Source: Virgibacillus alimentarius
GTDB taxonomy: Bacteria > Bacillota > Bacilli > Bacillales > Amphibacillaceae
Length of the DNA: 64,000 nucleotides
NCBI RefSeq assembly: GCF_000709085.1
Contig: NZ_JFBD01000010.1
Location: forward strand, 1-64,000
Reading direction: 5' to 3'
Position 1 is the stretch's first letter; every line of letters begins with the position of its first letter. The notes beneath the pieces were generated by a model that had not been told where the DNA came from, did not search any database, and was given only the letters and a program-made list of their open reading frames with translations. A program made the translations under genes and the position numbers. This document shows positions 1 to 64,000 of this stretch, piece after piece.

Positions 1-117
1 AAAGCGTCCGCCAGTAGTGAAGGTAACGTAGTTATCAACAATGAGATTTTTGTGAATTTGTATGAGTTAATAGGCTGAAAAGAAAAGCCTAAATATACTA
101 TACGAGGAGCTTAAGAT

Positions 118-1008
118 ATGGAATTTAACCAGCTTAGGTATTTTACAACACTTGTCGAAGAAGGAGCATACATAAAGGCAGCCAAAAGATTGCATATAGC
201 ACAGCCTTCGTTAAGTGCCGCTGTGAAAAAACTGGAAAATGCAGTTGGGTTTTCATTACTAAACAGAACAACAAGGCATTTGCGTTTAACGAAAGAAGGG
301 GATATTTTATATCAAGAGGCTACAAGACTCGTCCATCACTTTGACCATGTAAAACAAGAAATGATTCGTCTCAAAAAAGAAGGACCATCGGAACTGACAA
401 TAGGTATCATTGAGTCGTCCATGTTCTGGACGCCAACGATTTTAAAGCAATTTAAAGAAAAATATAAAAATGTTCGTATTCAATTAACAGAAATTTTAAG
501 TTTACAGGATGTCGTAGCCGCCCTTAAAAATTATAACATTCACCTAGCGATTACTAATCAATACATGAATAGCAATGAAATGAATGCCTTTCCCATCTAC
601 GAAGAGCAATTAGTTGTTCTTTTGCCGCCAGATCATCCTTTGCAATATGAGGAAACACTTCAGATGGATGCATTAAAAGATGAGGAACTAATCATTTGTA
701 AAGAAGGGTTGCAGTCTCGAACGGATATCCTTACCGCCTACTGTAAAGCTGGTATTAAACCGAATATACAGTATGAAGTAGAGCGATTTGAAACTGCTTG
801 TAATATGGTAGAAGAAAATTTGGGAATTACCATTCTTCCGGAAAATTATGTGAAGCAATATAAAAATGCAACGTATCACATCAAAGAAATTTACGATGCC
901 GATCTTCGGCGAACCGTATATGTAGCAGTAATGAAAGATCGATACCTGCCACCACTGGTAAAGCACTTTATTGCATTGATACGGAATTATTTTGGAGCGG
1001 TTTATTGA
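118..1008 (+). CDS. LysR-family transcriptional regulator
   Basis: A 296-residue LysR-type regulator. The N-terminal winged helix-turn-helix (about residues 1-60, with AAKRLHIAQPSLSAAVKKLE) is followed by a periplasmic-binding-protein-like effector domain (about 90-290). The ATG at 118 has an AGGAGC ribosome site about 8 bases upstream. It faces the convergent, broken amino-acid permease, with an inverted-repeat element between the two stop codons. No divergent partner is visible because the window begins just upstream, so its target and ligand cannot be told. The family is certain; the function beyond DNA-binding regulation is not. Confidence 0.9.
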   Translation: MEFNQLRYFTTLVEEGAYIKAAKRLHIAQPSLSAAVKKLENAVGFSLLNRTTRHLRLTKEGDILYQEATRLVHHFDHVKQEMIRLKKEGPSELTIGIIESSMFWTPTILKQFKEKYKNVRIQLTEILSLQDVVAALKNYNIHLAITNQYMNSNEMNAFPIYEEQLVVLLPPDHPLQYEETLQMDALKDEELIICKEGLQSRTDILTAYCKAGIKPNIQYEVERFETACNMVEENLGITILPENYVKQYKNATYHIKEIYDADLRRTVYVAVMKDRYLPPLVKHFIALIRNYFGAVY

Positions 1009-1010
1009 AG

Positions 1011-1093
1011 GGGACATTTTTGAGGACTGATCCTCACGTTGGATGATACAGTCCCGACCACTTTAGCACATTGACGTGGTGGGACTGTCCCCT
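1011..1093. repeat. GGGGACAG-type inverted repeat between convergent genes
   Basis: The stretch begins with ggggaca and ends with tgtcccc. Inside lies a second pairing, acagtccc/gaccac (about 1060-1074) against gtggt/gggactgt (about 1076-1090). It fills the gap between the stops of the LysR gene and the convergent permease. It may act as a bidirectional terminator, but there is no clean T-run, so I call it a repeat. It is unrelated to the GGTGCC element found elsewhere in the window. Confidence 0.5.
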
Positions 1094-1105
1094 ACATATC
1101 GCTTC

Positions 1106-2447
1106 CTACATAGCCTCGTCTTTATCCATTCCTGGTAGTTGCTGTTTTAATCCTTTTGTTAAGAATAGTAGATATAAAACACCAAGTCCGAACCAAATGC
1201 TACCCAGAACCTTTGATGGAGTATCAAGGTTAAAAAGTAACCACATCGTTAATGCACTTCCAATTAAAGGAATCAAAAAATAAAGGATAATTCCTTTAAA
1301 CGAACGCTGTTTCTTTTTGCCAAAATATAAAACAATAACGGAGATATTGACAAAAGTAAACGCGATCAATGCTCCAAAATTAATAAAAGATGCTACCAAA
1401 GTTAAACTTAAAAACAATGCTGATAATGATAGAAAGCCAATTAGTAAAATATTATTCACTGGTGCTTTTGTTTTTTTACTCAACTTCCCAAAAAACGTTC
1501 TTGGTAGCTGTCCGTCTCTCCCCATTGCATATAATACACGCGAAGCACTTGCCTGCGCAGCGGAGGCAGAGCCAAAAACAACAAATGCCGTTACAGCTAA
1601 AAAGCCTGCTTCTAATGCATTGCCACCAACTAGTGCCATTATTTCATAAGATGCAGAATCCGGATCCTTAAATTGCATATAGTTTGGCCAAACATTATGC
1701 GCTAGATAGGATACGATTGTAAAAATGATACCGCCAATGACGGTCACTAAAATAATAGCTCGCGGTATATTTTTTTTTAGGATTCTTTACTTCTTCTGAA
1801 AAGGTCGAAACAGCGTCAAACCCAAGAAAAGAAAAACAGAGTAATGCTGCTCCAGCAACTACATATTCAAACGATTCATTTGGATTGAAAAAAGGTTCTA
1901 TATTTAGAAGCATTCCCGTACCTGTACCTTGAACAATGGATCGTATAGATAACATACAAAATACAGTCAGAAACAATAAGGATACACCAACGACAAGTAA
2001 ATTAGCACTAGCACCCACTTTAATCCCTCGAACATTAACATACGTAACGATCACGATTAAGGCGAATATCCACACTTGCATAGGCACTTCCGGAAATGCT
2101 GCTGAAAAAAATACACCGAATAATAAAAAGTTAACCATTGGTATAAAGAGATAATCCATTAATATAGCCCATCCGATTAAAAATCCAACCTGGGGTCCAA
2201 TAACTTTTTGCGTATACGTATAGGCAGAACCTGAAATTGGAAACTCTTTGGCCATTTGGCCATAGCTATAAGCAGTAAACATCATTACAACTAAAGCTAA
2301 AATATAAGAACCTGCAACCATTCCATGTGAAATTTGAGAAGCAACACCATAGGTACTAAATACTGTTGTTAGAGCCATGAATGCAAAACCATAAGCTATA
2401 ACAGAAAGTAAAGAGAGTGATCTTGATAATTTAATATTTTCGTTCAC
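1106..2447 (-). pseudogene. APC-family amino acid permease, frameshifted
   Basis: Two reading frames together make one APC-superfamily permease. Bases 1695-2447 encode the N-terminal half (MNENIKLSRSLSLLSVIAYG..., about six membrane segments). Bases 1106-1747 encode the C-terminal half in another frame. The frames meet at a run of nine T (nine A on the coding strand) at 1770-1778, inside a segment reading EEVKNPKK. With eight A the reading continues as N-I-P-R-A-I and joins the downstream frame exactly. The start has an AGGGGGAGAT-type ribosome site. The gene is co-oriented with the amidohydrolase upstream, which could release an amino acid or amine for import. The indel is either a real inactivating or phase-variable lesion, or a sequencing error in a homopolymer. 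Confidence 0.85.
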
Positions 2448-2492
2448 TTTATCTCCCCCTTGTCCTGTGTTTAAATCTCCTGCTAAAATCTA

Positions 2493-4148
2493 TTAAAAAC
2501 CTTTTAAAAGCATTGAATTCTCTGCAACACGTAATTCATTTTCACTAAAAATTATCTCTCCATCAACCATTGTTAAAATTACTTTCATATCATCTATATT
2601 TTTCGCAGGTACCTCGAAAATATTTTTATCCAGTACGATGATGTCCGCAAGTTTCCCTCTTTCTAGCGTTCCTAGTTCATTTTCTCTGAAAACACTGTAT
2701 GCTGAACCAATGGTATATGCCTTTAGAGCTTCTGCAATGGAAATTTTCTCTTGTCCATTCCAAACGTTTTCTCCAGTATAATCAAATCGATTTACAGCAT
2801 AATAAATTTCCAGCATTGGATTTAGGACAGTTACCGGGAAGTCGGTGCCAAATGATACCTTTATGTCTTCCCCCTGCAATGATTTACACGGATATAAGTA
2901 AGGATGTTTTTCTTTTTTCACCCGTGTCGTATGACTTTCTTTCGGCATCAGAGCTAAGTGGGAAGGTTGAATGGAAGGGATGACTCCTAACTCTTTTAGT
3001 TTAGAGATGTCGTTTGGATCAATCACTTCAATATGCTCTAAGGCATGTCGCGAATCTCTAACCCCGTTTACCTTTTGTGCCTCCTCAAAAATATTTAATC
3101 CAAAGTTAACAGCCCCGTCTCCTATGGCATGAAACCGTATTTGAAATCCTTCCTTATCCGCCTGTAGTGCTCGCCTTTTTATCACTTCTTTTGGTAAAGC
3201 AGTGCTTCCTCTTGTTTTTGACTTATCTACGTAAGGATCTAACATATAAGCAGTATGACTAGTTACAACTCCATCAATAAATTGTTTTAATCCCACAAAC
3301 TTTAGCTTTTCTGAATCAAACGTATTTTTCATTTCTTTAGCGTTTTCAATGTTGTCATCTAAAATTGGATAAAGATGAATGCGGGCAGATAGCCGTCCTG
3401 TCTCATCAAATTGTTTAAACAAACGGAATAGGTCAGGCCCATGCAATTGCTCCACGCTATTAACATATAGATCATTTACTGAAGTAATACCTAATCTCGC
3501 AGCCTCTTCCAAAAAAGACTCAAGTAGCTCCGTCTTATCTTGATTAGTCATTGTTAACGCCTTATCAGCTACCAGGCCTGTTGCAGTTTCAATCAATATT
3601 CCGGTCAATTCTCCGTGTTCATCTTTTTGAATTACTCCATTAGACGGATTATTGGTCTGATTCGTAACCCCAACCACTTCGAGTGCCTTACTATTCACCC
3701 ATGAATAATGAAATTCCGCATGGAACAAGAGCACTGGCCGGTCATCAACCATCCGGTCGATTTCAAACCGATCTGGGAAGTCTTCTCCCCACCCTAGATG
3801 ATCCCAGCCATAACCAATAATCCAATCATTATTTGGTCTTTGATCAGCAAATTCTTTTACTTTTTTAATCGCATCTGCTGATGAAGTGGAACCTGACAAA
3901 TCAACACTGCCATGTGTTAATAATGCACCGAGCATTAAATGTAAATGAGCATCATGAAAACCAGGCATAATCGTTCGATTTCCAAAATCATATTCTTTTG
4001 TATTTGGTCCAATGAATGACTTTATTTCCTCTATAGATCCTACAGCTATTATTTTATTTTCTTTAATTGCAACTGCACCAGCCTTGGTATGCTCCTCTAC
4101 TCCGGTAAATACGGATTGACTGAAAAATATTTTATCTGCTAGCACCAT
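2493..4148 (-). CDS. YtcJ-like metal-dependent amidohydrolase
   Basis: A 551-residue amidohydrolase-superfamily enzyme of the YtcJ / N-substituted formamide deformylase type. A short N-terminal beta domain is followed by the metal-binding HxH motif in GFHDAHLHLMLG (about residue 66). Later metal or catalytic motifs include FHAIGDGAVN and ALEHIEV, and a C-terminal LERGKLADIIVLD strand closes the beta sandwich. It probably hydrolyses an amide or related C-N bond; the substrate is unknown. The ATG at 4148 is preceded by an AGGAGG-like site. It lies upstream of and co-directional with the broken permease, 45 bases apart, so the two probably formed a uptake-hydrolysis operon. A cre box upstream suggests carbon catabolite control. 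Confidence 0.88.
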   Translation of the reverse strand: MVLADKIFFSQSVFTGVEEHTKAGAVAIKENKIIAVGSIEEIKSFIGPNTKEYDFGNRTIMPGFHDAHLHLMLGALLTHGSVDLSGSTSSADAIKKVKEFADQRPNNDWIIGYGWDHLGWGEDFPDRFEIDRMVDDRPVLLFHAEFHYSWVNSKALEVVGVTNQTNNPSNGVIQKDEHGELTGILIETATGLVADKALTMTNQDKTELLESFLEEAARLGITSVNDLYVNSVEQLHGPDLFRLFKQFDETGRLSARIHLYPILDDNIENAKEMKNTFDSEKLKFVGLKQFIDGVVTSHTAYMLDPYVDKSKTRGSTALPKEVIKRRALQADKEGFQIRFHAIGDGAVNFGLNIFEEAQKVNGVRDSRHALEHIEVIDPNDISKLKELGVIPSIQPSHLALMPKESHTTRVKKEKHPYLYPCKSLQGEDIKVSFGTDFPVTVLNPMLEIYYAVNRFDYTGENVWNGQEKISIAEALKAYTIGSAYSVFRENELGTLERGKLADIIVLDKNIFEVPAKNIDDMKVILTMVDGEIIFSENELRVAENSMLLKGF

Positions 4149-4175
4149 GTTAATTTTCCTCCTATTATTCAGTAA

Positions 4176-4189
4176 TTAAAGCGCTTACA
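4176..4189 (-). promoter_or_regulatory. cre box (CcpA site) upstream of the amidohydrolase
   Basis: The minus strand reads TGTAAGCGCTTTAA, which matches the B. subtilis consensus TGWAANCGNTNWCA at 13 of 14 positions. It sits 28 bases upstream of the amidohydrolase start, where CcpA would block transcription. The rest of 4149-4448 holds the prpB terminator and no gene. Confidence 0.6.
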
Positions 4190-4380
4190 TTTAAGATGCA
4201 ATTTGCATGCCACCTGACCAAGAATCAATAAAGTTTTCTCTATAAACCGATATAACAGGCCTGCTCATTTATTTAATATTTTAATATTGCGTAATATTTC
4301 ATTAACTTTTATGAAGTATTGCATATTTCTATTCAATAATGCATAAATGATATTCTTCAACCAAATAGCTTCTATACCAA

Positions 4381-4417
4381 AAAAAATCCTCCTCACGCCG
4401 GCTAAGGTGTGAGGAGG
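4381..4417 (-). terminator. Rho-independent terminator after prpB
   Basis: A perfect 9-bp stem, CCTCCTCAC (4388-4396) with GTGAGGAGG (4409-4417), is followed on the minus strand by a run of T. It ends the prpC-prpD-prpB transcript. Confidence 0.85.
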
Positions 4418-4448
4418 TTCTTTCTATTCTAATGGGCTGCCTTCTATT

Positions 4449-5357
4449 CTACGAATCACTTGGCAGAATTGTTTTTGCAATGTCTTGATCCAGGGATTCA
4501 AAGTCTTCTAAAGAGATCGTTTCATATAATTCTTTTCTTGTTTGCATGTCGGCTACAGCTTCTTTTTGTGTACCTTTTGTTTTGATTAGGTCAAACACGC
4601 GTTCATACGCTTTAGCTGCTACACGCATGGAGGTCACCGGGTAGATAACCATAGCGAATCCCATGCTTTCAAATTCTTCAGCGGTAATATAGGGTGTTTT
4701 CCCGAACTCAGTCATATTGGCAAGTAGCGGAACTGTTACTTTTTTGGCGAATACACTAAATTCTTCATCTGTTTGTAGTGCTTCAGGGAAAATGCCGTCT
4801 GCACCTGCTTCCATATAAGCTGCAGAGCGCTCAATCGCTGCATCCAGTCCTTCTACTGCTCTTGCATCCGTACGTGCGATTACGACGAGAGACGGTGCTA
4901 CTTCTTTAATTGCTTTAATTTTTTGGGCCATTTCCTCTTTTGTGACAAGTTGTTTGCCATTTAAATGACCACATTTTTTTGGAAGTTGCTGATCTTCTAT
5001 TTGTACGGCTGCTACATTTGCTTCTACCATTTCACGGGCAGTCCGTGCCACGTTTAATACTCCGCCAAAACCTGTATCAATATCAACAAGAACTGGTAAA
5101 TTGGTTGCCCGTACGAGATCCCGAGCTCGCTCAGCTATTTCCGTTGAAGTTACCATGCCAAGATCAGGGATACCCTTGCTTGCTGTATAAGCTCCTCCGG
5201 ATAGATAAAGTGCTTTGAATCCTGTATTTTTTGCGACAAGCGCAGCCATTGCATCATGCGCTCCAGGGATTTGCAGGATAGATTTCTCATTAATTAAGGC
5301 TTGAAATTGCTTTGCTAATTTTTCTTGCGATGATGGTTGATCCACGATCCACGCCAT
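4449..5357 (-). CDS. prpB: Methylisocitrate lyase
   Basis: A 302-residue member of the isocitrate lyase / PEP mutase superfamily, the same length as B. subtilis PrpB (YqiQ). It cleaves 2-methylisocitrate into pyruvate and succinate, the last step of the 2-methylcitrate cycle for propionyl-CoA. Seen motifs are the substrate-loop region LPKKCGHLNGK (about residues 125-135, KKCGH being the family signature with the catalytic Cys), VDIDTGFGG for metal binding, and ARTDARAVEGLDAAIERS. It is the third gene of an operon with prpD and the citrate synthase homologue, 15 bases after prpD, and a strong terminator follows. Confidence 0.95.
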   Translation of the reverse strand: MAWIVDQPSSQEKLAKQFQALINEKSILQIPGAHDAMAALVAKNTGFKALYLSGGAYTASKGIPDLGMVTSTEIAERARDLVRATNLPVLVDIDTGFGGVLNVARTAREMVEANVAAVQIEDQQLPKKCGHLNGKQLVTKEEMAQKIKAIKEVAPSLVVIARTDARAVEGLDAAIERSAAYMEAGADGIFPEALQTDEEFSVFAKKVTVPLLANMTEFGKTPYITAEEFESMGFAMVIYPVTSMRVAAKAYERVFDLIKTKGTQKEAVADMQTRKELYETISLEDFESLDQDIAKTILPSDS

Positions 5358-5372
5358 ACTTGATGCACTCCT

Positions 5373-6809
5373 TTATTCATTCACAAATAAATCCATAAAT
5401 TCATGAACACCCAATGTGTTGATTTTTTCTTCCGCACACGCTTCTTCGATTTTCTTTCTCTGTTTGGCTGTATACTTGGTAGCAAGATTTGCTGAAAACT
5501 TTTCCACAATTCTTGGGTATGCCTCTTTTCTTCTGAAACGGTGTCCAAGTGGATATTCACATACGATTCTATCAGTTGTCGTTCCATCCTTAAAGTAAAC
5601 TTGAACAGCATTGGCAATGGAACGTTTATCAGGATCCAAATAATCTGCTGTATATTCTTTGTCTTCCGTAACAATCATTTTGTCGCGTAAGTGATCAATT
5701 CTTGGATCACTTGCTACTTCATCTTCGTAATCTTCTGCTGTAACATTTCCTTTCAGCAGGCCAATCGCTGTAATATACTGTAAGCAATGATCGCGGTCAG
5801 CCGGATTATGAAGCGGTCCTTTTTTATCAATAATGCGGATCGCTGATTCATGTGTCGTAATTTCTACTTTATCAATTTCATCGATGCGATCCTTAACCTC
5901 TGCATGCAGATCTACTGCTGCTTCTGCTGCTGTTTGCGCATGGAATTCAGCAGGATAAGCAACTTTAAATAAAACATTTTCCATCACATAAGCATCAAGC
6001 GGACGGCCTAATGTTAATGTTTGCTTGTTAAATAAAACGTCCTGAAAGCCCCATCCTGGTGCAGTTAATGCACTCGGATAACCCATTTCACCTTTTACCG
6101 CAAGCTGAGCAAGGAATACTGCTCTGCTTGTAGCGTCACCAGCTGCCCAAGATTTTCTGGATCCTGTATTTGGGAAGTGGCGATACGTGCGCAAACTGGA
6201 ATTATCGATCCATGCATTCGATAGCGCATTATTAATTTCCTCGCGTCCTCCGCCAAGCATTTTTGTAACGACAGCAGTTGTAGCAATTTTTACAAATAAT
6301 ACGTGATCCAATCCAACTCGATTCAAACTATTTTCTAGCGCAAGCACACCTTGAATCTCATGAGCCTTAATCATCATTTCCAGTACATCGCGGACGACAA
6401 GCGGGGACTCTCCCTTTGCAACACGCGCCTGGCTAATATAATCACTCACAGCAAGGATACCACCTAAGTTATCGGATGGATGCCCCCATTCTGCTGCTAG
6501 CCATGTATCATTATAGTCAAGCCAACGAATCATGGTACCGATATTAAATGCACCTCTTACCGGATCAAGTACATGGGAAGTTCCAGGTACGCGTGTTCCA
6601 TTTGGCACAACGGTTCCAGGAACAACAGGCCCAAGCAGCTTTGTGCATTCTGGATAATTCAAAGCCAGAATGCCGCATCCTAACGTATCCATTAAAACAT
6701 AGCGGGCTGTTGTAAACGCCTCTTCACTGGTAATTTCTTTATTTAAAACATAGTCCGTTATTTCTTCTAGCAATGCATCTACTTTATTTTCTTCATTTAC
6801 TTTTAGCAT
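5373..6809 (-). CDS. prpD: 2-methylcitrate dehydratase (MmgE/PrpD family)
   Basis: A 478-residue MmgE/PrpD-family protein, close to the usual length of about 470-485. It dehydrates 2-methylcitrate in the propionate-degrading 2-methylcitrate cycle. Family hallmarks are visible: [15 protein letters not shown] near the N terminus, [29 protein letters not shown] (about 95-125) with substrate-pocket residues, and the LGHRFRR-type C-terminal region. It stands between the citrate synthase homologue (48-base gap) and prpB (15-base gap) in a single minus-strand operon. The cycle's third step (methylaconitate hydratase) would be done by aconitase elsewhere. Confidence 0.95.
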
Positions 6810-6857
6810 ACATCTCTTCCTTTCTTATTCAACAGGGCGTATACCGCCCCACTGTTT

Positions 6858-7967
6858 TTATGCATAAGGTTTCCCTATATAGTTAACACGAGGTCTGAAC
6901 AGTCGGTTATTCTGATGCTGTTCTGTAACGTGTGCACACAGACCTACAGTTCGAGCACTAAAGAAAATCGGTGTATACAGATCGATTGGGATTCCGAGCA
7001 TCCAGTAAACAGGAGCTGCATAATAATCCAGGTTTGGATAAAGTCCTTTCTCCTGTTTCATCAATTCTTCTCCAGCTTCACATTTTTCAAGCAGTGAGTA
7101 ATCTCCTGCTTTTTCACAAAGCTCCTTCAATGATTCTTTCATCACAGCAGCTCTTGGATCCATTTTCTTCATATAAACACGGTGACCAAAGCCCATGATT
7201 TTTTCTTTTTTATACAGTTTTTTCGTCAGTATCTCTTCAAAATCAGCTGCAGATTCCGCTTCCTGTAATAGATACATCACAGCTTCATTTGCACCGCCAT
7301 GTAAATTACCTTTTAAGGAAGAAACTGCGCCTGTTATTGCACCATACATATCTGCGTTAGTAGAGGCAATAACTCTGGATGTAAAAGTTGAATTTGGCAT
7401 TTCATGTTCACTATACAACAGAAGGGAACGATCGAAAATCTCAGCGTCCTCCTCAGATGGTACCTCTCCTGTAATCATATAGAGAAAGTTAGCGCTATAC
7501 GAGAGGTCCTTGTGAGGATGTACAATCTCTTTCCCGTTGAGTGCACGGTAACTATTCACTGTAATTGCAGGCATTTTTGCCAAAAGGTCATACGCCCGTT
7601 CCGTATCTGCTTCATACGAGCGGTCGTCTATCTGATTGTCATATCCTGCTAACGCGGATAAACCAGTTCTAAGTCCATCCATCGGGTGAATTTGTTTCCT
7701 AAGAAGTGAAAAAATATCCAGAATTTCTGTAGGAATCGCATATCTTTCTTTTAGCTTTTCCTCCAGTTTCGTTTTTTCATTTTGATCAGGAAGTTTATCT
7801 TCGAGTAAAAGATGTGCTATATCTAAATAATCCTGTTCCTTTGACAGTTCAATCAGATCATACCCTTTGATCACAATTTTCTCTTTCTCTGTATCTAGTA
7901 ATGAAATTGCAGTTTCTGATGCGATAACTCCTTCAAGTCCCGGTACAAAATTAGATTTCGCTTCCAT
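6858..7967 (-). CDS. prpC: 2-methylcitrate synthase / citrate synthase family (MmgD-like)
   Basis: A 369-residue type-II-like citrate synthase, the same size as B. subtilis MmgD (372). It condenses propionyl-CoA (or acetyl-CoA) with oxaloacetate. The citrate synthase signature GFGHRVYMKKMDPRA and the earlier GGANEAVMYLL histidine-loop region are present, though the latter has GGANE where many have GGAHE. Its place at the head of a prpC-prpD-prpB operon favours the methylcitrate reaction, though these enzymes are often bifunctional. The ATG at 7967 is preceded by AGGAGGAGC. A LysR gene is transcribed divergently and may control it. Confidence 0.92.
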   Translation of the reverse strand: MEAKSNFVPGLEGVIASETAISLLDTEKEKIVIKGYDLIELSKEQDYLDIAHLLLEDKLPDQNEKTKLEEKLKERYAIPTEILDIFSLLRKQIHPMDGLRTGLSALAGYDNQIDDRSYEADTERAYDLLAKMPAITVNSYRALNGKEIVHPHKDLSYSANFLYMITGEVPSEEDAEIFDRSLLLYSEHEMPNSTFTSRVIASTNADMYGAITGAVSSLKGNLHGGANEAVMYLLQEAESAADFEEILTKKLYKKEKIMGFGHRVYMKKMDPRAAVMKESLKELCEKAGDYSLLEKCEAGEELMKQEKGLYPNLDYYAAPVYWMLGIPIDLYTPIFFSARTVGLCAHVTEQHQNNRLFRPRVNYIGKPYA

Positions 7968-8198
7968 TTTGCTCCTCCTTTGTCTAAAATACCATTCTTG
8001 TTATCTTTGAAATCCCTTTCAACATTCGACAACAAACTGCTCGGTATTTTTCAAAATCTAGCCAAAGACCACATTTTTCTATCATTTCTTTATTTTCCTA
8101 TAACTCTATTATAAATTTGTCGCAGCGATTTTAAAAGTATATAATATTTATAACTAGCCATCAGTTTTTTCTATGGCTGAATGCATGGAGGAATGATA

Positions 8199-9068
8199 AT
8201 GAATTTGCAGGACTGGGAAATGCTCTCTACTTTATATGCCACTAAAAACATCACACATGCAGCACAAAGCCTGTTTTTATCACAGCCAACACTAACTTCC
8301 CGTTTAAAAAAAATGGAAGATTATTATGGTGTTTCGCTTATTATCCGGAAAAGAAGAGGGATCACCTTTACCCCAGAAGGACAAAAACTGGCACAGCATG
8401 CGAAACATATGCTCAAGGAACAAAGAAATATAGAAGAAACGTTAATGAATATGAAAGACCATGTCGCTGGTACACTCCGGGTAGGTGTTTCGAATTTCTT
8501 TGCCTTAAATAAAATGCCAAAACTATTACATCTTTTTAATCAAAAACATCCTGATGTAGAATGTCAGGTTGTAACCGGATGGAGCAGTGAAATGCACCGA
8601 AAGCTTTTAAATCATGAAGTACACCTAAGTTTCATCAAAGGAAATTATCCATGGCAGGAACATAAAGAACTGCTTTATGAAGAAAATATATGTATTGCTG
8701 CACCATGGCCATTTGCGTGGGAGGATCTCCCCTCCCTGCCCCGAATCGATTATTATACAGATGCGGGAATGAGGGATACCATTGATCATTGGTGGTTTAC
8801 CAATTATAAAGAAAATCCTTACATTAATATTCATGTCAATGATGTAGAAACATGTAAAGAAATGGTAATTAATAAACTTGGTTATGCTATTTTAGCCAAT
8901 TTGGTTGTCCATCCATATCCGGAACTTAACGTCAAACCCGTTCACAGTCCTTCCGGCGAACCCATTACTCGCAAAACATGGATGTACTACCATACCGAAT
9001 CCTTACAATTAAATATTGTGCGTGCATTCGTTGATTTTATCCGTACAATGGACGTTAAAAATTTGTAA
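8199..9068 (+). CDS. LysR-family regulator, probable control of the methylcitrate operon
   Basis: A 289-residue LysR-type regulator. Its N-terminal helix-turn-helix reads THAAQSLFLSQPTLTSRLKKME, and the effector domain spans about 90-285. I start it at the ATG at 8199 because GGAGGA (8187-8192) lies 6 bases upstream; the ATG at 8181 lies before that site. It is divergent from prpC with 231 bases between, the usual arrangement for a LysR gene and its target, and its HTH resembles CcpC-like citrate regulators. Control by a methylcitrate-type metabolite is inference from position only. The intergenic stretch holds agccat/atggct arms near 8155-8178. Confidence 0.88.
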   Translation: MNLQDWEMLSTLYATKNITHAAQSLFLSQPTLTSRLKKMEDYYGVSLIIRKRRGITFTPEGQKLAQHAKHMLKEQRNIEETLMNMKDHVAGTLRVGVSNFFALNKMPKLLHLFNQKHPDVECQVVTGWSSEMHRKLLNHEVHLSFIKGNYPWQEHKELLYEENICIAAPWPFAWEDLPSLPRIDYYTDAGMRDTIDHWWFTNYKENPYINIHVNDVETCKEMVINKLGYAILANLVVHPYPELNVKPVHSPSGEPITRKTWMYYHTESLQLNIVRAFVDFIRTMDVKNL

Positions 9069-9075
9069 TGATAAT

Positions 9076-9108
9076 AACAAAAGCTCCCTTGGCATGGGAG
9101 CTTTTGTT
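9076..9108. terminator. Bidirectional terminator between convergent genes
   Basis: A perfect 13-bp stem has AACAAAAGCTCCC at 9076-9088 and its complement at 9096-9108 around a 7-base loop. It lies between the stop of the LysR gene and the stop of the cytochrome gene and can serve both strands. Confidence 0.8.
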
Positions 9109-9118
9109 CCACTTCCTG

Positions 9119-10015
9119 TCAATGGTTCATCTTCGACCAGTCAAATGTACCTTCCTGAATTTTCTTGCGTTCTTCTTTTGTAATCACATCGTTTGGACGT
9201 TCTTCTTCAGGCCAGTCGTTCTCATGACCTTCCCACTCCGGTCGCTCTTTGGACAGTAAAAAGGCTGCAAGGTCAGTTGCCTCCTGATCGGTTAGCGATC
9301 CGGCATCATCTTCTGGCATATTATTTTTAATATAATTGGTCATGACTTTCATTCGGCTCAAACTGGCCCCATCGCTAAAAGATTTCGCCCCCCATAAAGC
9401 AGGTCCGGACGTCACCCCTTTTCCAGATCCATCAGTAGCATGACAAGACATACAATTCTTTTCTTCATAAAGTTCTTCCCCATTTTCTACACTTGGCTCA
9501 GGAATCTCTTCTATTATTTGTATTTCCTGCTCGGATTCTACATCCCAGCCTACCGCAATACCATCCGATATATGTGTCAAATAAGCCACAATGGAGCGCA
9601 TTTCCTCCCCGTCATACTCTAGTTTTTCCCCGTTCATACTGCGAACCATGCAACTGTTAATACGCTCTTCAATGGTTTGTACCGTACCTGCACGTGGCTG
9701 GTATTTCGGATACTGTCCCGTCACACCGACAAGCGTTGAACCTTGAGATGTGCCGCCATCCGCGTGACAACTCATACAAGCCATTTCATTTCCAACTTTT
9801 TCAGGCAACATCGTATCCGTTTCATTAAAAATTTTTTCTCCATCCTTAATATACGGTGTCATCGGATCACTTGGATCTAAATCACTTACAGAAGAAGGAT
9901 CAGAATTAGATGCGGATTTCGTATCTTCAACATTTTTTGTTGTCGTTTCAGAACAAGCTGCAATGACCACTATGAAGGCAAACATATAGAACCACAGGCT
10001 CTTTTTTTTCAGCAT
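9119..10015 (-). CDS. Diheme cytochrome c lipoprotein, TsdA-like (thiosulfate dehydrogenase type)
   Basis: A 298-residue protein starting at the ATG at 10015, where a signal sequence begins; a longer in-frame extension would run back into the upstream gene. The lipobox is VVIAAC with Cys21. Two c-type heme sites follow: CMSCH (80-84) and CMSCH (188-192). Between them lies RINSCMVRSMNG with Cys122, matching the conserved region that gives TsdA enzymes their unusual Cys heme ligand, and a later NNMP (Met233) fits the second heme. TsdA joins two thiosulfates to tetrathionate or does the reverse. The protein would be anchored outside the membrane. It is 40 bases after a close paralogue. A terminal electron-carrier role is the alternative. 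Confidence 0.75.
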   Translation of the reverse strand: MLKKKSLWFYMFAFIVVIAACSETTTKNVEDTKSASNSDPSSVSDLDPSDPMTPYIKDGEKIFNETDTMLPEKVGNEMACMSCHADGGTSQGSTLVGVTGQYPKYQPRAGTVQTIEERINSCMVRSMNGEKLEYDGEEMRSIVAYLTHISDGIAVGWDVESEQEIQIIEEIPEPSVENGEELYEEKNCMSCHATDGSGKGVTSGPALWGAKSFSDGASLSRMKVMTNYIKNNMPEDDAGSLTDQEATDLAAFLLSKERPEWEGHENDWPEEERPNDVITKEERKKIQEGTFDWSKMNH

Positions 10016-10055
10016 TTCCTTCCCCCATCCCCTTCTATTTAAATTGATAAGCTCC

Positions 10056-10973
10056 TTATTTTTCATAATCATACGCTTTCTTAGGTACAATATGATCGAT
10101 TTCTGTCCAATCAAACGTTCCGTTACGTATCTTTTCTCGGCGTTCCTGTGTAATGATATCGGTAGGACGTCCTCCATCTGACCAGTCTTTATCATGGCCT
10201 CCCCAGACTGGGCGTTCACGCGATAGAATAAAGGCACCCAAATCAGCAGCCTCTTGATCTGTTAAGGAACCAGGGTTATGTTTAGGCATATATTCTTTAA
10301 TAAATCCGGATATATCAGATAAACGGTTCATTCCAGCCCCATCATTAAAGGAACCATCCCCCCATAAAGGTGGTCCGGATGTCATTCCTTTGCCAGAACC
10401 GTCTGTTGCATGACAAGACATACAACTCTTTTCTACAAACAATTCACTGCCTCTTTCAATATCTGGTTCTGGAATTTCTTCCATTTTATCAAGTCCCAGC
10501 CATGCTGCTTCTCCTTGCTGTATACCTTCAGATAGGTGGGTTAAGTACGCTGAAATAGCGCGCATTTCTTCACTTTCAAATTCCAGCTCCTCCCCGTTCA
10601 TACTACGGAGCATACATCCATTAATACGGTCTTCAATGGTAAAAATGGTATCTTCACGGGGGCGAAAAGCAGGATATTCCGTCGTTACCCCAATCATTGA
10701 AATCGTACTTGAAGCCCCGCCATCTGCATGACAGCTTGCACAAGACAATTCATTTCCGGTTTTTTCAGGTAGTACTGTACTTGTCTTATTAAAAATCTCT
10801 TCCCCATATTTCGCGTAAGGTGTCATCGGATCATTTGGGTCCAAATCTTCTAGAGAGGGTAGGTCTTCTGGTATCTCCTTTGTTTCTTGCTTACTCGTTT
10901 CTTGTGAACAAGCTGAAACCAATACAATCATAATGAATAGCATAAAGACATAGCCCTTTTTATTACCTTGCAT
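10056..10973 (-). CDS. Diheme cytochrome c lipoprotein, TsdA-like paralogue
   Basis: A 305-residue paralogue of the downstream gene with the same layout. It has a short lipoprotein signal (VLVSAC, Cys22), heme site CASCH (78-82), the RINGCMLRSMNG segment with candidate axial Cys120, and a second heme site CMSCH (184-188) followed by TDGSGKGMTSGPPLWG. The tails of both proteins share ERP-W-GH-x-DW and GTFDW. It is the first gene of the pair, so one transcript probably makes both. Two neighbouring TsdA-like copies suggest a heterodimer or forward and reverse thiosulfate/tetrathionate enzymes, which is inference. No cytochrome maturation genes lie nearby. Confidence 0.75.
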   Translation of the reverse strand: MQGNKKGYVFMLFIMIVLVSACSQETSKQETKEIPEDLPSLEDLDPNDPMTPYAKYGEEIFNKTSTVLPEKTGNELSCASCHADGGASSTISMIGVTTEYPAFRPREDTIFTIEDRINGCMLRSMNGEELEFESEEMRAISAYLTHLSEGIQQGEAAWLGLDKMEEIPEPDIERGSELFVEKSCMSCHATDGSGKGMTSGPPLWGDGSFNDGAGMNRLSDISGFIKEYMPKHNPGSLTDQEAADLGAFILSRERPVWGGHDKDWSDGGRPTDIITQERREKIRNGTFDWTEIDHIVPKKAYDYEK

Positions 10974-11142
10974 TCTCCATCCACCCTTCCGTCTATTTTC
11001 TGTTCTTCTTACATGCCGCTTTCACTCACTATGATTCTATTAATAATTGTGACTAAAATATGACTGATTTTAGAATATTTAAGCATTACATTAAATAGCA
11101 GCATACAACAGGATTATCATCTAATGAATAACTTGACATTTG

Positions 11143-11172
11143 TTCGACAAAATTCGGGGAGTGCCAGGCACC
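11143..11172 (-). repeat. GGTGCC/GGCACC dispersed element, copy 1
   Basis: Reads TTCGACAAAATTCGGGGAG then TGCCAGGCACC on the plus strand; it belongs to the CACTCCCC variant. It lies upstream of both the cytochrome pair and the manganese transporter, one of the few copies not at a gene's 3' end. The rest of 10974-11343 holds the transporter promoter. Confidence 0.9.
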
Positions 11173-11234
11173 CGCACATATACAGCCAAGTAAACATAGT
11201 ATAAAAAAAGTTTAAATAAAATATCGTTTAAATG

Positions 11235-11263
11235 TTTACTTAATCAATAAAGTATTATATAAT
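11235..11263 (+). promoter_or_regulatory. Sigma-A promoter of the manganese transporter operon
   Basis: A perfect -10 TATAAT (11258-11263) is 17 bases from a -35-like TTTACT (11235-11240). Transcription would begin near 11270, about 75 bases before the first gene. Confidence 0.65.
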
Positions 11264-11270
11264 AATAAAA

Positions 11271-11286
11271 GTTGCATACGGCAAAC
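11271..11286. promoter_or_regulatory. MntR-like operator
   Basis: The sequence GTTGCATACGGCAAAC reads GTTTGCCGTATGCAAC on the other strand. It resembles the MntR site TTTGCC-TTAAGG-AAA in half-site and spacing. It sits right at the predicted transcription start, where manganese-bound MntR would repress. Identification is by similarity to the remembered consensus only. Confidence 0.45.
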
Positions 11287-11343
11287 ATATATATACTAAT
11301 ACAAGTAAGAAAGTACAAGTCAAACTTTTTAGGAGGGTAAAAG

Positions 11344-12087
11344 ATGAACCAAACTATAGACGTGGAAAATCTCCATGTGTCTTATTATGGAAAGTCCGTC
11401 ATTCATGATGTTAACTTTTCATTTGAACCGGGAAATTTGGTCGGGATTATCGGTCCAAACGGTGCTGGCAAATCAACGATGATGAAGGCTGTGCTCGGAC
11501 TGACTCCTCGAGATGCGGGGAATGTATCCTTTATTGGTCAATCAGTTGAAGCTGTTCGAAAAAAAATTGCTTACGTGCCGCAACGGTCCAACATCGATTG
11601 GGATTTCCCTATCATTGTGAAGGATACGGTATTGCTTGGCACCTATCCAAAACTCGGGTTATTCCGTCGCCCTAAAAAGGCAGATAAAGCATGGGCATTA
11701 CAATGCCTGGAAAAAGTAGGGATGGAAGATTTTGCTCATAACCAGATCGGTGAGCTATCCGGTGGTCAGCAACAACGTGTTTTTTTAGCCCGGGCGCTGG
11801 CGCAACAAGCGGATTATTTCTTTCTGGATGAACCATTTGTAGGGATTGATGTATCAAGTGAAAATGTCATCATTAATATCTTGAAAGACTTAAAAGAGGA
11901 AGGCAAAACAATCTTTGTCGTCCATCATGATTTAGGAAAAGTCGAGGATTATTTTGATGAATTGATTTTAATTAATAAAAACTTAATTGGCGCCGGACCA
12001 GTAAATGAGGTATTTAAAGCAGATATACTGCAACAAGCCTATCAAACTCCATTTTCTGTAATGTCTGGTATGGGGGTAGGTGTTTAA
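11344..12087 (+). CDS. mntB: Manganese ABC transporter, ATP-binding protein
   Basis: A 247-residue ATPase of the metal-ion (cluster 9) ABC importers. Walker A is GPNGAGKST (about residues 38-46), the signature LSGGQQQRVFLARALA (about 138-153), and Walker B YFFLDEPFVGID. It energises uptake of Mn2+ (possibly Zn2+ or Fe2+) through the permease encoded next. The ATG follows AGGAGGG at 11331. The stop codon TAA directly precedes the permease's ATG, so the two are translationally coupled. The gene order ATPase, permease, binding protein is that of psa/mnt-type operons in some Bacillaceae. Confidence 0.92.
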   Translation: MNQTIDVENLHVSYYGKSVIHDVNFSFEPGNLVGIIGPNGAGKSTMMKAVLGLTPRDAGNVSFIGQSVEAVRKKIAYVPQRSNIDWDFPIIVKDTVLLGTYPKLGLFRRPKKADKAWALQCLEKVGMEDFAHNQIGELSGGQQQRVFLARALAQQADYFFLDEPFVGIDVSSENVIINILKDLKEEGKTIFVVHHDLGKVEDYFDELILINKNLIGAGPVNEVFKADILQQAYQTPFSVMSGMGVGV

Positions 12088-12948
12088 ATGGATTTCTTCC
12101 AAGATATGATAAATTATGAGTTTTTACAAAAAGCGCTTATCACCTCAACCGTCGTAGGAATTATTTGTGGTGTAATCGGTTCTTTCATAGTCTTGCGTGG
12201 TATGGCCTTGATGGGAGACGCTCTTTCACACGCTGTCTTACCAGGTGTCGCCATTTCCTACATGGTGGGAATCAATTACTTTTATGGAGCTGTGCTCACA
12301 GGTATATTAACAGCTCTTGGCATTGGTTATATTAGTGAAAACAGCCGTGTTAAAAATGATTCCTCGATTGGAATTGTTTTTTCAGCCGCTTTTGCTCTGG
12401 GTGTTATTTTGATTACCAAAGCACAAAGTGCAACAGACTTACAACAGATTTTATTTGGTAATGTGTTATCTGTTCGATCATCTGATATGTGGCTAACCAT
12501 TATCATAGGGGCGATCGTGCTTCTGGCTATTTTACTATTTTATAAAGAATTACTAGTTTCCAGTTTTGACGAAACGATGGCTGCTGCTTACGGTCTGAAA
12601 ACAAAAGTGATTCATTATGCTATCATGGTGCTTTTGACCCTCGTTACGGTAGCATCCTTGCAGACTGTTGGTGTTATCCTGGTTGTTTCCATGCTGATTA
12701 CACCGGCAGCGACTGCCTACTTATTAACAAACCGGTTATCAACGATGATTGCCCTTGCAGCATTTTTTGGGGCAATATCGGCAGTCAGTGGTATATACAT
12801 TAGTTTTATTTACAATATGCCAACCGGTCCTGTCATTGCTCTAGCGACAACAGCAATTTTTGTGGCAACATTATTACTTTCACCAAAACAAGGTGTGCTT
12901 TGGCGGGCGCTTCGAAAAATTAAGCAGCGCCAGACCATTAGTGGATAA
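12088..12948 (+). CDS. mntC: Manganese ABC transporter, permease
   Basis: A 286-residue ABC-3 family membrane protein with about eight to nine hydrophobic segments. The family's opening motif FLQKALITSTVVGIICGVIGSFIVLRGMALMGDALSHAVLPGVA (about residues 11-55) is intact, and the coupling region near GLKTKVIHYAIM contacts the ATPase. It forms the channel for the metal released by the lipoprotein. It abuts the ATPase gene and ends 38 bases before the binding-protein gene. Assignment to manganese rests on the ligands of that lipoprotein. Confidence 0.92.
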   Translation: MDFFQDMINYEFLQKALITSTVVGIICGVIGSFIVLRGMALMGDALSHAVLPGVAISYMVGINYFYGAVLTGILTALGIGYISENSRVKNDSSIGIVFSAAFALGVILITKAQSATDLQQILFGNVLSVRSSDMWLTIIIGAIVLLAILLFYKELLVSSFDETMAAAYGLKTKVIHYAIMVLLTLVTVASLQTVGVILVVSMLITPAATAYLLTNRLSTMIALAAFFGAISAVSGIYISFIYNMPTGPVIALATTAIFVATLLLSPKQGVLWRALRKIKQRQTISG

Positions 12949-12986
12949 TAGAAATAGATATAAGATGAATAGGAGGAATAGAAAAA

Positions 12987-13934
12987 ATGAGAAAGTTTAT
13001 TGTTGGTATTGCCATGCTAAGTATGGCAGCATTTTTCCTTGCAGCATGCGGAAGTGACGACAAGGCATCAGGAGAAGGTGGCGATGGTAAGCTTAAAGTT
13101 GTTACATCGTTTACAATTATTGAAGACATGGCAAAGGAAGTAGGCGGAGATAACGTTGAAGTTACGAACCTTGTGCCAACTGGAACAGATCCACATGAAT
13201 ATGAGCCAACGCCAGATGATATTAAAGCAGCAACAGATGCAGATGTATTATTTTATAACGGTTTGAATCTAGAAGGTGGAGAAAAGGGTTGGTTCTTCAA
13301 AATGCTTGATTCTACCGGACAGGATGAAGAAAATGCTTATCTTTTAACAGAAGATGTGGAGCCTATGTATATTGGTGGGGGAGATAGCGAACATGAAGAA
13401 GAAATTAATCCACACGCATTTATTGACCCTGGTGTAGGGATCAAAATGACGGAAGCTTTACGTGATGCTTTTGTGGAGGTAGATCCTGACAACAAAGAGG
13501 AATATGAAAAGAGTGCGGAAGAATATCTTAAACAATTAAAAGAAATTGATAAGGAATACGAGGAAAGAATCAATGAAATTCCGGAAGAAAACCGTGTTTT
13601 TGTAACAAGTGAACGCGCATTCCAATACATGACATCACACTATGGTTTAAAAGAAGGCTGGATTTGGGAAATTGATACAGACGAAAATGGATCCACAGAA
13701 CAAATTACAAGCCTCGTTGAATTTTTAGAAGAAAATGAAGCACCTGTTGTTTTCACAGAATCTAACGTTGACCCTCGCCCTATGGAAACAGTTTCTAATG
13801 AATCAGGGGTTCCAAACTTTGAAGATCCGATTTATTCTGATGAAATTGGCGGAGAAGGTGCTGATACGTATCTTAGCTACTTAGAATATAACATTGATGT
13901 GATCGCTGAAGGTTTAGGCGGAGACAAAGAATAA
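12987..13934 (+). CDS. mntA: Manganese-binding lipoprotein
   Basis: A 315-residue cluster-9 solute-binding lipoprotein. The signal peptide ends in the lipobox FFLAAC (Cys21). The four expected metal ligands are visible: His in GTDPHEYEP (about 71), His in INPHAFIDP (about 142), Glu in VTSERAF (about 208) and Asp in FTESNVDPRPME (about 274). The Glu at the third site matches PsaA/MntC-like manganese proteins; zinc-specific relatives carry His there. An acidic stretch (GGGDSEHEEE) precedes the second His. The start follows AGGAGG. A strong terminator lies just after the stop. Confidence 0.92.
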   Translation: MRKFIVGIAMLSMAAFFLAACGSDDKASGEGGDGKLKVVTSFTIIEDMAKEVGGDNVEVTNLVPTGTDPHEYEPTPDDIKAATDADVLFYNGLNLEGGEKGWFFKMLDSTGQDEENAYLLTEDVEPMYIGGGDSEHEEEINPHAFIDPGVGIKMTEALRDAFVEVDPDNKEEYEKSAEEYLKQLKEIDKEYEERINEIPEENRVFVTSERAFQYMTSHYGLKEGWIWEIDTDENGSTEQITSLVEFLEENEAPVVFTESNVDPRPMETVSNESGVPNFEDPIYSDEIGGEGADTYLSYLEYNIDVIAEGLGGDKE

Positions 13935-13936
13935 GC

Positions 13937-13983
13937 AACAAACAGCTGCTTCTGAAAGTGCATGCAGCTGTTTGTTATTTTTT
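13937..13983 (+). terminator. Terminator of the manganese transporter operon
   Basis: A 13-bp perfect stem has AACAAACAGCTGC (13937-13949) pairing with 13964-13976, then a T-rich tail. It begins three bases after the lipoprotein's stop and may also serve the convergent permease. Confidence 0.9.
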
Positions 13984-13991
13984 CTATGATT

Positions 13992-15452
13992 CTATTCATC
14001 TCTTTTCGGCTTGATCTCTTTATCTCCTAGAATAAGATAATTCAATTCTTCCTTTGGTATGCGGTTGAATTCTTTTCTTTTTGCAAAGTAAAAAATAATT
14101 CCAAGCAATATCCACAGACCTAATGCGATTCTAGATTCGATGCCAAGAAATGCAGGCGATCCAGGTATTAGTAAGAGACAAATAAAGATCAAACTTGCGA
14201 TAACGCCAATCCCGGAATATGTCTTTTTAAATGGCGAAACCTCATGTTTAGAAGGAATGAAATCTTTATCCTTTGACCATTTGAATAATTTGAAAGCTGT
14301 AAAACATGTATATAAATAGGCAATGGATACTCCGATCGACGACATATCAACAACCCACGTTAACGCCTCACGTCCGAACCAAGGAGCTAGCATCGATACA
14401 ACTACTGTAAAAATAACAGCAATGTAAGGTGTCTCATGCTTCGGATGCAATCTAGAAAAAGCAGACGGTAAAATTTTAGCGCGTGACATCGCAAACAATA
14501 GACGGCTTGTCGCAAGGATAAATCCGTTTAAACCAGTGAAGACTCCCATCGTAAGTGCTGTTACCAAAATAATTAGTCCCATCGTTCCCACTACATCCTG
14601 GATTGCAAATCCTGTCCCCCAGATATGATTTTCAGCTACTAGATCTTGCCACGGTCCTGTCATAGACGTTGCAATAATCATCAAACTGTATAAAATAGCA
14701 GCAAATAGTAAAGCTAAAATAATCAAAGTAAATGCCTTTTTAGCTGGAAAATCAAACTCCTCAGCGGCCTGCGGGACGGCATCAAAGCCAACATAGGCCC
14801 ACGGTGCAATAGCAACAATAGAAATAATTGCAGCAAATGCTGTTGTATTAGTAGGAAAAGAAGGATGGATATTGGATAAACCTGCTCCCGGTTGTCCTCC
14901 TACCATAAAGGTTAATGCAATAACACCCACAACCATCACGCAGGCGAAAATGAACTGGATTTGACCAGACAGCCCTGTTCCTTTTGTGTTGAAATAACCG
15001 AAGATCCCCAGTGCAGCAGATGCAATAATGATTTCCATTCCGTAAACATCCCAACCTGCAATGGTATAAAGATGGAGATTTTCAATCACAGCGGGGAAAA
15101 CAAATTTAATCATGAGCGCAAATGCAGAGGCATTGAGTGCCACAATACAGATATATCCCAGGGCTAAAAACCATCCACTAATGAAGGCGTGTGTCCTGCC
15201 CAAACTAATATACGCATAGGCAAACTCCCCTCCCGAAACCGGAAAACTTTTAATGAGAAAACCATAACTTACAGCAATCAGCATCATTAATAATGCACCA
15301 ATACTAAAACCAATAATCACTCCTAAGGGACCTGCATCAGCCATCCACGTTGTCGGCTGGACAAATGCTCCCCATCCAATCGCAGAACCTAAAGCAATCG
15401 CCCAGACCCAATGCGGCTTAAGTGTCTTTTTTAGCGTCTGTCGCTCTTCCAT
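13992..15452 (-). CDS. APC-family amino acid permease
   Basis: A 486-residue amino acid/polyamine/organocation transporter with about twelve membrane segments. The N terminus has the consensus WVWAIALGSAIGWGAFVQPTTW for the unwound first helix, and PVSGGEFAYAYISLGRTHAFISGW marks the second and third segments. It is a proton- or sodium-coupled uptake carrier; the substrate cannot be told. It is a single gene, convergent with the manganese operon. Upstream there is a good sigma-A promoter 167 bases away and a cre box inside the leader, so catabolite repression is likely. Confidence 0.88.
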   Translation of the reverse strand: MEERQTLKKTLKPHWVWAIALGSAIGWGAFVQPTTWMADAGPLGVIIGFSIGALLMMLIAVSYGFLIKSFPVSGGEFAYAYISLGRTHAFISGWFLALGYICIVALNASAFALMIKFVFPAVIENLHLYTIAGWDVYGMEIIIASAALGIFGYFNTKGTGLSGQIQFIFACVMVVGVIALTFMVGGQPGAGLSNIHPSFPTNTTAFAAIISIVAIAPWAYVGFDAVPQAAEEFDFPAKKAFTLIILALLFAAILYSLMIIATSMTGPWQDLVAENHIWGTGFAIQDVVGTMGLIILVTALTMGVFTGLNGFILATSRLLFAMSRAKILPSAFSRLHPKHETPYIAVIFTVVVSMLAPWFGREALTWVVDMSSIGVSIAYLYTCFTAFKLFKWSKDKDFIPSKHEVSPFKKTYSGIGVIASLIFICLLLIPGSPAFLGIESRIALGLWILLGIIFYFAKRKEFNRIPKEELNYLILGDKEIKPKRDE

Positions 15453-15538
15453 GCTTTTCCTCCTTCAAATTAAATTCTTGTCTGATGTTTATTCCGTGGA
15501 AGTGTATATATGTCAGCTTCCCCCCTGTAAAATCAATA

Positions 15539-15552
15539 TGATAACGCTTTCA
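15539..15552 (+). promoter_or_regulatory. cre box in the permease leader
   Basis: TGATAACGCTTTCA matches the cre consensus at 13 of 14 positions. It lies between the permease promoter (minus strand, -10 at 15619) and its start codon, where CcpA would act as a roadblock. Confidence 0.55.
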
Positions 15553-15618
15553 AAACCCATCTCCCCTCTATTAAACCAAACATATACGACAAATACCATA
15601 TGTATTAAAGTTAAATCT

Positions 15619-15647
15619 ATTATATTTTATAATGAATCCCATTACAA
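15619..15647 (-). promoter_or_regulatory. Sigma-A promoter of the APC permease
   Basis: On the minus strand, TTGTAA (15642-15647) and TATAAT (15619-15624) stand 17 bases apart. The predicted transcript has a leader of about 160 bases. Other parts of 15453-15819 hold the cre box and the terminator of the neighbouring operon. Confidence 0.6.
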
Positions 15648-15761
15648 ATTTGAATAAAAAAGTTTTTACGATTTGATAAAGCGTGCAAAATATGGTGTTT
15701 TGGCTTCTTTTACACTGGCAACCATTTTTCTACCTTTAAGACGTAAATAATTAGTTCAACT

Positions 15762-15811
15762 AAAAAAAGGAGGCAGCCCCCATGCGAATCGTTCACATGG
15801 GGGCTGCCTCC
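15762..15811 (-). terminator. Terminator of the hydroxyproline operon
   Basis: A perfect 16-bp stem has GGAGGCAGCCCCCATG (15769-15784) pairing with 15796-15811, followed on the minus strand by seven T. It ends the leftward hydroxyproline transcript. Confidence 0.92.
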
Positions 15812-15819
15812 CTTCTCGT

Positions 15820-17307
15820 TTACTTTACTTTTACTAATACACTTTTAACCTCGGTATAGTTAGCTAGGCCGTATTCTCCGCCCATTTCTCTTCCGACACC
15901 GGACTTTTTATATCCGCCAAATGGCATTGTTTCAAGCTCCAAGCCGAAGTCGTTCACCCATACAGTACCCGCTTGCAATTTACCTGCAATATAATGGCCT
16001 GTTCGAATGTTTTCTGTCCATACACTGGCTGCTAAACCATATTCACTATCGTTTGCCCGCTCAATTACCTCTTCTACATCATCAAAAACGAATACCGACA
16101 TAACTGGGCCAAAAATTTCTTCTCTTGCAATGGTCATGTCATCCTCGACATCAGCAAAGATTGTTGGCTCTACGAAGTAACCTTTGTCAAATGCTTTTTT
16201 TCCGCCAGCGACCAAACGTGCGCCTTCTTCCTTTCCTTTGTCAATATAATCAAGCACCGTTTGCTGTTGTTTCGCTGAAACAAGTGGTCCCATTTCTGTC
16301 TCAGGATTCATTCCTGGTCCTAGTTTCATTGCTTTTGCACGTTCTGCAAGTTCTTCAACAACACGGTCGTAATGCTTGCGATGAACAAATACACGCGTAC
16401 ATGCACTACAGTTTTGACCATGGTTATACATTGTCCCGTTAAAAGAACCTTCAATGGCTTCTTCGAGATTTGCATCTTCTAAAATAATGCTTGGGGATTT
16501 TCCTCCGAGCTCTAGTGTCACATCTTTAATATCATCCGCTGCTTTCTTCATCACACCTTTTCCAACAGCCGTTGATCCCGTAAAAGCAACTTTTGCGATA
16601 TCTTTATGTGTGATAATCGACTCTCCTGCCACACTGCCTGAACCAGGAACAATATTAACAACCCCGTCCGGGAAGCCAGCTTCCTTAAATAATTTTGCTG
16701 CATAAAGTAAAGACAATGGCGTCTCACTAGCTGGTTTAATGACAACCGTACAACCTACCGCTAAAGCAGAACCAAGTTTCCAACTGGCCATTGCAAGCGG
16801 GAAGTTCCATGGAATGACCTGACCAACCACACCAACAGGCTCATGCACAATATAATTAAAATAATCAGGAGATACATTTACCGTTTTTCCTGTGATTTTT
16901 GTTGCCCATCCAGCATAGTACCGGAAATGCTGAACGGTTCCGTCCACATCATCTGCAAGTGCTACCTCGTACGGCTTGCCGTTATCCATCGCCTCAAGCT
17001 GGGCAAGCTCTTCTCTGTTTTCATCGAGCAAATCAGCAAACTTATAGATGAGGTGTGAGCGTTCAGCTGCTTCCATTTTTGTCCATTCTCCATGCTCAAA
17101 TGCATCTTTTGCAGCAGCAACCGCGACATCTATATCTTCCTCTTGTGCTTCGCTCACCCTTGCAATGACTCCCTCCGTTGCCGGGTCAAGAACATCGAAT
17201 GTTTTCCCACTGATAGACTGTACATATTCTCCGTTAATATAAAGACCTTTCACATCTTGCAAAAATTCCTTTACTTTTGGCTTTAAAACAATTTCTTTTG
17301 TTGCCAA
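15820..17307 (-). CDS. Aldehyde dehydrogenase, probable alpha-ketoglutarate semialdehyde dehydrogenase
   Basis: A 495-residue NAD(P)-dependent aldehyde dehydrogenase. Seen motifs are VIPWNFPLAMASWKLGSALAVGCTVVIKPA for cofactor binding, VTLELGGKSP with the general-base Glu, and GQNCSACTRVFV, in which the first Cys (about residue 299) is the nucleophile. In this operon the expected job is oxidation of 2-oxoglutarate semialdehyde to 2-oxoglutarate, the last step of hydroxyproline breakdown. The start is TTG at 17307 behind AAGGAGG. It is the last gene before a strong terminator, 136 bases after the deaminase. A betaine-aldehyde-type substrate is possible by sequence alone. Confidence 0.9.
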   Translation of the reverse strand: MATKEIVLKPKVKEFLQDVKGLYINGEYVQSISGKTFDVLDPATEGVIARVSEAQEEDIDVAVAAAKDAFEHGEWTKMEAAERSHLIYKFADLLDENREELAQLEAMDNGKPYEVALADDVDGTVQHFRYYAGWATKITGKTVNVSPDYFNYIVHEPVGVVGQVIPWNFPLAMASWKLGSALAVGCTVVIKPASETPLSLLYAAKLFKEAGFPDGVVNIVPGSGSVAGESIITHKDIAKVAFTGSTAVGKGVMKKAADDIKDVTLELGGKSPSIILEDANLEEAIEGSFNGTMYNHGQNCSACTRVFVHRKHYDRVVEELAERAKAMKLGPGMNPETEMGPLVSAKQQQTVLDYIDKGKEEGARLVAGGKKAFDKGYFVEPTIFADVEDDMTIAREEIFGPVMSVFVFDDVEEVIERANDSEYGLAASVWTENIRTGHYIAGKLQAGTVWVNDFGLELETMPFGGYKKSGVGREMGGEYGLANYTEVKSVLVKVK

Positions 17308-17443
17308 TGAAAAAACCTCCTTAATTTAATTTCATCCTCTGTCAATCTATGAACAGTAACCTTCTTAACCGATTAAATAGACTACGCTAAGAAGGCTCTT
17401 TTCCTATTGAACTTCTTTCATGCAGTCGTAGAAACTGAAGGTG

Positions 17444-18337
17444 CTATTGTTGAATGGTTTCTAAACTGCTTAAAATCCCCTGAAGTTTCGCCTCTTCTGC
17501 TTCCGTTAATGGAAGTCTCGGTTTACGTGATGGACCACCTGCAAGACCTTGCAGTTCCATTGCTCTTTTTACAATTTGAACAGGCTTTCCTTCCCCCTCA
17601 AGCAAGTTGCATAATGGAAGGATTTTATCATATAATTCCCATGCCTTTTCGATCTTATTTTCCTTTACACTGTTATATAGATCCGTTGCTAAACGTGGTG
17701 CTATATTTGCTGCGACAGAAATCCAGCCAGTTGCCCCAACTAAAAACGACTCTAAAGCTAAATCATCTGCACCGCAAAATGTTTTAAGAAATCCTTTTCC
17801 TTGTCTAGTAATATCGCGAACTTTACTAATATCACCGCTCGATTCTTTAATATGCGTGATGTTTTCAACCTCGCGGGCAACATCTAAGATCGTTTCTGTT
17901 CCAATATTAATCCCTGACGTAAATGGGTTATTGTACAGCATGATCGGAAACGTTACAGCATTAGCAACTGCTTTAAAATGTTCATATATCTCTTCATCTT
18001 TTGGATGTGCGTAATACGAATTGATGATTAGGGCAGCATCCGCACCAACAGCTTCTGCTTGTTTCGTATATTCAATGGCATCTTGTGTTGTTTCAGCAGC
18101 AGTTCCTACTACAACCGGTATTCTCCCATTTACTTGTTCAACCGCTACTTCAGCTACTTTATAGCGCTCTTCCTTTGTTAAACTGACAAATTCTCCCGTA
18201 CTGCCATTCACTGCAATACCTGCTACACCTACATCGATAAAGTATTCAATATTTTTCTTCAGTCCCTCATAGTCCACTTCAAAATCCTGTGTCATCGGTG
18301 TAATTAATACTGGAAATGCTCCTTCTAATTGTTTCAT
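17444..18337 (-). CDS. DapA-family lyase, probable 1-pyrroline-4-hydroxy-2-carboxylate deaminase
   Basis: A 297-residue member of the dihydrodipicolinate synthase / N-acetylneuraminate lyase family. The first catalytic region GSTGEFVSLTKEER (about 45-58) and YNNPFTSG (about 135) with the proton-relay Tyr are present. The Schiff-base Lys is in ITHIKESSGD (about 163). Next to a hydroxyproline epimerase and dehydrogenase it most likely converts 1-pyrroline-4-hydroxy-2-carboxylate into 2-oxoglutarate semialdehyde and ammonia. The ATG follows AAGGAGG. A copy of the GGTGCC element lies between it and the transporter gene upstream, without a terminator. Confidence 0.88.
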   Translation of the reverse strand: MKQLEGAFPVLITPMTQDFEVDYEGLKKNIEYFIDVGVAGIAVNGSTGEFVSLTKEERYKVAEVAVEQVNGRIPVVVGTAAETTQDAIEYTKQAEAVGADAALIINSYYAHPKDEEIYEHFKAVANAVTFPIMLYNNPFTSGINIGTETILDVAREVENITHIKESSGDISKVRDITRQGKGFLKTFCGADDLALESFLVGATGWISVAANIAPRLATDLYNSVKENKIEKAWELYDKILPLCNLLEGEGKPVQIVKRAMELQGLAGGPSRKPRLPLTEAEEAKLQGILSSLETIQQ

Positions 18338-18374
18338 TTTAAAATTCCTCCTTGGATGTATTTTTGAAATTTAT

Positions 18375-18405
18375 ATTCGACAAAATTCGAGTGGTGCCAG
18401 GCACC
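18375..18405 (-). repeat. GGTGCC/GGCACC dispersed element, copy 2, with a duplicated edge
   Basis: A sense-oriented copy follows the nhaC-like gene. Its outer edge GGCACCATCTAA is repeated in tandem (18400-18411 and 18413-18424), and the second unit contains the transporter's TAG stop. The element therefore reaches into the 3' end of that gene. Confidence 0.9.
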
Positions 18406-18420
18406 ATCTAAAGGCACCAT

Positions 18421-19845
18421 CTAAGGTAATGCTCTTTCTGAATCTTGTTCTTCTGTCTTTTCTTCTGGCTTTGTGTACCAGATAAATTTATTTGTAAAGC
18501 CATATAAAATGGAGATGGCTATTACTAAAAAGTTGAACCATAGAAACGGAAGGTATGCTATGGTAGAAACGCCAAGTGTAGTCGCCATAAACACACCGCC
18601 ATCTGACCACGGGACCATTGGTGTAGTTACTGTTCCGCCTGCTTCGGTATTTCTGGAAAGTATCCGGCGGTCGATGTTCAGGCGATCGTAATTTTCCTCT
18701 GTGATTTTACTTGCGGTAATAACCGATACATAGGCAGCTCCACCAAAGAAATTACCGAAAAATCCTGCTAGAATGGTAGATATCGTTGTTTTCCCTGCAT
18801 TGTCTGCCCAAGAAAGCAGCTTAATACAGATCACTTTCAGGATACCGGTCTGCTCCATTAATCCACCTACGCCCAGTGCAAAGAGAATCAAGGCGATGAC
18901 GTCCAGCATGAAGACAATGCCGCCACGGTTTAAGAGATTATCGATAAAATCTACACCCGAATCAATCGAATTTCCGGAATATAGACCCTTGATCGCATCA
19001 AGCAAGGCAACATCTTGAAAAAGATATGCCCATATCGATCCGAGTAGTGCACCAAATAAAATAACTGGAATAGACGGTTTTTTTAATATCAGTAACGCAA
19101 TAACGATGGCAGCCGGAATTAACATATACCAGTTAATATGAAAAAAATCGTTTAAGGAAGCCATTGTTGCTTCCGCTTGCTCGATTGTTCCACTGCTGTC
19201 AATAAAGAAAAATCCTGTGATTAAAAATAAGATCCCGGCAATAACAAACGCTGGTCCGCTGACAAATAGCATCGATTTAATATGTTCAATGACGTTTACT
19301 TTTGATAGCGATGCTGTCATTACCGTCGTATCGGATAATGGAGAAAGCTTATCACCGACATAACAGCCGGAAATCACTGCACCAGCCACAAGCGCAACCG
19401 GGAAACCAAAGCTGATTCCAATTCCCATCATCGCTATACCGGCAGTTCCGGCAGAACCAAACGATGTTCCAGTCGCCAGTGAAGTGATTGCACAAATGAT
19501 AAATGCAGCCAGTAGAAAAATACTTGGGTGGATAATAGATAATCCGTAATAAATAATACTGGGTACAATCCCGCCGGCTATCCATGTGCCAATCAAAGCT
19601 CCAACGCAAATTAAGATTAGTACGGCTTCCAGACCATCTGTGATACCTTTTAATATTCCTTGTTGCATTTCTGCATACGAATATCCAATTCGGAGTCCAA
19701 CAATCATAATGACAAACCATGTCGTCAAAAGAGCCAGTTGAATGGGAATCTCAAATTGAACTACGAATAAGAACATAATAGAAACAAAGGCAATCAATAC
19801 AAATAGCACTTCTCCCAGGGTCGGTAATCTTTTATCCGTACTCAT
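18421..19845 (-). CDS. NhaC-family Na+/H+ antiporter-like transporter
   Basis: A 474-residue NhaC-family membrane protein with about twelve hydrophobic segments. The repeated GTSFGSAGTAGIAMMGIG and SGCYVGDKLSPLSDTTVMTASL motifs typical of the family are intact. NhaC proteins exchange Na+ for protons or, in some relatives, for organic acids. Its place inside the hydroxyproline operon suggests it imports the amino acid or balances sodium for that uptake; this is inference. The last residues are charged (EEKTEEQDSERALP). The stop codon lies inside an edge repeat of the dispersed GGTGCC element. Confidence 0.88.
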   Translation of the reverse strand: MSTDKRLPTLGEVLFVLIAFVSIMFLFVVQFEIPIQLALLTTWFVIMIVGLRIGYSYAEMQQGILKGITDGLEAVLILICVGALIGTWIAGGIVPSIIYYGLSIIHPSIFLLAAFIICAITSLATGTSFGSAGTAGIAMMGIGISFGFPVALVAGAVISGCYVGDKLSPLSDTTVMTASLSKVNVIEHIKSMLFVSGPAFVIAGILFLITGFFFIDSSGTIEQAEATMASLNDFFHINWYMLIPAAIVIALLILKKPSIPVILFGALLGSIWAYLFQDVALLDAIKGLYSGNSIDSGVDFIDNLLNRGGIVFMLDVIALILFALGVGGLMEQTGILKVICIKLLSWADNAGKTTISTILAGFFGNFFGGAAYVSVITASKITEENYDRLNIDRRILSRNTEAGGTVTTPMVPWSDGGVFMATTLGVSTIAYLPFLWFNFLVIAISILYGFTNKFIWYTKPEEKTEEQDSERALP

Positions 19846-19928
19846 TTTGCACGCTCCTTTTTACTCGTTTTTTTGTTATGAAAGCGGCAATATTTTTCAT
19901 AAACGTCTATGAAAAACACTCCCTGCCA

Positions 19929-20849
19929 TTATTTCAATAAAAATCCTTCTTGAAGCGGGTCTGTGTGATCATAGATGAATTGATGCATTCCTGTAACAAA
20001 TCCTTCCGTTTCCATCGACATGAGATGCTTTGAACGAGGTACGAATTGAGCAGTTAGCTCACTGTCAAAAATACTGTAATTCGTAAGTTGCTCAAGCACA
20101 TGATCTATGCTTAAAAATGCACCGAAAATGGCAAGTGTGCTATCCGCCCCTGGTGAACGCAGGATCGTTCCATCTTTTTCAAAAGTAACCGAACGAACCG
20201 TATTCGCTGATAATCCGCTAGCATCTACCATGACAATTCCTTCAAATGGAATGGCCTCCCCTTTTAATTTTTCAGACACTTCTTTTCCCCATTTTTGGAT
20301 ATCGGAAAGATAATCTAGACTGATTTTCTCTACGATTTCAGGAAGTGAAAAGATCGCATAATTTCGTGATGCATCGACTTGCATAAGTGTGAATTCCGGT
20401 GTTTTCTCAATTACTTGGCATGCTTCTGCCTCAAAAGAAACAGATGTTACTTCCTGATTCTCCTGTTTCACTTTCACGCGATAAATCCCATGAACGGTTT
20501 CGATGGTATATGCTTCATTTTCTTTTTTTGCTATATTTCCTGTTTCAAGCAGCGCCGTGACGGATGCTACCAGTGCCCCGTAATTGAAAGTTCCGCTACT
20601 AGTGTGATTGAAAAATAGGAGCCCATAATCTGCAACTTTCGACGGGAGAATGATACAGCCATTCATTCCACGATGCCCTCTAGGTTCGTTCAATAAAAAA
20701 TCCCGTTCCCTTTGAAAATGGTCATGTAAAATGGCATCATTAAGCTTAATATCTGATTCCTTTAAATCAATCGGCGAATGGATCACAATTCGAAATGCTT
20801 CCCCAGCTACATGTGTATCAATGGTCGTAAACATTTTTTCGATATTCAT
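19929..20849 (-). CDS. Proline racemase-family paralogue lacking both catalytic cysteines
   Basis: A 306-residue proline racemase-fold protein, clearly paralogous to the upstream gene. Shared blocks are TTIDTHVAGEAFRIV, FLLNEPRGHRGMNG and GMHQFIYDHTDPLQEGFLL. The two residues that do the chemistry are gone. The first catalytic Cys (MCGHD in the paralogue) aligns with Asn89 in FNYGAL, and the second (SPCGTGTSA) aligns with Gly234 in SPGADSTLA. It therefore cannot be a two-base Cys epimerase. It might be a partner subunit, a binding protein, or a dehydratase-like enzyme with other residues. The ATG directly follows the TAA of the epimerase gene, so translation is coupled. Confidence 0.85.
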   Translation of the reverse strand: MNIEKMFTTIDTHVAGEAFRIVIHSPIDLKESDIKLNDAILHDHFQRERDFLLNEPRGHRGMNGCIILPSKVADYGLLFFNHTSSGTFNYGALVASVTALLETGNIAKKENEAYTIETVHGIYRVKVKQENQEVTSVSFEAEACQVIEKTPEFTLMQVDASRNYAIFSLPEIVEKISLDYLSDIQKWGKEVSEKLKGEAIPFEGIVMVDASGLSANTVRSVTFEKDGTILRSPGADSTLAIFGAFLSIDHVLEQLTNYSIFDSELTAQFVPRSKHLMSMETEGFVTGMHQFIYDHTDPLQEGFLLK

Positions 20850-21890
20850 TTATACACCCTCCTCTTTTCGTTTGTTGTCCATTGGAGGAATGAGTAAAAA
20901 TCCTTCTTTCAAGGGGTCACGTTCGTTGTAGAAAAACCGGTGCATCCCCATGAGCCACGCAGATCCAGTCACTTCTGAAAGAACGGCTGGGTAATCGTTT
21001 ACATTTGTTGTCTCAAGGATGCGTGCTTTAAATAGTGATCCGACAATACTTTCATGGACAAATGTTTCATTTATGCCAATTTCATGCTGATGGAACATCG
21101 TAGCGATTTTTGCCGACGTCCCTGTACCACATGGTGAACGATCAATGCCTCCCGGAGGAACAACAACTGTATTTTTCACATCTGCATCGGGGTGTACAGG
21201 ATCGGTGTAAAATTCAATATGTGTCAATCCATTGATAAATGGATGTTCCGGATGGATAACATCTTCCCTTTCATTGATCGCGTTTCGAATGGTAATTGCT
21301 TGATCAATAATGGTTGAAGCATTTTCTTTTACCAAGTCCAGTCCAAGTTTGCGTGCATCGATAATTCCATAAAAGTTTCCACCATAAGCAATATCACATG
21401 CTACTTCGCCAATTCCTTCTACATCGATCACAATCGATTTCAATAGGAATGCAGGTACATTCGCAAAACTCACTTCTTCTGCTTTTCCGTTTGTTACTTT
21501 CACCTTCGTTTTCACGAGCCCTGCAGGAGTATCCAAATTGATCTGTGTATATGGTTCCATCACTTCGATCAGGCCTGCCTCGATCAGTGCGGTGCAAAAT
21601 CCAATCGTGTCATGGCCGCACATCGGAAGGTAGCCGCCTGTCTCGATATAAATCACACCTACATCTGCGTCCGGATGACATGGGTCGGTAAGCAGTGCAC
21701 CCGACATCACATCATGCCCTCTTGGTTCATTCATTAAAAATTTTCGGATCCAATCATAATGCTCCTGCATATACAGCATTTTCTCAGACATCGTTTTCCC
21801 TTTCAGTGGAGGCAGTCCACTGATCACTGTTCGCGTTGGATTTCCTCCTGTATGTGTATCAATGGTTGAAAATAGTCGTTGAAAATTCAT
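20850..21890 (-). CDS. 4-hydroxyproline 2-epimerase (proline racemase family)
   Basis: A 346-residue proline racemase-family enzyme with both catalytic cysteines: Cys91 in MCGHDTIG and Cys254 in GIDRSPCGTGTSA. It would interconvert trans-4-hydroxy-L-proline and cis-4-hydroxy-D-proline, the first step of the pathway. Proline racemase itself is the alternative, but the neighbouring dehydrogenase, deaminase and semialdehyde dehydrogenase favour hydroxyproline. I start it at the ATG at 21890, one base after the stop of the FAD gene, because AAAGGGTG sits about 10 bases upstream. An earlier in-frame ATG at 21923 would overlap that gene. Confidence 0.92.
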   Translation of the reverse strand: MNFQRLFSTIDTHTGGNPTRTVISGLPPLKGKTMSEKMLYMQEHYDWIRKFLMNEPRGHDVMSGALLTDPCHPDADVGVIYIETGGYLPMCGHDTIGFCTALIEAGLIEVMEPYTQINLDTPAGLVKTKVKVTNGKAEEVSFANVPAFLLKSIVIDVEGIGEVACDIAYGGNFYGIIDARKLGLDLVKENASTIIDQAITIRNAINEREDVIHPEHPFINGLTHIEFYTDPVHPDADVKNTVVVPPGGIDRSPCGTGTSAKIATMFHQHEIGINETFVHESIVGSLFKARILETTNVNDYPAVLSEVTGSAWLMGMHRFFYNERDPLKEGFLLIPPMDNKRKEEGV

Positions 21891-21891
21891 G

Positions 21892-23073
21892 CTAGTTGAA
21901 CACCCTTTCTTTAAAGCGATCATAGCGAAGTGGTTCTGTCGGGATACATGTCTCCTTTTCCTGGAGCATTTCCTGTATCACTTTTCCTGTTACAGCCGCA
22001 AGACTAATGCCGTCCCCTTCATGTCCAGCAGCAACATAAAATCCAGGAACCTCATCAACATGGGAAATGATCGGCAGATGGTCTTCTGTCCAAGGCCTCA
22101 GCCCTGCATAAGTTCGAATGACTGTCATATCCGCAATCTTCGGATAAAATCGAACCGCTCGTTTGGCAATGTATTTCGTTACATCATGATTTACTTTCGT
22201 ATCAAATCCTGCAAATTCCCTACTACTTCCAATTAAGAAGTTTTGACTTTCGGTTGGCTCAAACACAAGCGCAACACCGTATTTTTCTGTTTCAGCATCC
22301 ACTTGCCTCTCTCCACCAAATTTGGAAATCAGATAACCAAATTCCATTACTTTTCTTAAGCCGACTGGGTGCTGTCTAGAAGCAACAATCAGCTGTCCTT
22401 TTCTGGGCTGGATTGGAATCGAAACATCTACCATTTTTCCAATCACCGGCGCCCATACACCACAAGCATTGATCACTTTATTTGCTGTAAAAGTTTCTTT
22501 ACTTGTTTCAATCACAAATTGATTTTCAGGATGCTTATAAAGATTTTTCACTTCTGTTTTCGTATGAATTTTCGCACCCTGCTTTTTCGCATTGTGAAAC
22601 AGAGAATACGTCAACATATAAGGATTGACTGTTGCATCGGTTTGACACTCTAGTCCTCCGTATAAATCATCCGCAAAATAGTTTGATTCGTTCCGTAAAT
22701 CCTGACGATCCAGCATGTTAAAATCCAGCCCTGCTTCCTGCTGCTGGTTCACCCACTTTTGTGCTGCATCCATTTCCGCATCATTTTCACAGACAAGAAT
22801 GCTTCCTGGGTTCCGGTATTCAAATGGAATTTCTAATTCCTTGCTAAGTTCATGTACCAGCTGCTGGCTTTTTAGTGACATTTGACTATCAAAGCCAGGA
22901 TCTTTATCGATCGCTAAAATATTTCCATCGCATCTTGAGGATGTGCCACTAGCGAGCTCATTTTTTTCAAGAACAGTGATATCAAGGCCTGCTTTTGAAC
23001 TGTAGTAAGCAATGGCTGCTCCGATAATTCCTCCTCCGATGACGACTACATCGCGATGGAGTGCATTTTTCAT
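21892..23073 (-). CDS. DadA-like FAD oxidoreductase, probable D-hydroxyproline dehydrogenase subunit
   Basis: A 393-residue glycine oxidase / D-amino-acid dehydrogenase-type flavoprotein. The N-terminal dinucleotide-binding motif VVIGGGIIGAAIAYYSSKAG (about 10-29) is followed by LEKNELASGTSSRCDG. A C-terminal FAD segment reads GFYVAAGHEGDGISLAAVTG. It would oxidise cis-4-hydroxy-D-proline to the pyrroline. It resembles the HcnC-like subunit of LhpB/LhpE/LhpF-type enzymes, whose other subunits appear to be encoded on the opposite side of the regulator. It is the first gene of the leftward operon, 30 bases inside a sigma-54 promoter, and its ATG follows AAAGGAGG. Confidence 0.88.
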   Translation of the reverse strand: MKNALHRDVVVIGGGIIGAAIAYYSSKAGLDITVLEKNELASGTSSRCDGNILAIDKDPGFDSQMSLKSQQLVHELSKELEIPFEYRNPGSILVCENDAEMDAAQKWVNQQQEAGLDFNMLDRQDLRNESNYFADDLYGGLECQTDATVNPYMLTYSLFHNAKKQGAKIHTKTEVKNLYKHPENQFVIETSKETFTANKVINACGVWAPVIGKMVDVSIPIQPRKGQLIVASRQHPVGLRKVMEFGYLISKFGGERQVDAETEKYGVALVFEPTESQNFLIGSSREFAGFDTKVNHDVTKYIAKRAVRFYPKIADMTVIRTYAGLRPWTEDHLPIISHVDEVPGFYVAAGHEGDGISLAAVTGKVIQEMLQEKETCIPTEPLRYDRFKERVFN

Positions 23074-23100
23074 AAAAAATCCTCCTTTCCCTTTTTATAA

Positions 23101-23118
23101 ATGCAACTTCCATGCCAA
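23101..23118 (-). promoter_or_regulatory. Sigma-54 (-24/-12) promoter of the leftward hydroxyproline operon
   Basis: The minus strand reads TTGGCATGGAAGTTGCAT. TGGCA (23113-23117) and TTGCA (23102-23106) have the standard spacing, with 15 bases from TGG to the GC. It lies just upstream of the FAD dehydrogenase gene and next to a sigma-54 activator gene. Confidence 0.85.
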
Positions 23119-23187
23119 AACATAAATTGCGAGAATAATCCAAAGTATCTTGCATTTCTTGTCGTTTTATGTAAAAATAATTTGAAA

Positions 23188-23207
23188 GTGTAAAAATATT
23201 TTTACAC
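23188..23207. promoter_or_regulatory. Perfect 20-bp palindrome, probable enhancer site of the sigma-54 activator
   Basis: GTGTAAAAAT is followed at once by its exact complement. A partial half-site (gtaaaaata) lies about 17 bases before it. It sits about 75-90 bases upstream of the leftward sigma-54 promoter, the usual range for an upstream activating sequence, and 27 bases before the activator's own start. Confidence 0.6.
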
Positions 23208-23233
23208 AAAACTCTTATGGAGGTTTATATGGG

Positions 23234-24958
23234 ATGGAATTTTTACAAACGAACTTAAAGAAGTTTATATGTAAGGATTTTCGATTACTCTCTGAAAAAA
23301 ATGAAGCACATTTAAAAGAAAAAGTAAAAGCAGCCTCCCCTAAAAGTGTTTTTATCCAGCAGAATGAGCACATATACCGTGTAAACGAACAAGATGATGT
23401 AAACCACCTTGTATTTTCAGCGTGTCGGGAGATATCCATCCATACAGATTTAGCGACAATCATTGATTATTTTGCAGATTTTGACACGCTTTTAGTTCAT
23501 GATCAAGGAAGATACATTGGCTATCTGCATGACACTACTTTTTTTAAACAACTGGCAAAAGCTCATTTGGAAGTTCAAGCCTACTTCCAAACTGTCCTGG
23601 ACACGATTGATACATCCTGTACCGTTATTGACGCTAATGAAAACGTTTTAATCTGGACAGAAGGTGCTGAAAAGATCTTTTCTGTAAAACAACCGGACAT
23701 CCTCGGGCAACCGATAAGGGATTTTTTCCAGACGAACAGACTGGCATTACTGCAAACACTGAAAGATGGTACCTCCTTAAAGCATAGCCAGCATCAAGCG
23801 CGTGAGGATCTTGTTGTTTTAATTAATTCAAAACCGGTCTATCTGCACGATAAAATTATCGGAGCAGTCGTTTCCGAAACAGATATTACTAGTCAAATCA
23901 AGCTGAATAATGAATTACACCAAGCAACTGAAAAAGTATTTCACTTGGAGAAAGAAGTCAGTAAACTAAAACTCGCGGATGATCCATTTAAACGGATACG
24001 AGGAAATAGTTCCGCTCTAAAACAGACGCTGGACATGACAAAAAAAGCAGCCACAACGGAGACCAATATTTTAATTTACGGGGAAAGTGGGGTCGGCAAG
24101 GAACTTTTCGCAAAAGCAGTTCACAACATTCGTGAAGGTGAAAATGCACCATTTGTTGCTATTAATTGCGGAGCGATTCCTTTCGAATTATTTGAAAGTG
24201 AAATCTTTGGTTATGAAAAAGGTGCCTTCTCTGGAGCCCATCAAAAAGGTAAAAAAGGAAAGGTAGAACTTGCAAAGGGCGGCACATTATTTCTGGATGA
24301 AATCGGTGAAATGCCTCTGGAGATGCAAGTGAAAATCCTTCGCTTATTGCAAGAAAGGAAGTTTTATCCTGTTGGCGGAACAAAAGAAATAGAGGTCGAT
24401 TTTCGCGTTGTAGCCGCGACAAATCGTGATTTAAAGGAACTTATCAGAGAAGGTAAGTTCAGAGAAGACTTATATTACCGCTTAAATGTTGTTAGCTTGG
24501 AAATCCCTCCACTCCGGAAAAGACCAGAGGATATTATTGAGTTAACCCATTACTTCCTATATGAAATATCCATTAAATATAACCGGCCCATCCACGGAAT
24601 TTCTCAGGAAGTGATGCAGGCACTCCTTTCCTATGATTGGCCCGGAAACATTAGGGAACTAAAAAATGTTGTCGAGCGCTTAGTTGTATTTTCGGAAGAA
24701 GGAGAAATCAAAAAAGAAGTGCTTCCATTTGAGGTTGACCACATGGCCCAAGCAAGTAATGGAAATGGAGTAAATGCTTCTATTTTTTCAGAAAAAGAAA
24801 CTCGTTCATTAGCAGAGCGTCTACAAGAATTGGAACGAGAAATTATTTTAAAGGAATTGAAAAAAACAAATGGAGAAAAATTATCATGTGCAAAAAATCT
24901 TCAAATCACAAGGGCGACACTTTATAATCGAATGAAAAAATTAGGAATAAAACCTTAA
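23234..24958 (+). CDS. Sigma-54-dependent activator with PAS domain (hydroxyproline regulator)
   Basis: A 574-residue enhancer-binding protein. An N-terminal region (about 1-105, CBS-like in feel) is followed by a PAS domain (about 110-220), a short coiled coil (about 225-245), the AAA+ domain (about 250-485) and a Fis-type helix-turn-helix (about 535-574, CAKNLQITRATLYNRMKKLG). Walker A is GESGVGKE, Walker B GGTLFLDEIGE, and the sigma-54 loop reads GAFSGA instead of GAFTGA. It resembles RocR/PrdR-like activators. It stands between two sigma-54 promoters facing opposite ways and probably controls both. The PAS or N-terminal domain may sense hydroxyproline or a product. Confidence 0.92.
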   Translation: MEFLQTNLKKFICKDFRLLSEKNEAHLKEKVKAASPKSVFIQQNEHIYRVNEQDDVNHLVFSACREISIHTDLATIIDYFADFDTLLVHDQGRYIGYLHDTTFFKQLAKAHLEVQAYFQTVLDTIDTSCTVIDANENVLIWTEGAEKIFSVKQPDILGQPIRDFFQTNRLALLQTLKDGTSLKHSQHQAREDLVVLINSKPVYLHDKIIGAVVSETDITSQIKLNNELHQATEKVFHLEKEVSKLKLADDPFKRIRGNSSALKQTLDMTKKAATTETNILIYGESGVGKELFAKAVHNIREGENAPFVAINCGAIPFELFESEIFGYEKGAFSGAHQKGKKGKVELAKGGTLFLDEIGEMPLEMQVKILRLLQERKFYPVGGTKEIEVDFRVVAATNRDLKELIREGKFREDLYYRLNVVSLEIPPLRKRPEDIIELTHYFLYEISIKYNRPIHGISQEVMQALLSYDWPGNIRELKNVVERLVVFSEEGEIKKEVLPFEVDHMAQASNGNGVNASIFSEKETRSLAERLQELEREIILKELKKTNGEKLSCAKNLQITRATLYNRMKKLGIKP

Positions 24959-24968
24959 TGCTCATTTT

Positions 24969-24986
24969 TTGGCGTGATTCTTGCAT
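24969..24986 (+). promoter_or_regulatory. Sigma-54 (-24/-12) promoter of the rightward hydroxyproline genes
   Basis: TTGGCGTGATTCTTGCAT has TGGCG and TTGCA in the standard -24/-12 spacing, identical to that of the leftward promoter. It begins 11 bases after the activator's stop and 37 bases before the first iron-sulfur gene. Confidence 0.8.
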
Positions 24987-25022
24987 GTATTTCTAACAAG
25001 ACACAAAAATGAGGTGATTCAT

Positions 25023-25295
25023 TTGCAGAAAAACAACATGATAATTTGCAGGTGTGAAGAAGTAACGTATGCTGACTTAAAAAAAACAAAAGAAAAATAT
25101 AATTGTACAGCTAGAGAGCTGAAGCTGAGAACAAGAGCAGGAATGGGATATTGCGGCGGGAGAACCTGCCGGAGCGCAGTTGACAAAATTGCCAGCAGTT
25201 TAGAGAAACAAAAAGAAAAGGACATCATTCCTTTAAAATATCAGCCGCCCGTACGTCCTGTTAGCTTTGCGGATTTAGGAGGGGAGCATAAATGA
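25023..25295 (+). CDS. BFD-like [2Fe-2S] protein
   Basis: A 90-residue protein with the bacterioferritin-associated ferredoxin-type cluster motif: CRC near the start and GYCGGRTC about 37 residues later, giving the four Cys ligands. I start it at TTG 25023 because GAGGTGA (25011-25017) lies 5 bases upstream; a longer frame would overlap the sigma-54 promoter, and the ATG at 25038 is 20 bases from any ribosome site. In many HcnB-type dehydrogenases this domain is fused to the C terminus of the FAD subunit; here it is a separate gene in the same transcript. It ends with a 4-base overlap into the next gene. Confidence 0.85.
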   Translation: MQKNNMIICRCEEVTYADLKKTKEKYNCTARELKLRTRAGMGYCGGRTCRSAVDKIASSLEKQKEKDIIPLKYQPPVRPVSFADLGGEHK

Positions 25296-25633
25296 CAGAC
25301 CGAAGAATTCTGGATCATCCGATACTTGGCGAACAAAAAAGTCAAAAAGAGATTTCTTTTACCTTTAACCAAAAAGAATATAAGGGATTACAAGGCGAAC
25401 CAATTGCAGCAGCTTTGTTAGCGAACGGTGTCCGCACGCTCCGTTATCACGAGGAAAGCGGGACACCACGGGGAATTTACTGTAATATTGGACATTGCTT
25501 TGAATGCAGAGTAATCATCAATGGAAAACAAGGCCAACGAGCTTGCCTGACCCCACTTGAAGAAGGCATGGTAATTGAGAGTCCAGCGCCGCTCCCTACT
25601 CCAGTTCGAGATTGGAGGTATGAAAATGCATAA
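25292..25633 (+). CDS. HcnA-like [2Fe-2S] ferredoxin subunit
   Basis: A 113-residue plant-type [2Fe-2S] protein of the Fer2_4 family (HcnA, LhpF, sarcosine oxidase alpha N-terminal type). The cluster ligands are in GIYCNIGHCFECRV and later QRACLTPLEEG, matching C-x4-C-x2-C and a distal Cys. It passes electrons within a multi-subunit amino-acid dehydrogenase. The ATG overlaps the upstream gene by 4 bases and its stop lies inside the next gene, so all three right-hand genes are translationally coupled. Confidence 0.88.
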   Translation: MTDRRILDHPILGEQKSQKEISFTFNQKEYKGLQGEPIAAALLANGVRTLRYHEESGTPRGIYCNIGHCFECRVIINGKQGQRACLTPLEEGMVIESPAPLPTPVRDWRYENA

Positions 25634-26843
25634 CGGAATCATTATCGGTGCCGGACCTGCTGGCTTAACAGCAGCAGTCACTTGTGCTGAAAATGGACTT
25701 GATGTCATTGTTCTTGACGAATACATGAGAGCCGGCGGCCGGCTACTGGGACAGCTTTATGAACAGCCGGATGGCAAATGGTGGAACGGAATCAAAGAAT
25801 CGGAGCGACTCTTTCAGCAAGCTGTTGATCTGGGGGTGCAGTTCCGTTTTGGTACCGCTGTCTCCAATATTGAGTATTTGGATGACATGTGGGTCATTTA
25901 TACGGAGAAAGAGGTGCTGCAAACTTCTAACCTTTTACTTGCAACAGGTGCGGCAGAGTCCCCTGTTCCTGTACCAGGATGGACACTTCCTGGCGTCATG
26001 TCAGTTGGAGCTGCACAGGTCATGACAAATGTTCATCGTGTGAAGCCTGGCGAACGCGGTGTTATTATTGGAATCAATGTACTTTCAGCTGCAATTGCCA
26101 TGGAACTTCAGCTTGCTGGTGTGGAAGTAGCAAGCCTTACATTGCCAAGAATGTCGGAAGTTACTGACGTGGAAGCACATCCAAAAGAAGTGATGGATTC
26201 GCTCCTTCACGTTTCCCATATGGCCCCTTCTCCGTTTGTTAAATTAGGAAGTAAATTCATGAAAGGTGACTTCATGAAAAAAATGGGCGCTGCCTTCTAT
26301 CCAAAGAATGGTGTGAAAATGTGGGATATTCCTATCCAACTTCGAAAAGCTGTGATCGAAATTTACGGTGAAAATCAAGTAGAAGGGGTAACCCTAGCAA
26401 CGATTAATTCAAAAGGGGATGTTGTCCCCGGCACTGAAGAAAACATTGCTGCTGATTTCGTCTGCATCGCCGGCGGATTATATCCACTGGCAGAACTCGC
26501 AGCGATTGCCGGCTGCCCCTTTTATTTAGTGGAAGAGCTTGGTGGATATGTTCCTTTGCATAGTGAAGAAATGGAAACAACGTTAGATGGACTATATGTA
26601 GCAGGAAATATAACAGGTATCGAAGGAGCGAAAGTAGCCGCAGCACAAGGACATGTAGCGGGACTTTCCATTGCTAGAAATAACGGTATTCGTAGCTTAG
26701 ACTATAAGATCATGGATGCCATCCAACATGTGAAAACAACCAGAGATCATGCCTACATTCAATTCCATCCGCAAATTCAAAAAGGAAGATCCAAAATACA
26801 AGACCAGTGGAATACCTATCAACGAAACGTTCAGGAAGTTTGA
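25626..26843 (+). CDS. HcnB-like FAD/NAD oxidoreductase, probable D-hydroxyproline dehydrogenase subunit
   Basis: A 405-residue pyridine-nucleotide-disulphide-type flavoprotein. FAD binding is shown by GIIIGAGPAGLTAAVTCAENGLDVIVLDE at the N terminus, a second nucleotide-binding stretch by RGVIIGINVLSAAIAMELQLAG (about 145-165), and the C-terminal FAD motif by DGLYVAGNITGIEGAKVAAAQG. The family's usual C-terminal Cys-rich BFD domain is absent, and a stand-alone BFD gene lies two genes upstream. I choose ATG 25626, 7 bases after GGAGG. With the DadA-like subunit across the regulator it would form a membrane-linked D-hydroxyproline dehydrogenase. Confidence 0.87.
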   Translation: MHNGIIIGAGPAGLTAAVTCAENGLDVIVLDEYMRAGGRLLGQLYEQPDGKWWNGIKESERLFQQAVDLGVQFRFGTAVSNIEYLDDMWVIYTEKEVLQTSNLLLATGAAESPVPVPGWTLPGVMSVGAAQVMTNVHRVKPGERGVIIGINVLSAAIAMELQLAGVEVASLTLPRMSEVTDVEAHPKEVMDSLLHVSHMAPSPFVKLGSKFMKGDFMKKMGAAFYPKNGVKMWDIPIQLRKAVIEIYGENQVEGVTLATINSKGDVVPGTEENIAADFVCIAGGLYPLAELAAIAGCPFYLVEELGGYVPLHSEEMETTLDGLYVAGNITGIEGAKVAAAQGHVAGLSIARNNGIRSLDYKIMDAIQHVKTTRDHAYIQFHPQIQKGRSKIQDQWNTYQRNVQEV

Positions 26844-26868
26844 AACTGGCCGCGGGTGCCTTCTGGCG

Positions 26869-26900
26869 GGTGCCTGGCACCACCCGAATTTTGTCGAATG
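26869..26900 (+). repeat. GGTGCC/GGCACC dispersed element, copy 3
   Basis: A sense copy of the CACCACCC variant, about 25 bases after the FAD gene's stop and directly followed by that operon's terminator hairpin. Confidence 0.92.
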
Positions 26901-26910
26901 ATTTTAGACG

Positions 26911-26957
26911 AGGGGCAGGCCTGATGCCAAACTTTGCATCAGGTCTGCCTCTCTTTT
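26911..26957 (+). terminator. Terminator of the rightward hydroxyproline operon
   Basis: A stem pairs about GGCAGGCCTGATGC (26914-26927) with GCATCAGGTCTGCC (26936-26949), with one G-U pair, followed by CTCTTTT. Confidence 0.85.
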
Positions 26958-27000
26958 CACGTTCATTCGTATAGCATTAAAATCACAAAAATCAGAATTA

Positions 27001-27262
27001 TGTTATACTAAATAGGAAGACATGATATCGGCTCTTCCTCAAACGATCTATTCTTCAATCTAACATTGATTTTGTCCCTATATCTTCAAAAGAGGAATCA
27101 TAAATCACATTAAACCCTTGCTTAAGCCGATAAGCAAGGGTGAATGATATGATGGGAGGATTCGATTAAATGTATGAACTGCAATTATTTTCATCCTAGC
27201 TTTTTATGAAAGCTAGAAAATCTAGATGGATTTTGTTTTGAAAATTAATTGGAGGGATTTAT
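27001..27262 (+). promoter_or_regulatory. Promoter and structured leader of the carboxyethylornithine synthase-like gene
   Basis: An extended -10 (TGTTATACT, 27001-27009) suggests a start near 27016, leaving a leader of about 245 bases. The leader holds three hairpins: AGGAAGA with CTCTTCCT (about 27014-27040), a perfect 11-bp stem ACCCTTGCTTA/TAAGCAAGGGT (27114-27141), and CTAGCTTT/AAAGCTAG (27196-27216). A possible 9-codon reading frame lies between the last two. No T-box or known riboswitch core was recognised. Confidence 0.45.
27170..27199 (+). CDS. Possible leader peptide (9 codons)
   Basis: ATG at 27170 encodes MYELQLFSS and stops at TAG 27197-27199. GGGAGG lies about 10 bases upstream. 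The stop codon falls inside the left arm of the CTAGCTTT hairpin, so a ribosome here would change that fold. The size and position fit an attenuation peptide, but no run of one amino acid points to a specific signal. Confidence 0.3.
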   Translation: MYELQLFSS

Positions 27263-28246
27263 TTGATTAGAACAGTAGGATTTCCATTAAATTGTAAAGA
27301 AAATGAACATAGACAGGCAATGATCCTTCAAGATATTGCGAAAATGGATCATAAGGACAAGTTATTTTTTGAAAGAGGATACGGGGAATCGTTTGCCGTG
27401 TCCGACAAGATGTTGCGAAATGTAGGTGTCCATGTCGTTAGTCGAGAAGAAGTATTAAAGCAAGATATTATTTGTGATCCAAAAGCCGGGGATGCTGATT
27501 ATATTGAAAAGCTTTCCGACGGACAAATTGTATTTGGATGGATTCACGCCGTACAAAATAAGAAACTTACCGATACATTTTTGTCAAAACGGCTGACTGC
27601 TATTGCTTGGGAAGATATGCATGAAGAAGGAAGACATATATTCTGGAGAAATAATGAAATTGCGGGTGAAGCGGCGATCATGCAGGCGTTTACCTGTCAT
27701 GGAAAAATGCCGTATGATACAAAAGTTGCGCTCTTAGGAAGAGGAAATGTGGCACGTGGTGCGTATAAAATATTAATCAGTCTTGGTGCAGATGTAACTG
27801 TGTACGATCGAAGAACGGAAGATTTATTCCGAGAAGAAGCAGGTAAGTATGATGTGCTTGTAAACGCGATTACTTGGGATGTCAGCCGTACAGACCACAT
27901 TATTTATAAGGAAAATGTAAAAAAGATGAAACAAGATTCCATGATTATTGATATAAGCTGTGATGAAGGATTAGGGATCGAAACGAGCATTCCAACAACA
28001 ATAGAAAACCCGACATACATAGTGGACGGTGTTCTTCATTATGTCGTCGATCATACGCCAAGCATCTTTTACAAAACAGCTTCCAAATCCATTAGTAAAG
28101 AAGTTAAAAAGTATTTGCCCCTTATCATGAAAGGGAAGGAGAAACAAAATGATCTATTACGCCCTGCAATTATCTTAGATAACGGACGTATATACGATCA
28201 CAAAATCCTAGATAACCAAGAGCGAGAAAATGTGATGAAAATTTAA
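27263..28246 (+). CDS. N5-(carboxyethyl)ornithine synthase-like dehydrogenase
   Basis: A 327-residue protein with the fold of alanine dehydrogenase / PNT-type enzymes. An N-terminal substrate domain begins TVGFPLNCKENEHRQA, and an NAD(P)-binding domain has VALLGRGNVARGAYKILISLGADVTVYDRR (about 153-182). It matches my recollection of N5-(carboxyethyl)ornithine synthase, which reductively joins pyruvate to ornithine or lysine. The start is TTG 27263 with GGAGGG 7 bases upstream. It is a single gene with a long structured leader, followed by its own terminator. Other opine-type or alanine-dehydrogenase-like activities are possible. Confidence 0.65.
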   Translation: MIRTVGFPLNCKENEHRQAMILQDIAKMDHKDKLFFERGYGESFAVSDKMLRNVGVHVVSREEVLKQDIICDPKAGDADYIEKLSDGQIVFGWIHAVQNKKLTDTFLSKRLTAIAWEDMHEEGRHIFWRNNEIAGEAAIMQAFTCHGKMPYDTKVALLGRGNVARGAYKILISLGADVTVYDRRTEDLFREEAGKYDVLVNAITWDVSRTDHIIYKENVKKMKQDSMIIDISCDEGLGIETSIPTTIENPTYIVDGVLHYVVDHTPSIFYKTASKSISKEVKKYLPLIMKGKEKQNDLLRPAIILDNGRIYDHKILDNQERENVMKI

Positions 28247-28252
28247 ATTTAT

Positions 28253-28297
28253 GGGCCAGATTACATGTGAAGTTTTAACATGTAGTCTGGCCCTTTT
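28253..28297 (+). terminator. Terminator after the synthase-like gene
   Basis: A 16-bp stem GGGCCAGATTACATGT (28253-28268) pairs with 28278-28293 with one G-U pair, followed by TTTTCT. Confidence 0.9.
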
Positions 28298-28305
28298 CTA
28301 GTGAA

Positions 28306-28335
28306 GTGCCTGGCACCACCCGAATTTTGTCGAAT
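28306..28335 (+). repeat. GGTGCC/GGCACC dispersed element, copy 4
   Basis: A sense copy of the CACCACCC variant, with AAGTGCCTGGCACC at its edge. It lies between one terminator and a second hairpin. Confidence 0.9.
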
Positions 28336-28346
28336 AATTTTAGTGT

Positions 28347-28391
28347 GGATCAGACATTATGTAAGCGATTTCCATAAAGTCTGATCCTCTT
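28347..28391 (+). terminator. Second terminator-like hairpin after copy 4
   Basis: GGATCAGAC (28347-28355) pairs with GTCTGATCC (28379-28387), followed by TCTTATTT. It stands just past the repeat, as at two other loci. Confidence 0.6.
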
Positions 28392-28474
28392 ATTTATGAT
28401 AAAATAAAACATAAATCAGATGCAGTACCTTGTTGTTGCAATGTTTACTTCATGGAGCTAGAAAGGGTGATAAC

Positions 28475-29941
28475 ATGTATGAAAATTTAGAAGAGCTAAG
28501 GCAAGAAATCGTTTTTTCCTATTTTGAACAAATAACAAAAATACCGAGATGCACTGGCAATGAAAAGGGAATCAGTGATTATCTAGTCGATTTTGCAAAT
28601 GTACGAGACCTGGAAGTCATTCAAGATGATGCATTAAACGTCATCATCAAAAAGCAAGCAACCCCCGGTTACGAACATGTTCCAACAGTGATCCTTCAAG
28701 GGCATATGGATATGGTTTGTGAAAAGAACAATGATACGGAACATGATTTTAATAAAGATCCGCTGCAATTAAGAGTCGATGGAGATATGCTTTATGCAAC
28801 AAACACAACATTAGGAGCTGATAATGGGATCGCTGTCGCGTACGCGCTTGCATTACTGGGTGCACAAACCACCCCACATCCGGCGCTGGAAGTTGTCATC
28901 ACAACCGAAGAAGAGACAAGCATGGGCGGTGCCTTTGCAGTTGATCCCGATCATTTTGAAGGAAAGGTTTTAATTAATTTGGATTCTGAAGAAGATCATA
29001 AATTATTAGTCAGCAGTGCGGGAGGAGTAAAAGCAATTCAACGCGCTCCGATCACCTGGGAAGAGACCGAGGACGACTTGACAGGTTTCCGCATTACAGT
29101 TAGTGGACTAAAAGGTGGCCATTCAGGGATGTCGATTCACGAAGAACGCGGCAATGCCGCTAAAATAATGGGGCGTTTTTTACATCAATTAACGGATGTT
29201 CCTTACTTGATGCAAGAGATAAACGGAGGTTCTGCACCAAACGCTATTCCCCGTGAGATGAATGCGGTCATTTTAATTCATCAGAATAACATTCAACATT
29301 TAAAAGATAAAATAGAAGCATGGAACAGACTATTAAAAAATGAACTGCATGCTTCCGATCCAACTATTTTAATTAGCTTGGAAAGAATGATACCGGATAC
29401 TTCCAACGTTTTTTCACAAGATACGAAACATAAAACGATTACTTCCTTAATGCTTATTCCTAATGGCGTTCAAAGCATGAGTATGGAAATAAAAGGATTG
29501 GTAGAAAGCTCGACGAATCTGGGAATTGTATCCACATCTGATAAGGAGATCGTGTTTGAAAGTGATATAAGGAGCTCCATAAAAAGTTTGAAAGAAGATA
29601 TTGTTGCCAGATCGAAACTTGCCGCAGAATTGGCGGGATGCCATTTTATGACTGACTTGGATTACCCGGAATGGCCATATAATCCCAACTCCAAGATCAG
29701 AAAGGTGTTTGAAAAAGTCCACAAAGAAAAATATAACACAGATGCTGAAATCATTGCTGTTCATGCAGGAATTGAATGCGGTATTTTCATCGATAAAATT
29801 CCAGGACTTGACGCCATTTCCATCGGCCCTGATATTTATGATGCCCATACGCCAAATGAACACATAAGTATATCCTCCGCTCTGAATACTTGGAATTACT
29901 TGCTCGCTGTGTTAGAAGCAATGAAAGAGGCAGACCTCTAA
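28475..29941 (+). CDS. pepD: Aminoacyl-histidine dipeptidase (Xaa-His dipeptidase)
   Basis: A 488-residue M20C peptidase of the PepD (carnosinase) type. Metal and catalytic motifs are QGHMDMVCEKN (about 75-85), TLGADNGIAVAYALA with the bridging Asp, and TTEEETSMGGA with the catalytic Glu. The Gly-Gly-His stretch GLKGGHSGMSIHEERGNA lies in the lid domain. It is a cytosolic zinc dipeptidase that cleaves dipeptides, best with C-terminal His. I start at ATG 28475 because AAGGGTG sits 6 bases upstream. The stop lies two bases before a copy of the dispersed element, and the terminator follows. Confidence 0.92.
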   Translation: MYENLEELRQEIVFSYFEQITKIPRCTGNEKGISDYLVDFANVRDLEVIQDDALNVIIKKQATPGYEHVPTVILQGHMDMVCEKNNDTEHDFNKDPLQLRVDGDMLYATNTTLGADNGIAVAYALALLGAQTTPHPALEVVITTEEETSMGGAFAVDPDHFEGKVLINLDSEEDHKLLVSSAGGVKAIQRAPITWEETEDDLTGFRITVSGLKGGHSGMSIHEERGNAAKIMGRFLHQLTDVPYLMQEINGGSAPNAIPREMNAVILIHQNNIQHLKDKIEAWNRLLKNELHASDPTILISLERMIPDTSNVFSQDTKHKTITSLMLIPNGVQSMSMEIKGLVESSTNLGIVSTSDKEIVFESDIRSSIKSLKEDIVARSKLAAELAGCHFMTDLDYPEWPYNPNSKIRKVFEKVHKEKYNTDAEIIAVHAGIECGIFIDKIPGLDAISIGPDIYDAHTPNEHISISSALNTWNYLLAVLEAMKEADL

Positions 29942-29943
29942 AG

Positions 29944-29974
29944 GGTGCCTGTCACTTCCCGTATTTTGTCGAAT
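29944..29974 (+). repeat. GGTGCC/GGCACC dispersed element, copy 5
   Basis: A sense copy of the GTCACTTCCC variant that begins two bases after the pepD stop codon and runs into the terminator. Confidence 0.9.
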
Positions 29975-29982
29975 AACATTAA

Positions 29983-30033
29983 AAAGGGAGAGACCCATAT
30001 GAAATGTTCACATGGGTCTATCTCCCATTTTTA
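29983..30033. terminator. Bidirectional terminator between pepD and the NCS2 permease
   Basis: GGGAGAGACCCATATG (29986-30001) pairs with CATGGGTCTATCTCCC (30011-30026) with one bulge. A-rich and T-rich flanks on the two sides suit both strands. Confidence 0.85.
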
Positions 30034-31326
30034 CGCACTCTTCCATTGTTTCTCCTTATCAATTTTCCTTGTCAACAGCGCCTCGCACACGACGGCGATG
30101 ATGGCTCCAAATACGAGGCCGTTACTTAATATAGATGCTAGCGTTGGTGACATGTTGGTGAATGCCTCGGACGGGATAAACATTACCCCAATGCCTCCAA
30201 ATAGGGAGACACTGACAATTCGGTATAAGATTTGTTTGTTTTCCACCGAATCGAATTCCTGAAATGCCAAGCTGATAATACTTGAGAAAACGGGCAGAAT
30301 CGCTGCATATCCGACAGCTTCTGGTATCGAAGCAACAAAAGCTGTAATCGATGGCACGAAGCTTATTGCGACAATTGCAAGCGATCCGAGCAGGAACGGC
30401 AGTTTACTTGTTATTTTGGTTGTCATAATAAAACCCGCTGACCCTGAAATCGGGACGGCTCCAATTGCAGAAAAGCATCCTCCAAGCAATTGGTTCACAC
30501 CTGAAATAATCCCTGTTTCTTTCAGACGATTTTTTTCATAATGTACCTTTTCACGTTCCATAACATGTTGAACAACCTTTACAGAAGCCAGCATATTGGC
30601 GAGTAATAAAAAGGTAATAAAGACAACCATAATGACCATATTTGGTTCAATCGATGGTGTACCAAAAGCAAATATCTCCGGAAGTTTAAACGTTTCCGTA
30701 ACGTTAATAATTGGTTTTGTTAAATCAAAGAGAGAGAACATAATCCAACCGAAGACGATCGTAAATAATACGGAATAATGCCCAAATCGTGAAAGCCTCA
30801 TAAACATATAGGAAAGCACAACAATTCCAAGAGACAGTGCTAATACTGTCGGCTGAATAACATTAGAATCCCCGTTTAGTCCGGACATCCCTTGTAGAAA
30901 TGATCCGCTTAATTGAGCGACCATGAGGATTAAATACACTCCAACCACGGTTGGGCTGATGTAGCTTGCTATTTTTTCAACCCATCCGAATAAACTAAAT
31001 ACAATAAAAATAATTCCACTTAAGATAAACGCGAACTGCAGTGCTCGAAGTGTTTCCAAATGGGAACCAAATAAAACAGGGCCAAGGCCTGCATACAATG
31101 AAAAAACACCCCACCAAAGACCAGCTGGTCCTTCTTGGATGGGGAGTTTATGTCCAAATAATGTTTGTAAAATACCAGCCATACCAAGTACGAATAATGT
31201 TCGTTGCACAAATTCCACGGTTAAACCTGGACTCAATCCGTAGCTTGAAGCAACGGCAACAGGGACTACAATACTTCCCATCAAAATAAATAACGCCCAT
31301 TGCAGGGACGACAAAAATTTTTTCAA
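30031..31326 (-). CDS. NCS2-family (xanthine/uracil-type) permease
   Basis: A 431-residue nucleobase:cation symporter-2 family protein with about twelve to fourteen hydrophobic segments. Family features are the loop SGVNQLLGGCFSAIGAVPISGSAGFIMTTKI (about 270-300) and an N-terminal LFIMGSIVVPVAVASSYG. It imports a nucleobase or related compound; uracil would suit the pyrimidine locus about 10 kb away, but nothing here fixes the substrate. The start is TTG at 31326 behind TAGGAGTG. A LysR gene is divergent, 125 bases away, and probably controls it. Confidence 0.85.
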   Translation of the reverse strand: MKKFLSSLQWALFILMGSIVVPVAVASSYGLSPGLTVEFVQRTLFVLGMAGILQTLFGHKLPIQEGPAGLWWGVFSLYAGLGPVLFGSHLETLRALQFAFILSGIIFIVFSLFGWVEKIASYISPTVVGVYLILMVAQLSGSFLQGMSGLNGDSNVIQPTVLALSLGIVVLSYMFMRLSRFGHYSVLFTIVFGWIMFSLFDLTKPIINVTETFKLPEIFAFGTPSIEPNMVIMVVFITFLLLANMLASVKVVQHVMEREKVHYEKNRLKETGIISGVNQLLGGCFSAIGAVPISGSAGFIMTTKITSKLPFLLGSLAIVAISFVPSITAFVASIPEAVGYAAILPVFSSIISLAFQEFDSVENKQILYRIVSVSLFGGIGVMFIPSEAFTNMSPTLASILSNGLVFGAIIAVVCEALLTRKIDKEKQWKSA

Positions 31327-31451
31327 TATGATTCACTCCTATACGGCAAATCTTACTTAAGATGATTTTTAAACGCTCTTGCTATATTATACGGGATAGA
31401 GCTATAATGAATCAAATTAATATATTTCATGATTAAGATGAGGTGTTACTC

Positions 31452-32318
31452 ATGACTATTACACAATTTGAAATTTTTGTCCAAGTGGTTGAATCAGAGA
31501 GCTTTACAAAGGCAGCTCACTATTTAAATATGACACAATCAGCGGTTAGTCACGCGATAGCAGGTCTTGAAAAAGAACTCGGCTGTCAGCTCTTTATTCG
31601 TAATCGGCGCAAAGGATTATATTTAACAGCAATCGGTGAACGCATTCTCATCCATGCGAGGGAAATTCTCAGACGGGTCAGTAGTATTTCCGAAGAAGTC
31701 GATGCAATCACTGGAATAGAAAGTGGCACCATCCGTCTTGGAAGTTTTCCAAGTGCGTCTGCACATCTATTACCTAAAATGCTCGCTTTTTATCAGTCTC
31801 ATTACCCAAAAGTTAAGCTGAGTCTCTTTGAGGGAACCTATCATGAGGTGAATGAATGGCTGTTATCCGGAATTATTGATGTTGGCTTCTCCTCCCTTCC
31901 CCACGAAAATTTAGAATTAACCCCGCTAGTAGAAGATAAAATGGTTGTTGTCCTTCCAGTAGGCCATCCTTTAGAAATAAAAGATGTTGTGTCGTTAGAG
32001 GAGGCTACAGGGGAATCATTGATTTTGACAAAAGCAGGATCGGAGGAAATTGTAAAGCGCATGTTTGATAAAGAAGAATTAAAGCCAAATATTGCATTTG
32101 AGGTACAAGGCGCTTCCACCATACTGAACATGGTCAAAGAAGGACTCGGCATCACCATCGGGCCTGAATTGGCATTACCGATGAATGAACCCGGCATCAC
32201 CATACGCGACATTCAACCTATGTCATGGCGGACATTAGGACTTTCCTGCCCTTCTGTAGAAGAAGCATCCCCTGCAGTACGAGCATTCATTGAACTTGCA
32301 CAGAAATTGTTTAAGTAG
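31452..32318 (+). CDS. LysR-family regulator, divergent from the NCS2 permease
   Basis: A 288-residue LysR regulator (HTH FTKAAHYLNMTQSAVSHAIAGLEKELG, about 17-43; effector domain about 88-285). I use ATG 31452 because GAGGTG lies 7-8 bases upstream; an earlier in-frame start at 31443 overlaps that site. It stands divergent from the NCS2 permease, whose promoter region it shares. A copy of the dispersed element follows the stop after 22 bases. Confidence 0.88.
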   Translation: MTITQFEIFVQVVESESFTKAAHYLNMTQSAVSHAIAGLEKELGCQLFIRNRRKGLYLTAIGERILIHAREILRRVSSISEEVDAITGIESGTIRLGSFPSASAHLLPKMLAFYQSHYPKVKLSLFEGTYHEVNEWLLSGIIDVGFSSLPHENLELTPLVEDKMVVVLPVGHPLEIKDVVSLEEATGESLILTKAGSEEIVKRMFDKEELKPNIAFEVQGASTILNMVKEGLGITIGPELALPMNEPGITIRDIQPMSWRTLGLSCPSVEEASPAVRAFIELAQKLFK

Positions 32319-32340
32319 AATGGAAGTGGCGCCCCTGGGA

Positions 32341-32372
32341 GGGTGCCTGGCACTCCCCGCATTTTGTCGAAT
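32341..32372 (+). repeat. GGTGCC/GGCACC dispersed element, copy 6
   Basis: A sense copy of the CACTCCCC variant after the LysR gene, with GCATTTTGTCGAA in the arm. No hairpin terminator follows here, only a run of seven T. Confidence 0.9.
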
Positions 32373-32419
32373 ATTTTTTTATCACACGGAGAATATAAGG
32401 GGGAAAAGGAGGGTTTTTC

Positions 32420-32587
32420 ATGCCACATACACAACATCTTCAAGAATGCATTAATGAATGTGAAAGCGCGCTGTCGCATCTTGATCATGCAATGGATATG
32501 ATGGAAAATGAACAATCGAAGCAAAAGTTAGAGCATGCTAGTCAGGATTTAAACGAATGTATTCGGGCGTGCGAAAATGAATTGTAA
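32420..32587 (+). CDS. Small Cys-rich helical protein (55 residues), unrecognised
   Basis: ATG 32420 follows AGGAGGG and opens a 55-codon frame. The product is strongly helical and acidic, with two C-x3-C pairs, Cys10/Cys14 (ECINEC) and Cys47/Cys51 (ECIRAC), at opposite ends. The spacing would put them together in a helical hairpin, which resembles a single unit of Cys-rich helical bundle proteins such as DUF326 or copper-storage types. I do not recognise the family and assign no function. It stands alone between a LysR gene and the BCCT carrier. Confidence 0.65.
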   Translation: MPHTQHLQECINECESALSHLDHAMDMMENEQSKQKLEHASQDLNECIRACENEL

Positions 32588-32651
32588 GAGATGGTTTTCA
32601 TCCATATAAGTTGAATGCACGGTACACCTAAAAAAGCAGAGACAACTAATA

Positions 32652-32691
32652 AAAACAGCAGACTGCCTTCAATTTATAAAGGCGGTCTGCT
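32652..32691 (-). terminator. Terminator of the BCCT carrier gene
   Basis: AGCAGACTGCCTT (32657-32669) pairs with AAGGCGGTCTGCT (32679-32691). The minus strand continues with GTTTTTATTA. It could also stop the small gene on the plus strand. Confidence 0.85.
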
Positions 32692-32756
32692 TACTTGATT
32701 TACCATATTATTTAGATATCAGATTGTTAATTAAAACTGCCACTGTTTTTACTCAT

Positions 32757-34316
32757 TTATTCTTCTTGAATGTACTTTCTCTTTGTTGTGCTTTCCAATT
32801 GTTCCTTTTCAAGCTCCTTACATACGTGTGGTGCAGTCCAAAAGGTTGTTAACATCAATAAGGAAACAGGAACAGCTGTGACAACAATAAAGGATTGCAA
32901 CGAATTAACGCTATCTTCACCGATCGTTAATAGAACAGTTGCTACAACCCCCATTAGAAATGCCCAGAATACACGTAATAATTTTGACGGGTCACCATTT
33001 CCCGTAATCGCCATCGAAATCGTCAGGGACATAGAGTCCGTTGTTGTTAGCACAAAAATAACGGTTGCCAACAAGAACAGAAAGCCTAAGATTGTACCAA
33101 ATGGAAGCTGATCAGCTATAGCAATCATCGCTGCTGGTGGGCCGTCACTACTCAACGCTTCAGATATGGAACCAGGATTTTTTATTTCCTGAAAAATTCC
33201 TGTTCCACCAACTACCGTGAACCAAAAAGCTGTCACAATAGGTGCAATGACTGCAACAGCAGTAACAATTTCCCGAATTGTACGGCCTCGGGAGATACGG
33301 CTGACAAACATTGCCATCATCGGTCCATACCCAATGAACCAGGCAAAAAAGAAGACCGTCCATCCCCCAAGCCATGCCCCATCACTACGGAAGGTATTCA
33401 TGCTAAAGAAGTTTTGTACGTATAATCCAAATGATTCTAGATACGAATCAAAAATAAATAACCCCGGACCTAGCAATAGAACGACCACCATAAGGAACAG
33501 AGCCAAAATAACATTGTAACTACTCAAAATCTGAATACCCTTATGGATTCCTGTAACTGCGGAAACACCAGCAACGAATACAATGACAATAATGATTAAG
33601 GACTGGATATACACATTATCAGGAATCCCAAACAAAGCACTCAGTCCATAACCAGCCTGTAAACCAAGGAATCCAATTGGCCCAATGGTGCCCGCAGCTA
33701 CCGATACAACGGAAAAAGCATCTACAACAGTACCAAGGACACTTTTCTTCATAATTTTTTCTCCAAAAATGGGATAAAGTAATGCTCTTGGCTTTAATGG
33801 CGCCCCGCGGTGGTAATGGGCATACATGAGTACAAACGTACCCAACGTACCAAGAATTGCCCACGAGAGAAAGCCCCAATCAACAAAGCTAGCTGCAAGT
33901 GCGGGCGTAACTGCTTCTGTACTGCCTGGCTCGATACCGGAAAAATGCGGTGGGACCGTTAAAAAGTGACTCAACGGCTCAGCAGCAGCCCAGAACACAC
34001 CACCTGCCGCAAGTAACGTACACATAATGATGGAAATCCATTTAAAAGTACTAATTTCCGGTTTATCCAGCTTTCCTAAGCGAATCTTCCCAAATTTTGA
34101 AAACCCAAGAAACAAAGCAATTAGGAATGTCCCTAACATAAGAATTTGATAAACCGAACCAAAATACTTCACAGATAAATCAAATAGATAATTTACAATA
34201 TTTGTGACCAATTCCTGATTGGTCCATGCGAAAATCACAAAAGCAATCAACGCTCCACCACTTAGAAACAGCACTGATTTGTCAATCGATTCGCCTTTCT
34301 TACTTAAATTCTTCAA
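32757..34316 (-). CDS. BCCT-family transporter with an altered aromatic box
   Basis: A 519-residue betaine/carnitine/choline-family carrier with twelve membrane segments and the family's GGVFWAAAEPLSHF and SRISRGRTIREIV stretches. The substrate-site helix reads VFFFAWFIGYGPMMAMF where glycine betaine carriers have YWAWWISWSPF. Two of the three tryptophans of the aromatic box are replaced by Phe and Tyr. Sodium- or proton-coupled uptake is expected, but the substrate may not be glycine betaine. The start is TTG 34316 behind AGGAGG. It is a single gene with its own terminator. Confidence 0.9.
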   Translation of the reverse strand: MKNLSKKGESIDKSVLFLSGGALIAFVIFAWTNQELVTNIVNYLFDLSVKYFGSVYQILMLGTFLIALFLGFSKFGKIRLGKLDKPEISTFKWISIIMCTLLAAGGVFWAAAEPLSHFLTVPPHFSGIEPGSTEAVTPALAASFVDWGFLSWAILGTLGTFVLMYAHYHRGAPLKPRALLYPIFGEKIMKKSVLGTVVDAFSVVSVAAGTIGPIGFLGLQAGYGLSALFGIPDNVYIQSLIIIVIVFVAGVSAVTGIHKGIQILSSYNVILALFLMVVVLLLGPGLFIFDSYLESFGLYVQNFFSMNTFRSDGAWLGGWTVFFFAWFIGYGPMMAMFVSRISRGRTIREIVTAVAVIAPIVTAFWFTVVGGTGIFQEIKNPGSISEALSSDGPPAAMIAIADQLPFGTILGFLFLLATVIFVLTTTDSMSLTISMAITGNGDPSKLLRVFWAFLMGVVATVLLTIGEDSVNSLQSFIVVTAVPVSLLMLTTFWTAPHVCKELEKEQLESTTKRKYIQEE

Positions 34317-34688
34317 AAATTAGTTCCTCCTAGTTTTTTTAACTTGTATCTATAAAACAACACAAAAATTCTCACTTTCCCCCAAGCAATTATTTAGAAC
34401 GCGAGAATGAAAAGACATTTTCAAATGAGTATACAGCGTATTACTATATAGCTTTTTTTAAGCCATGTCAATTCTAAAAAGTTAAAAATTAACGAGAGAG
34501 TGAGACTGTAACTCTTGCAGTTTTTTGATGCATTAATAAAACCATAATTGATATTAATAAAAACTCTCTTCTAATATTATAAGAATTCTTTACCCATATT
34601 TGAAATTCAGTTACACTCATTCTAATCCATCTTTCGTTTTTAAATTAATGAAGATTTTTAAACGATTTATTTCAGGAGGAGATAAAAC
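34317..34688. other. Intergenic region between the BCCT carrier and the LOG gene
   Basis: The 372 bases are AT-rich and lie between divergent genes, so promoters for both are expected. I see no strong -35/-10 pair, cre box or long palindrome. A weak dyad (gactgtaactcttgcagttttttg, split about 34508-34532) is the only structure seen. Confidence 0.4.
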
Positions 34689-35273
34689 ATGAAATCGTTA
34701 GCAGTATTTTGTGGATCAAGTAATGGAGCTTCGGATGCTTATATCGAAAGCGCAACAATGCTTGGGAAAGAACTGGCAAAAAGAAATATAGCACTTGTGT
34801 ATGGCGGTGCAAGCGTTGGGTTGATGGGTGCAGTTGCAGATTCGGTTATGGAAGCAGGTGGTAAAGTGATTGGTGTCATGCCTGACTTTCTTGAAAAAAA
34901 GGAGATATCTCATGAAGGCTTAACGGATCTCATCATTGTGGATTCCATGCATGAACGAAAAGCAAAAATGGCAGATCTAGCTGATGGATTTATCGCTTTG
35001 CCAGGCGGTGCGGGTACATTAGAAGAGTTTTTTGAGATTTTTACATGGGCCCAATTAGGCCTTCATCAAAAACCTTGTGGGATTTTAAATATCAATCATT
35101 ACTATGATCCGCTTGTTCATTTGCTGAACCATATGACGGATCAGCAATTCATGCAAGAAAAATTCCGTTCGATGGCGCTTGTAGATACCGTACCAAATAG
35201 ACTGCTTGATCAATTCCTTACATATGAAGCCCCTTCAGCAAAGTCATATCTAACGGATAAAAAGCAAAGCTGA
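34689..35273 (+). CDS. LOG-family protein (TIGR00730), YvdD-like
   Basis: A 194-residue lysine-decarboxylase-like Rossmann protein of the LOG family. The signature PGGAGTLEEFFE (about 103-114) and VYGGASVGLMGAVADSV (about 39-55) are intact. Plant and bacterial LOG enzymes release the free base from cytokinin riboside monophosphates, and bacterial ones often hydrolyse AMP. It is a cytosolic single-gene unit with AGGAGGA before the ATG and a terminator after it. The actual substrate here is not shown. Confidence 0.9.
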   Translation: MKSLAVFCGSSNGASDAYIESATMLGKELAKRNIALVYGGASVGLMGAVADSVMEAGGKVIGVMPDFLEKKEISHEGLTDLIIVDSMHERKAKMADLADGFIALPGGAGTLEEFFEIFTWAQLGLHQKPCGILNINHYYDPLVHLLNHMTDQQFMQEKFRSMALVDTVPNRLLDQFLTYEAPSAKSYLTDKKQS

Positions 35274-35290
35274 TTGGGACAAGAAAGAGC

Positions 35291-35333
35291 AATATATCAG
35301 GATGCAAGCGCACCTTGATATGTTGTTTTTTTG
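35291..35333 (+). terminator. Terminator after the LOG gene
   Basis: AATATATCAGG-TGC pairs with GCA-CTTGATATGTT across 35291-35324 with one mismatch, followed by seven or more T. Confidence 0.8.
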
Positions 35334-35510
35334 TATTTCTAGATTATACGCGGTCACATAAAGAAGTAGAGAAGAAAGACAAAATAGTTGCGGTCATGAC
35401 GCTTTAACTTTATATCGTTACAGTGCGCAACCAATGATTTTATACTAGAATATAATCAAAAGGGAGATTCTATTATAAAGGCAAGGAAAATTTGAAAGGA
35501 TGGGATCGCT

Positions 35511-35789
35511 TTGGTAAACCAAATCATTTTAAATAATTATAGTATTTCGGTAAAAGATTACGAGGAAAAAAAGGCGAAGGATGGCGATGTTATCTCCGTT
35601 ACATTTGACGTGGCTAGCGAAGCCTACCATGACGTGACCACACTTCTGTATGAAGGAACTTTTGATGTCAAAGTACCTGAAAGGGATCTCAAATTTAAAG
35701 GCACGATCCAGGAGTATTCAACCTCAATCACAAACCTTTATGAAAAAGGCAATGTAGGTGAATTTCAGCTGTGTTTGAAGGGGGTCTGA
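35511..35789 (+). CDS. DUF3219 (YkvR-like) protein
   Basis: A 92-residue beta-rich protein matching the DUF3219 / B. subtilis YkvR family in length and in its MVNQIILNNYSISVKDYEE opening. No function is known. It starts with TTG 35511, 10 bases after AAAGGA. The stop is followed by a G/C-rich dyad (gggggtctgagcccgccccc, about 35779-35799) without a T-run. Confidence 0.75.
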   Translation: MVNQIILNNYSISVKDYEEKKAKDGDVISVTFDVASEAYHDVTTLLYEGTFDVKVPERDLKFKGTIQEYSTSITNLYEKGNVGEFQLCLKGV

Positions 35790-35948
35790 GCCCGCCCCCC
35801 TGCTGTATTTCAAAGTCCATCTCCATTATAATGTTACCCTCATTCAGATGTATGCGCAACTGCCTCATGACAGGAAATGCTCCTATTCGAAGCCCCTTTT
35901 TTAATTTTCCGCAAATTCAGTTCACCATATCTATCATGCTAGGAAAAT

Positions 35949-36170
35949 ATGGCCATCAAGGAATTTGCGAATTATTACAGTAGCAATCATAACTGCGCTT
36001 GCGCTACTGCTTATGAAAGTCGGGGACTTGCAACGCTAGAAGTGCTGTTCGGGCTCATGGGAATACCAATTATCATCATCCAATTTTTAACCATCTACGC
36101 AGCAAAAAAGATGATCGACGAAGACAAGGCATGGAAATATAATGTACGAGCTGAACACCGGAGAAGATAG
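35949..36170 (+). pseudogene. Small two-helix membrane protein, probably frameshifted
   Basis: The open frame from ATG 35949 gives 73 residues. Only its second half (LATLEVLFGLMGIPIIIIQFLTIYAAKKMIDEDKAWKY) looks like protein, with one membrane helix and a charged end. In another frame 35965-36040 encodes a second hydrophobic helix (RIITVAIITALALLLMKVG). Adding one G to the GGGG at about 36023 would join the two into one protein reading KVGGLATLEVLF. A real small membrane protein with a one-base deletion, or a sequencing slip, explains this best. Confidence 0.5.
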
Positions 36171-36245
36171 AGGGGAATATTCCCCTTCCTCTGCCTATTG
36201 CTTTGGCTAGCGTCTTCCCACTGTCCTTTTTGAATAATAATCGAC

Positions 36246-36272
36246 AAAAAAATTGGGAGGTGTCACTCCCAA
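36246..36272 (-). terminator. Terminator after the DoxX gene
   Basis: TTGGGAG (36253-36259) pairs with CTCCCAA (36266-36272). The minus strand continues with seven T. Confidence 0.85.
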
Positions 36273-36614
36273 TTAACTATTTAAAAAGACAACCACCAAA
36301 GATAGGACGAGCAAAATAGCTGGCATCTTTGTTTGTGATATTGGATCTTTTGCGCGTACATGGGCTAAAATAGCAAAAAACATAATCATCGCAAGCCACA
36401 TGCCGGATAAAAATGCAAGTTGTGGATACCAAATGCCAACAATGATTCCTATCGCTCCGATCCATTCAAATAAGCCTGTTACGATCCGAAACCATTGTGG
36501 CAGCCCAAAATGATTAAACCCATCAACCATTTCCTTGGAAGTGAATTTCATCCAACCGAACATGATAAAACCCAACCCGAGTAGGATTTGTACGATAATT
36601 GATAAAATATACAT
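36273..36614 (-). CDS. DoxX-family membrane protein
   Basis: A 113-residue DoxX/DoxD-like protein with four hydrophobic segments. The N-terminal ILLGLGFIMFGWMKFTSKE and FEWIGAIGIIVGIW are typical. Relatives are quinone-linked or redox-stress membrane proteins of uncertain chemistry. It is transcribed away from an HxlR regulator whose palindromic operator lies between the two, so induction by electrophiles or oxidants is likely. The ATG follows GGAGGAATTC. Confidence 0.85.
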   Translation of the reverse strand: MYILSIIVQILLGLGFIMFGWMKFTSKEMVDGFNHFGLPQWFRIVTGLFEWIGAIGIIVGIWYPQLAFLSGMWLAMIMFFAILAHVRAKDPISQTKMPAILLVLSLVVVFLNS

Positions 36615-36694
36615 ATGAATTCCTCCAATACAATTGTTATATTATAATTATGGAGGATATAGGAACTATTTTGAAGTACGCACAAAAAAGTGCT

Positions 36695-36716
36695 ATAGTA
36701 TCCAAAATGATACTAT
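36695..36716. promoter_or_regulatory. Probable HxlR operator
   Basis: A perfect 8-bp inverted repeat, ATAGTATC (36695-36702) and GATACTAT (36709-36716), is separated by six bases. It lies between doxX and the hxlR-like gene. It resembles the TACTAT half-sites bound by YodB. Confidence 0.65.
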
Positions 36717-36743
36717 TGTAGATTGATTTAGGAGGGAAATGGT

Positions 36744-37091
36744 ATGGAGGATAAAACCTGTCACGGGGTAGAAGTCGCTATTGATGCAATGGCTGGAAAA
36801 TGGAAGCCGATTATTCTATTTCACTTAATGGAAAATAAAGTAATGCGGTTTAACGAACTAAAACGATCCATTCCGAACATTACGCAGAAAATGTTAACTT
36901 CACAATTAAGAGAGCTTGAATACCATCATATTGTTCATCGAAAAGTGTATCCACAAGTTCCTCCAAAGGTCGAATATTCCCTTACAGATTACGGACAAAG
37001 CATTATCCCGATTCTTAAATCCATGCAAAAATGGGGAACTTCGCATTTTGAACACTTAAACAAAAATGATAAGGAACAAGCAAGAGAATAA
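36744..37091 (+). CDS. HxlR/YodB-type redox regulator
   Basis: A 115-residue HxlR-family winged-helix regulator. Cys6 (MEDKTCHG) is in the place of the redox-sensing Cys of YodB, CatR and HypR. The DNA-binding part reads RFNELKRSIPNITQKMLTSQLREL. It is a small cytosolic repressor or activator that responds to quinones, disulphides or similar electrophiles in known relatives. It is divergent from doxX with a perfect palindrome between, so it probably controls both. The ATG follows AGGAGGG. Confidence 0.92.
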   Translation: MEDKTCHGVEVAIDAMAGKWKPIILFHLMENKVMRFNELKRSIPNITQKMLTSQLRELEYHHIVHRKVYPQVPPKVEYSLTDYGQSIIPILKSMQKWGTSHFEHLNKNDKEQARE

Positions 37092-37145
37092 TCGTCTATC
37101 GATTCGTAAATTCAAAAGTATAACGGAAAAAGAAGGAGAAAAAGA

Positions 37146-37346
37146 ATGAATAACATGGATGGTAGCTTTTTTGGCATTACCTGGTTAATTATCACGGCTT
37201 TAGTCATTATTTCGGTAATCATCATTTTAAAAAATAAGAAGAAACCGGCGTGCAGCGAGTCTATTTGCATGATCAATGATCGCTACCGACGTGGAGAAAT
37301 TACGGAGGAAGAATATCGAACATTACTGAAGAAGATAAATGAATAA
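37146..37346 (+). CDS. Small SHOCT-domain membrane protein
   Basis: A 66-residue protein with one N-terminal membrane helix (about 10-30), a short KNKKK stop-transfer, and a C-terminal SHOCT-like segment (INDRYRRGEITEEEYRTLLKKI). Such proteins are common in Bacillaceae and have no known activity; the segment is thought to mediate oligomer formation. It follows the hxlR-like gene by 54 bases with an AGGAG site, so both may be one transcript. Confidence 0.75.
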   Translation: MNNMDGSFFGITWLIITALVIISVIIILKNKKKPACSESICMINDRYRRGEITEEEYRTLLKKINE

Positions 37347-37375
37347 TTGCGGGGTCTATCCACTTCCCTAATATT

Positions 37376-37406
37376 ATTCGACAAAATTCGGGTGGTGCCA
37401 GGCACC
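37376..37406 (-). repeat. GGTGCC/GGCACC dispersed element, copy 7
   Basis: A CACCACCC copy in antisense orientation to both neighbours. It lies just upstream of the RNase HI ribosome site, and it makes a spurious in-frame extension of that gene possible. Confidence 0.92.
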
Positions 37407-37427
37407 TTTCAGAAGGGTGTGCATATA

Positions 37428-37814
37428 TTGATTGAAGTCTATACAGACGGAGCATCCAGCGGAAACCCAGGCAAGAGTGGGGCTGGCGTGTATATGAAAG
37501 CAAACGGAAACATATATGAATACGCCATTCCGCTTGGGGTGCGCTCCAACCATGAAGCGGAATTTCAGGCGGTCATCGAAGCATTGAAAATCTGTCAGGA
37601 ACATTTCCCAGATGAAATATTGTCCTTTCGCTCCGATTCCCGGATAGTCGTAGATACGGTAGAAAAAGACTTTACGAAAAATAAAACATTCCTTCCACTA
37701 CTTGAGGAAATTAAGAAAGAATCCAATTCTTTCCCGTATTTCTTTATCAAGTGGATCTCAGAAAGTCATAATAAACATGCCGATGAATTGGCTAGAAAAG
37801 CAATCAGGATATAA
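37428..37814 (+). CDS. rnhA: Ribonuclease HI-like protein
   Basis: A 128-residue RNase H fold protein with all four acidic residues: Asp in VYTDGASSGNPG, Glu in NHEAEFQAVIEAL, Asp in FRSDSRIVVDTV, and the last Asp in HADELARKA. It would cleave the RNA strand of RNA-DNA hybrids, like B. subtilis YpdQ-type proteins. I start it at TTG 37428 because AGAAGGG lies 10 bases upstream. A longer frame back to 37347 would be read through the dispersed element and is not credible. Confidence 0.9.
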   Translation: MIEVYTDGASSGNPGKSGAGVYMKANGNIYEYAIPLGVRSNHEAEFQAVIEALKICQEHFPDEILSFRSDSRIVVDTVEKDFTKNKTFLPLLEEIKKESNSFPYFFIKWISESHNKHADELARKAIRI

Positions 37815-37833
37815 GATGAATGGAATTAACAAC

Positions 37834-37880
37834 AAAAAAAGCTGTACAGAGAAGTTCATTCCCCGTACGGCTTTTTTTCT
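37834..37880 (+). terminator. Terminator after rnhA
   Basis: AAAAAGCTGTAC pairs with GTACGGCTTTTT (arms about 37836-37847 and 37865-37876), ending in a long T-run. Confidence 0.88.
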
Positions 37881-37894
37881 TTACACTATATTGA

Positions 37895-38599
37895 TTATTC
37901 GACAAAATTCGGGTGGTGCCAGGCACCTGTACTCCACTGTGTCCATGGGTGTTTTTTGGGTGGCTTGGAGTGGAAGGTGACGGGTTCTTTTTTGACTGGG
38001 TGTTCAAATTGTAAATAGTGTGCCCATAGCGCAATTTGTTCTCCTATTTTATTGGTATGACCCCCGTATTTTTGATCTCCGTAAAGCGGACAGCCTGTTT
38101 CAGCGAGCTGGACACGTATTTGATGCGGTCTGCCTGTATGAAGTTCAACAGAAAGTAGGCTCATATCCCCTGTTACGTCGAGTACTTCATAATCTAACAC
38201 TGCTTTTTTAGCTTGTTTATCGCCGGGGCTGGTAGTAAACACTTTATTCTTTCGACGATTTTTAACTAAATAATGTTCCAACGTCGCTTCTCTTTTGAGA
38301 GGAACTCCACGAACGACGGCTAAATATTTTCGATGAATGACCCTTCTTCGCAGCATGTCGGATAGTCTGGATGCAGCTTTAGATGTTTTGGCAAATACGA
38401 TCGCACCACCTACTGGCCGGTCCAGCCGATGGACAAGCCCAAGATACACATTCCCCGGCTTCTGATAGCGGATTTTTAAATCCCTTTTTAAGAAATTGTG
38501 TAAATCATCGTCTTCGGTCTTATCCTTTTGCACGGGCATATTTACAGGCTTTTCGACAACAAGCAAATGATTATCTTCATATAAAATTGGTATATTCAT
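37895..38599 (-). CDS. RluA-family pseudouridine synthase with a repeat-derived C terminus
   Basis: A 234-residue RluA/RluD-type synthase without an S4 domain. The catalytic Asp lies in HRLDRPVGG (about 58-66), and GRPHQIRVQLA is the second family motif. It isomerises uridine in rRNA or tRNA. The last residues (STGAWHHPNFVE) and the stop codon are encoded by a sense copy of the dispersed GGTGCC element, so the native end has been replaced or extended. The core domain is complete, so activity may be kept. Confidence 0.9.
   Translation of the reverse strand: MNIPILYEDNHLLVVEKPVNMPVQKDKTEDDDLHNFLKRDLKIRYQKPGNVYLGLVHRLDRPVGGAIVFAKTSKAASRLSDMLRRRVIHRKYLAVVRGVPLKREATLEHYLVKNRRKNKVFTTSPGDKQAKKAVLDYEVLDVTGDMSLLSVELHTGRPHQIRVQLAETGCPLYGDQKYGGHTNKIGEQIALWAHYLQFEHPVKKEPVTFHSKPPKKHPWTQWSTGAWHHPNFVE
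37896..37927 (-). repeat. GGTGCC/GGCACC dispersed element, copy 8, inside a coding end
   Basis: A CACCACCC copy in sense orientation that encodes the last ten or so residues of the pseudouridine synthase. Confidence 0.92.
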
Positions 38600-38719
38600 A
38601 AAGCAAGAACTCCTTTAAAACATCGTGCATCCATCATATCACAAGTAGATAGGCGGACATAGAAATAAGAGACACCCTTCCAGGTGCCCCTGCTTCTAAC
38701 GATATTCAACTGTTCATCC

Positions 38720-40432
38720 TTAGCTTCGATAACGATCATATGGCATTGGATTCCACGTTCTATATTTTATCGATTCAGAGCGCAGTGATGATGGTGTATC
38801 TTCAAAAATTTTCCGTGCTACTTCCAACTCACGCTCGGCTTCTTCCTTATCCTGGTACATATATTCATCCGAAGCAGTTTCTGGTGCTTTATCCACCTTT
38901 TCTTCCAAATAATCAATAACCATTTGCTGCTGTTTCCTGACCGATTCACGAGCATCTGCAACCCACTCTGGCTGCACCTCACGCCTGATGTCCGAAGCAT
39001 AACTAAATTCATCATAAATTTCTTTGTAAATTCGGTCCGCATTGGATCGAACATCCGTTATAGCCGCCTCTAAGTCATCAATTGTAAGTTGTTCTACCTC
39101 TAAAGGCTTCTTGCGCTTTGGTCCGCCCAGTCTTGAATATTCCAAGTAAGATGGAAATATACTTTTGATGGCTTTGCCTACAGGGTTAACGGCTTGATGA
39201 TGCTCATCGACCCCTTTTGGCTGAATACCTTGCATCGCAATCCGAGCAGATTCCGGTCTCACAATCTCCTTTGGAGGCAAGACTCCATAACGCAGCAATT
39301 CCCTAACACCAGTACCAGAAATGTTAATCCGGTATTGTTTATCATGTGGGCACGTTTGCTCCGTTGACGGGCTGTCACAACGCGTGCAATAAAATACTTC
39401 GTGGAACAATCGAATATCAATACCTAATTCATCTTCTGTAAATTTATCAAAAACAGAATGGCTGGCATATTTATCATAGAAATCCCCGATCCCAGCATGA
39501 TCCCGGCCAATCAAGGCATGCGTACAACCGTAATTTTTCATAATTAAAGCATGAAGAACGGCCTCACGTGGACCGGCGAAAATATACGTAACCCTTAGTG
39601 GTGCAAGTACAGAGCGTTCTTTCGGATAATACGTATCCATCACACTGCGGTATGCTAACATACGGAACTCAGGACGTGTATATTCGCGCTTTGCCATCTC
39701 CACAAGCGGCTGAACGAGTAATCCATCAAGCTCTTCCAGCGCATTTCGATGGATATATTCGTGACCGCGGTGCATAGGATTGGCCCCTGTAATAAATCCA
39801 CCAACGGATCTGAAATTCTTTTCCTCATAAAAAAGTTCAAATGTATCTTTCGGCTCAAGTCTTAGCTGCTCAAAAGGACCCCAGTGCACGCGACGAAGCA
39901 TCGTAATTGGTCCGCCTAAAGCAGTATCCCCCATCCGACGGTAAATCGAATCAACACCTGGGTGACTTCGATCAGTCGTTCCAAAAAGGTGAGAAGCACG
40001 AAAATCTCGATCATAAGCAAAAATGTCTTCCAATTTGAGAATCGCAACCGGCTCTTTCGTGTCGTCAGCAAGACAGACTTCATCGCCAACGGACAGCGAA
40101 TCAATGACCTGCTTATTACGGTCTCCTGTTGGTGCAAAACTAAGTGGCGTCGGCCAAATCAGACCATTTTTTAATCTGCCCTCTGTCAGAACTGATTTAT
40201 AATCTTCTTTATTCATAAAACCTTCATTCGGAGACAGAACACCCGTGGCAATCATTTCGAGCGTAATGACAGCTTCCATATCAACAACGATCATTGGCAA
40301 CTGCTTTGCTCTTTCCATCTCCTGATCACGTTTTTTGCCTGTAAGCAGACGGTTAACCAATTTCCCACCATGCGGTTGTTGGGGGTAACTCGCCATTTTC
40401 TCTTGATTCAAAACAAATGATTTTTGACTCAT
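38720..40432 (-). CDS. Divergent ATP-sulfurylase-like nucleotidyltransferase with a C-terminal extension
   Basis: The core (about 1-402) is homologous to sulfate adenylyltransferase: GRDHAGIGDFYDKY (309-321), CTRC...CPH (349-362) and SGTGVRELLRYG (372-383). The active site is altered. Where ATP sulfurylases have Q-x-R-N-P-x-H-R-x-H-E, this has TGANPMHRGHE (215-225), with the two histidines kept and Gln and Arg lost. The HPLVG-x-TK stretch reads VQPLVEMAKRE. A helical tail of about 167 residues (403-569) follows; bacterial Sat proteins are about 380-390 long. No cys genes are near. The start at 40432 has GGAGGAG 6-7 bases upstream. A cre box upstream suggests catabolite control. Normal sulfate activation is doubtful. 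Confidence 0.8.
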   Translation of the reverse strand: MSQKSFVLNQEKMASYPQQPHGGKLVNRLLTGKKRDQEMERAKQLPMIVVDMEAVITLEMIATGVLSPNEGFMNKEDYKSVLTEGRLKNGLIWPTPLSFAPTGDRNKQVIDSLSVGDEVCLADDTKEPVAILKLEDIFAYDRDFRASHLFGTTDRSHPGVDSIYRRMGDTALGGPITMLRRVHWGPFEQLRLEPKDTFELFYEEKNFRSVGGFITGANPMHRGHEYIHRNALEELDGLLVQPLVEMAKREYTRPEFRMLAYRSVMDTYYPKERSVLAPLRVTYIFAGPREAVLHALIMKNYGCTHALIGRDHAGIGDFYDKYASHSVFDKFTEDELGIDIRLFHEVFYCTRCDSPSTEQTCPHDKQYRINISGTGVRELLRYGVLPPKEIVRPESARIAMQGIQPKGVDEHHQAVNPVGKAIKSIFPSYLEYSRLGGPKRKKPLEVEQLTIDDLEAAITDVRSNADRIYKEIYDEFSYASDIRREVQPEWVADARESVRKQQQMVIDYLEEKVDKAPETASDEYMYQDKEEAERELEVARKIFEDTPSSLRSESIKYRTWNPMPYDRYRS

Positions 40433-40545
40433 GACATCTCCTCCTTGTTTCAACTACTAACTTCCCGGTTTCCAAAACTTACTCAAAAGCAATCTTGAAA
40501 AATAGTAGTCTATCTATGTAAGACCACTATTATCATAACATAATT

Positions 40546-40559
40546 TGTAACCGCTTTCA
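40546..40559 (+). promoter_or_regulatory. cre box upstream of the ATP-sulfurylase-like gene
   Basis: TGTAACCGCTTTCA matches TGWAANCGNTNWCA at all 14 positions, 114 bases before the start codon. The rest of 40433-40890 has no convincing gene; a short plus-strand frame at 40600-40794 lacks a ribosome site. Confidence 0.7.
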
Positions 40560-40839
40560 GTAGTGAACTATTCGAAAAGGTGAAATATTTTGTCTTTTAA
40601 TGACTGATTCTCCTCGATTTACGTCTGCATTAAAGGAAGTCCGATTATATGTTCAAGCACTAGATGAATCTTACTCCTTTATTCGAATTATATACAGGGT
40701 TCTTTGTAATTCCCCATATAATTATATGCAAGCAAACAGCAAAAAAGTACGATCTATTTCAATCCCACCGCGCAGACAAACAAATGATCAATAGGAGGAT
40801 GAATCAATAAAAAGCCAGGTATAAACGCTTTTCTAGTAA

Positions 40840-40882
40840 AAATGTGTAAGCAGGAATGGATTCCATTCCCGCTCACACATTT
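40840..40882 (-). terminator. Terminator of the pyrimidine operon
   Basis: A 21-bp stem (arms 40840-40860 and 40862-40882, two G-U pairs) stands just after the ureidopropionase stop. The minus strand goes on with TTTT. Confidence 0.85.
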
Positions 40883-40890
40883 CTCACTGC

Positions 40891-42126
40891 TTAATTTATT
40901 GTTAAATCCAGTACTGTTTGTAATACGACATTTACTCCTTTTTCACAGTCCTCCCATGACGTAAGTTCGTCTTCCGCATGGCTTTTTCCATTTACACTCG
41001 GAACAAAGACCATTGCAGATGGAATATACGTTGAAATAAATTGTGCATCATGTCCGGCACCACTGACCATGCGTTTATATGGATAACCTATCATTTTTGA
41101 AGACTGCTCAAGTGAACGAACAAGATTTTCATCAAACCAAACTGTATCTCTGTCCCACAGCTTTGTTGCTTTGACTTCGCACTTCTCTTTGCCGGAAGAT
41201 TCCGGGAGCGTTTGAATAATTTCTTCGACCTGTTTAATCGTTTCTGTATCTTGATGCCTTGATTCAAGGGTAAAGACAACTTTATTCGGGATAACCGTGT
41301 GAATATTTGGGCTAACGTTCATTCTTCCAATGGTATAAACAAGACGATCATTAAGTTGCCTCATTTTTTGACGTAGTTCTGAAATTAAATGATTTGCTGC
41401 AAATAATGCGTCTTTTCTCAGTGGCATTGGTGTTGTACCCGCATGATTAGAATCTCCGGTGACCTCTATTTCATAACACACCATACCGACAACACATTCC
41501 ACAACTCCAATCGCAAGTGACTCACTTTCCAGAACAGGTCCCTGTTCAATGTGTAACTCTAGAAACGCGGCGGCTTCCTTTAAACGATTTTCTTCCTTTC
41601 CTTCGAACCCGCTATTTTTGAGTGCTTCCCCAAATGAAATACCATTTTTATCGGTTGATTTTAACATTTCTGATTTATCAAATCGCCCGGAGATAACGCC
41701 GGAAGCCATCATTGAAGGTTCAAATCTTGCACCTTCTTCATTCGTGATATTAGCAACCACTACTGGAACCTTTGGTGTAATACCATTTTCCACCATTGTT
41801 CTGACTACTTCAAGACCTGTCACGACCCCAAGTACACCATCAAATCGGCCTCCTTTTTCTACTGAATCCAAATGAGACCCTATGACAACTGGCGGTTTAT
41901 CATTTTCCATTCCTTGTAGTGTTGCATACATATTTCCCATATCATCCTGTGTAACTGTCATGCCAAGCTCCCTACACAAGGAACTAAAATACTTTCTTAC
42001 TCTGATATCCTCATCTGAAAATGCTAGGCGTGTGACCCCATTATTTTCTGTCCTTCCAAAGTCAGCAAATAACTCCAACGTCTGTTTCAAACGTTCACCA
42101 TTAATCAGGATTTTTTGCTTTTCCAT
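40891..42126 (-). CDS. Beta-ureidopropionase / N-carbamoyl amino acid hydrolase (M20 family)
   Basis: A 411-residue Zn-dependent amidase of the AllC/HyuC/PydC group. Metal-binding motifs are GSHLDSVEKGGRFDGVLGV (about 75-93), TNEEGARF, and LHIEQGPVLE. It would hydrolyse N-carbamoyl-beta-alanine (3-ureidopropionate) to beta-alanine, CO2 and ammonia, step three of reductive pyrimidine breakdown. I start at ATG 42126, 7 bases after GGTGGG; an ATG at 42144 has no site of its own. It is the last gene of the operon, followed by a 21-bp terminator stem. Confidence 0.88.
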   Translation of the reverse strand: MEKQKILINGERLKQTLELFADFGRTENNGVTRLAFSDEDIRVRKYFSSLCRELGMTVTQDDMGNMYATLQGMENDKPPVVIGSHLDSVEKGGRFDGVLGVVTGLEVVRTMVENGITPKVPVVVANITNEEGARFEPSMMASGVISGRFDKSEMLKSTDKNGISFGEALKNSGFEGKEENRLKEAAAFLELHIEQGPVLESESLAIGVVECVVGMVCYEIEVTGDSNHAGTTPMPLRKDALFAANHLISELRQKMRQLNDRLVYTIGRMNVSPNIHTVIPNKVVFTLESRHQDTETIKQVEEIIQTLPESSGKEKCEVKATKLWDRDTVWFDENLVRSLEQSSKMIGYPYKRMVSGAGHDAQFISTYIPSAMVFVPSVNGKSHAEDELTSWEDCEKGVNVVLQTVLDLTIN

Positions 42127-42145
42127 ATTTTTCCCACCATTCATA

Positions 42146-42376
42146 TTAAAATGCGGCTTCGCGCTTTTGCTGCTGTTGAATATACAAAGTCGTGAAGTAT
42201 TTCCTGCTGTCAGGATGTGTTAAAAGCATTGTTTCCCTTTTAGGATTTTTGACTTTATTTTCAAATTCCACAATATCTCCATCTAGCGTCCCATGCGTGC
42301 TAATAATGATATAACCGCCTTTTATTAATTTGTCTATTTTAAGTTTTTCTGTTAAAAAAACATCATCGTTTGACAA
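42146..42376 (-). CDS. Small conserved-looking protein in the pyrimidine operon
   Basis: A 76-residue product starting at TTG 42376, 9 bases after a GGGGGG ribosome site. It has no signal peptide or membrane helix. The middle reads GGYIIISTHGTLDGDIVEFENKV and the end is rich in Gln and Lys. I do not recognise a family. It lies between the dihydropyrimidinase and ureidopropionase genes in the same direction, 19 bases from the latter, so it belongs to the operon. Confidence 0.6.
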   Translation of the reverse strand: MSNDDVFLTEKLKIDKLIKGGYIIISTHGTLDGDIVEFENKVKNPKRETMLLTHPDSRKYFTTLYIQQQQKREAAF

Positions 42377-42466
42377 TGAAATATCCCCCCTTAATGGCTT
42401 ACCTCTTCCCTCTCATCTTCCATATCTTAAACGATCAGGCAGTTTACACTTCAACCTACATATAAA

Positions 42467-43891
42467 TTATTTAACTAAATTCCCTGCCTTTTCAATCTTT
42501 TCATGAGCATCACGAGGAAACTTATCGCATTTCAGAAATTTACCCATTCCCGGCTTTCCAACGAACCGTTTATCTTTGATCACATACTCCCCGCGGGAAA
42601 GCACAGTTATTGGTTCGCCTGTTACCTTCATCCCTTCCAGCGCACTGTAATCCACATTCATCTGATGTGTATCAACAGAAATCGTACGTTCTTTATTCGG
42701 ATCAAACAAAACAATATCGGCATCACTACCCGGTGCGATCGTTCCTTTTTGAGGAAATAGACCAAATAGCTTTGCGGACTTTGTAGAGATAATGTCTACA
42801 AACTTATTCAAGGAAATCCGTCCTTTTTTCACACCTTCGGAAAATAACACACTAAATCTGTCTTCAACAAATGGTCCTCCATTTGGTATCTTGGAAAAAT
42901 CACCTTTACCGAGTTCTTTCTGGCCTTTAAAATCAAATGAACAATGATCAGAACCGATCGTCTGCAATTGACCGGTCTTTAAGGCATCCCATAAAATCCC
43001 TTGGTTTGACTTATCCCGTAACGGCGGCGACCAAACATACTTGGCTCCTTCAAAGTTTGGTTTTTCAAGATTGGATTGGTCGAGAACAAGATACTGCGGG
43101 CAGGTTTCACCGTATACATGGAACCCTTTGCTACGCGCATCTGCAATCTGTTCAACCGCTTCCTTACATGTTACATGCACCACATATAATTGAGAATCCG
43201 CAAGGGCGGTAAGTTTCGCAGCTCGACCTGTTGCTTCACCTTCTAGTTCCGCTGGGCGCGTTAAGGCATGGTTAATTGGGTCGGTATTTCCTTCTTTCAG
43301 CGCTTTCTCTGTTAAATAGTTAATAACATCCCCATTTTCCGCATGAACCATCACCAGACCACCATGTTCCTTGGCTGTAATTAATGTCTGAAAAAGGGTC
43401 TCATCATCAGCCTGCAAAACATTTTTATAAGCCATAAATATTTTAAAGGAGGTAACACCTTCTTCCTCAATCACCCGTGGCATTTCTTTTAATATACGTT
43501 CACTTGCTTCAGCAATTTGTAAATGAAATCCATAATCAATAACGGCTTTCCCTTCGGACTTCGCATGCCAATTGTTGAGCGCATTTTTTAGTGAACTTCC
43601 CTTTTCACTTAGGCAAAAGTCAATAATTGTCGTTGTACCTCCATGTGCCGCCGCGATGGTACCGCTTTCAAAGTCATCCTTTGTCACTGTTCCACCAAAG
43701 GGCATTTCCATATGTGTGTGAGGATCTATCCCTCCCGGCATAACATAATATCCTGAAGCATCAATAACCTCTGCATATATATCACTTAAATTTTGACCAA
43801 TTGCTCTTACTTTTTCATCCTCAATCAATACATCTGCAGTATAGGTATCCGTTGCTGTTACAATTGTTCCATTTTTAATCATTTTTTTCAT
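42467..43891 (-). CDS. Dihydropyrimidinase (D-hydantoinase)
   Basis: A 474-residue cyclic amidohydrolase. The zinc ligands are in GGIDPHTHMEMPFGG (HxH, about 58-60), the carboxylated Lys is in SFKIFMAYKN (about 150), and DHCSFDFKGQKELGKGDF marks the C-terminal metal Asp region. It opens dihydrouracil or dihydrothymine to the ureido acid. I start at ATG 43891, which has AAGGAGG 8 bases upstream; an earlier in-frame ATG at 43939 would run into preA's end. It is 59 bases after preA. Confidence 0.93.
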   Translation of the reverse strand: MKKMIKNGTIVTATDTYTADVLIEDEKVRAIGQNLSDIYAEVIDASGYYVMPGGIDPHTHMEMPFGGTVTKDDFESGTIAAAHGGTTTIIDFCLSEKGSSLKNALNNWHAKSEGKAVIDYGFHLQIAEASERILKEMPRVIEEEGVTSFKIFMAYKNVLQADDETLFQTLITAKEHGGLVMVHAENGDVINYLTEKALKEGNTDPINHALTRPAELEGEATGRAAKLTALADSQLYVVHVTCKEAVEQIADARSKGFHVYGETCPQYLVLDQSNLEKPNFEGAKYVWSPPLRDKSNQGILWDALKTGQLQTIGSDHCSFDFKGQKELGKGDFSKIPNGGPFVEDRFSVLFSEGVKKGRISLNKFVDIISTKSAKLFGLFPQKGTIAPGSDADIVLFDPNKERTISVDTHQMNVDYSALEGMKVTGEPITVLSRGEYVIKDKRFVGKPGMGKFLKCDKFPRDAHEKIEKAGNLVK

Positions 43892-43950
43892 GAGTGAATC
43901 CTCCTTATTTTTAGTAAAGAGACGAAAGCAATGATTCATTTAATGAGTTA

Positions 43951-45222
43951 TTAATTTTTGCTATTAAGCGTTTGAAGTGCTGACTGGCGTTTATTCCATG
44001 ACAATGGTGGCTCTGTCGGTATAAGTTCCACCATGTCAATTGCCCCATCAACCGGACAAACAATGGAGCAAAGATTGCATCCAACACAGTCATCTTCTCT
44101 AACTTGTAAATAATCATTGCCCTTTTCATCGGTCAGTATATCGATACATTGATGTGAAGTGTCTTCACAAGCAATATGGCACTTATTACAATTAATACAT
44201 ATGTCATTATTAATACGTGCAACGATCTTATGATTTAAATCCAAATTGCTCCAGTCGGTATATTTTTTCACTGAGACACCGATGATCTCATTTAAGGAAG
44301 AGATCCCCTTATCATCTAAATAATTATTCAACCCTTCATTCAGATCATCAATAATACTGAACCCATGATGCATTGCGGCTGTACAAATCTGTACGCCTCC
44401 TGCGCCCATCAATATAAATTCAACAGCATCCTGCCAAGTTGAAACCCCACCAATCCCTGAGATTGGAATATTAATATCTGGTTGACGTGCACATTCCCCG
44501 ACCATATTCAGAGCAATCGGTTTAACCGCTGGACCGCAGTACCCTCCATGTGCTCCCATTCCGTTCACATTTGGGATCGTATTCCATGTATCCAAATCTA
44601 CACCTATTAAACTATTGATCGTATTGATCATACTTATCGCGTCGGCTCCACCCCGCTCCGCTGCTTTTGCCGTTGCAGTAATATCTGTGATATTTGGTGT
44701 CAGTTTAGTTATTACCGGTACTTCAGCAGCTTCTTTCGCGTATAAGGTTGTTTTTTCCACTAAATCTGGATGCTGACCAACTGCTGCTCCCATTCCTCTT
44801 TCCGACATGCCATGCGGACAGCCGAGATTCAACTCAAAACCATCTACCCCTACATTTTGAACACGTTTAACAATTTCATGCCACTTTTCCCGTTTGGGTT
44901 CAACCATTAATGACGCAATGATGGCCCGGTCCGGGAAGCGTTTTTTTGTGTCATAAATTTCTTTTAAATTGTCTTCAATCGGTCGGTCAGATATCAATTC
45001 AATATTGTTAAATCCGGCAACACGCTGACCATTAAAATGATGTGCACCAAAGCGCGAAGTAACGTTCAATACAGGTTCACCAAGCGTTTTCCATACTGCA
45101 CCACCCCATCCAGCTTCAAATGCTCGCTGTACCTGATACCCAGTATTTGTCGGAGGTGCAGATGCAAGCCAGTATGGGTTTGGCGATGTAATCCCAGCAA
45201 AGTTAATACTTATATCGGCCAT
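43951..45222 (-). CDS. preA: NAD-dependent dihydropyrimidine dehydrogenase, subunit PreA
   Basis: A 423-residue dihydroorotate-dehydrogenase-like FMN protein with a C-terminal two-[4Fe-4S] ferredoxin domain (CINCNKCHIAC and CVGCNLCSIVCPV, about 340-395). The pyrimidine loop reads GCPHGMSERGMGAAVGQ. With PreT it reduces uracil and thymine with NAD(P)H. I start at ATG 45222, 6-7 bases after GGGGGAG. It lies 37 bases after preT. Confidence 0.95.
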   Translation of the reverse strand: MADISINFAGITSPNPYWLASAPPTNTGYQVQRAFEAGWGGAVWKTLGEPVLNVTSRFGAHHFNGQRVAGFNNIELISDRPIEDNLKEIYDTKKRFPDRAIIASLMVEPKREKWHEIVKRVQNVGVDGFELNLGCPHGMSERGMGAAVGQHPDLVEKTTLYAKEAAEVPVITKLTPNITDITATAKAAERGGADAISMINTINSLIGVDLDTWNTIPNVNGMGAHGGYCGPAVKPIALNMVGECARQPDINIPISGIGGVSTWQDAVEFILMGAGGVQICTAAMHHGFSIIDDLNEGLNNYLDDKGISSLNEIIGVSVKKYTDWSNLDLNHKIVARINNDICINCNKCHIACEDTSHQCIDILTDEKGNDYLQVREDDCVGCNLCSIVCPVDGAIDMVELIPTEPPLSWNKRQSALQTLNSKN

Positions 45223-45259
45223 TTTATTCTCCCCCTTTTCATACATCTACTTTCTCATT

Positions 45260-46633
45260 TCAGGCACTCTCTGTACAAGAATCCTTTAATTGCTGATGGA
45301 TGGCATATGCCGTCTCTTTTCCTTGTTGTGCGGCAGAAACTACCATTGCCTCACCAATTCCCTTTCCAAAAATAACGTCACCTGCAGCATAAACTTTCGG
45401 ATTTGATGTAACGTATGTTTCAGGATCTACCTTTACCACACCACCGTTATGTTCTAAATCAAATGCTTCAATGATGTGCATATGTCTCGTCTGACCAATC
45501 GCCTTAACGAGAATATGAACATCAATTAAAAACTCGGAACCTTTTACTTCAACTGGACGCGGGCGTTCACCATTCCCCATCTCTTTTAGCTCCATTCGTA
45601 CACACTCTATCTGTTTCAAATGGCCCCCATGATCACTAATAAGACGTTTAGGTGCAGTCAGCCATCTAAATTCCACACCATCTTGTTTTGCAAATTCATA
45701 TTCAAATTCATAGGCGGTCATTTCTGTTTCAGTACGGCGATAAAGAATCTGAACGTTATCCGCTCCTAGTCTTACTGATGTTGTAGCACCATCTATCGCT
45801 GTATTCCCTGCCCCAATTACAACCACATGTTTGCCGGCAAACTCTTTTGGATAATTTTTATTCTTTGTCTTTTCCACAAGCTCAATTGCATCGTAGATCC
45901 CACCTAAATCTTCTCCTTCTATGCCAAGCATCGGTACTGTCGACATACCTGCAGCAAGAATAACCGTATTGTAATTATCGATGAGTTCATCAGCTATCAT
46001 ATCTTTTCCAATTTCTGTATTTGTACGGATTTCAACCCCTAATTGCTCCACCTGTTCCACTTCCCATAATGAGATATCTTTTGGTAGCCGAAAAGGAACA
46101 ATACCGTGTGTGTCCAACCCTCCCGCCTCTTCTTTCCTCTCAAAAATTGTCACCTGATAACCTAGTCTTGCAAGTTCACGAGCCGCGGATAAACCTGCTG
46201 GACCACTACCAACAATTGCAACACTTTTACCATTTTTTTCACCTGCGTTAAATAATACCTGCTCATTTTTAATGGACCAGTCAGTGGCAAAACGTTGCAA
46301 ATCACCGATCATGATAGGTTTTGTAGAGTTATTTAACACACAGGCTCCCTCACATAATTCCTCTGTCGGACAAACCCGAGCACAACTTGCACCTATCGGA
46401 TTAGCTTCCATAATATTCTTTGCGGAACCTTTTAAATTTCCCGATGCAATCTTCTTAATAAAGCCGGGAATATCAATTCCGGTCGGACAGGCTTTAATAC
46501 AAGGCGCATCATAACAATAAAGACATCGGTTCGCTTCATCTAATGCTTCTTGCGCATTATAACTAGGCTTGGACTCATCAAAATTCTTTGCTAGGTCTTC
46601 AGCTGACAGCAAATTTTGCAGTAAATTTCCCAT
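45260..46633 (-). CDS. preT: NAD-dependent dihydropyrimidine dehydrogenase, subunit PreT
   Basis: A 457-residue GltD-like flavoprotein. The N-terminal domain carries Fe-S cysteines (CLYCYDAPCIKACPTGIDIPG and GASCARVCPTEELCEGAC, about 37-105). FAD binding is at VAIVGSGPAGLSAARELARLGYQVTIFER (about 138-166), and NAD(P)H binding at HVVVIGAGNTAIDGATTSVRLG. It passes electrons from NAD(P)H to PreA. The ATG follows AGGAGG. Upstream, a 21-bp AT-rich inverted repeat separates it from the broken symporter gene. Confidence 0.95.
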   Translation of the reverse strand: MGNLLQNLLSAEDLAKNFDESKPSYNAQEALDEANRCLYCYDAPCIKACPTGIDIPGFIKKIASGNLKGSAKNIMEANPIGASCARVCPTEELCEGACVLNNSTKPIMIGDLQRFATDWSIKNEQVLFNAGEKNGKSVAIVGSGPAGLSAARELARLGYQVTIFERKEEAGGLDTHGIVPFRLPKDISLWEVEQVEQLGVEIRTNTEIGKDMIADELIDNYNTVILAAGMSTVPMLGIEGEDLGGIYDAIELVEKTKNKNYPKEFAGKHVVVIGAGNTAIDGATTSVRLGADNVQILYRRTETEMTAYEFEYEFAKQDGVEFRWLTAPKRLISDHGGHLKQIECVRMELKEMGNGERPRPVEVKGSEFLIDVHILVKAIGQTRHMHIIEAFDLEHNGGVVKVDPETYVTSNPKVYAAGDVIFGKGIGEAMVVSAAQQGKETAYAIHQQLKDSCTESA

Positions 46634-46675
46634 TGATGGACCTCCTTTTGAGAGTTAAATAGTAAAGAAATCAAG

Positions 46676-46727
46676 AGCATTAGTTAAAATATTTTATATG
46701 CTATATTAAAATATTTTCACTAATGCT
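46676..46727. promoter_or_regulatory. Large AT-rich inverted repeat upstream of preT
   Basis: Arms 46676-46696 and 46707-46727 pair over 21 bases with one mismatch and a 10-base loop; the outer parts read AGCATTAGT and ACTAATGCT. It lies 43 bases upstream of preT. A second dyad, ACAAAGTGT/ACACTTTGT, lies about 46783-46820. It may be an operator or an intra-operon terminator. Confidence 0.6.
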
Positions 46728-46854
46728 TCACTAAAGCCTACTCCTTTTATTATAATTTTTAGAATTAATTATATGCTAGACAAAGTGTAAAAATGCTTTA
46801 AAGACGATTAGACACTTTGTATTTATACGATTAGTGCTGATATAAAAACACTCA

Positions 46855-48321
46855 TTACTCATTTTTAAAAGATAGAATGGCTTTTTCAAAGCGTTCTACC
46901 ACTTCTTGATCCCTTGGTGATGTTGTTAAACTTACTATAATAAAAAAAGCAAAGTTAATTAAAAGCCCCCACATTGCTGGATCTAACCCGAGTGGACTTG
47001 ATAATCCCGGAATAAAGGTAAACAAAATAATGAACAAAATACTTACAGTTAAGCCAGTGATAGCGCCATATGCATTTGATCTTTTCCAAAATAGTGCACC
47101 GATTGTGGGGACAATAAGTTGTGCTGTACCACCGAATGCAATCAAGCCAATAGTAACTAAGAGACCTGGAGCAAACAAAGTAAGAAAATAAGCTAATATA
47201 GAAAATATAAGTAGAAAATATCTTCCCATCTGTATTAATTTACTCTGAGATGCTAATGGGTTAGCATACCTTTGATAAAAATCTTTTGTCATTACAGCTG
47301 ATACTGCGTGAATTTGACTGTTAGCCGTTGACATTGCTGCCGAAGCTCCACCAGCTAGTATTAGCGCGCCGATAATAAATGGTGCATACTCCATAACCAT
47401 TAAAGGAAGTATTTGATCCGCATTCACTACACCTGGCATTTTCAATACTCCAGTCCAGCTAACAAGCACAGAGCCAATATAAGTAATCGCTACAAAGGAA
47501 ATTAAAAATGGCATTAAGTTAAATAATTTACCATTTTTTACAGCGTACATACGTAACCAAAGTTGAGGGCCCATTAGAGCTCCAATCGCAGTAATAAAAC
47601 ATAAAGAAATCCATGCACTGTATCCGGAGGACCCCTCAGGTCCTGGGAGAGTAAGATGTTCCGGATTCGACTCCAACATTTGTTTAAACAGAGCTATTGG
47701 TCCTCCAACTGTCTTGGAAATATAAAAGCCAACAAAAAGCAATCCGAAAAACAATAGTGCCCCGTATATAATATCTGTCCATGCTACTGCCCGCATTCCA
47801 CCAATCCAAACATAAATTATGATAACTGTATAAAACAGAAGAGCGGCTAACCAGAAAGGAATAATTCCGCCAGAAGCCACCTCTATTAAATATGCACCAC
47901 CTGTTAGTTGAATTTGTAGATAGGGTATAGTGAATATAATAACTATCAAACCAACAATAATACGTACTTTTTCATTATTATAGAAATCCCCTAATAAGTC
48001 AGAAGGCGTTACATAGTTAAACTTTTTTCCTAAATACCAAATTCTTTTTCCTACAAAAAAATACAAAAAACCAAATAATATATTCCACGCAAAAGCAGTC
48101 AAGTAGACTGGCCCCTCGATATAAAATGAGGCATTAGATCCAAGAAAAGCGAATGCGCTCCACCATGTGGCTGATACAGTAAAAAAAGCAGCTACAGATC
48201 CCATATCTCTCCCCTAAATAAAATAATCATCACTGGAACCTTTTGACTTTGCCGATGCAATAAATCCTATTATTAAAGGGAGGATCATAAAAAGAGCAAT
48301 AATAATAACTCCAATAGTCAT
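46855..48321 (-). pseudogene. SSS-family sodium:solute symporter interrupted by an in-frame TAG
   Basis: Reading from ATG 48321 (ribosome site AAGGGTGAG) gives a first membrane helix (MTIGVIIIALFMILPLIIGFIAS), then SSDDYFI, then TAG at 48214-48216, and in the same frame GRDMGSVAAFFTVSATWWSAFAFLG and about 440 further residues of an intact sodium:solute symporter. The stop falls in the conserved D-Y-F-x-x-G-R motif, and TAG is one base from CAG. A short GGGGAGA precedes the ATG at 48204, so re-initiation could make a protein lacking helix 1. A DUF3311 gene lies just upstream, the usual partner for this class. Confidence 0.88.
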
Positions 48322-48347
48322 AAATACTCACCCTTAAAAATTTACTT

Positions 48348-48551
48348 TTATTTTCCCCAGTTCAATTTATACGCAATAAAAAAGATAGTGGTACAAAAAG
48401 CCCACCAAAACAACACCCAGGCAACTAAGAAGGGAAGGCCAAAAATCATTGGTTCTATGGAATTAGCAAGTAAGATAAGAGGACTCTCTAACATAACTAA
48501 ACCAATAACGGGCGCCACAATAAAAAAAATCCGTAATCCATTTCTTTTCAA
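48348..48551 (-). CDS. DUF3311-type small membrane subunit of a symporter
   Basis: A 67-residue protein with two membrane helices, matching DUF3311 (PFLVAWVLFWWAFCTTIFFIAYKLN). Genes of this family sit before SSS symporters and are thought to help them. I start it at TTG 48551, 7 bases after AAAGGAAG; a frame from 48602 lacks such a site. It ends 26 bases before the symporter's start. Confidence 0.8.
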   Translation of the reverse strand: MKRNGLRIFFIVAPVIGLVMLESPLILLANSIEPMIFGLPFLVAWVLFWWAFCTTIFFIAYKLNWGK

Positions 48552-48677
48552 ATTAATCTTCCTTTCTGTGTTAAATATAAAACACGGGAGATCTACTGAC
48601 ACAAAAAGATATCAAACAATTAATGAAAACACATGGAGTTAAACACAGACTATCAGTCTTATTTGGTCCTAATTTAT

Positions 48678-49820
48678 TTAATATTCAAGTGCTAACATTT
48701 TAAATATCTCAACGCATTTCTCAATTTCTTCTATATATACCCACTCGTCAATTGTATGGGCTTGTTCAAGATTTCCTGGGCCAAAACAAATTGCATTTTT
48801 ATTATTTAATTTCCATGAAACCACAGCTGCATCAGTGTATGCTACATATCCACCTTGAACAGGTTCGGTATTTAGAATCCTTTTATATCCCTTTGATAGC
48901 AATTTAACCACCTCAGCATAGTCAGGTACTTCAACTGGCGGGCGCTGTAGACCAAGATTATTAATCTCCACTTTAGCTCCTGGTATTCTTGCTAGACCAC
49001 GATTAACTGACTTTTCTATAATTTTATTTGCAGTTTTATCATCCAAAGGCGGAACAATTCTAAAGTCTATTTCAGCTCTTGCTTGGTCAGGAACTACATT
49101 CGTTTTGGTCCCACCTGCTATCTTTCCAATGGATAACAAAGATTTCCCTAAATATTTGTTATCAAAAGGAAGACCATTCACAACTGATTTGATTTCACAT
49201 AAAATTTCAGCCAATGCATGGTTCGCATCAACTCCTCTTTCTGCATGACCGCCATGTGATGACTTTCCGTATGTTTTTATTTCATACCACATAACACCAC
49301 GGTGAGCACGAACAATTTCCAAATTTGTTGGTTCCGGTGCAATAGTCATCGTTGAAGAATCTATATAATTGGATTGTAAAAATTTCATTACACCTTTCAT
49401 TCCAGGTCCCTCTTCGTCAACAGATACCACAACAATAAAATCCCCGGGTAACGATGGTTCTTTGCTTGCTTCTTTTAAGGCATAAAGAGCCGATGCAAGA
49501 CCAGACTTCATATCAGCGGATCCACGTCCAAATAGTTTATCACCTACTATTTCGCCGCCAAATGGATCTTGTGTCCATTCCTCACCGGCCGGTACAGTAT
49601 CACAGTGAGCAATTAATACAATAGGAGCACGTTTTCCCTTTCCGGGAATTCGAGCAATAACATTGTTTCGATTCAGCTCAACTTCCTGTAATTGATAGGG
49701 AATATCTTCTTTTTCAAGCCATTCACAAATAAATTCAGTTACTCTTTTTTCGGTATTAATAGGATTTCCGGAGTTTATTTTAACTAACTTTGAGGTAAGT
49801 TCAACAGCCGAATGTAGCAT
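48678..49820 (-). CDS. M20-family peptidase / deacylase (ArgE/DapE-like)
   Basis: A 380-residue M20A-type metallohydrolase. Zinc and catalytic motifs are LIAHCDTVPAG (about 70-79), LFGRGSADMKSGLA, and VDEEGPGMKG with the general-base Glu. The lid domain has the THAERGVDANHALAE-like dimer His region (SSHGGHAERG). It hydrolyses an N-acyl or peptide bond. In this cluster it might act on an N-acylated or carbamoylated intermediate, but no specific substrate is shown. It lies downstream of a terminator, so it probably begins a separate transcript that includes the symporter. Confidence 0.85.
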   Translation of the reverse strand: MLHSAVELTSKLVKINSGNPINTEKRVTEFICEWLEKEDIPYQLQEVELNRNNVIARIPGKGKRAPIVLIAHCDTVPAGEEWTQDPFGGEIVGDKLFGRGSADMKSGLASALYALKEASKEPSLPGDFIVVVSVDEEGPGMKGVMKFLQSNYIDSSTMTIAPEPTNLEIVRAHRGVMWYEIKTYGKSSHGGHAERGVDANHALAEILCEIKSVVNGLPFDNKYLGKSLLSIGKIAGGTKTNVVPDQARAEIDFRIVPPLDDKTANKIIEKSVNRGLARIPGAKVEINNLGLQRPPVEVPDYAEVVKLLSKGYKRILNTEPVQGGYVAYTDAAVVSWKLNNKNAICFGPGNLEQAHTIDEWVYIEEIEKCVEIFKMLALEY

Positions 49821-49892
49821 TAAAAGTCCTCCGTTTCTTTCTTGTTATCTATCGTTATAACCTAATTTTGTACGACGAACCATTTTATACGA

Positions 49893-49941
49893 GAAAATCA
49901 GTCATTGGAATCCTGATTTTGGAACCAGGATTCCAATGACT
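49893..49941 (-). terminator. Terminator after the aminotransferase gene
   Basis: A perfect 16-bp stem, AGTCATTGGAATCCTG (49900-49915) with 49926-49941, is followed on the minus strand by GATTTTC. It splits the pyrimidine locus into two transcripts. Confidence 0.85.
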
Positions 49942-49943
49942 AT

Positions 49944-51290
49944 TTAAAGTTGTGCAAAAGCCTTCTTCACCGTATTCACTATAAACTTTAAATCGTCATC
50001 TGTTATACTAAGCGGTGGACTAAGTTGTAATATATTATTAAATCCGGCAACCGTATCGCCATTCTTTCCAATAATCAATCCTTGTTTCTTACAAAAACCA
50101 ATGATTTTATCAACCTTTTCTACGGCAGCTGGTTCTTTTGTATCCTTATCTTCAACCAATTCAATCCCCATCATTAAACCTTTACCACGAACATCGCCAA
50201 CATTCGGATGATCTTTTAGATCAGTCATCTCCTCCAAAAGTTTTGCTCCTAGTTTAGCAGAGCGCTCCACAAGATTCTCTTTTTCAAAAATTTCAATATT
50301 TCGAAGCGCAACCGCACAGGCTGATGGATTTCCCCCATATGTGTTAACATGACGGAAATGATTATATTCACCTTCTTCTTTAAATGCTTCGAAAATCTCT
50401 TTTTTTACAGCGGTTGCTGATAATGGCAGGTATGCACTTGTAATTCCTTTAGCCATTGTGACAATATCCGGTTTTACACCATAATGCTGAAATCCAAATC
50501 GTTTACCAGTCCGACCAAAACCGCAAATTACTTCATCAACGATTAATAAGGCACCATGCTTTTCACAAATTTCCTTGACACGTGGCAAATAGCTTTCATG
50601 TGGTATCAAAACACCGCCACCTGTAATAATAGGTTCCATAATGACTGCTGCAATTGTTTCATCAATTTCCCATGTCATGACTCGATCAATTTCATCCGCA
50701 CATGCTAGACTTTGTTCTTCCAATGTACCTTTATACGGACTTCTGTACATATCTGGTGGTGTAACGTGAAGAAATCCTTGTGCCAAGGGCTCATATCGGT
50801 ACTTTCTTTGTGCTTGACCTGTCGCAGCAAGAGATCCCATCGTATTTCCATGATACGCTCGATATCTGGCAATAAACTTATGCCGACCACCCTCTCCTTT
50901 TTGCTGATGGTACTGACGAGCCATTTTAAACGCTGTTTCATTTGCCTCCGATCCACTATTGGAAAAAAAGATCACATAGTCGTCGTTAAGCCATTCATTT
51001 AGCTTTTCGCCAAGCTCGATTGCCGGAATATGACTTTGGGTCATAGGAAAATAAGGAAGTGCTTTCATTTGATCGTATGCTGCTTCGGCCAGTTCCTCCC
51101 TTCCGTATCCAACATTTACACACCATAAACCAGACATTCCATCCAGATATTTTTTTCCATTCATATCTGTTATCCACGCACCATCCGCTTCAGTAACTAC
51201 CATGGAGGATGCACCAGCATTGTAGCGGCGCATCGCATGCCAGATATACTTAGCATCTTTACTTAATAAATCATTTGATTTTGTCTCCAT
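49944..51290 (-). CDS. Class III omega-aminotransferase, probable beta-alanine:pyruvate transaminase
   Basis: A 448-residue PLP enzyme of the beta-alanine/taurine:pyruvate type. Features are FFSNSGSEANETAFKMARQYH (phosphate cup), YRAYHGNTMGSLAATG, VDEVICGFGRTGKRFGFQHYG, and the PLP Lys in VTMAKGITSAYLPLSA (about 284). It would move the amino group of beta-alanine (or 3-aminoisobutyrate from thymine) to pyruvate, giving malonate semialdehyde. It is 23 bases after the semialdehyde dehydrogenase gene in the same operon, which supports the assignment. The ATG at 51290 has an AGGGAGGAAAT site. Confidence 0.9.
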   Translation of the reverse strand: METKSNDLLSKDAKYIWHAMRRYNAGASSMVVTEADGAWITDMNGKKYLDGMSGLWCVNVGYGREELAEAAYDQMKALPYFPMTQSHIPAIELGEKLNEWLNDDYVIFFSNSGSEANETAFKMARQYHQQKGEGGRHKFIARYRAYHGNTMGSLAATGQAQRKYRYEPLAQGFLHVTPPDMYRSPYKGTLEEQSLACADEIDRVMTWEIDETIAAVIMEPIITGGGVLIPHESYLPRVKEICEKHGALLIVDEVICGFGRTGKRFGFQHYGVKPDIVTMAKGITSAYLPLSATAVKKEIFEAFKEEGEYNHFRHVNTYGGNPSACAVALRNIEIFEKENLVERSAKLGAKLLEEMTDLKDHPNVGDVRGKGLMMGIELVEDKDTKEPAAVEKVDKIIGFCKKQGLIIGKNGDTVAGFNNILQLSPPLSITDDDLKFIVNTVKKAFAQL

Positions 51291-51313
51291 GTTATTTCCT
51301 CCCTCTCCTGTTT

Positions 51314-52774
51314 CTACAGGCGTGATGTAATCATTTTCTTTTTCGTATAAAATTCCACCCCATCTTTTCCATTCGTGTGCAAATCACCATAAAAGGAGTC
51401 CTTCGCTCCAGAAAAAGGGAAAAATGCCATTGGTGCAGGTACGCCTAAATTTACTCCCAACATGCCAGCATCAATTGTTTCCCGGAAAGTTCGAATATTG
51501 CCTGCATCTCTTGTGAATAAACACGATCCATTTGCAAATTTTGATTCGTTTGTAGTTTCAATCGCTTCTTCTAATGAATCAGCACGGACAATAGATAATA
51601 CCGGAGCAAAAATTTCTTCTTTCCAAATGGTCATATCCGTTCCGACTCCATCAAATATCGTCGGCCCTACAAAATATCCATTACTATTATTTGCTTTATC
51701 TTTTCTTCCGTCCCGTACTAGTTTCGCCCCTTCGCTTATACCCGTTTCTATATAATTGACCGTTTTATCCTTATGGTTATCGCGAATAACAGGTCCTAAA
51801 AACACACCATCATCAAGGCCATTACCGATTTTAATTTCATCTGCTGCTTTTACTAATTTTTCTACCAGTTGATCACCGATCTCACCAACCGCCACAACAA
51901 CAGAACAAGCCATGCAGCGTTCACCGGCTGAACCATACGCAGCACTAATGATCTGTTCTACTGCCTTCTCTACATCGGCATCAGGCATAACAATCGAATG
52001 ATTTTTTGCTCCTGATAACGCCTGCACACGCTTACCATGAGCAGCTGCTGTTTCATATACATGTTTTGCTACCGGTTGTGAACCAACAAACGAGATTGCT
52101 TTAACATCCTTATGTTCTAACAAACCGTTAACTACGTCATGTGCACCATGAACAATGTTAAGCACACCACTTGGCAGACCAGCTTCTATCAATAATTCTG
52201 CTAGGCGATTTGCTAAAATTGGCGTTCGTTCGGAAGGCTTCATTACAAAGGTATTACCACACACAATTGCAAGTGGGAACATCCAGCAAGGTACCATCAT
52301 TGGAAAATTAAATGGCGTAATTCCCCCTACTACACCAACTGGATAACGGAACATTTCGGAGTCAATATCACTCGCAATGGTTGATAGTGAGTCGCCCATC
52401 ATTAAACTCGGTGCTCCTGTTGCAAATTCAACACACTCAATCCCGCGTAATACTTCACCATAAGCCTCCTTATAGGCCTTTCCATTTTCTTGAGTGACAA
52501 GTTTTGCCAGTTCCTCATGATTTTCAACTAAAAGCTGTTGGTATTTGAATAGAATTCTTGCTCTTTTTGGAACAGGTGTTTTACTCCAGGTTTTGAAAGC
52601 TTCTTTCGCAGCACCTACCGCATTATCTAAATCTTCTAAAGTTGAAATAGGTACTTGCGCGAGTATTTTTTCTGTTGCTGGGTTTGGTACATCTTGATAT
52701 TGTTGCGTATTTGAATCCATCCATTTCCCACCTACAAAGTTTTTAAGTTTTTGTGTTTTTATTGATACATTCAT
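51314..52774 (-). CDS. mmsA: (Methyl)malonate-semialdehyde dehydrogenase, CoA-acylating
   Basis: A 486-residue aldehyde dehydrogenase of the MmsA/IolA type. Typical stretches are [65 protein letters not shown], and the nucleophile in [17 protein letters not shown]. This class makes acetyl-CoA from malonate semialdehyde or propionyl-CoA from the methyl form, without an external general-base Glu. It ends pyrimidine breakdown; thymine-derived propionyl-CoA could enter the prpCDB pathway of this window. The ATG follows AGGAGGAAT. Confidence 0.94.
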
Positions 52775-52878
52775 ATTTTATTCCTCCTATTATTGTTCAA
52801 CTATTCTGATTATAATTTTTATAAATGATCGATTCATTAGACAAAAGGTTAATTGATTTTATTTTTTATTGAACATCT

Positions 52879-53373
52879 TCACAATGGATGATACTTGCCA
52901 GTTACTGCATCAACAGTTAACATAAATTTATTTTCTAAGTAGATATCTCCCCCTTCTACAATCCAATATGGGCGATAAAATATTTCCTTCATTGTCAATA
53001 TAATCGGTGGTGGGGAAAAAACCTTCATTTTATATGAAATTGTGTCATAGACAAACTTTTTAGCAATTACTTTCGCATCCGCGGATTTTATTTTTCCCGG
53101 AATAATTGCATCCGTTTGTATTGCTTGTTTTTCAAAACAAGGAAACGTATTAACAATTGCTCCGATTCCGTTAATCCCGTCAATTGTACAACCAATCATC
53201 CCGCCCTTTGGATGAAAAAGACTTTTTCTTTCTAATTTATATTCAAAATAGTAGTAGGGATAGAACACCAATTGATTAACATGAAACAAGTTATTCGCAT
53301 CTGTTTTTTCAAATACAAGTTTTAATTCATGATGATCAAAACGCACATTTTCGGAATAAATGATCTTATTCAT
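52879..53373 (-). CDS. Hypothetical protein overlapping the symporter gene
   Basis: A 164-residue soluble protein. Its C-terminal part (FYRPYWIVEGGDIYLENKFMLTVDAVTGKYHPL) resembles a PepSY-type beta segment, with aromatic residues before the DAVTGK turn. No signal peptide or metal motif is seen. Its start overlaps the end of the symporter gene by 4 bases, so it is co-translated, and it lies 104 bases before mmsA. I do not recognise the family; a symporter-linked or redox helper role is possible. Confidence 0.7.
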   Translation of the reverse strand: MNKIIYSENVRFDHHELKLVFEKTDANNLFHVNQLVFYPYYYFEYKLERKSLFHPKGGMIGCTIDGINGIGAIVNTFPCFEKQAIQTDAIIPGKIKSADAKVIAKKFVYDTISYKMKVFSPPPIILTMKEIFYRPYWIVEGGDIYLENKFMLTVDAVTGKYHPL

Positions 53374-54941
53374 CGTTGTACACCTTGAACAGATGGTTTA
53401 TGTTTCATAAAGTCTGAAATAACTCTTGCCTCAGGTGCAATGTCCTGTGCTATATTCTGCTCCACTTTTTTTGGTAACCTCCGCGGGCCTTTTGCTTCTT
53501 CAAATATTTCTTCCATATCGGAAGTAGGTGGATTTCCAAATAAATTACCAATTATCATCCCGATCACTGAAATAAACAATCCCGCAAGAAATGGATGAAG
53601 ACCTGTAATAGCTTGCCAATCAAGTGCTGTCCAAAGAATATTCGTTATTCCTCCTCCAATCATGGAACATAGGACACCCGTGCTATTTGCTTTTTTCCAA
53701 TATACAGCGGCAATATATGGCACCATGAAACTATTCCCCATCGTCCCAAACGCAAAAACTACGAGATCAAATACTTTAGGGGGTTGAATCACAGCGACTA
53801 GTATTCCTGTTATTCCCGCGAATAAAATACTCAGGCGTGAAATTAAGATCATTTTAGTAGGATTGGCCTTTTTGTTTATAAACCGCTGGTATACGTCACG
53901 AGACAAAATCGTTCCCGCCTGCATTAATATAGAATCTGACGTTGACATAATTGCTGCCATCACAGCTGAAAGTAATAATGCAGCAACAACGCCAGGGAAA
54001 AATGTATAGGCAAGCGTCGGAATAACCATTTCCGGATCACTTAGATTAGGTAGAAGTACAATCCCAACTAAACCTAATAGATATGGTGAATAAGCAAAAA
54101 GCTGATTATATATCGCTGACCATAATGTTGCTGACTTAACTGTTTTTGTACTTTCCATTGACATATGTCGCACGACAACATGGGGAAGTCCCATATACCC
54201 GATCATATAAATTAAACTTGAGCCTAAAATAACTCCCCATTGTCCGTAATAAATATAGTCTTCCCCCCAAATACTTAAATAAGATGGATCCATTTCTCCA
54301 AGTGATTGATTTAAGCCTGAAAGCCCACCGACATGTACGAAGGCTACAACTAAAATACAAGCTACTCCCACAAGCATAACGAGTGCTTGAAAAAAGTCTG
54401 TCCATACTACTGCCAAATATCCGCCAGCAACTGTATAAATAACAATTACACCAACGCCAACAACTACTGCCCACTCATACTTCCATCCCGTCAAAGATTC
54501 TAGTGCTTTACCAGCCGCTAAAAACTGTGCAAATACGTACGCAAACAGAAATACAGTTGCGATGATTGACCCTACAATCCTTACTGCAGCACTTTTAAAA
54601 CGCTTTTCCAAATATTCAATTGGCGATAATGCCCCTAATAGCTCTGACATACGACGCATTCTTTTTCCTAATACGGATAAATTAATGATTCCTCCACCAG
54701 CATCCCCGATTGCATACATCATTGCGTACCAACCATGTTGAAAAGCTAATGCAGGTCCACCGAGGAACATAAAACCACTCATCGAAGTACTTTGCATTGT
54801 TAGCGCAGTAACAGCTGGTCCTACTTTTCTATCCCCCAATAAATAACTATTCGGTGATTTAGATGCCTTCCTAGAAAAATACAAACCAACACAAAGCAAT
54901 AAAAATAAATAGATTAGAAAAATAAGAACATCGTCTTTCAT
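53370..54941 (-). CDS. SSS-family sodium:solute symporter
   Basis: A 523-residue sodium:solute symporter with about thirteen membrane helices. The N terminus has the standard SRKASKSPNSYLLGDRKVGPAVTALTMQSTSMSGFMFLGGPA, the middle has GYMGLPHVVVRHMSM, and TSDSILMQAGTILSRDVYQRF (about 300) carries the conserved sodium-site residues. It resembles PutP/PanF-type carriers and probably imports a pyrimidine, beta-alanine or ureido acid. It is the second gene of the minus-strand operon that begins opposite pucR, one base after a tiny membrane gene and overlapping the next gene by 4 bases. Confidence 0.9.
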   Translation of the reverse strand: MKDDVLIFLIYLFLLLCVGLYFSRKASKSPNSYLLGDRKVGPAVTALTMQSTSMSGFMFLGGPALAFQHGWYAMMYAIGDAGGGIINLSVLGKRMRRMSELLGALSPIEYLEKRFKSAAVRIVGSIIATVFLFAYVFAQFLAAGKALESLTGWKYEWAVVVGVGVIVIYTVAGGYLAVVWTDFFQALVMLVGVACILVVAFVHVGGLSGLNQSLGEMDPSYLSIWGEDYIYYGQWGVILGSSLIYMIGYMGLPHVVVRHMSMESTKTVKSATLWSAIYNQLFAYSPYLLGLVGIVLLPNLSDPEMVIPTLAYTFFPGVVAALLLSAVMAAIMSTSDSILMQAGTILSRDVYQRFINKKANPTKMILISRLSILFAGITGILVAVIQPPKVFDLVVFAFGTMGNSFMVPYIAAVYWKKANSTGVLCSMIGGGITNILWTALDWQAITGLHPFLAGLFISVIGMIIGNLFGNPPTSDMEEIFEEAKGPRRLPKKVEQNIAQDIAPEARVISDFMKHKPSVQGVQR

Positions 54942-54942
54942 A

Positions 54943-55083
54943 TTAATTTTTCACCTCGCCTTCAGATGGATCTTCTAAGTCATCATCTCTCTTATTTCTG
55001 AAATACATAAAGATACCTAATGCTAACCAAATAAAAGGCCATGGAACAATAAGCCAAAAGGATTCAACGGGAAAGTTAAACAA
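54943..55083 (-). CDS. Small single-helix symporter-associated protein
   Basis: A 46-residue protein with one membrane helix (FWLIVPWPFIWLALGIFMYF) and an acidic tail. I start it at TTG 55083, 7 bases after AGGAAGGAGGT; a frame from 55209 would use no ribosome site and include non-protein-like sequence. It is the first gene of the operon and ends one base before the symporter's start. Small proteins like it accompany SSS carriers. Confidence 0.7.
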   Translation of the reverse strand: MFNFPVESFWLIVPWPFIWLALGIFMYFRNKRDDDLEDPSEGEVKN

Positions 55084-55244
55084 GATCTGTACCTCCTTCC
55101 TCCACACTCGATTAACCTTCATCTTGTCATTTAATTGATATGAGATGAATAGATAATTAGTACAACCTATTGGTGATAAACTAATCATCTGAATACATAT
55201 TATAATCAAACTATTCAGTTTTCATTAGACGAAATGTTAAAATA

Positions 55245-55258
55245 AGATAGCGCTTTCA
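55245..55258 (-). promoter_or_regulatory. cre box between pucR and the pyrimidine operon
   Basis: The minus strand reads TGAAAGCGCTATCT, matching cre at 13 of 14 positions. It lies in the intergenic region shared by the divergent operon and pucR. Confidence 0.6.
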
Positions 55259-55287
55259 TTGACATATTGAAATTGGGGTGATAAAAG

Positions 55288-56895
55288 ATGGAATTAACGA
55301 TTAGAGCCATTTTACAACGGTCTGACTTTCAAGACACGGAAATAGTAGCAGGCAACAAAGGCTTGAATCGAAAAGTGAAATGGGTGCACATTGTTGAAAT
55401 TGAAAATTTCGGTCATTTGCTTCATGGTCGGGAATTGATTTTGTCAACGGGGTCAGAATGGGCAAATGATAAAGAAAAAAGTTTATATTATTTACAACAG
55501 TTGCTAGATTTTAAAGCATCGGGGCTTTGTATTGATCTTAACGGGCGTAATCAAATTCAAAGTTTGCCCACCGAAATGTTAAAACTGGCCGAACAAAATG
55601 ACTTTCCTATTATTCTTTTTAATCAAGAGGTCAAATTCATAGATATTACTAAAGATATTCATGAACTTTTACTTGGGTATCAAGAAAATTTTTGGTGGGA
55701 GTTGGAAAATTTAAATAAAGATTTCAACCATATTTTAGTGTCCAATGGTCCCATTGAAGCGTTTTTGAAAAAATTACATTTAACAACTAAGAAGCAAGTC
55801 GTCCTTGTTCATGATACGGGAGAATATTGGTTTTTCCCTTCTCCCACATCCAGCGTAAAGCAAAAAATAAAAACAGAATTAAAAACGAACAAGAACCATA
55901 TGGATTACGATTTCACATCAATTTATTTTTTAAATGAACAAATTGCACAGCTCTACACCATAGAAGACACGAACATTTCTTTATTCAACCAACTTGCCAT
56001 CAAGCGTTGTAGTGAATTTCTCGCGCAATATTTTTGGAAGCACCGTCAACAAACGGAAATTCATAAAGTTAAAAAGAATGAATGGATACTCGATGCCTTG
56101 CGTGGGGAAATATCCAGCGAGGAAACAATGATGAAAATGCTTCAAGAAAACACTTCAATACAGTTGAATGAAGTAAGTATCGCTGTCTTTCCATCTGCAT
56201 CTAGCTCAATTACTAAACAAAACGATGAAAGTTTTTTTACCGAGACACTGATGTTCATTCGTACTATATTCAAAAATGAAGGGTACCACTTACTAGCAAC
56301 TAAGGACCATAAACGCAATCATTTTATCCTATTATTAATAAATCAACGAAAACAAAAAAATATGTCCCACCGACTAAAGAGGGCTCTAAATAAAATAAAC
56401 AATTTGAATGTCAATCCTTCGGTTTCTGAAAATCTAAAGTGGTTAAGTTTCGGTAAAACTGTGAAAAACTATGATCAAGTCCAAACAAGCTATCAAACCG
56501 CTTTATCTACGCTACATTTTCAAAAAAACATACAAAAACTAGAAGAGCCATTTTATCATAATCTTGCTTTATATCGACTAGTGGAACAAATATCTGATAC
56601 AAATGAGCTAGAGGAGATAATTAACGATTATATCGGTCCCCTCCTAGATCACGATTTTAAAAAAGGGACAGAACTTTTAAAATCACTTCAAATTTATTTA
56701 AAAAACCTGGGTTCAAAAAATGAAACTGCACGCGAATTATTCATTGTACGTCAAACACTCTATCACCGATTAAATAAAATAAAAGAATTACTCGGAGAGG
56801 ACTATATCCATCCCGAGAACAGAGTAATGATTGAATTTGCTATCTATGCAAAGAACTATTTGGAAATGAACGGTTTAAAACCACTAAGAGTATGA
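55288..56895 (+). CDS. PucR-family regulator of the pyrimidine locus
   Basis: A 535-residue PucR-type regulator. The N-terminal PucR domain (about 8-125, with LILSTGSEWANDKEKSLYYLQQLLDFKASGLCIDL) is followed by a long middle GGDEF-like region and a C-terminal CdaR/HTH_30 domain (about 470-530, ELFIVRQTLYHRLNKIKELLG). PucR proteins activate purine or pyrimidine catabolism genes in response to pathway metabolites. It is divergent from the symporter-led operon with a cre box between them. The ATG follows GGGGTGAT. A terminator follows. Confidence 0.92.
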   Translation: MELTIRAILQRSDFQDTEIVAGNKGLNRKVKWVHIVEIENFGHLLHGRELILSTGSEWANDKEKSLYYLQQLLDFKASGLCIDLNGRNQIQSLPTEMLKLAEQNDFPIILFNQEVKFIDITKDIHELLLGYQENFWWELENLNKDFNHILVSNGPIEAFLKKLHLTTKKQVVLVHDTGEYWFFPSPTSSVKQKIKTELKTNKNHMDYDFTSIYFLNEQIAQLYTIEDTNISLFNQLAIKRCSEFLAQYFWKHRQQTEIHKVKKNEWILDALRGEISSEETMMKMLQENTSIQLNEVSIAVFPSASSSITKQNDESFFTETLMFIRTIFKNEGYHLLATKDHKRNHFILLLINQRKQKNMSHRLKRALNKINNLNVNPSVSENLKWLSFGKTVKNYDQVQTSYQTALSTLHFQKNIQKLEEPFYHNLALYRLVEQISDTNELEEIINDYIGPLLDHDFKKGTELLKSLQIYLKNLGSKNETARELFIVRQTLYHRLNKIKELLGEDYIHPENRVMIEFAIYAKNYLEMNGLKPLRV

Positions 56896-56905
56896 TTGCT
56901 AATGA

Positions 56906-56943
56906 TGCTAAAAAACCCTTGATTTCTCAAGGGTCTTTTAGCA
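56906..56943 (+). terminator. Terminator after pucR
   Basis: TGCTAAAA-AACCCTTG pairs with CAAGGGT-CTTTTAGCA (arms 56906-56921 and 56928-56943) with a T-run inside the 3' arm. Confidence 0.88.
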
Positions 56944-57026
56944 TCCAATCTTATTGACTTTCGTTAGGCAAACAAAGGACAACCGCAGTCATTAACTTAT
57001 TCATGTCTCATAGGACACGGCAATAT

Positions 57027-57059
57027 TATTCGACAAAATTCGGGGAGTGCCAGGCACCT
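57027..57059 (-). repeat. GGTGCC/GGCACC dispersed element, copy 9
   Basis: A CACTCCCC copy just upstream of an ABC-ATPase remnant, antisense to both neighbours. Confidence 0.9.
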
Positions 57060-57082
57060 AACGTAATGATGTATGTTAAAAA

Positions 57083-57412
57083 ATGGATGTGGATGAAGTC
57101 ATAAAAAGCCTTCCAAATGGATTAAACAGTAGACTTCAGGATAGTGGGGCGAATCTCTCCAGTGGACAAAAACAGCGGTTGTATTTGGCTAAAACACTTT
57201 TAAGCAACCCTTCTAACATCATTTTAGATGAAGCAACGAATCATCTCGATGCGAAAACGGAAGAATCCATCTTGGAAGCTTTAACTAAAATAAAAAATGA
57301 ACAGAAACTTATTTTAATTATGATCAACCACAATAAAAATATGTGGAATTATGCAGACGAAACAGTTGAATTAGGTGAATACAGACGAGAGAAACACACA
57401 CAAAAAGCTTAA
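57083..57412 (+). pseudogene. Remnant of an ABC exporter ATPase
   Basis: Only the C-terminal third of an ABC nucleotide-binding domain remains, about 109 residues. It has the signature LSSGQKQRLYLAKTLL, Walker B NIILDEATNHLD, and a switch region with INHNK where a His is usual. Walker A and any membrane part are missing, and no ribosome site precedes the ATG. A copy of the dispersed element stands 24 bases upstream, at the break. The stop lies in the stem of a perfect 18-bp hairpin. Confidence 0.85.
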
Positions 57413-57440
57413 TAGAGAGAAATATTAAGCTTTTTGTGTG
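57397..57440. terminator. Perfect 18-bp hairpin at the end of the ABC remnant
   Basis: Arms 57397-57414 and 57423-57440 are exactly complementary, with an 8-base loop and T-rich 3' side. It could stop transcription on either strand. Confidence 0.75.
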
Positions 57441-57624
57441 GATCTATAAGTCATGGAATTGACCACAGGGCACCCTGGGAAAGTCTGATTGTACGGTTAA
57501 AATGGCTGGTCCATTTTACGTAAGTAACGAATCAAAATCCCTCCTTGCTGTAGCTCAATCCTCTTTTATATTTATCTAGATGTAAATAGTTGCCCTAAGG
57601 AAAATTTAGATCAAAAAGTATACG

Positions 57625-58356
57625 TTATATTAATTTAGCTGAAAACGGTGTGGTGTGTGATTCGGACGCTGCCATGAAATTACGGACGAGGAAGCTCGCC
57701 TGCATTTGCTTTATCTGTTCGGCAAATCCTTTATTTTTAGCACAAACAGCCAGTTTATACGCTGGATCGAGTGCGTATTCTTTAACATAAAAGGTTTGTT
57801 TCCCGTTTTCAACCTCATATTGCCCAGAACGAATCGAAGGGGTGATGCTAAAAGCATCCATGGAATGATACAATCCTTTTCCAGTTGCTTTTAGGTAACT
57901 TTCTTTCAAGCACCATAACCGATAATAATATGCTAATCGCTCTATTTCTTCTTTGTTCAGCAATTCCGCATATTCATCAGGAGTGAAAAATCGTTTCGCT
58001 TTAGCATAATCAATCGGATTCATTTTTTCAATAGCAACCCCAACAGACGTTGAGCTGATACTGCAGACAACCCACTCTCCAGAATAAGACAGATTAAAGT
58101 GAAGGGGCCTACTTGACTTCAACAATGGTTTACCATACTCATTTTGATAAAAGCATAAATCACTGCTTGCAACTTGTAATTTTTTGCTTAACACATATCT
58201 GGCCAACAGGCCGCCGATTAATGTCCGATGTGCTGCCAGATTATTCTGTAATGCACGTATTCGATTTTCCCTTTCTACTGACAGATAAGTCGACAATTGA
58301 TGAAATGTTTCTTGGTCAAGCATCTGATCCAAATGAACTGCATAAATCCTAACCAA
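57625..58356 (-). CDS. Sfp-type 4'-phosphopantetheinyl transferase with an altered metal site
   Basis: A protein of about 243 residues in the Sfp/AcpT family. It would attach phosphopantetheine to carrier proteins. The second motif WCLKESYLKATGKG is intact. The first, normally V-G-[IV]-D-[IVL]-E, reads VGVAIEKM, so the Mg2+-binding Asp is Ala while the Glu two positions later is kept. I prefer a TTG start at 58356, giving VRIYAVHLDQ like other family members, with AAGGA about 10 bases upstream; an ATG at 58368 is possible but has no site. No NRPS or PKS genes are near. Confidence 0.85.
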   Translation of the reverse strand: MVRIYAVHLDQMLDQETFHQLSTYLSVERENRIRALQNNLAAHRTLIGGLLARYVLSKKLQVASSDLCFYQNEYGKPLLKSSRPLHFNLSYSGEWVVCSISSTSVGVAIEKMNPIDYAKAKRFFTPDEYAELLNKEEIERLAYYYRLWCLKESYLKATGKGLYHSMDAFSITPSIRSGQYEVENGKQTFYVKEYALDPAYKLAVCAKNKGFAEQIKQMQASFLVRNFMAASESHTTPFSAKLI

Positions 58357-58422
58357 TCGACACACCATCCTTTATTTTCGAGGAGATCCCCCCTACCGCT
58401 AGGGCAGGAGTGTAACCCCCTC

Positions 58423-59028
58423 TTATTTTTCGACAAAATTCGGGAAGTGACAGGCACCTGCGATTTCTTTGTTGGTTGCGCCGGAGTTTTTGGCATTTTT
58501 TAAGTGTAAGTCCATGCAGTGGGTACATCCGGATGCACATGCAACAGCGACCGCAATGAGCGCTTTTTCTTTTGCGTCAAGTAAACTTGGCTGCTCATGC
58601 CGATGAGAGAATTCGGTAAATGCTTTTGAAGCAGCCTCACTTAAAGAGGAGAATGCCTGAAGTTTATGGAAATAAACAGACCGATACACCCTACCCTGGT
58701 CAACTTTACTGAAGGCGTTTAAGGAAACCACACCATGCGCGATATCTGCTCCCGCCTTTAAGGCTGCTGTGAGCTTGATCACTTTCACTGCTTCTTCTTT
58801 TGATACTACTTTATTTTCCGCATGATTAACATGAAGTTTAACATAATAAGGACACCCTGTTGTATGTGCAACCGCAATGATAATTAATTCTTTTAACTTT
58901 GGTGATAAGACGTCTGAATCCGGGCCCTCTGGATGAACAAAAAACGTCTGGTAGATATCCGAATTTTTATTTTTAATTTGTTCTAATCGCTTGAAATATG
59001 CACTTTTATATAGGGTGTCTTTATACAT
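58423..59028 (-). CDS. Carboxymuconolactone decarboxylase/AhpD-like protein, repeat-truncated
   Basis: A 201-residue protein with two CMD-fold halves. The first has a degenerate active site (TGCPYYVKLHVNHA; the second Cys is Tyr). The second has the AhpD-type thiol pair and His in SGCTHCMDLHLKNA. It would act in peroxide or disulphide reduction. After GATNKEIAGA the protein ends in CHFPNFVEK, encoded by a sense copy of the dispersed element, where intact relatives continue for a further helix. The gene has therefore been truncated or re-ended by the element. The ATG at 59028 follows AGGAGG. Confidence 0.85.
   Translation of the reverse strand: MYKDTLYKSAYFKRLEQIKNKNSDIYQTFFVHPEGPDSDVLSPKLKELIIIAVAHTTGCPYYVKLHVNHAENKVVSKEEAVKVIKLTAALKAGADIAHGVVSLNAFSKVDQGRVYRSVYFHKLQAFSSLSEAASKAFTEFSHRHEQPSLLDAKEKALIAVAVACASGCTHCMDLHLKNAKNSGATNKEIAGACHFPNFVEK
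58430..58460 (-). repeat. GGTGCC/GGCACC dispersed element, copy 10, inside a coding end
   Basis: A GTCACTTCCC copy in sense orientation; it encodes the last ten or so residues and leads to the stop of the AhpD-like gene. Confidence 0.92.
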
Positions 59029-59058
59029 ACTTTTTCCTCCTGTTCATCATTCATTTCT

Positions 59059-59090
59059 TATTCGACAAAATTCGGGAAGTGACAGGCACC
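59059..59090 (-). repeat. GGTGCC/GGCACC dispersed element, copy 11
   Basis: A GTCACTTCCC copy in sense orientation that starts two bases after the stop of the alcohol dehydrogenase gene. Confidence 0.92.
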
Positions 59091-59092
59091 TT

Positions 59093-60106
59093 CTAAGAAA
59101 GGTTCATGACGATTCTGCCGTCAATTTTTCCTTTTTCCATTCGGTCAAAAATATCATTAATATTTTCAAGAGGTTCGACTGTTAAATTGGCTTTGATCTT
59201 GCCTTGTGCTGCAAAGTCGATCGCTTCTTGTAGGTCTTTTCTTGTGCCAACGATCGAGCCTTTAACGGATACGCCATTTAATACAGTATCAAAAATCGGA
59301 ATCGGCAATTCATCGTTCGGAAGAGCTACCGCTACCAGTGTACCGCCACGTTTGACAGATTGATAGGCTTGTTCGAACGGCTTTTTGGCAACAGCTGTAC
59401 TGATCGCTGCTTGAACGCCGCCAACCTCTTCTTTCATTACCTGTGCAGGGTCCGCTTTTATGGAATTGATGACTTTATCTGCACCTAACTTTTTAGCAAG
59501 CGCAAGTTTATCTTCATGAATATCGACTGCAATCACGTTAAATCCCATTACTTTGGCATATTGAAGCCCAATATGTCCAAGACCGCCGATTCCAAAAATA
59601 GCTACCCAGTCCCCTGGTTTTGCGCTAGAGACTTTTAGAGCCTTGTACGTGGTCACTCCGGCACAAAGAATAGGAGCGATTTCTTCAAAACTGACATTTT
59701 CAGGAATCTTTGCCACGTAATCCGCTGGTGCCTTGCAATATTCAGCGAAGGTCCCGTCCACTGAATAACCGCCATTCTCCTGATCATGACATAATGTCTC
59801 TCTGCCAGTTAAACAATATTCACATTCGCCGCATGCAGAGTATAGCCACGGAATCCCAACCCGGTCACCTACTTTAATCGATTTCACACCATCAGCAACC
59901 TTTTCAACAATTCCAACACCTTCATGCCCAGGGATAACAGGAAGCTTCGGCTTAACCGGCCAATCACCCGTTTTGCAGTGCAGGTCCGTATGACAAACTC
60001 CAGTAGCTTTTATTTTGACCAGAATTTCACCGTGTTCCAGCTCAGGAACAGGCACCTCTTTGATTTCAAGATCTTTGGTAAACTCATTAACAACTGCAGC
60101 TTTCAT
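59093..60106 (-). CDS. Zinc-dependent alcohol dehydrogenase
   Basis: A 337-residue medium-chain ADH of the AdhP/AdhT type. The catalytic zinc region is [30 protein letters not shown] (about 37-66), the structural zinc is bound by [15 protein letters not shown] (about 91-105), and the NAD motif is [16 protein letters not shown] (about 165-180). It interconverts primary alcohols and aldehydes. I start at ATG 60106, 8 bases after AGGAGG. A sigma-54 promoter lies 48 bases upstream, and the response regulator upstream is a sigma-54 activator, so it is probably that regulator's target. Confidence 0.93.
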
Positions 60107-60153
60107 GAAATAACCTCCTAAAATAATTTTAAGATATCGTTTCATGATGATAC

Positions 60154-60171
60154 ATGCAATTGTCATGCCAA
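60154..60171 (-). promoter_or_regulatory. Sigma-54 (-24/-12) promoter of the alcohol dehydrogenase
   Basis: The minus strand reads TTGGCATGACAATTGCAT, with TGGCA (60166-60170) and TTGCA (60155-60159) in the standard spacing. It lies between the sigma-54 response regulator gene and the dehydrogenase. Confidence 0.82.
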
Positions 60172-60291
60172 TAGAAAAAGTGGATCATTTCAACATGAAA
60201 GGGAGATGAAGTGCCAAAAAATCGGCAAGTCTGTCGAAAAGTCGGCTAACCTGCCAAAAAATTGGTATTGGTCTGGTTCGTAAAAGATTAT

Positions 60292-60365
60292 CAACCGAAG
60301 AAACGGGCAAATCGACTGGAGGGATGAAATTTCAACCGGAGAAACGTGCAAATCGACCGGTGGGA
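60292..60365. repeat. Two 33-bp direct repeats, possible regulator binding sites
   Basis: Units 60292-60324 and 60333-60365 share CAACCG-rGAAACG-kGCAAATCGAC-yGG and differ at about five positions. They start 41 bases apart, near four helical turns, and lie about 120-195 bases upstream of the sigma-54 promoter. Enhancer sites for the response regulator are the simplest reading. The region between also holds GCCAAAAAATCGGC-type repeats (about 60213-60262). Confidence 0.55.
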
Positions 60366-60418
60366 TTACCCCCTCACATATGCCAACGTTGCACTCGCTT
60401 TCCATTTCAGAAGCGTTT

Positions 60419-61876
60419 TTAATCTTCCTTATTTTTTTCATTCAACAGATAACGGAACTTTCGCTGGGAAATATTTAAGAGATGTGCCGCTTCTTTTCGG
60501 TTCCCATCAGCTTCAATGAGAGCCTGTTTCATAAATGTGGTTTCGACCCGATGCTCCAGTTCTTTAATCTGGTTTTCGATGTGATTAAAGTCAAAGTTAC
60601 GAAGATCCTCCAGCGAATGGATCATATGATTTTCCCATGCGTTTAAAAAAGATTTCAGGTCTGTTGTGTCATCATCCGTTGTTTGGACTGGCTGGCTACT
60701 ATTCTTTTCACGCGTTTGAATTTCATTTCCAAGAATAATTTTTTCTGGTAAATCAGCTGGCGTGATGGTTGTCTTTTCCCCATCCATTAGTGTCGTGAGC
60801 TGCGTTACAGTATTTGCAAGTTCGCGGACATTACCGGGCCAGCTATAGTTTTTTAGGAGATTCATCGCCTCATCAGAAAAGGTTAAGCTGGAACTATTTT
60901 TTTCAAGGAAATAAGAGACAAACAAGGGAATGTCTTTGTTCCGTTCTCGTAAAGATGGAATTTGCAGTTTTACCACATCCAAACGGTAAAATAAATCTTC
61001 TCTGAACTGTTGCTGACGAACCGTTTCTCCCAGATTCGCATGGGATGCGGCAAGGATGCGTGTATTTGTTCTCAAAGGTTTTTCTCCACCGACTCGCATA
61101 AATTCGCGTGTTTCCAGTACACGCAGCAATTTTACTTGGACGGCGGGAGTCATTTCTGCGATTTCATCCAACAGCAATGTCCCTTGGCTTGCAATTTCAA
61201 AAATGCCGCTACGCTGGTTGACGGCGCCCGTAAAGGCCCCTTTTTCATGTCCGAACAACTCGCTTTCGAGTAAAGCGTGGGACAGTGCGCCACAGTTAAT
61301 TCCAATAAATGGCTGATCTCTCCTCGCGCTTGCCTGATGGATAAAGCGTGCCAAAACCTCCTTCCCTGTACCTGTTTCTCCTTCTATTAGTACGTTGACA
61401 TTTTTAGATGCAATTTTATAAGCCAATGTAACCAAATGCTTCATTTCTGCCTGCTTACCAATGATAAATCCAACCCCATGTGCCAGACTTTCAATTGTAT
61501 TTTCTGTGTAATCCTTATCATTGAAAAGTGCATCAATTTGAACTTCCAACTGATCGATATCTTCAAATGGTTTTTCAATATAATCATTTGCACCAAGCTT
61601 GATTGCCTCCACTGCCGTTTTTACCGTGCTATATCCAGTCATGATAATTACTTTGCACAATGGGAGCTTTTGCTTGATTTCTTTTAATAGATCCAGTCCA
61701 TTCGCATCCGGCAGCCTAACGTCGAGCATCGCAAGTCCAAACTTGTGATCGTTTAATAAATCCAATGTTTGTTTTCCACTTTCGGCCACACTAACACGAT
61801 AGCCTTTCTCTTCTAATAAAAACGATAAAAAATTGCCAACTTCCTGCTCATCGTCAACGACTAATATGTTATCCAT
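60419..61876 (-). CDS. Sigma-54-dependent response regulator (AtoC/NtrC type)
   Basis: A 485-residue NtrC-type regulator. The receiver domain (about 1-120) has the acidic pair VVDDE and the phosphorylated Asp in MLDVRLPDANG. The AAA+ domain (about 140-375) has Walker A GETGTGKE, the intact sigma-54 loop GAFTGA, and Walker B TLLLDEIAE. A Fis-type helix-turn-helix closes it (RKEAAHLLNISQRKFRYLL). I start at ATG 61876, 6-7 bases after GGGGAGG, overlapping the kinase stop by 8 bases. Its likely target is the sigma-54 promoter of the alcohol dehydrogenase downstream. Confidence 0.93.
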   Translation of the reverse strand: MDNILVVDDEQEVGNFLSFLLEEKGYRVSVAESGKQTLDLLNDHKFGLAMLDVRLPDANGLDLLKEIKQKLPLCKVIIMTGYSTVKTAVEAIKLGANDYIEKPFEDIDQLEVQIDALFNDKDYTENTIESLAHGVGFIIGKQAEMKHLVTLAYKIASKNVNVLIEGETGTGKEVLARFIHQASARRDQPFIGINCGALSHALLESELFGHEKGAFTGAVNQRSGIFEIASQGTLLLDEIAEMTPAVQVKLLRVLETREFMRVGGEKPLRTNTRILAASHANLGETVRQQQFREDLFYRLDVVKLQIPSLRERNKDIPLFVSYFLEKNSSSLTFSDEAMNLLKNYSWPGNVRELANTVTQLTTLMDGEKTTITPADLPEKIILGNEIQTREKNSSQPVQTTDDDTTDLKSFLNAWENHMIHSLEDLRNFDFNHIENQIKELEHRVETTFMKQALIEADGNRKEAAHLLNISQRKFRYLLNEKNKED

Positions 61877-63590
61877 GCACATCCTCCCCATTTTCTTTTT
61901 TCGTGTGGGAAGGAATCATGAAGCAAAAACAGCTCCCCTGTTCTTCCCTATTACAAATCTCAAGTATTCCACCATGTGACTTTGCAATGCCAAGGCTTAC
62001 CGACAGTCCCAAGCCTGTCCCTTTCATCGCTTCCTTTGTCGTATAGAAGGGATAAAAAATGTCATCTTGTTTTTCCACTGGGATTCCTCTCCCGTTATCC
62101 GAAACGCTAAGCATGACCCAGCTTGAACCTCCCCTCTCCTGTACACTTGTTTTGATCGTTATATTTTTGTTTGAATGGGTACATGCCTCTAGCTCGTCTT
62201 TGGCATTCATAAGCAGATTAATAACGATTTGTTCGATTTGCTGCATATTTCCTTCAACGAATGGAATATCATGGTTCAATTGCTTATTAAGTTGAATATT
62301 TTGCCGCTCTATTTGATAACCAGTTAAGCTAATGACTTGTTCCACCGCCAGATTGACCGAACATGTTTCAAAGCGTAAATCATCCTGTCTAGAAAAAGTA
62401 AGCAGATTGCGAATAATTTTTTTGCTTCTTTCCCCGCAATTATAAATAGCTTCCACCATACGGTATGGCTGATCTTGTTTATCCAATTTCCGCATGAGCA
62501 ATTGGGAATTTCCGAGAATGGCAGTTAACGGACTGTTGAGTTCATGGGCTACCCCTGCTGCCATTTCGCCAATGGCGGCCAGTTTTGCCGATTGCATGAG
62601 CTGTGATTCCATATGAACTCTTTCGGTGACATCCTTCATATTAAGAATCGACCCAATGGTGTCTTGCGTTTCCTCATGGTAAACAGGTGATATCGACACC
62701 GCAAAAATACGGTCATTTTTTAGTCGAATTTGCTTCGAAACGGAGCTTTCCTTGAGGTGACTTTGCCTTAGAAGTTCTTGATTCTCATCATCAGACAGAG
62801 AAAAAACGCTTTGTATTGTTCTTCCATTTATTTGTTGATCCGGCAGTTGGAGAAGTTTGGAAACTGCTGCATTGAAACGCTGGATGACACCATTTTTATC
62901 CACAACAATGAGAAGATCCTGTACACCATGAAACGTATCTTCCCATTCCTTCTTGCTCTTAACAACTGCATGGTACAAGCGTGAGTTTTCAATACATACG
63001 GCAAATTGATCTGCCAGATGCTGAAAAAATGCCAAGTCTGCTTCATGGAATGTGATGTTTTCTTTACTACCAAGACAGAGCACACCTATCACACTTCTTC
63101 TTGAAATCAGAGGGATTACACAATTACTCTTTATTTGTAGTTGCTCAAAAGCCTTTTCTTCCAGGTACGATCCCATATGTTTATTTTCAGGTACGATCCC
63201 ATATGTTTATTTTCAGGTGTTCGACAAATGATCCTTTTTTCTTTAATCACTTGCCAATAAAGGGAGTTTTCATCATGAATTTCACACCCGACTGGCCTTA
63301 AGAAGCTGCTTGTGGGATAGACATTTTTTTAAAACAAGCTGGCTATCTTCCAGCATCGCAAAACTGAGTCTAGATAAACGAAAAATCGGCTTTAGTTTTT
63401 CTAGCAGATTTTTAAGCATCGCATCAATCGACATATCCAAATCAAAACTTTTCATCATATCATTAATGATTGCTAGTTCTGCGTTTTTCTTCTGCATTTG
63501 CGCCATCGTTTTCTTCAGCTCTGTATAATAACTTTTTTTCGAGGACTTGATGCCTGTTAGTGATTCAATAAGATCTTGTTTACGCTGCAT
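61869..63590 (-). pseudogene. GAF/PAS sensor histidine kinase, broken twice
   Basis: The kinase begins at ATG 63590 (AGGAGG-type site) with a coiled coil and a GAF domain. The GAF reading leaves frame at a run of seven A (63325-63331); with six it would continue as LKNVYPTSSFLRPVGCEIHD. It leaves frame again at a 26-bp tandem duplication (63163-63214); with one copy it would read TPENKHMGSYL-EEKAFEQLQ. Downstream the PAS domain, the phospho-acceptor His in GVAHELNSPLTAILGNSQLL, the N-box (INLLMNAKDE) and GTGLGLSVS are intact to the end at 61869. Without repair it makes a 102-residue fragment and perhaps a 435-residue one from ATG 63176. Confidence 0.88.
63163..63214. repeat. 26-bp tandem duplication in the histidine kinase gene
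   Basis: Two identical 26-bp units (63163-63188 and 63189-63214) begin AGGTACGATCCCATATG. Because 26 is not a multiple of three, the second copy shifts the reading frame. Confidence 0.95.
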
Positions 63591-63602
63591 AGGTTTTCCT
63601 CC

Positions 63603-64000
63603 TTACAAAGCCAGACGAAACAATTCTTCGACATCACGAATCGTTACGTCTCTGGGGTTAGTAATCATGCATGCATCCTTTATGGCAATCTGACTCATGA
63701 CAGGAATAGCGCTTTCATCCAGCCCCATCGCCGATAATGTTGTAGGTGTTCCAATGTCCCGAGCTAGCTTTCTTACATAGGAAATCGCTTTTTTCCCGGC
63801 TTCCATGGCCGTTAAGCCGTTGATGTTTTCCCCCATCATTTCTGCCATAACGGCAAATTGTTTCGGGGCTGCCAGCAGGTTGTACTCCATGACGTAGGGG
63901 AGCAACACAGCATTGATCTCTCCGTGTTCTAAGGAAAAACGTCCTCCAATCGCATGAGACATGGCATGTACAGCACCAAGGATAGCGTTTGAAAAAGCAA
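63603..64000 (-). CDS. Iron-containing alcohol dehydrogenase, C-terminal part (runs off the window)
   Basis: The last 132 residues of a group III iron-dependent alcohol dehydrogenase. The frame is open to the window edge with AFSNAILGAVHAMSHAIGGRFSLEHGEINAVLLP, in which the His residues of H-x3-H and the later EHG bind the metal. The start lies beyond 64000. It ends 12 bases before the start of the broken histidine kinase gene, so the ADH, kinase and response regulator are co-directional. Together with the zinc ADH this suggests an alcohol- or aldehyde-responsive system. Confidence 0.88.
   Translation of the reverse strand, partial: AFSNAILGAVHAMSHAIGGRFSLEHGEINAVLLPYVMEYNLLAAPKQFAVMAEMMGENINGLTAMEAGKKAISYVRKLARDIGTPTTLSAMGLDESAIPVMSQIAIKDACMITNPRDVTIRDVEELFRLAL

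Follow-up and report, generated by a model that had tools for sequence, protein, structure and literature searches.

A tailed ATP-sulfurylase homologue with an altered acceptor site, possibly acting in short-chain monocarboxylate metabolism

As judged from their sequences, the relatives of ATP sulfurylase (Sat) that carry a long C-terminal tail are a separate, sharply conserved family, which is labelled sulfate-activating in databases but whose probable role is the activation of a small organic acid or some part in an acetate or lactate pathway. The member studied here, P0001, is encoded in the window (the whole stretch of 64,000 nucleotides that was analysed) and almost certainly takes no part in the sulfate assimilation of this organism. 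We rather favour some role for it in the metabolism of short-chain monocarboxylates; the full reading, namely a CcpA-controlled adenylyltransferase of this metabolism misannotated as Sat, is put forward tentatively, at a little under an even chance.

The gene and its protein

The gene lies in a reading frame on the minus strand that is open from 38720 to 40453 with no interruption, and its start codon is the ATG at 40432, 7 nt past the AAGGAGG. The features of the gene and of its product are:

38720..40432, minus strand: gene of the tailed ATP-sulfurylase homologue (P0001, 570 aa), stop codon at 38720-38722
40440..40446, minus strand: ribosome binding site AAGGAGG, from the sequence
39215..40384, minus strand: ATP-sulfurylase-like core, residues about 17-407, from Pfam and the structural match to 8a8d
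39758..39793, minus strand: altered nucleotide/acceptor motif ITGANPMHRGHE, residues 214-225 (canonical QT-RNPVHRAHE)
39680..39712, minus strand: altered mobile loop QPLVEMAKREY, residues 241-251 (canonical N/H-PLVGETKxDD)
39344..39388, minus strand: zinc-binding motif CxxC...CxH, residues 349-363, from the alignment and the known Zn site
38723..39223, minus strand: C-terminal helical tail, residues 404-570, from the 54-row alignment and an AlphaFold2 model

The core is complete for the ATP-sulfurylase domains and for the overall fold, as shown by Pfam (PUA_2 at residues 19-180, the catalytic ATP-sulfurylase domain at 189-400) and by the structural match, where the model built from 54 orthologues (pLDDT 82, pTM 0.79) has 8a8d as its nearest structure, with Z 40.9 and 2.1 A over 374 aligned residues (model residues 17-405). 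The zinc-type Sat (PF01747 and PF14306; Thermus 1v47, Methanothermococcus 8a8d/8a8g) shares with the tailed protein the same core, the Zn motif, HxxH, GRDHAG and SGTxxR, at 35-37% identity and Z 38.5-40.9; what sets the tailed protein apart is the replacement of the Gln/Arg and of the loop Asp, an insertion in the RNP loop, the tail, and hosts that are mostly without APS kinase or reductase. The zinc ligands C349, C352, C361 and H363 are invariant in both the tailed (82) and the canonical (30) sets, and the Zn site is known in thermophilic ATP sulfurylases (PMC10322725).

Two other known systems invite comparison. The bifunctional Sat/APS kinase (NF004040) and the fungal 1i2d with its APS-kinase-like domain are similar in length (about 570 aa) and likewise extend beyond the core at the C terminus; however, the tail of our protein is predicted to consist of long helices and is unrelated to theirs by any test made, no APS-kinase (PF01583) match being found by Pfam in P0001 and NF004040 matching the core only (245 against a cut-off of 669). 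With the HxGH nucleotidylyltransferases CoaD and NadD, which act on phosphopantetheine and NMN, the catalytic fold is common over ~155 residues at Z about 9-10, and the HRGH of the tailed family fits their HxGH, where canonical Sat has HRAH; but only the catalytic subdomain is shared, and overall the tailed sequence belongs with Sat.

The tail was given 167 residues in the preliminary description, and this agrees with our results: the point where the canonical enzymes end corresponds to residues 403-412 of P0001, which leaves a tail of about 160-167 aa, conserved at 46-73% identity with 32 invariant columns in the 54-row alignment. A tail-only AlphaFold2 model consists mostly of long helices (pLDDT 79.8). 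There is no Pfam or NCBIfam match to the tail, nothing significant among the PDB sequences (best E 0.56), and against solved structures residues 404-570 reach a best E of 1.1 by Foldseek, with none below 1, and a best Z of 6.9 by VIA, which is inside the noise range for helical models; such a missing match does not establish a new fold. Conservation throughout the clade suggests that the tail serves the new function. A Pfam match to HP0268 with an E of 0.19 was disregarded.

The altered active site

In an alignment of 82 tailed and 30 canonical proteins, the latter from the bacterial family of the window, both changes noticed earlier, in the QxRN motif and in the HPLVG-x-TK stretch, are present in every member of the tailed set. 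GFITGANP[LM]HRGHE occurs in 82/82 tailed proteins against the canonical GFQTRNPVHRAHE in 30/30, with a one-residue insertion (FITGANP against FQT-RNP), so that in all 82 the Gln has become Ile214, the Thr is kept as T215, the Arg is replaced by Gly216/Ala217, the Gly being inserted before the Ala, and the Asn and Pro are kept. Since it is invariant in 82/82 orthologues, the altered motif is no product of chance or sequencing error. In the mobile loop, HPLVGxTKxxD reads QPLVExAKxxY in 82/82, that is, GxxKxxD became ExxKxxY by changes of Gly to Glu and of Asp to Tyr; E245, K248 and Y251 are invariant in the tailed proteins, compared with G, K and D in 30/30 canonical ones. Moreover, the invariant Arg of MRYAGP is lost in the tailed set, which has YIFAGP.

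In the ATP sulfurylase of A. vinosum (PMC3779200), the ligands of the APS sulfate are Gln199, Arg201 and the Ala299 amide, and those of the alpha-phosphate are Thr200, the NH of Arg201 and Asn202; Gly295, Arg296 and His298 bind the ribose, and Asn202, His205, His208 and Arg365 bind PPi. Upon closing, Arg201 is bonded by Asp237, which belongs to the GxxKxxD loop. The counterparts of Gln199 and Arg201 in P0001 are Ile214 and Gly216/Ala217, and that of Asp237 is Tyr251, while the equivalents of Thr200, Asn202, His205, His208, Gly295, Arg296, His298, Ala299 and Arg365 are kept in 82/82. Because the residues for ATP, ribose and PPi and the four Zn ligands are all kept, the change is limited to the acceptor side, the partner Asp being lost along with its Arg. 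To judge from the sequence, P0001 is quite probably active in nucleotidyl transfer. The loss of two ligands is no proof of lost sulfate activity, and a new pocket could hold sulfate differently.

The sulfur context of the host genomes

The genome of the organism (99.8% complete, 146 contigs) has a single PF01747 gene, the tailed one, and in the whole genome there is no match to PF01583 (APS kinase) or to PF01507 (CysH/CysD, PAPS_reduct); thus the earlier remark that no cys genes lie near the gene holds, and for these families it extends to the entire genome. A survey of 119 genomes of the window's own family, in which tailed genes (228-244 bits) and canonical genes (326-347 bits) form distinct score classes, found the tailed gene in 21, the canonical gene in 61 and both in 4, which amounts to mutual avoidance (Fisher p 0.0014). 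APS kinase is present in 1/17 tailed-only genomes against 57/57 canonical-only ones, and the CysH/CysD-type family in 1/17 against 49/57; both are missing in 16/17 tailed-only genomes, the search covering PF01583 and PF01507 with the dissimilatory APS reductase (AprAB) outside it, and neither occurs in any of the 41 genomes that have neither a tailed nor a canonical gene. These tallies therefore demonstrate that the tailed gene does not track the sulfate pathway. The preliminary description had considered that the absence of a second sat, together with a need for this gene during growth on sulfate, would speak against a changed substrate. A second sat is indeed absent, which is uninformative; growth on sulfate by the APS route is not expected, because APS kinase and reductase are absent as well.

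Clade, distribution and transfer

A search for homologous loci gave 80 loci with 65-82% identity across nearly the full length including the tail, in hosts from Bacillaceae, Planococcaceae, Thermoactinomycetaceae, Arenibacter, Roseovarius, Pararhodobacter, Alcaligenaceae, Marinobacter, Aliidiomarina and others. The phylogeny of tailed homologues and their neighbours, proposed earlier as a check, yields one clade: in the core tree, whose reference rows have long branches that make the stem length meaningless so that the grouping alone is used, the tailed rows are a single group with SH-aLRT 100, and the recurrent neighbours are usually monocarboxylate genes. The gene is rare outside Bacillaceae, being found in 2/397 other Bacillota genomes, and no further tailed gene was found among 396 Pseudomonadota genomes or among 369 genomes of the class of Paenalcaligenes. 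High identity between phyla in a gene so scattered in its distribution speaks for horizontal transfer.

Several loci deserve separate mention. Two Arenibacter species (Bacteroidota; L057, L062) have the same flanking order and proteins 71% identical to the window form, and their tailed genes are nested among those of Bacillota in the tree, an inter-phylum transfer. The 16.7-kb sequence L121 (NZ_CP081281.1, 'Phaeobacter inhibens plasmid') has the order ActP, LuxR, sensor kinase and tailed gene with frameshifts; in gene order and sequence it looks like a piece of an Alcaligenaceae chromosome and is probably a contaminating or misassigned contig, so the Phaeobacter match was left out as a separate lineage. 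Some genomes have two diverged tailed copies with their own neighbours each (L065; L036 and L064, which belong to one genome; G063), and a lactate MFS transporter lies beside one copy or between both; the copies look as if they had parted in substrate.

Carbon-linked neighbours

Most tailed loci, including the one in the window, show no functional neighbour, and the MctC homologue of the window's organism is on a separate contig (L146). Where a recurrent neighbour is present, it is usually a monocarboxylate gene. In 16/80 loci, a DUF485-like small protein and an MctC/ActP-type symporter are encoded directly upstream on the same strand, often preceded by LytS/LytT and a second symporter pair; MctC is the best match of this upstream symporter, at 605-632 bits and below the cut-off of 670. 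LytS/LytT of B. subtilis responds to pyruvate and controls pyruvate uptake (PMC5626966). In Alcaligenaceae, the tailed gene lies beside genes for ActP (over one ActP cut-off), a LuxR-type regulator, an SLC5-type sensor kinase and a CBS/nucleotidyltransferase-type protein; SLC5-type kinases are of the kind in the CrbS/R system, which governs acetate use (PMC5715377). An L-lactate MFS transporter scoring over its cut-off adjoins the tailed gene in Cerasibacillus, Virgibacillus and a Bacillales MAG, lying in the MAG between two tailed copies. In another class of Bacillota, a lactate MFS transporter is directly upstream in two genomes and an acetate-CoA ligase (985 bits against a cut-off of 725) in one (L134), with LytS/LytT alongside in the two longer loci. 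In Roseovarius, an operon of a LivHMGF-type ABC transporter lies near a regulator most similar to RamB, below the RamB cut-off.

Since these arrangements are separate, shared descent cannot explain all of the linkages. The symporter adjoins the tailed gene in 8/119 genomes from 5 genera. All these linkage counts, like the cre counts below, come from related and not fully independent genomes. Across genomes the co-occurrence with MctC is weak (13/21 with the tailed gene against 35/98 without, p 0.048). The same kinds of neighbour genes are those of the CrbS/R-ActP acetate-switch and LytS/LytT pyruvate-uptake loci; in the parts of the literature covered, no Sat-like component of these systems is found, nor any relevant Sat homologue tied to acetate, CcpA, DUF485 or QxRN changes.

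As separate observations, the LytS-like kinases beside the tailed gene at L133:11579-12931 and L134:12534-13886 have a weak SpoVT_C match and no 5TM sensor match. A protein of 426-448 aa, which we take to resemble cyclic 2,3-diphosphoglycerate synthetase, is encoded next to the tailed gene in L036 and L063.

Promoter and carbon control

Upstream and downstream of the gene, the following elements were found:

40546..40559, minus strand: cre (CcpA operator) TGAAAGCGGTTACA, an exact match to TGWAANCGNTNWCA
40532..40560, minus strand: promoter-like CTGAAA-17-TATGAT with extended -10 (TG), a pattern match whose -35 overlaps the cre
38668..38691, minus strand: terminator-like hairpin past the stop codon, a pattern match only

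The 14/14 cre reported earlier is thus exact, read from 40559 to 40546. Two exact cre matches were found in the 64 kb against 0.2 expected; the other one, TGATAACGCTTTCA, lies at 15539-15552 of the window. The promoter-like pattern occurs at 5 sites against 5.8 in shuffles. Among 63 Bacillota orthologues, counted without the truncated locus L053, a cre with at most 1 mismatch lies within 250 bp in 8, against 0.72 expected, and all 8 are copies without a symporter directly upstream. The hairpin 3' of the stop codon would end the transcript after this one gene, and from these sequence elements a single-gene, glucose-repressed transcript is likely.

A possible mechanism and its alternatives

The ATP-sulfurylase fold has been regarded as reserved for sulfate and analogues of it. 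In the explanation that we consider best, the enzyme would transfer AMP by the retained reaction core of ATP sulfurylase with sulfate no longer being the substrate: an acceptor would attack the alpha-phosphate of ATP, PPi would leave, and the most likely acceptor would be a short monocarboxylate (of the acetate, propionate, pyruvate or lactate kind), giving an acyl-adenylate that the helical tail would help to hand on. In an alternative step, the AMP would be placed on a partner within the same pathway. The gene would form a transcription unit of its own, which CcpA would repress as long as a preferred sugar is available. That the acceptor is a short-chain monocarboxylate has perhaps two chances in five, or slightly less, in our estimation; the specific scheme in which carboxylate and ATP give acyl-AMP and PPi and the tail performs the second step, a transfer to CoA or another nucleophile, is on the unlikely side. 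If the latter is true, there would be a route of acid activation (acetate or lactate type) unrelated to acetyl-CoA synthetase and acetate kinase. An organic acid as acceptor would be new chemistry for the ATP-sulfurylase fold, spread between phyla. As members of the family score above the cut-off of PRK04149, reconstructions from sequence would credit the hosts with a first step of sulfate activation that is probably absent. A replacement of acetyl-CoA synthetase was also considered and is weakened, as the organism has a candidate AcsA: with this acetate-CoA ligase-like gene (533 bits, below the cut-off), acetate activation in its genome needs no second enzyme.

Of the other explanations, a regulatory or protein-modifying role seems unlikely, though less so than those that follow: AMP would be put onto a protein with which the enzyme cooperates in acetate metabolism, for instance acetyl-CoA synthetase or the symporter, or ATP/PPi would be sensed on behalf of that protein, with the tail as a docking arm. 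The conserved tail, made mostly of long helices with no enzyme-like fold, would suit such a role, as would the acetate-CoA ligase or symporter genes that directly adjoin and the frequent occurrence of the tailed gene alone in a genome; against it, the partner genes are not constantly present, and we know of no precedent within this fold. Rather less probable is that the protein is still an ATP sulfurylase, holding sulfate by other residues (the inserted loop, or Glu, Tyr, Arg or His of the mobile loop), with APS used outside assimilation or with ATP synthesized in reverse from APS and PPi. The NCBIfam model PRK04149 (sulfate adenylyltransferase) does place P0001 above its cut-off (398.8 against 387), the fold and all the ATP/PPi residues are retained, and four relatives hold both a tailed and a canonical gene; but TIGR00339 places it below (304.9 against 322.95), both sulfate ligands and the partner Asp are replaced in every member, APS kinase and the APS/PAPS-reductase family are missing from nearly all tailed-only genomes in the search described above, and sulfur genes are not among the neighbours.

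The preliminary description had proposed 'another oxyanion or acid, under carbon control'. Another substrate fits everything tested, since the sulfate ligands are lost with the ATP/PPi residues kept and APS-using enzymes are absent, and so does carbon control, since a cre lies over the promoter here, cre sites are more frequent than expected upstream of orthologues, and the monocarboxylate linkage is recurrent; the oxyanion is the part that fares worse than the organic acid, because the pocket region has lost positive charge with two invariant Arg (those of QTRN and MRYAGP) and the linked genes are of acetate and lactate rather than of oxyanions. We consider it improbable that AMP is transferred to an oxyanion other than sulfate, whether inorganic or organic (phosphite, phosphonate, sulfonate, arsenate, selenite or similar). 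The intact nucleotidyl-transfer core would allow this, and known ATP sulfurylases accept several oxyanions, as in MtATPS, where molybdate is a competitor of sulfate (PMC10322725); genes for oxyanion transport or redox reactions, however, are not recurrent beside the tailed gene. The least probable reading, and an improbable one in itself, is that of a paralogue without catalysis that serves a structural purpose: the lost sulfate ligands would agree with it, but HxxH, GRDHAG, SGTxxR, the Thr and the Asn are invariant in 82/82, and the identity of ~65% between phyla over the whole length indicates strong purifying selection on the catalytic residues.

Surroundings of the gene in the window

An apparently complete cluster for reductive pyrimidine degradation occupies 40891-54941 of the window, with an N-carbamoyl amidohydrolase, a dihydropyrimidinase, PreA/PreT-like dehydrogenase subunits, an omega-aminotransferase, a methylmalonate-semialdehyde dehydrogenase and two sodium/solute symporters. 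Membership of the tailed gene in this adjacent cluster was rejected as its main context: a promoter-like site, a cre and a terminator-like hairpin belong to the tailed gene alone, and the cluster is not seen among the recurrent neighbours of the orthologues. An NCS2 purine/pyrimidine permease is encoded at 30031-31326 of the window.
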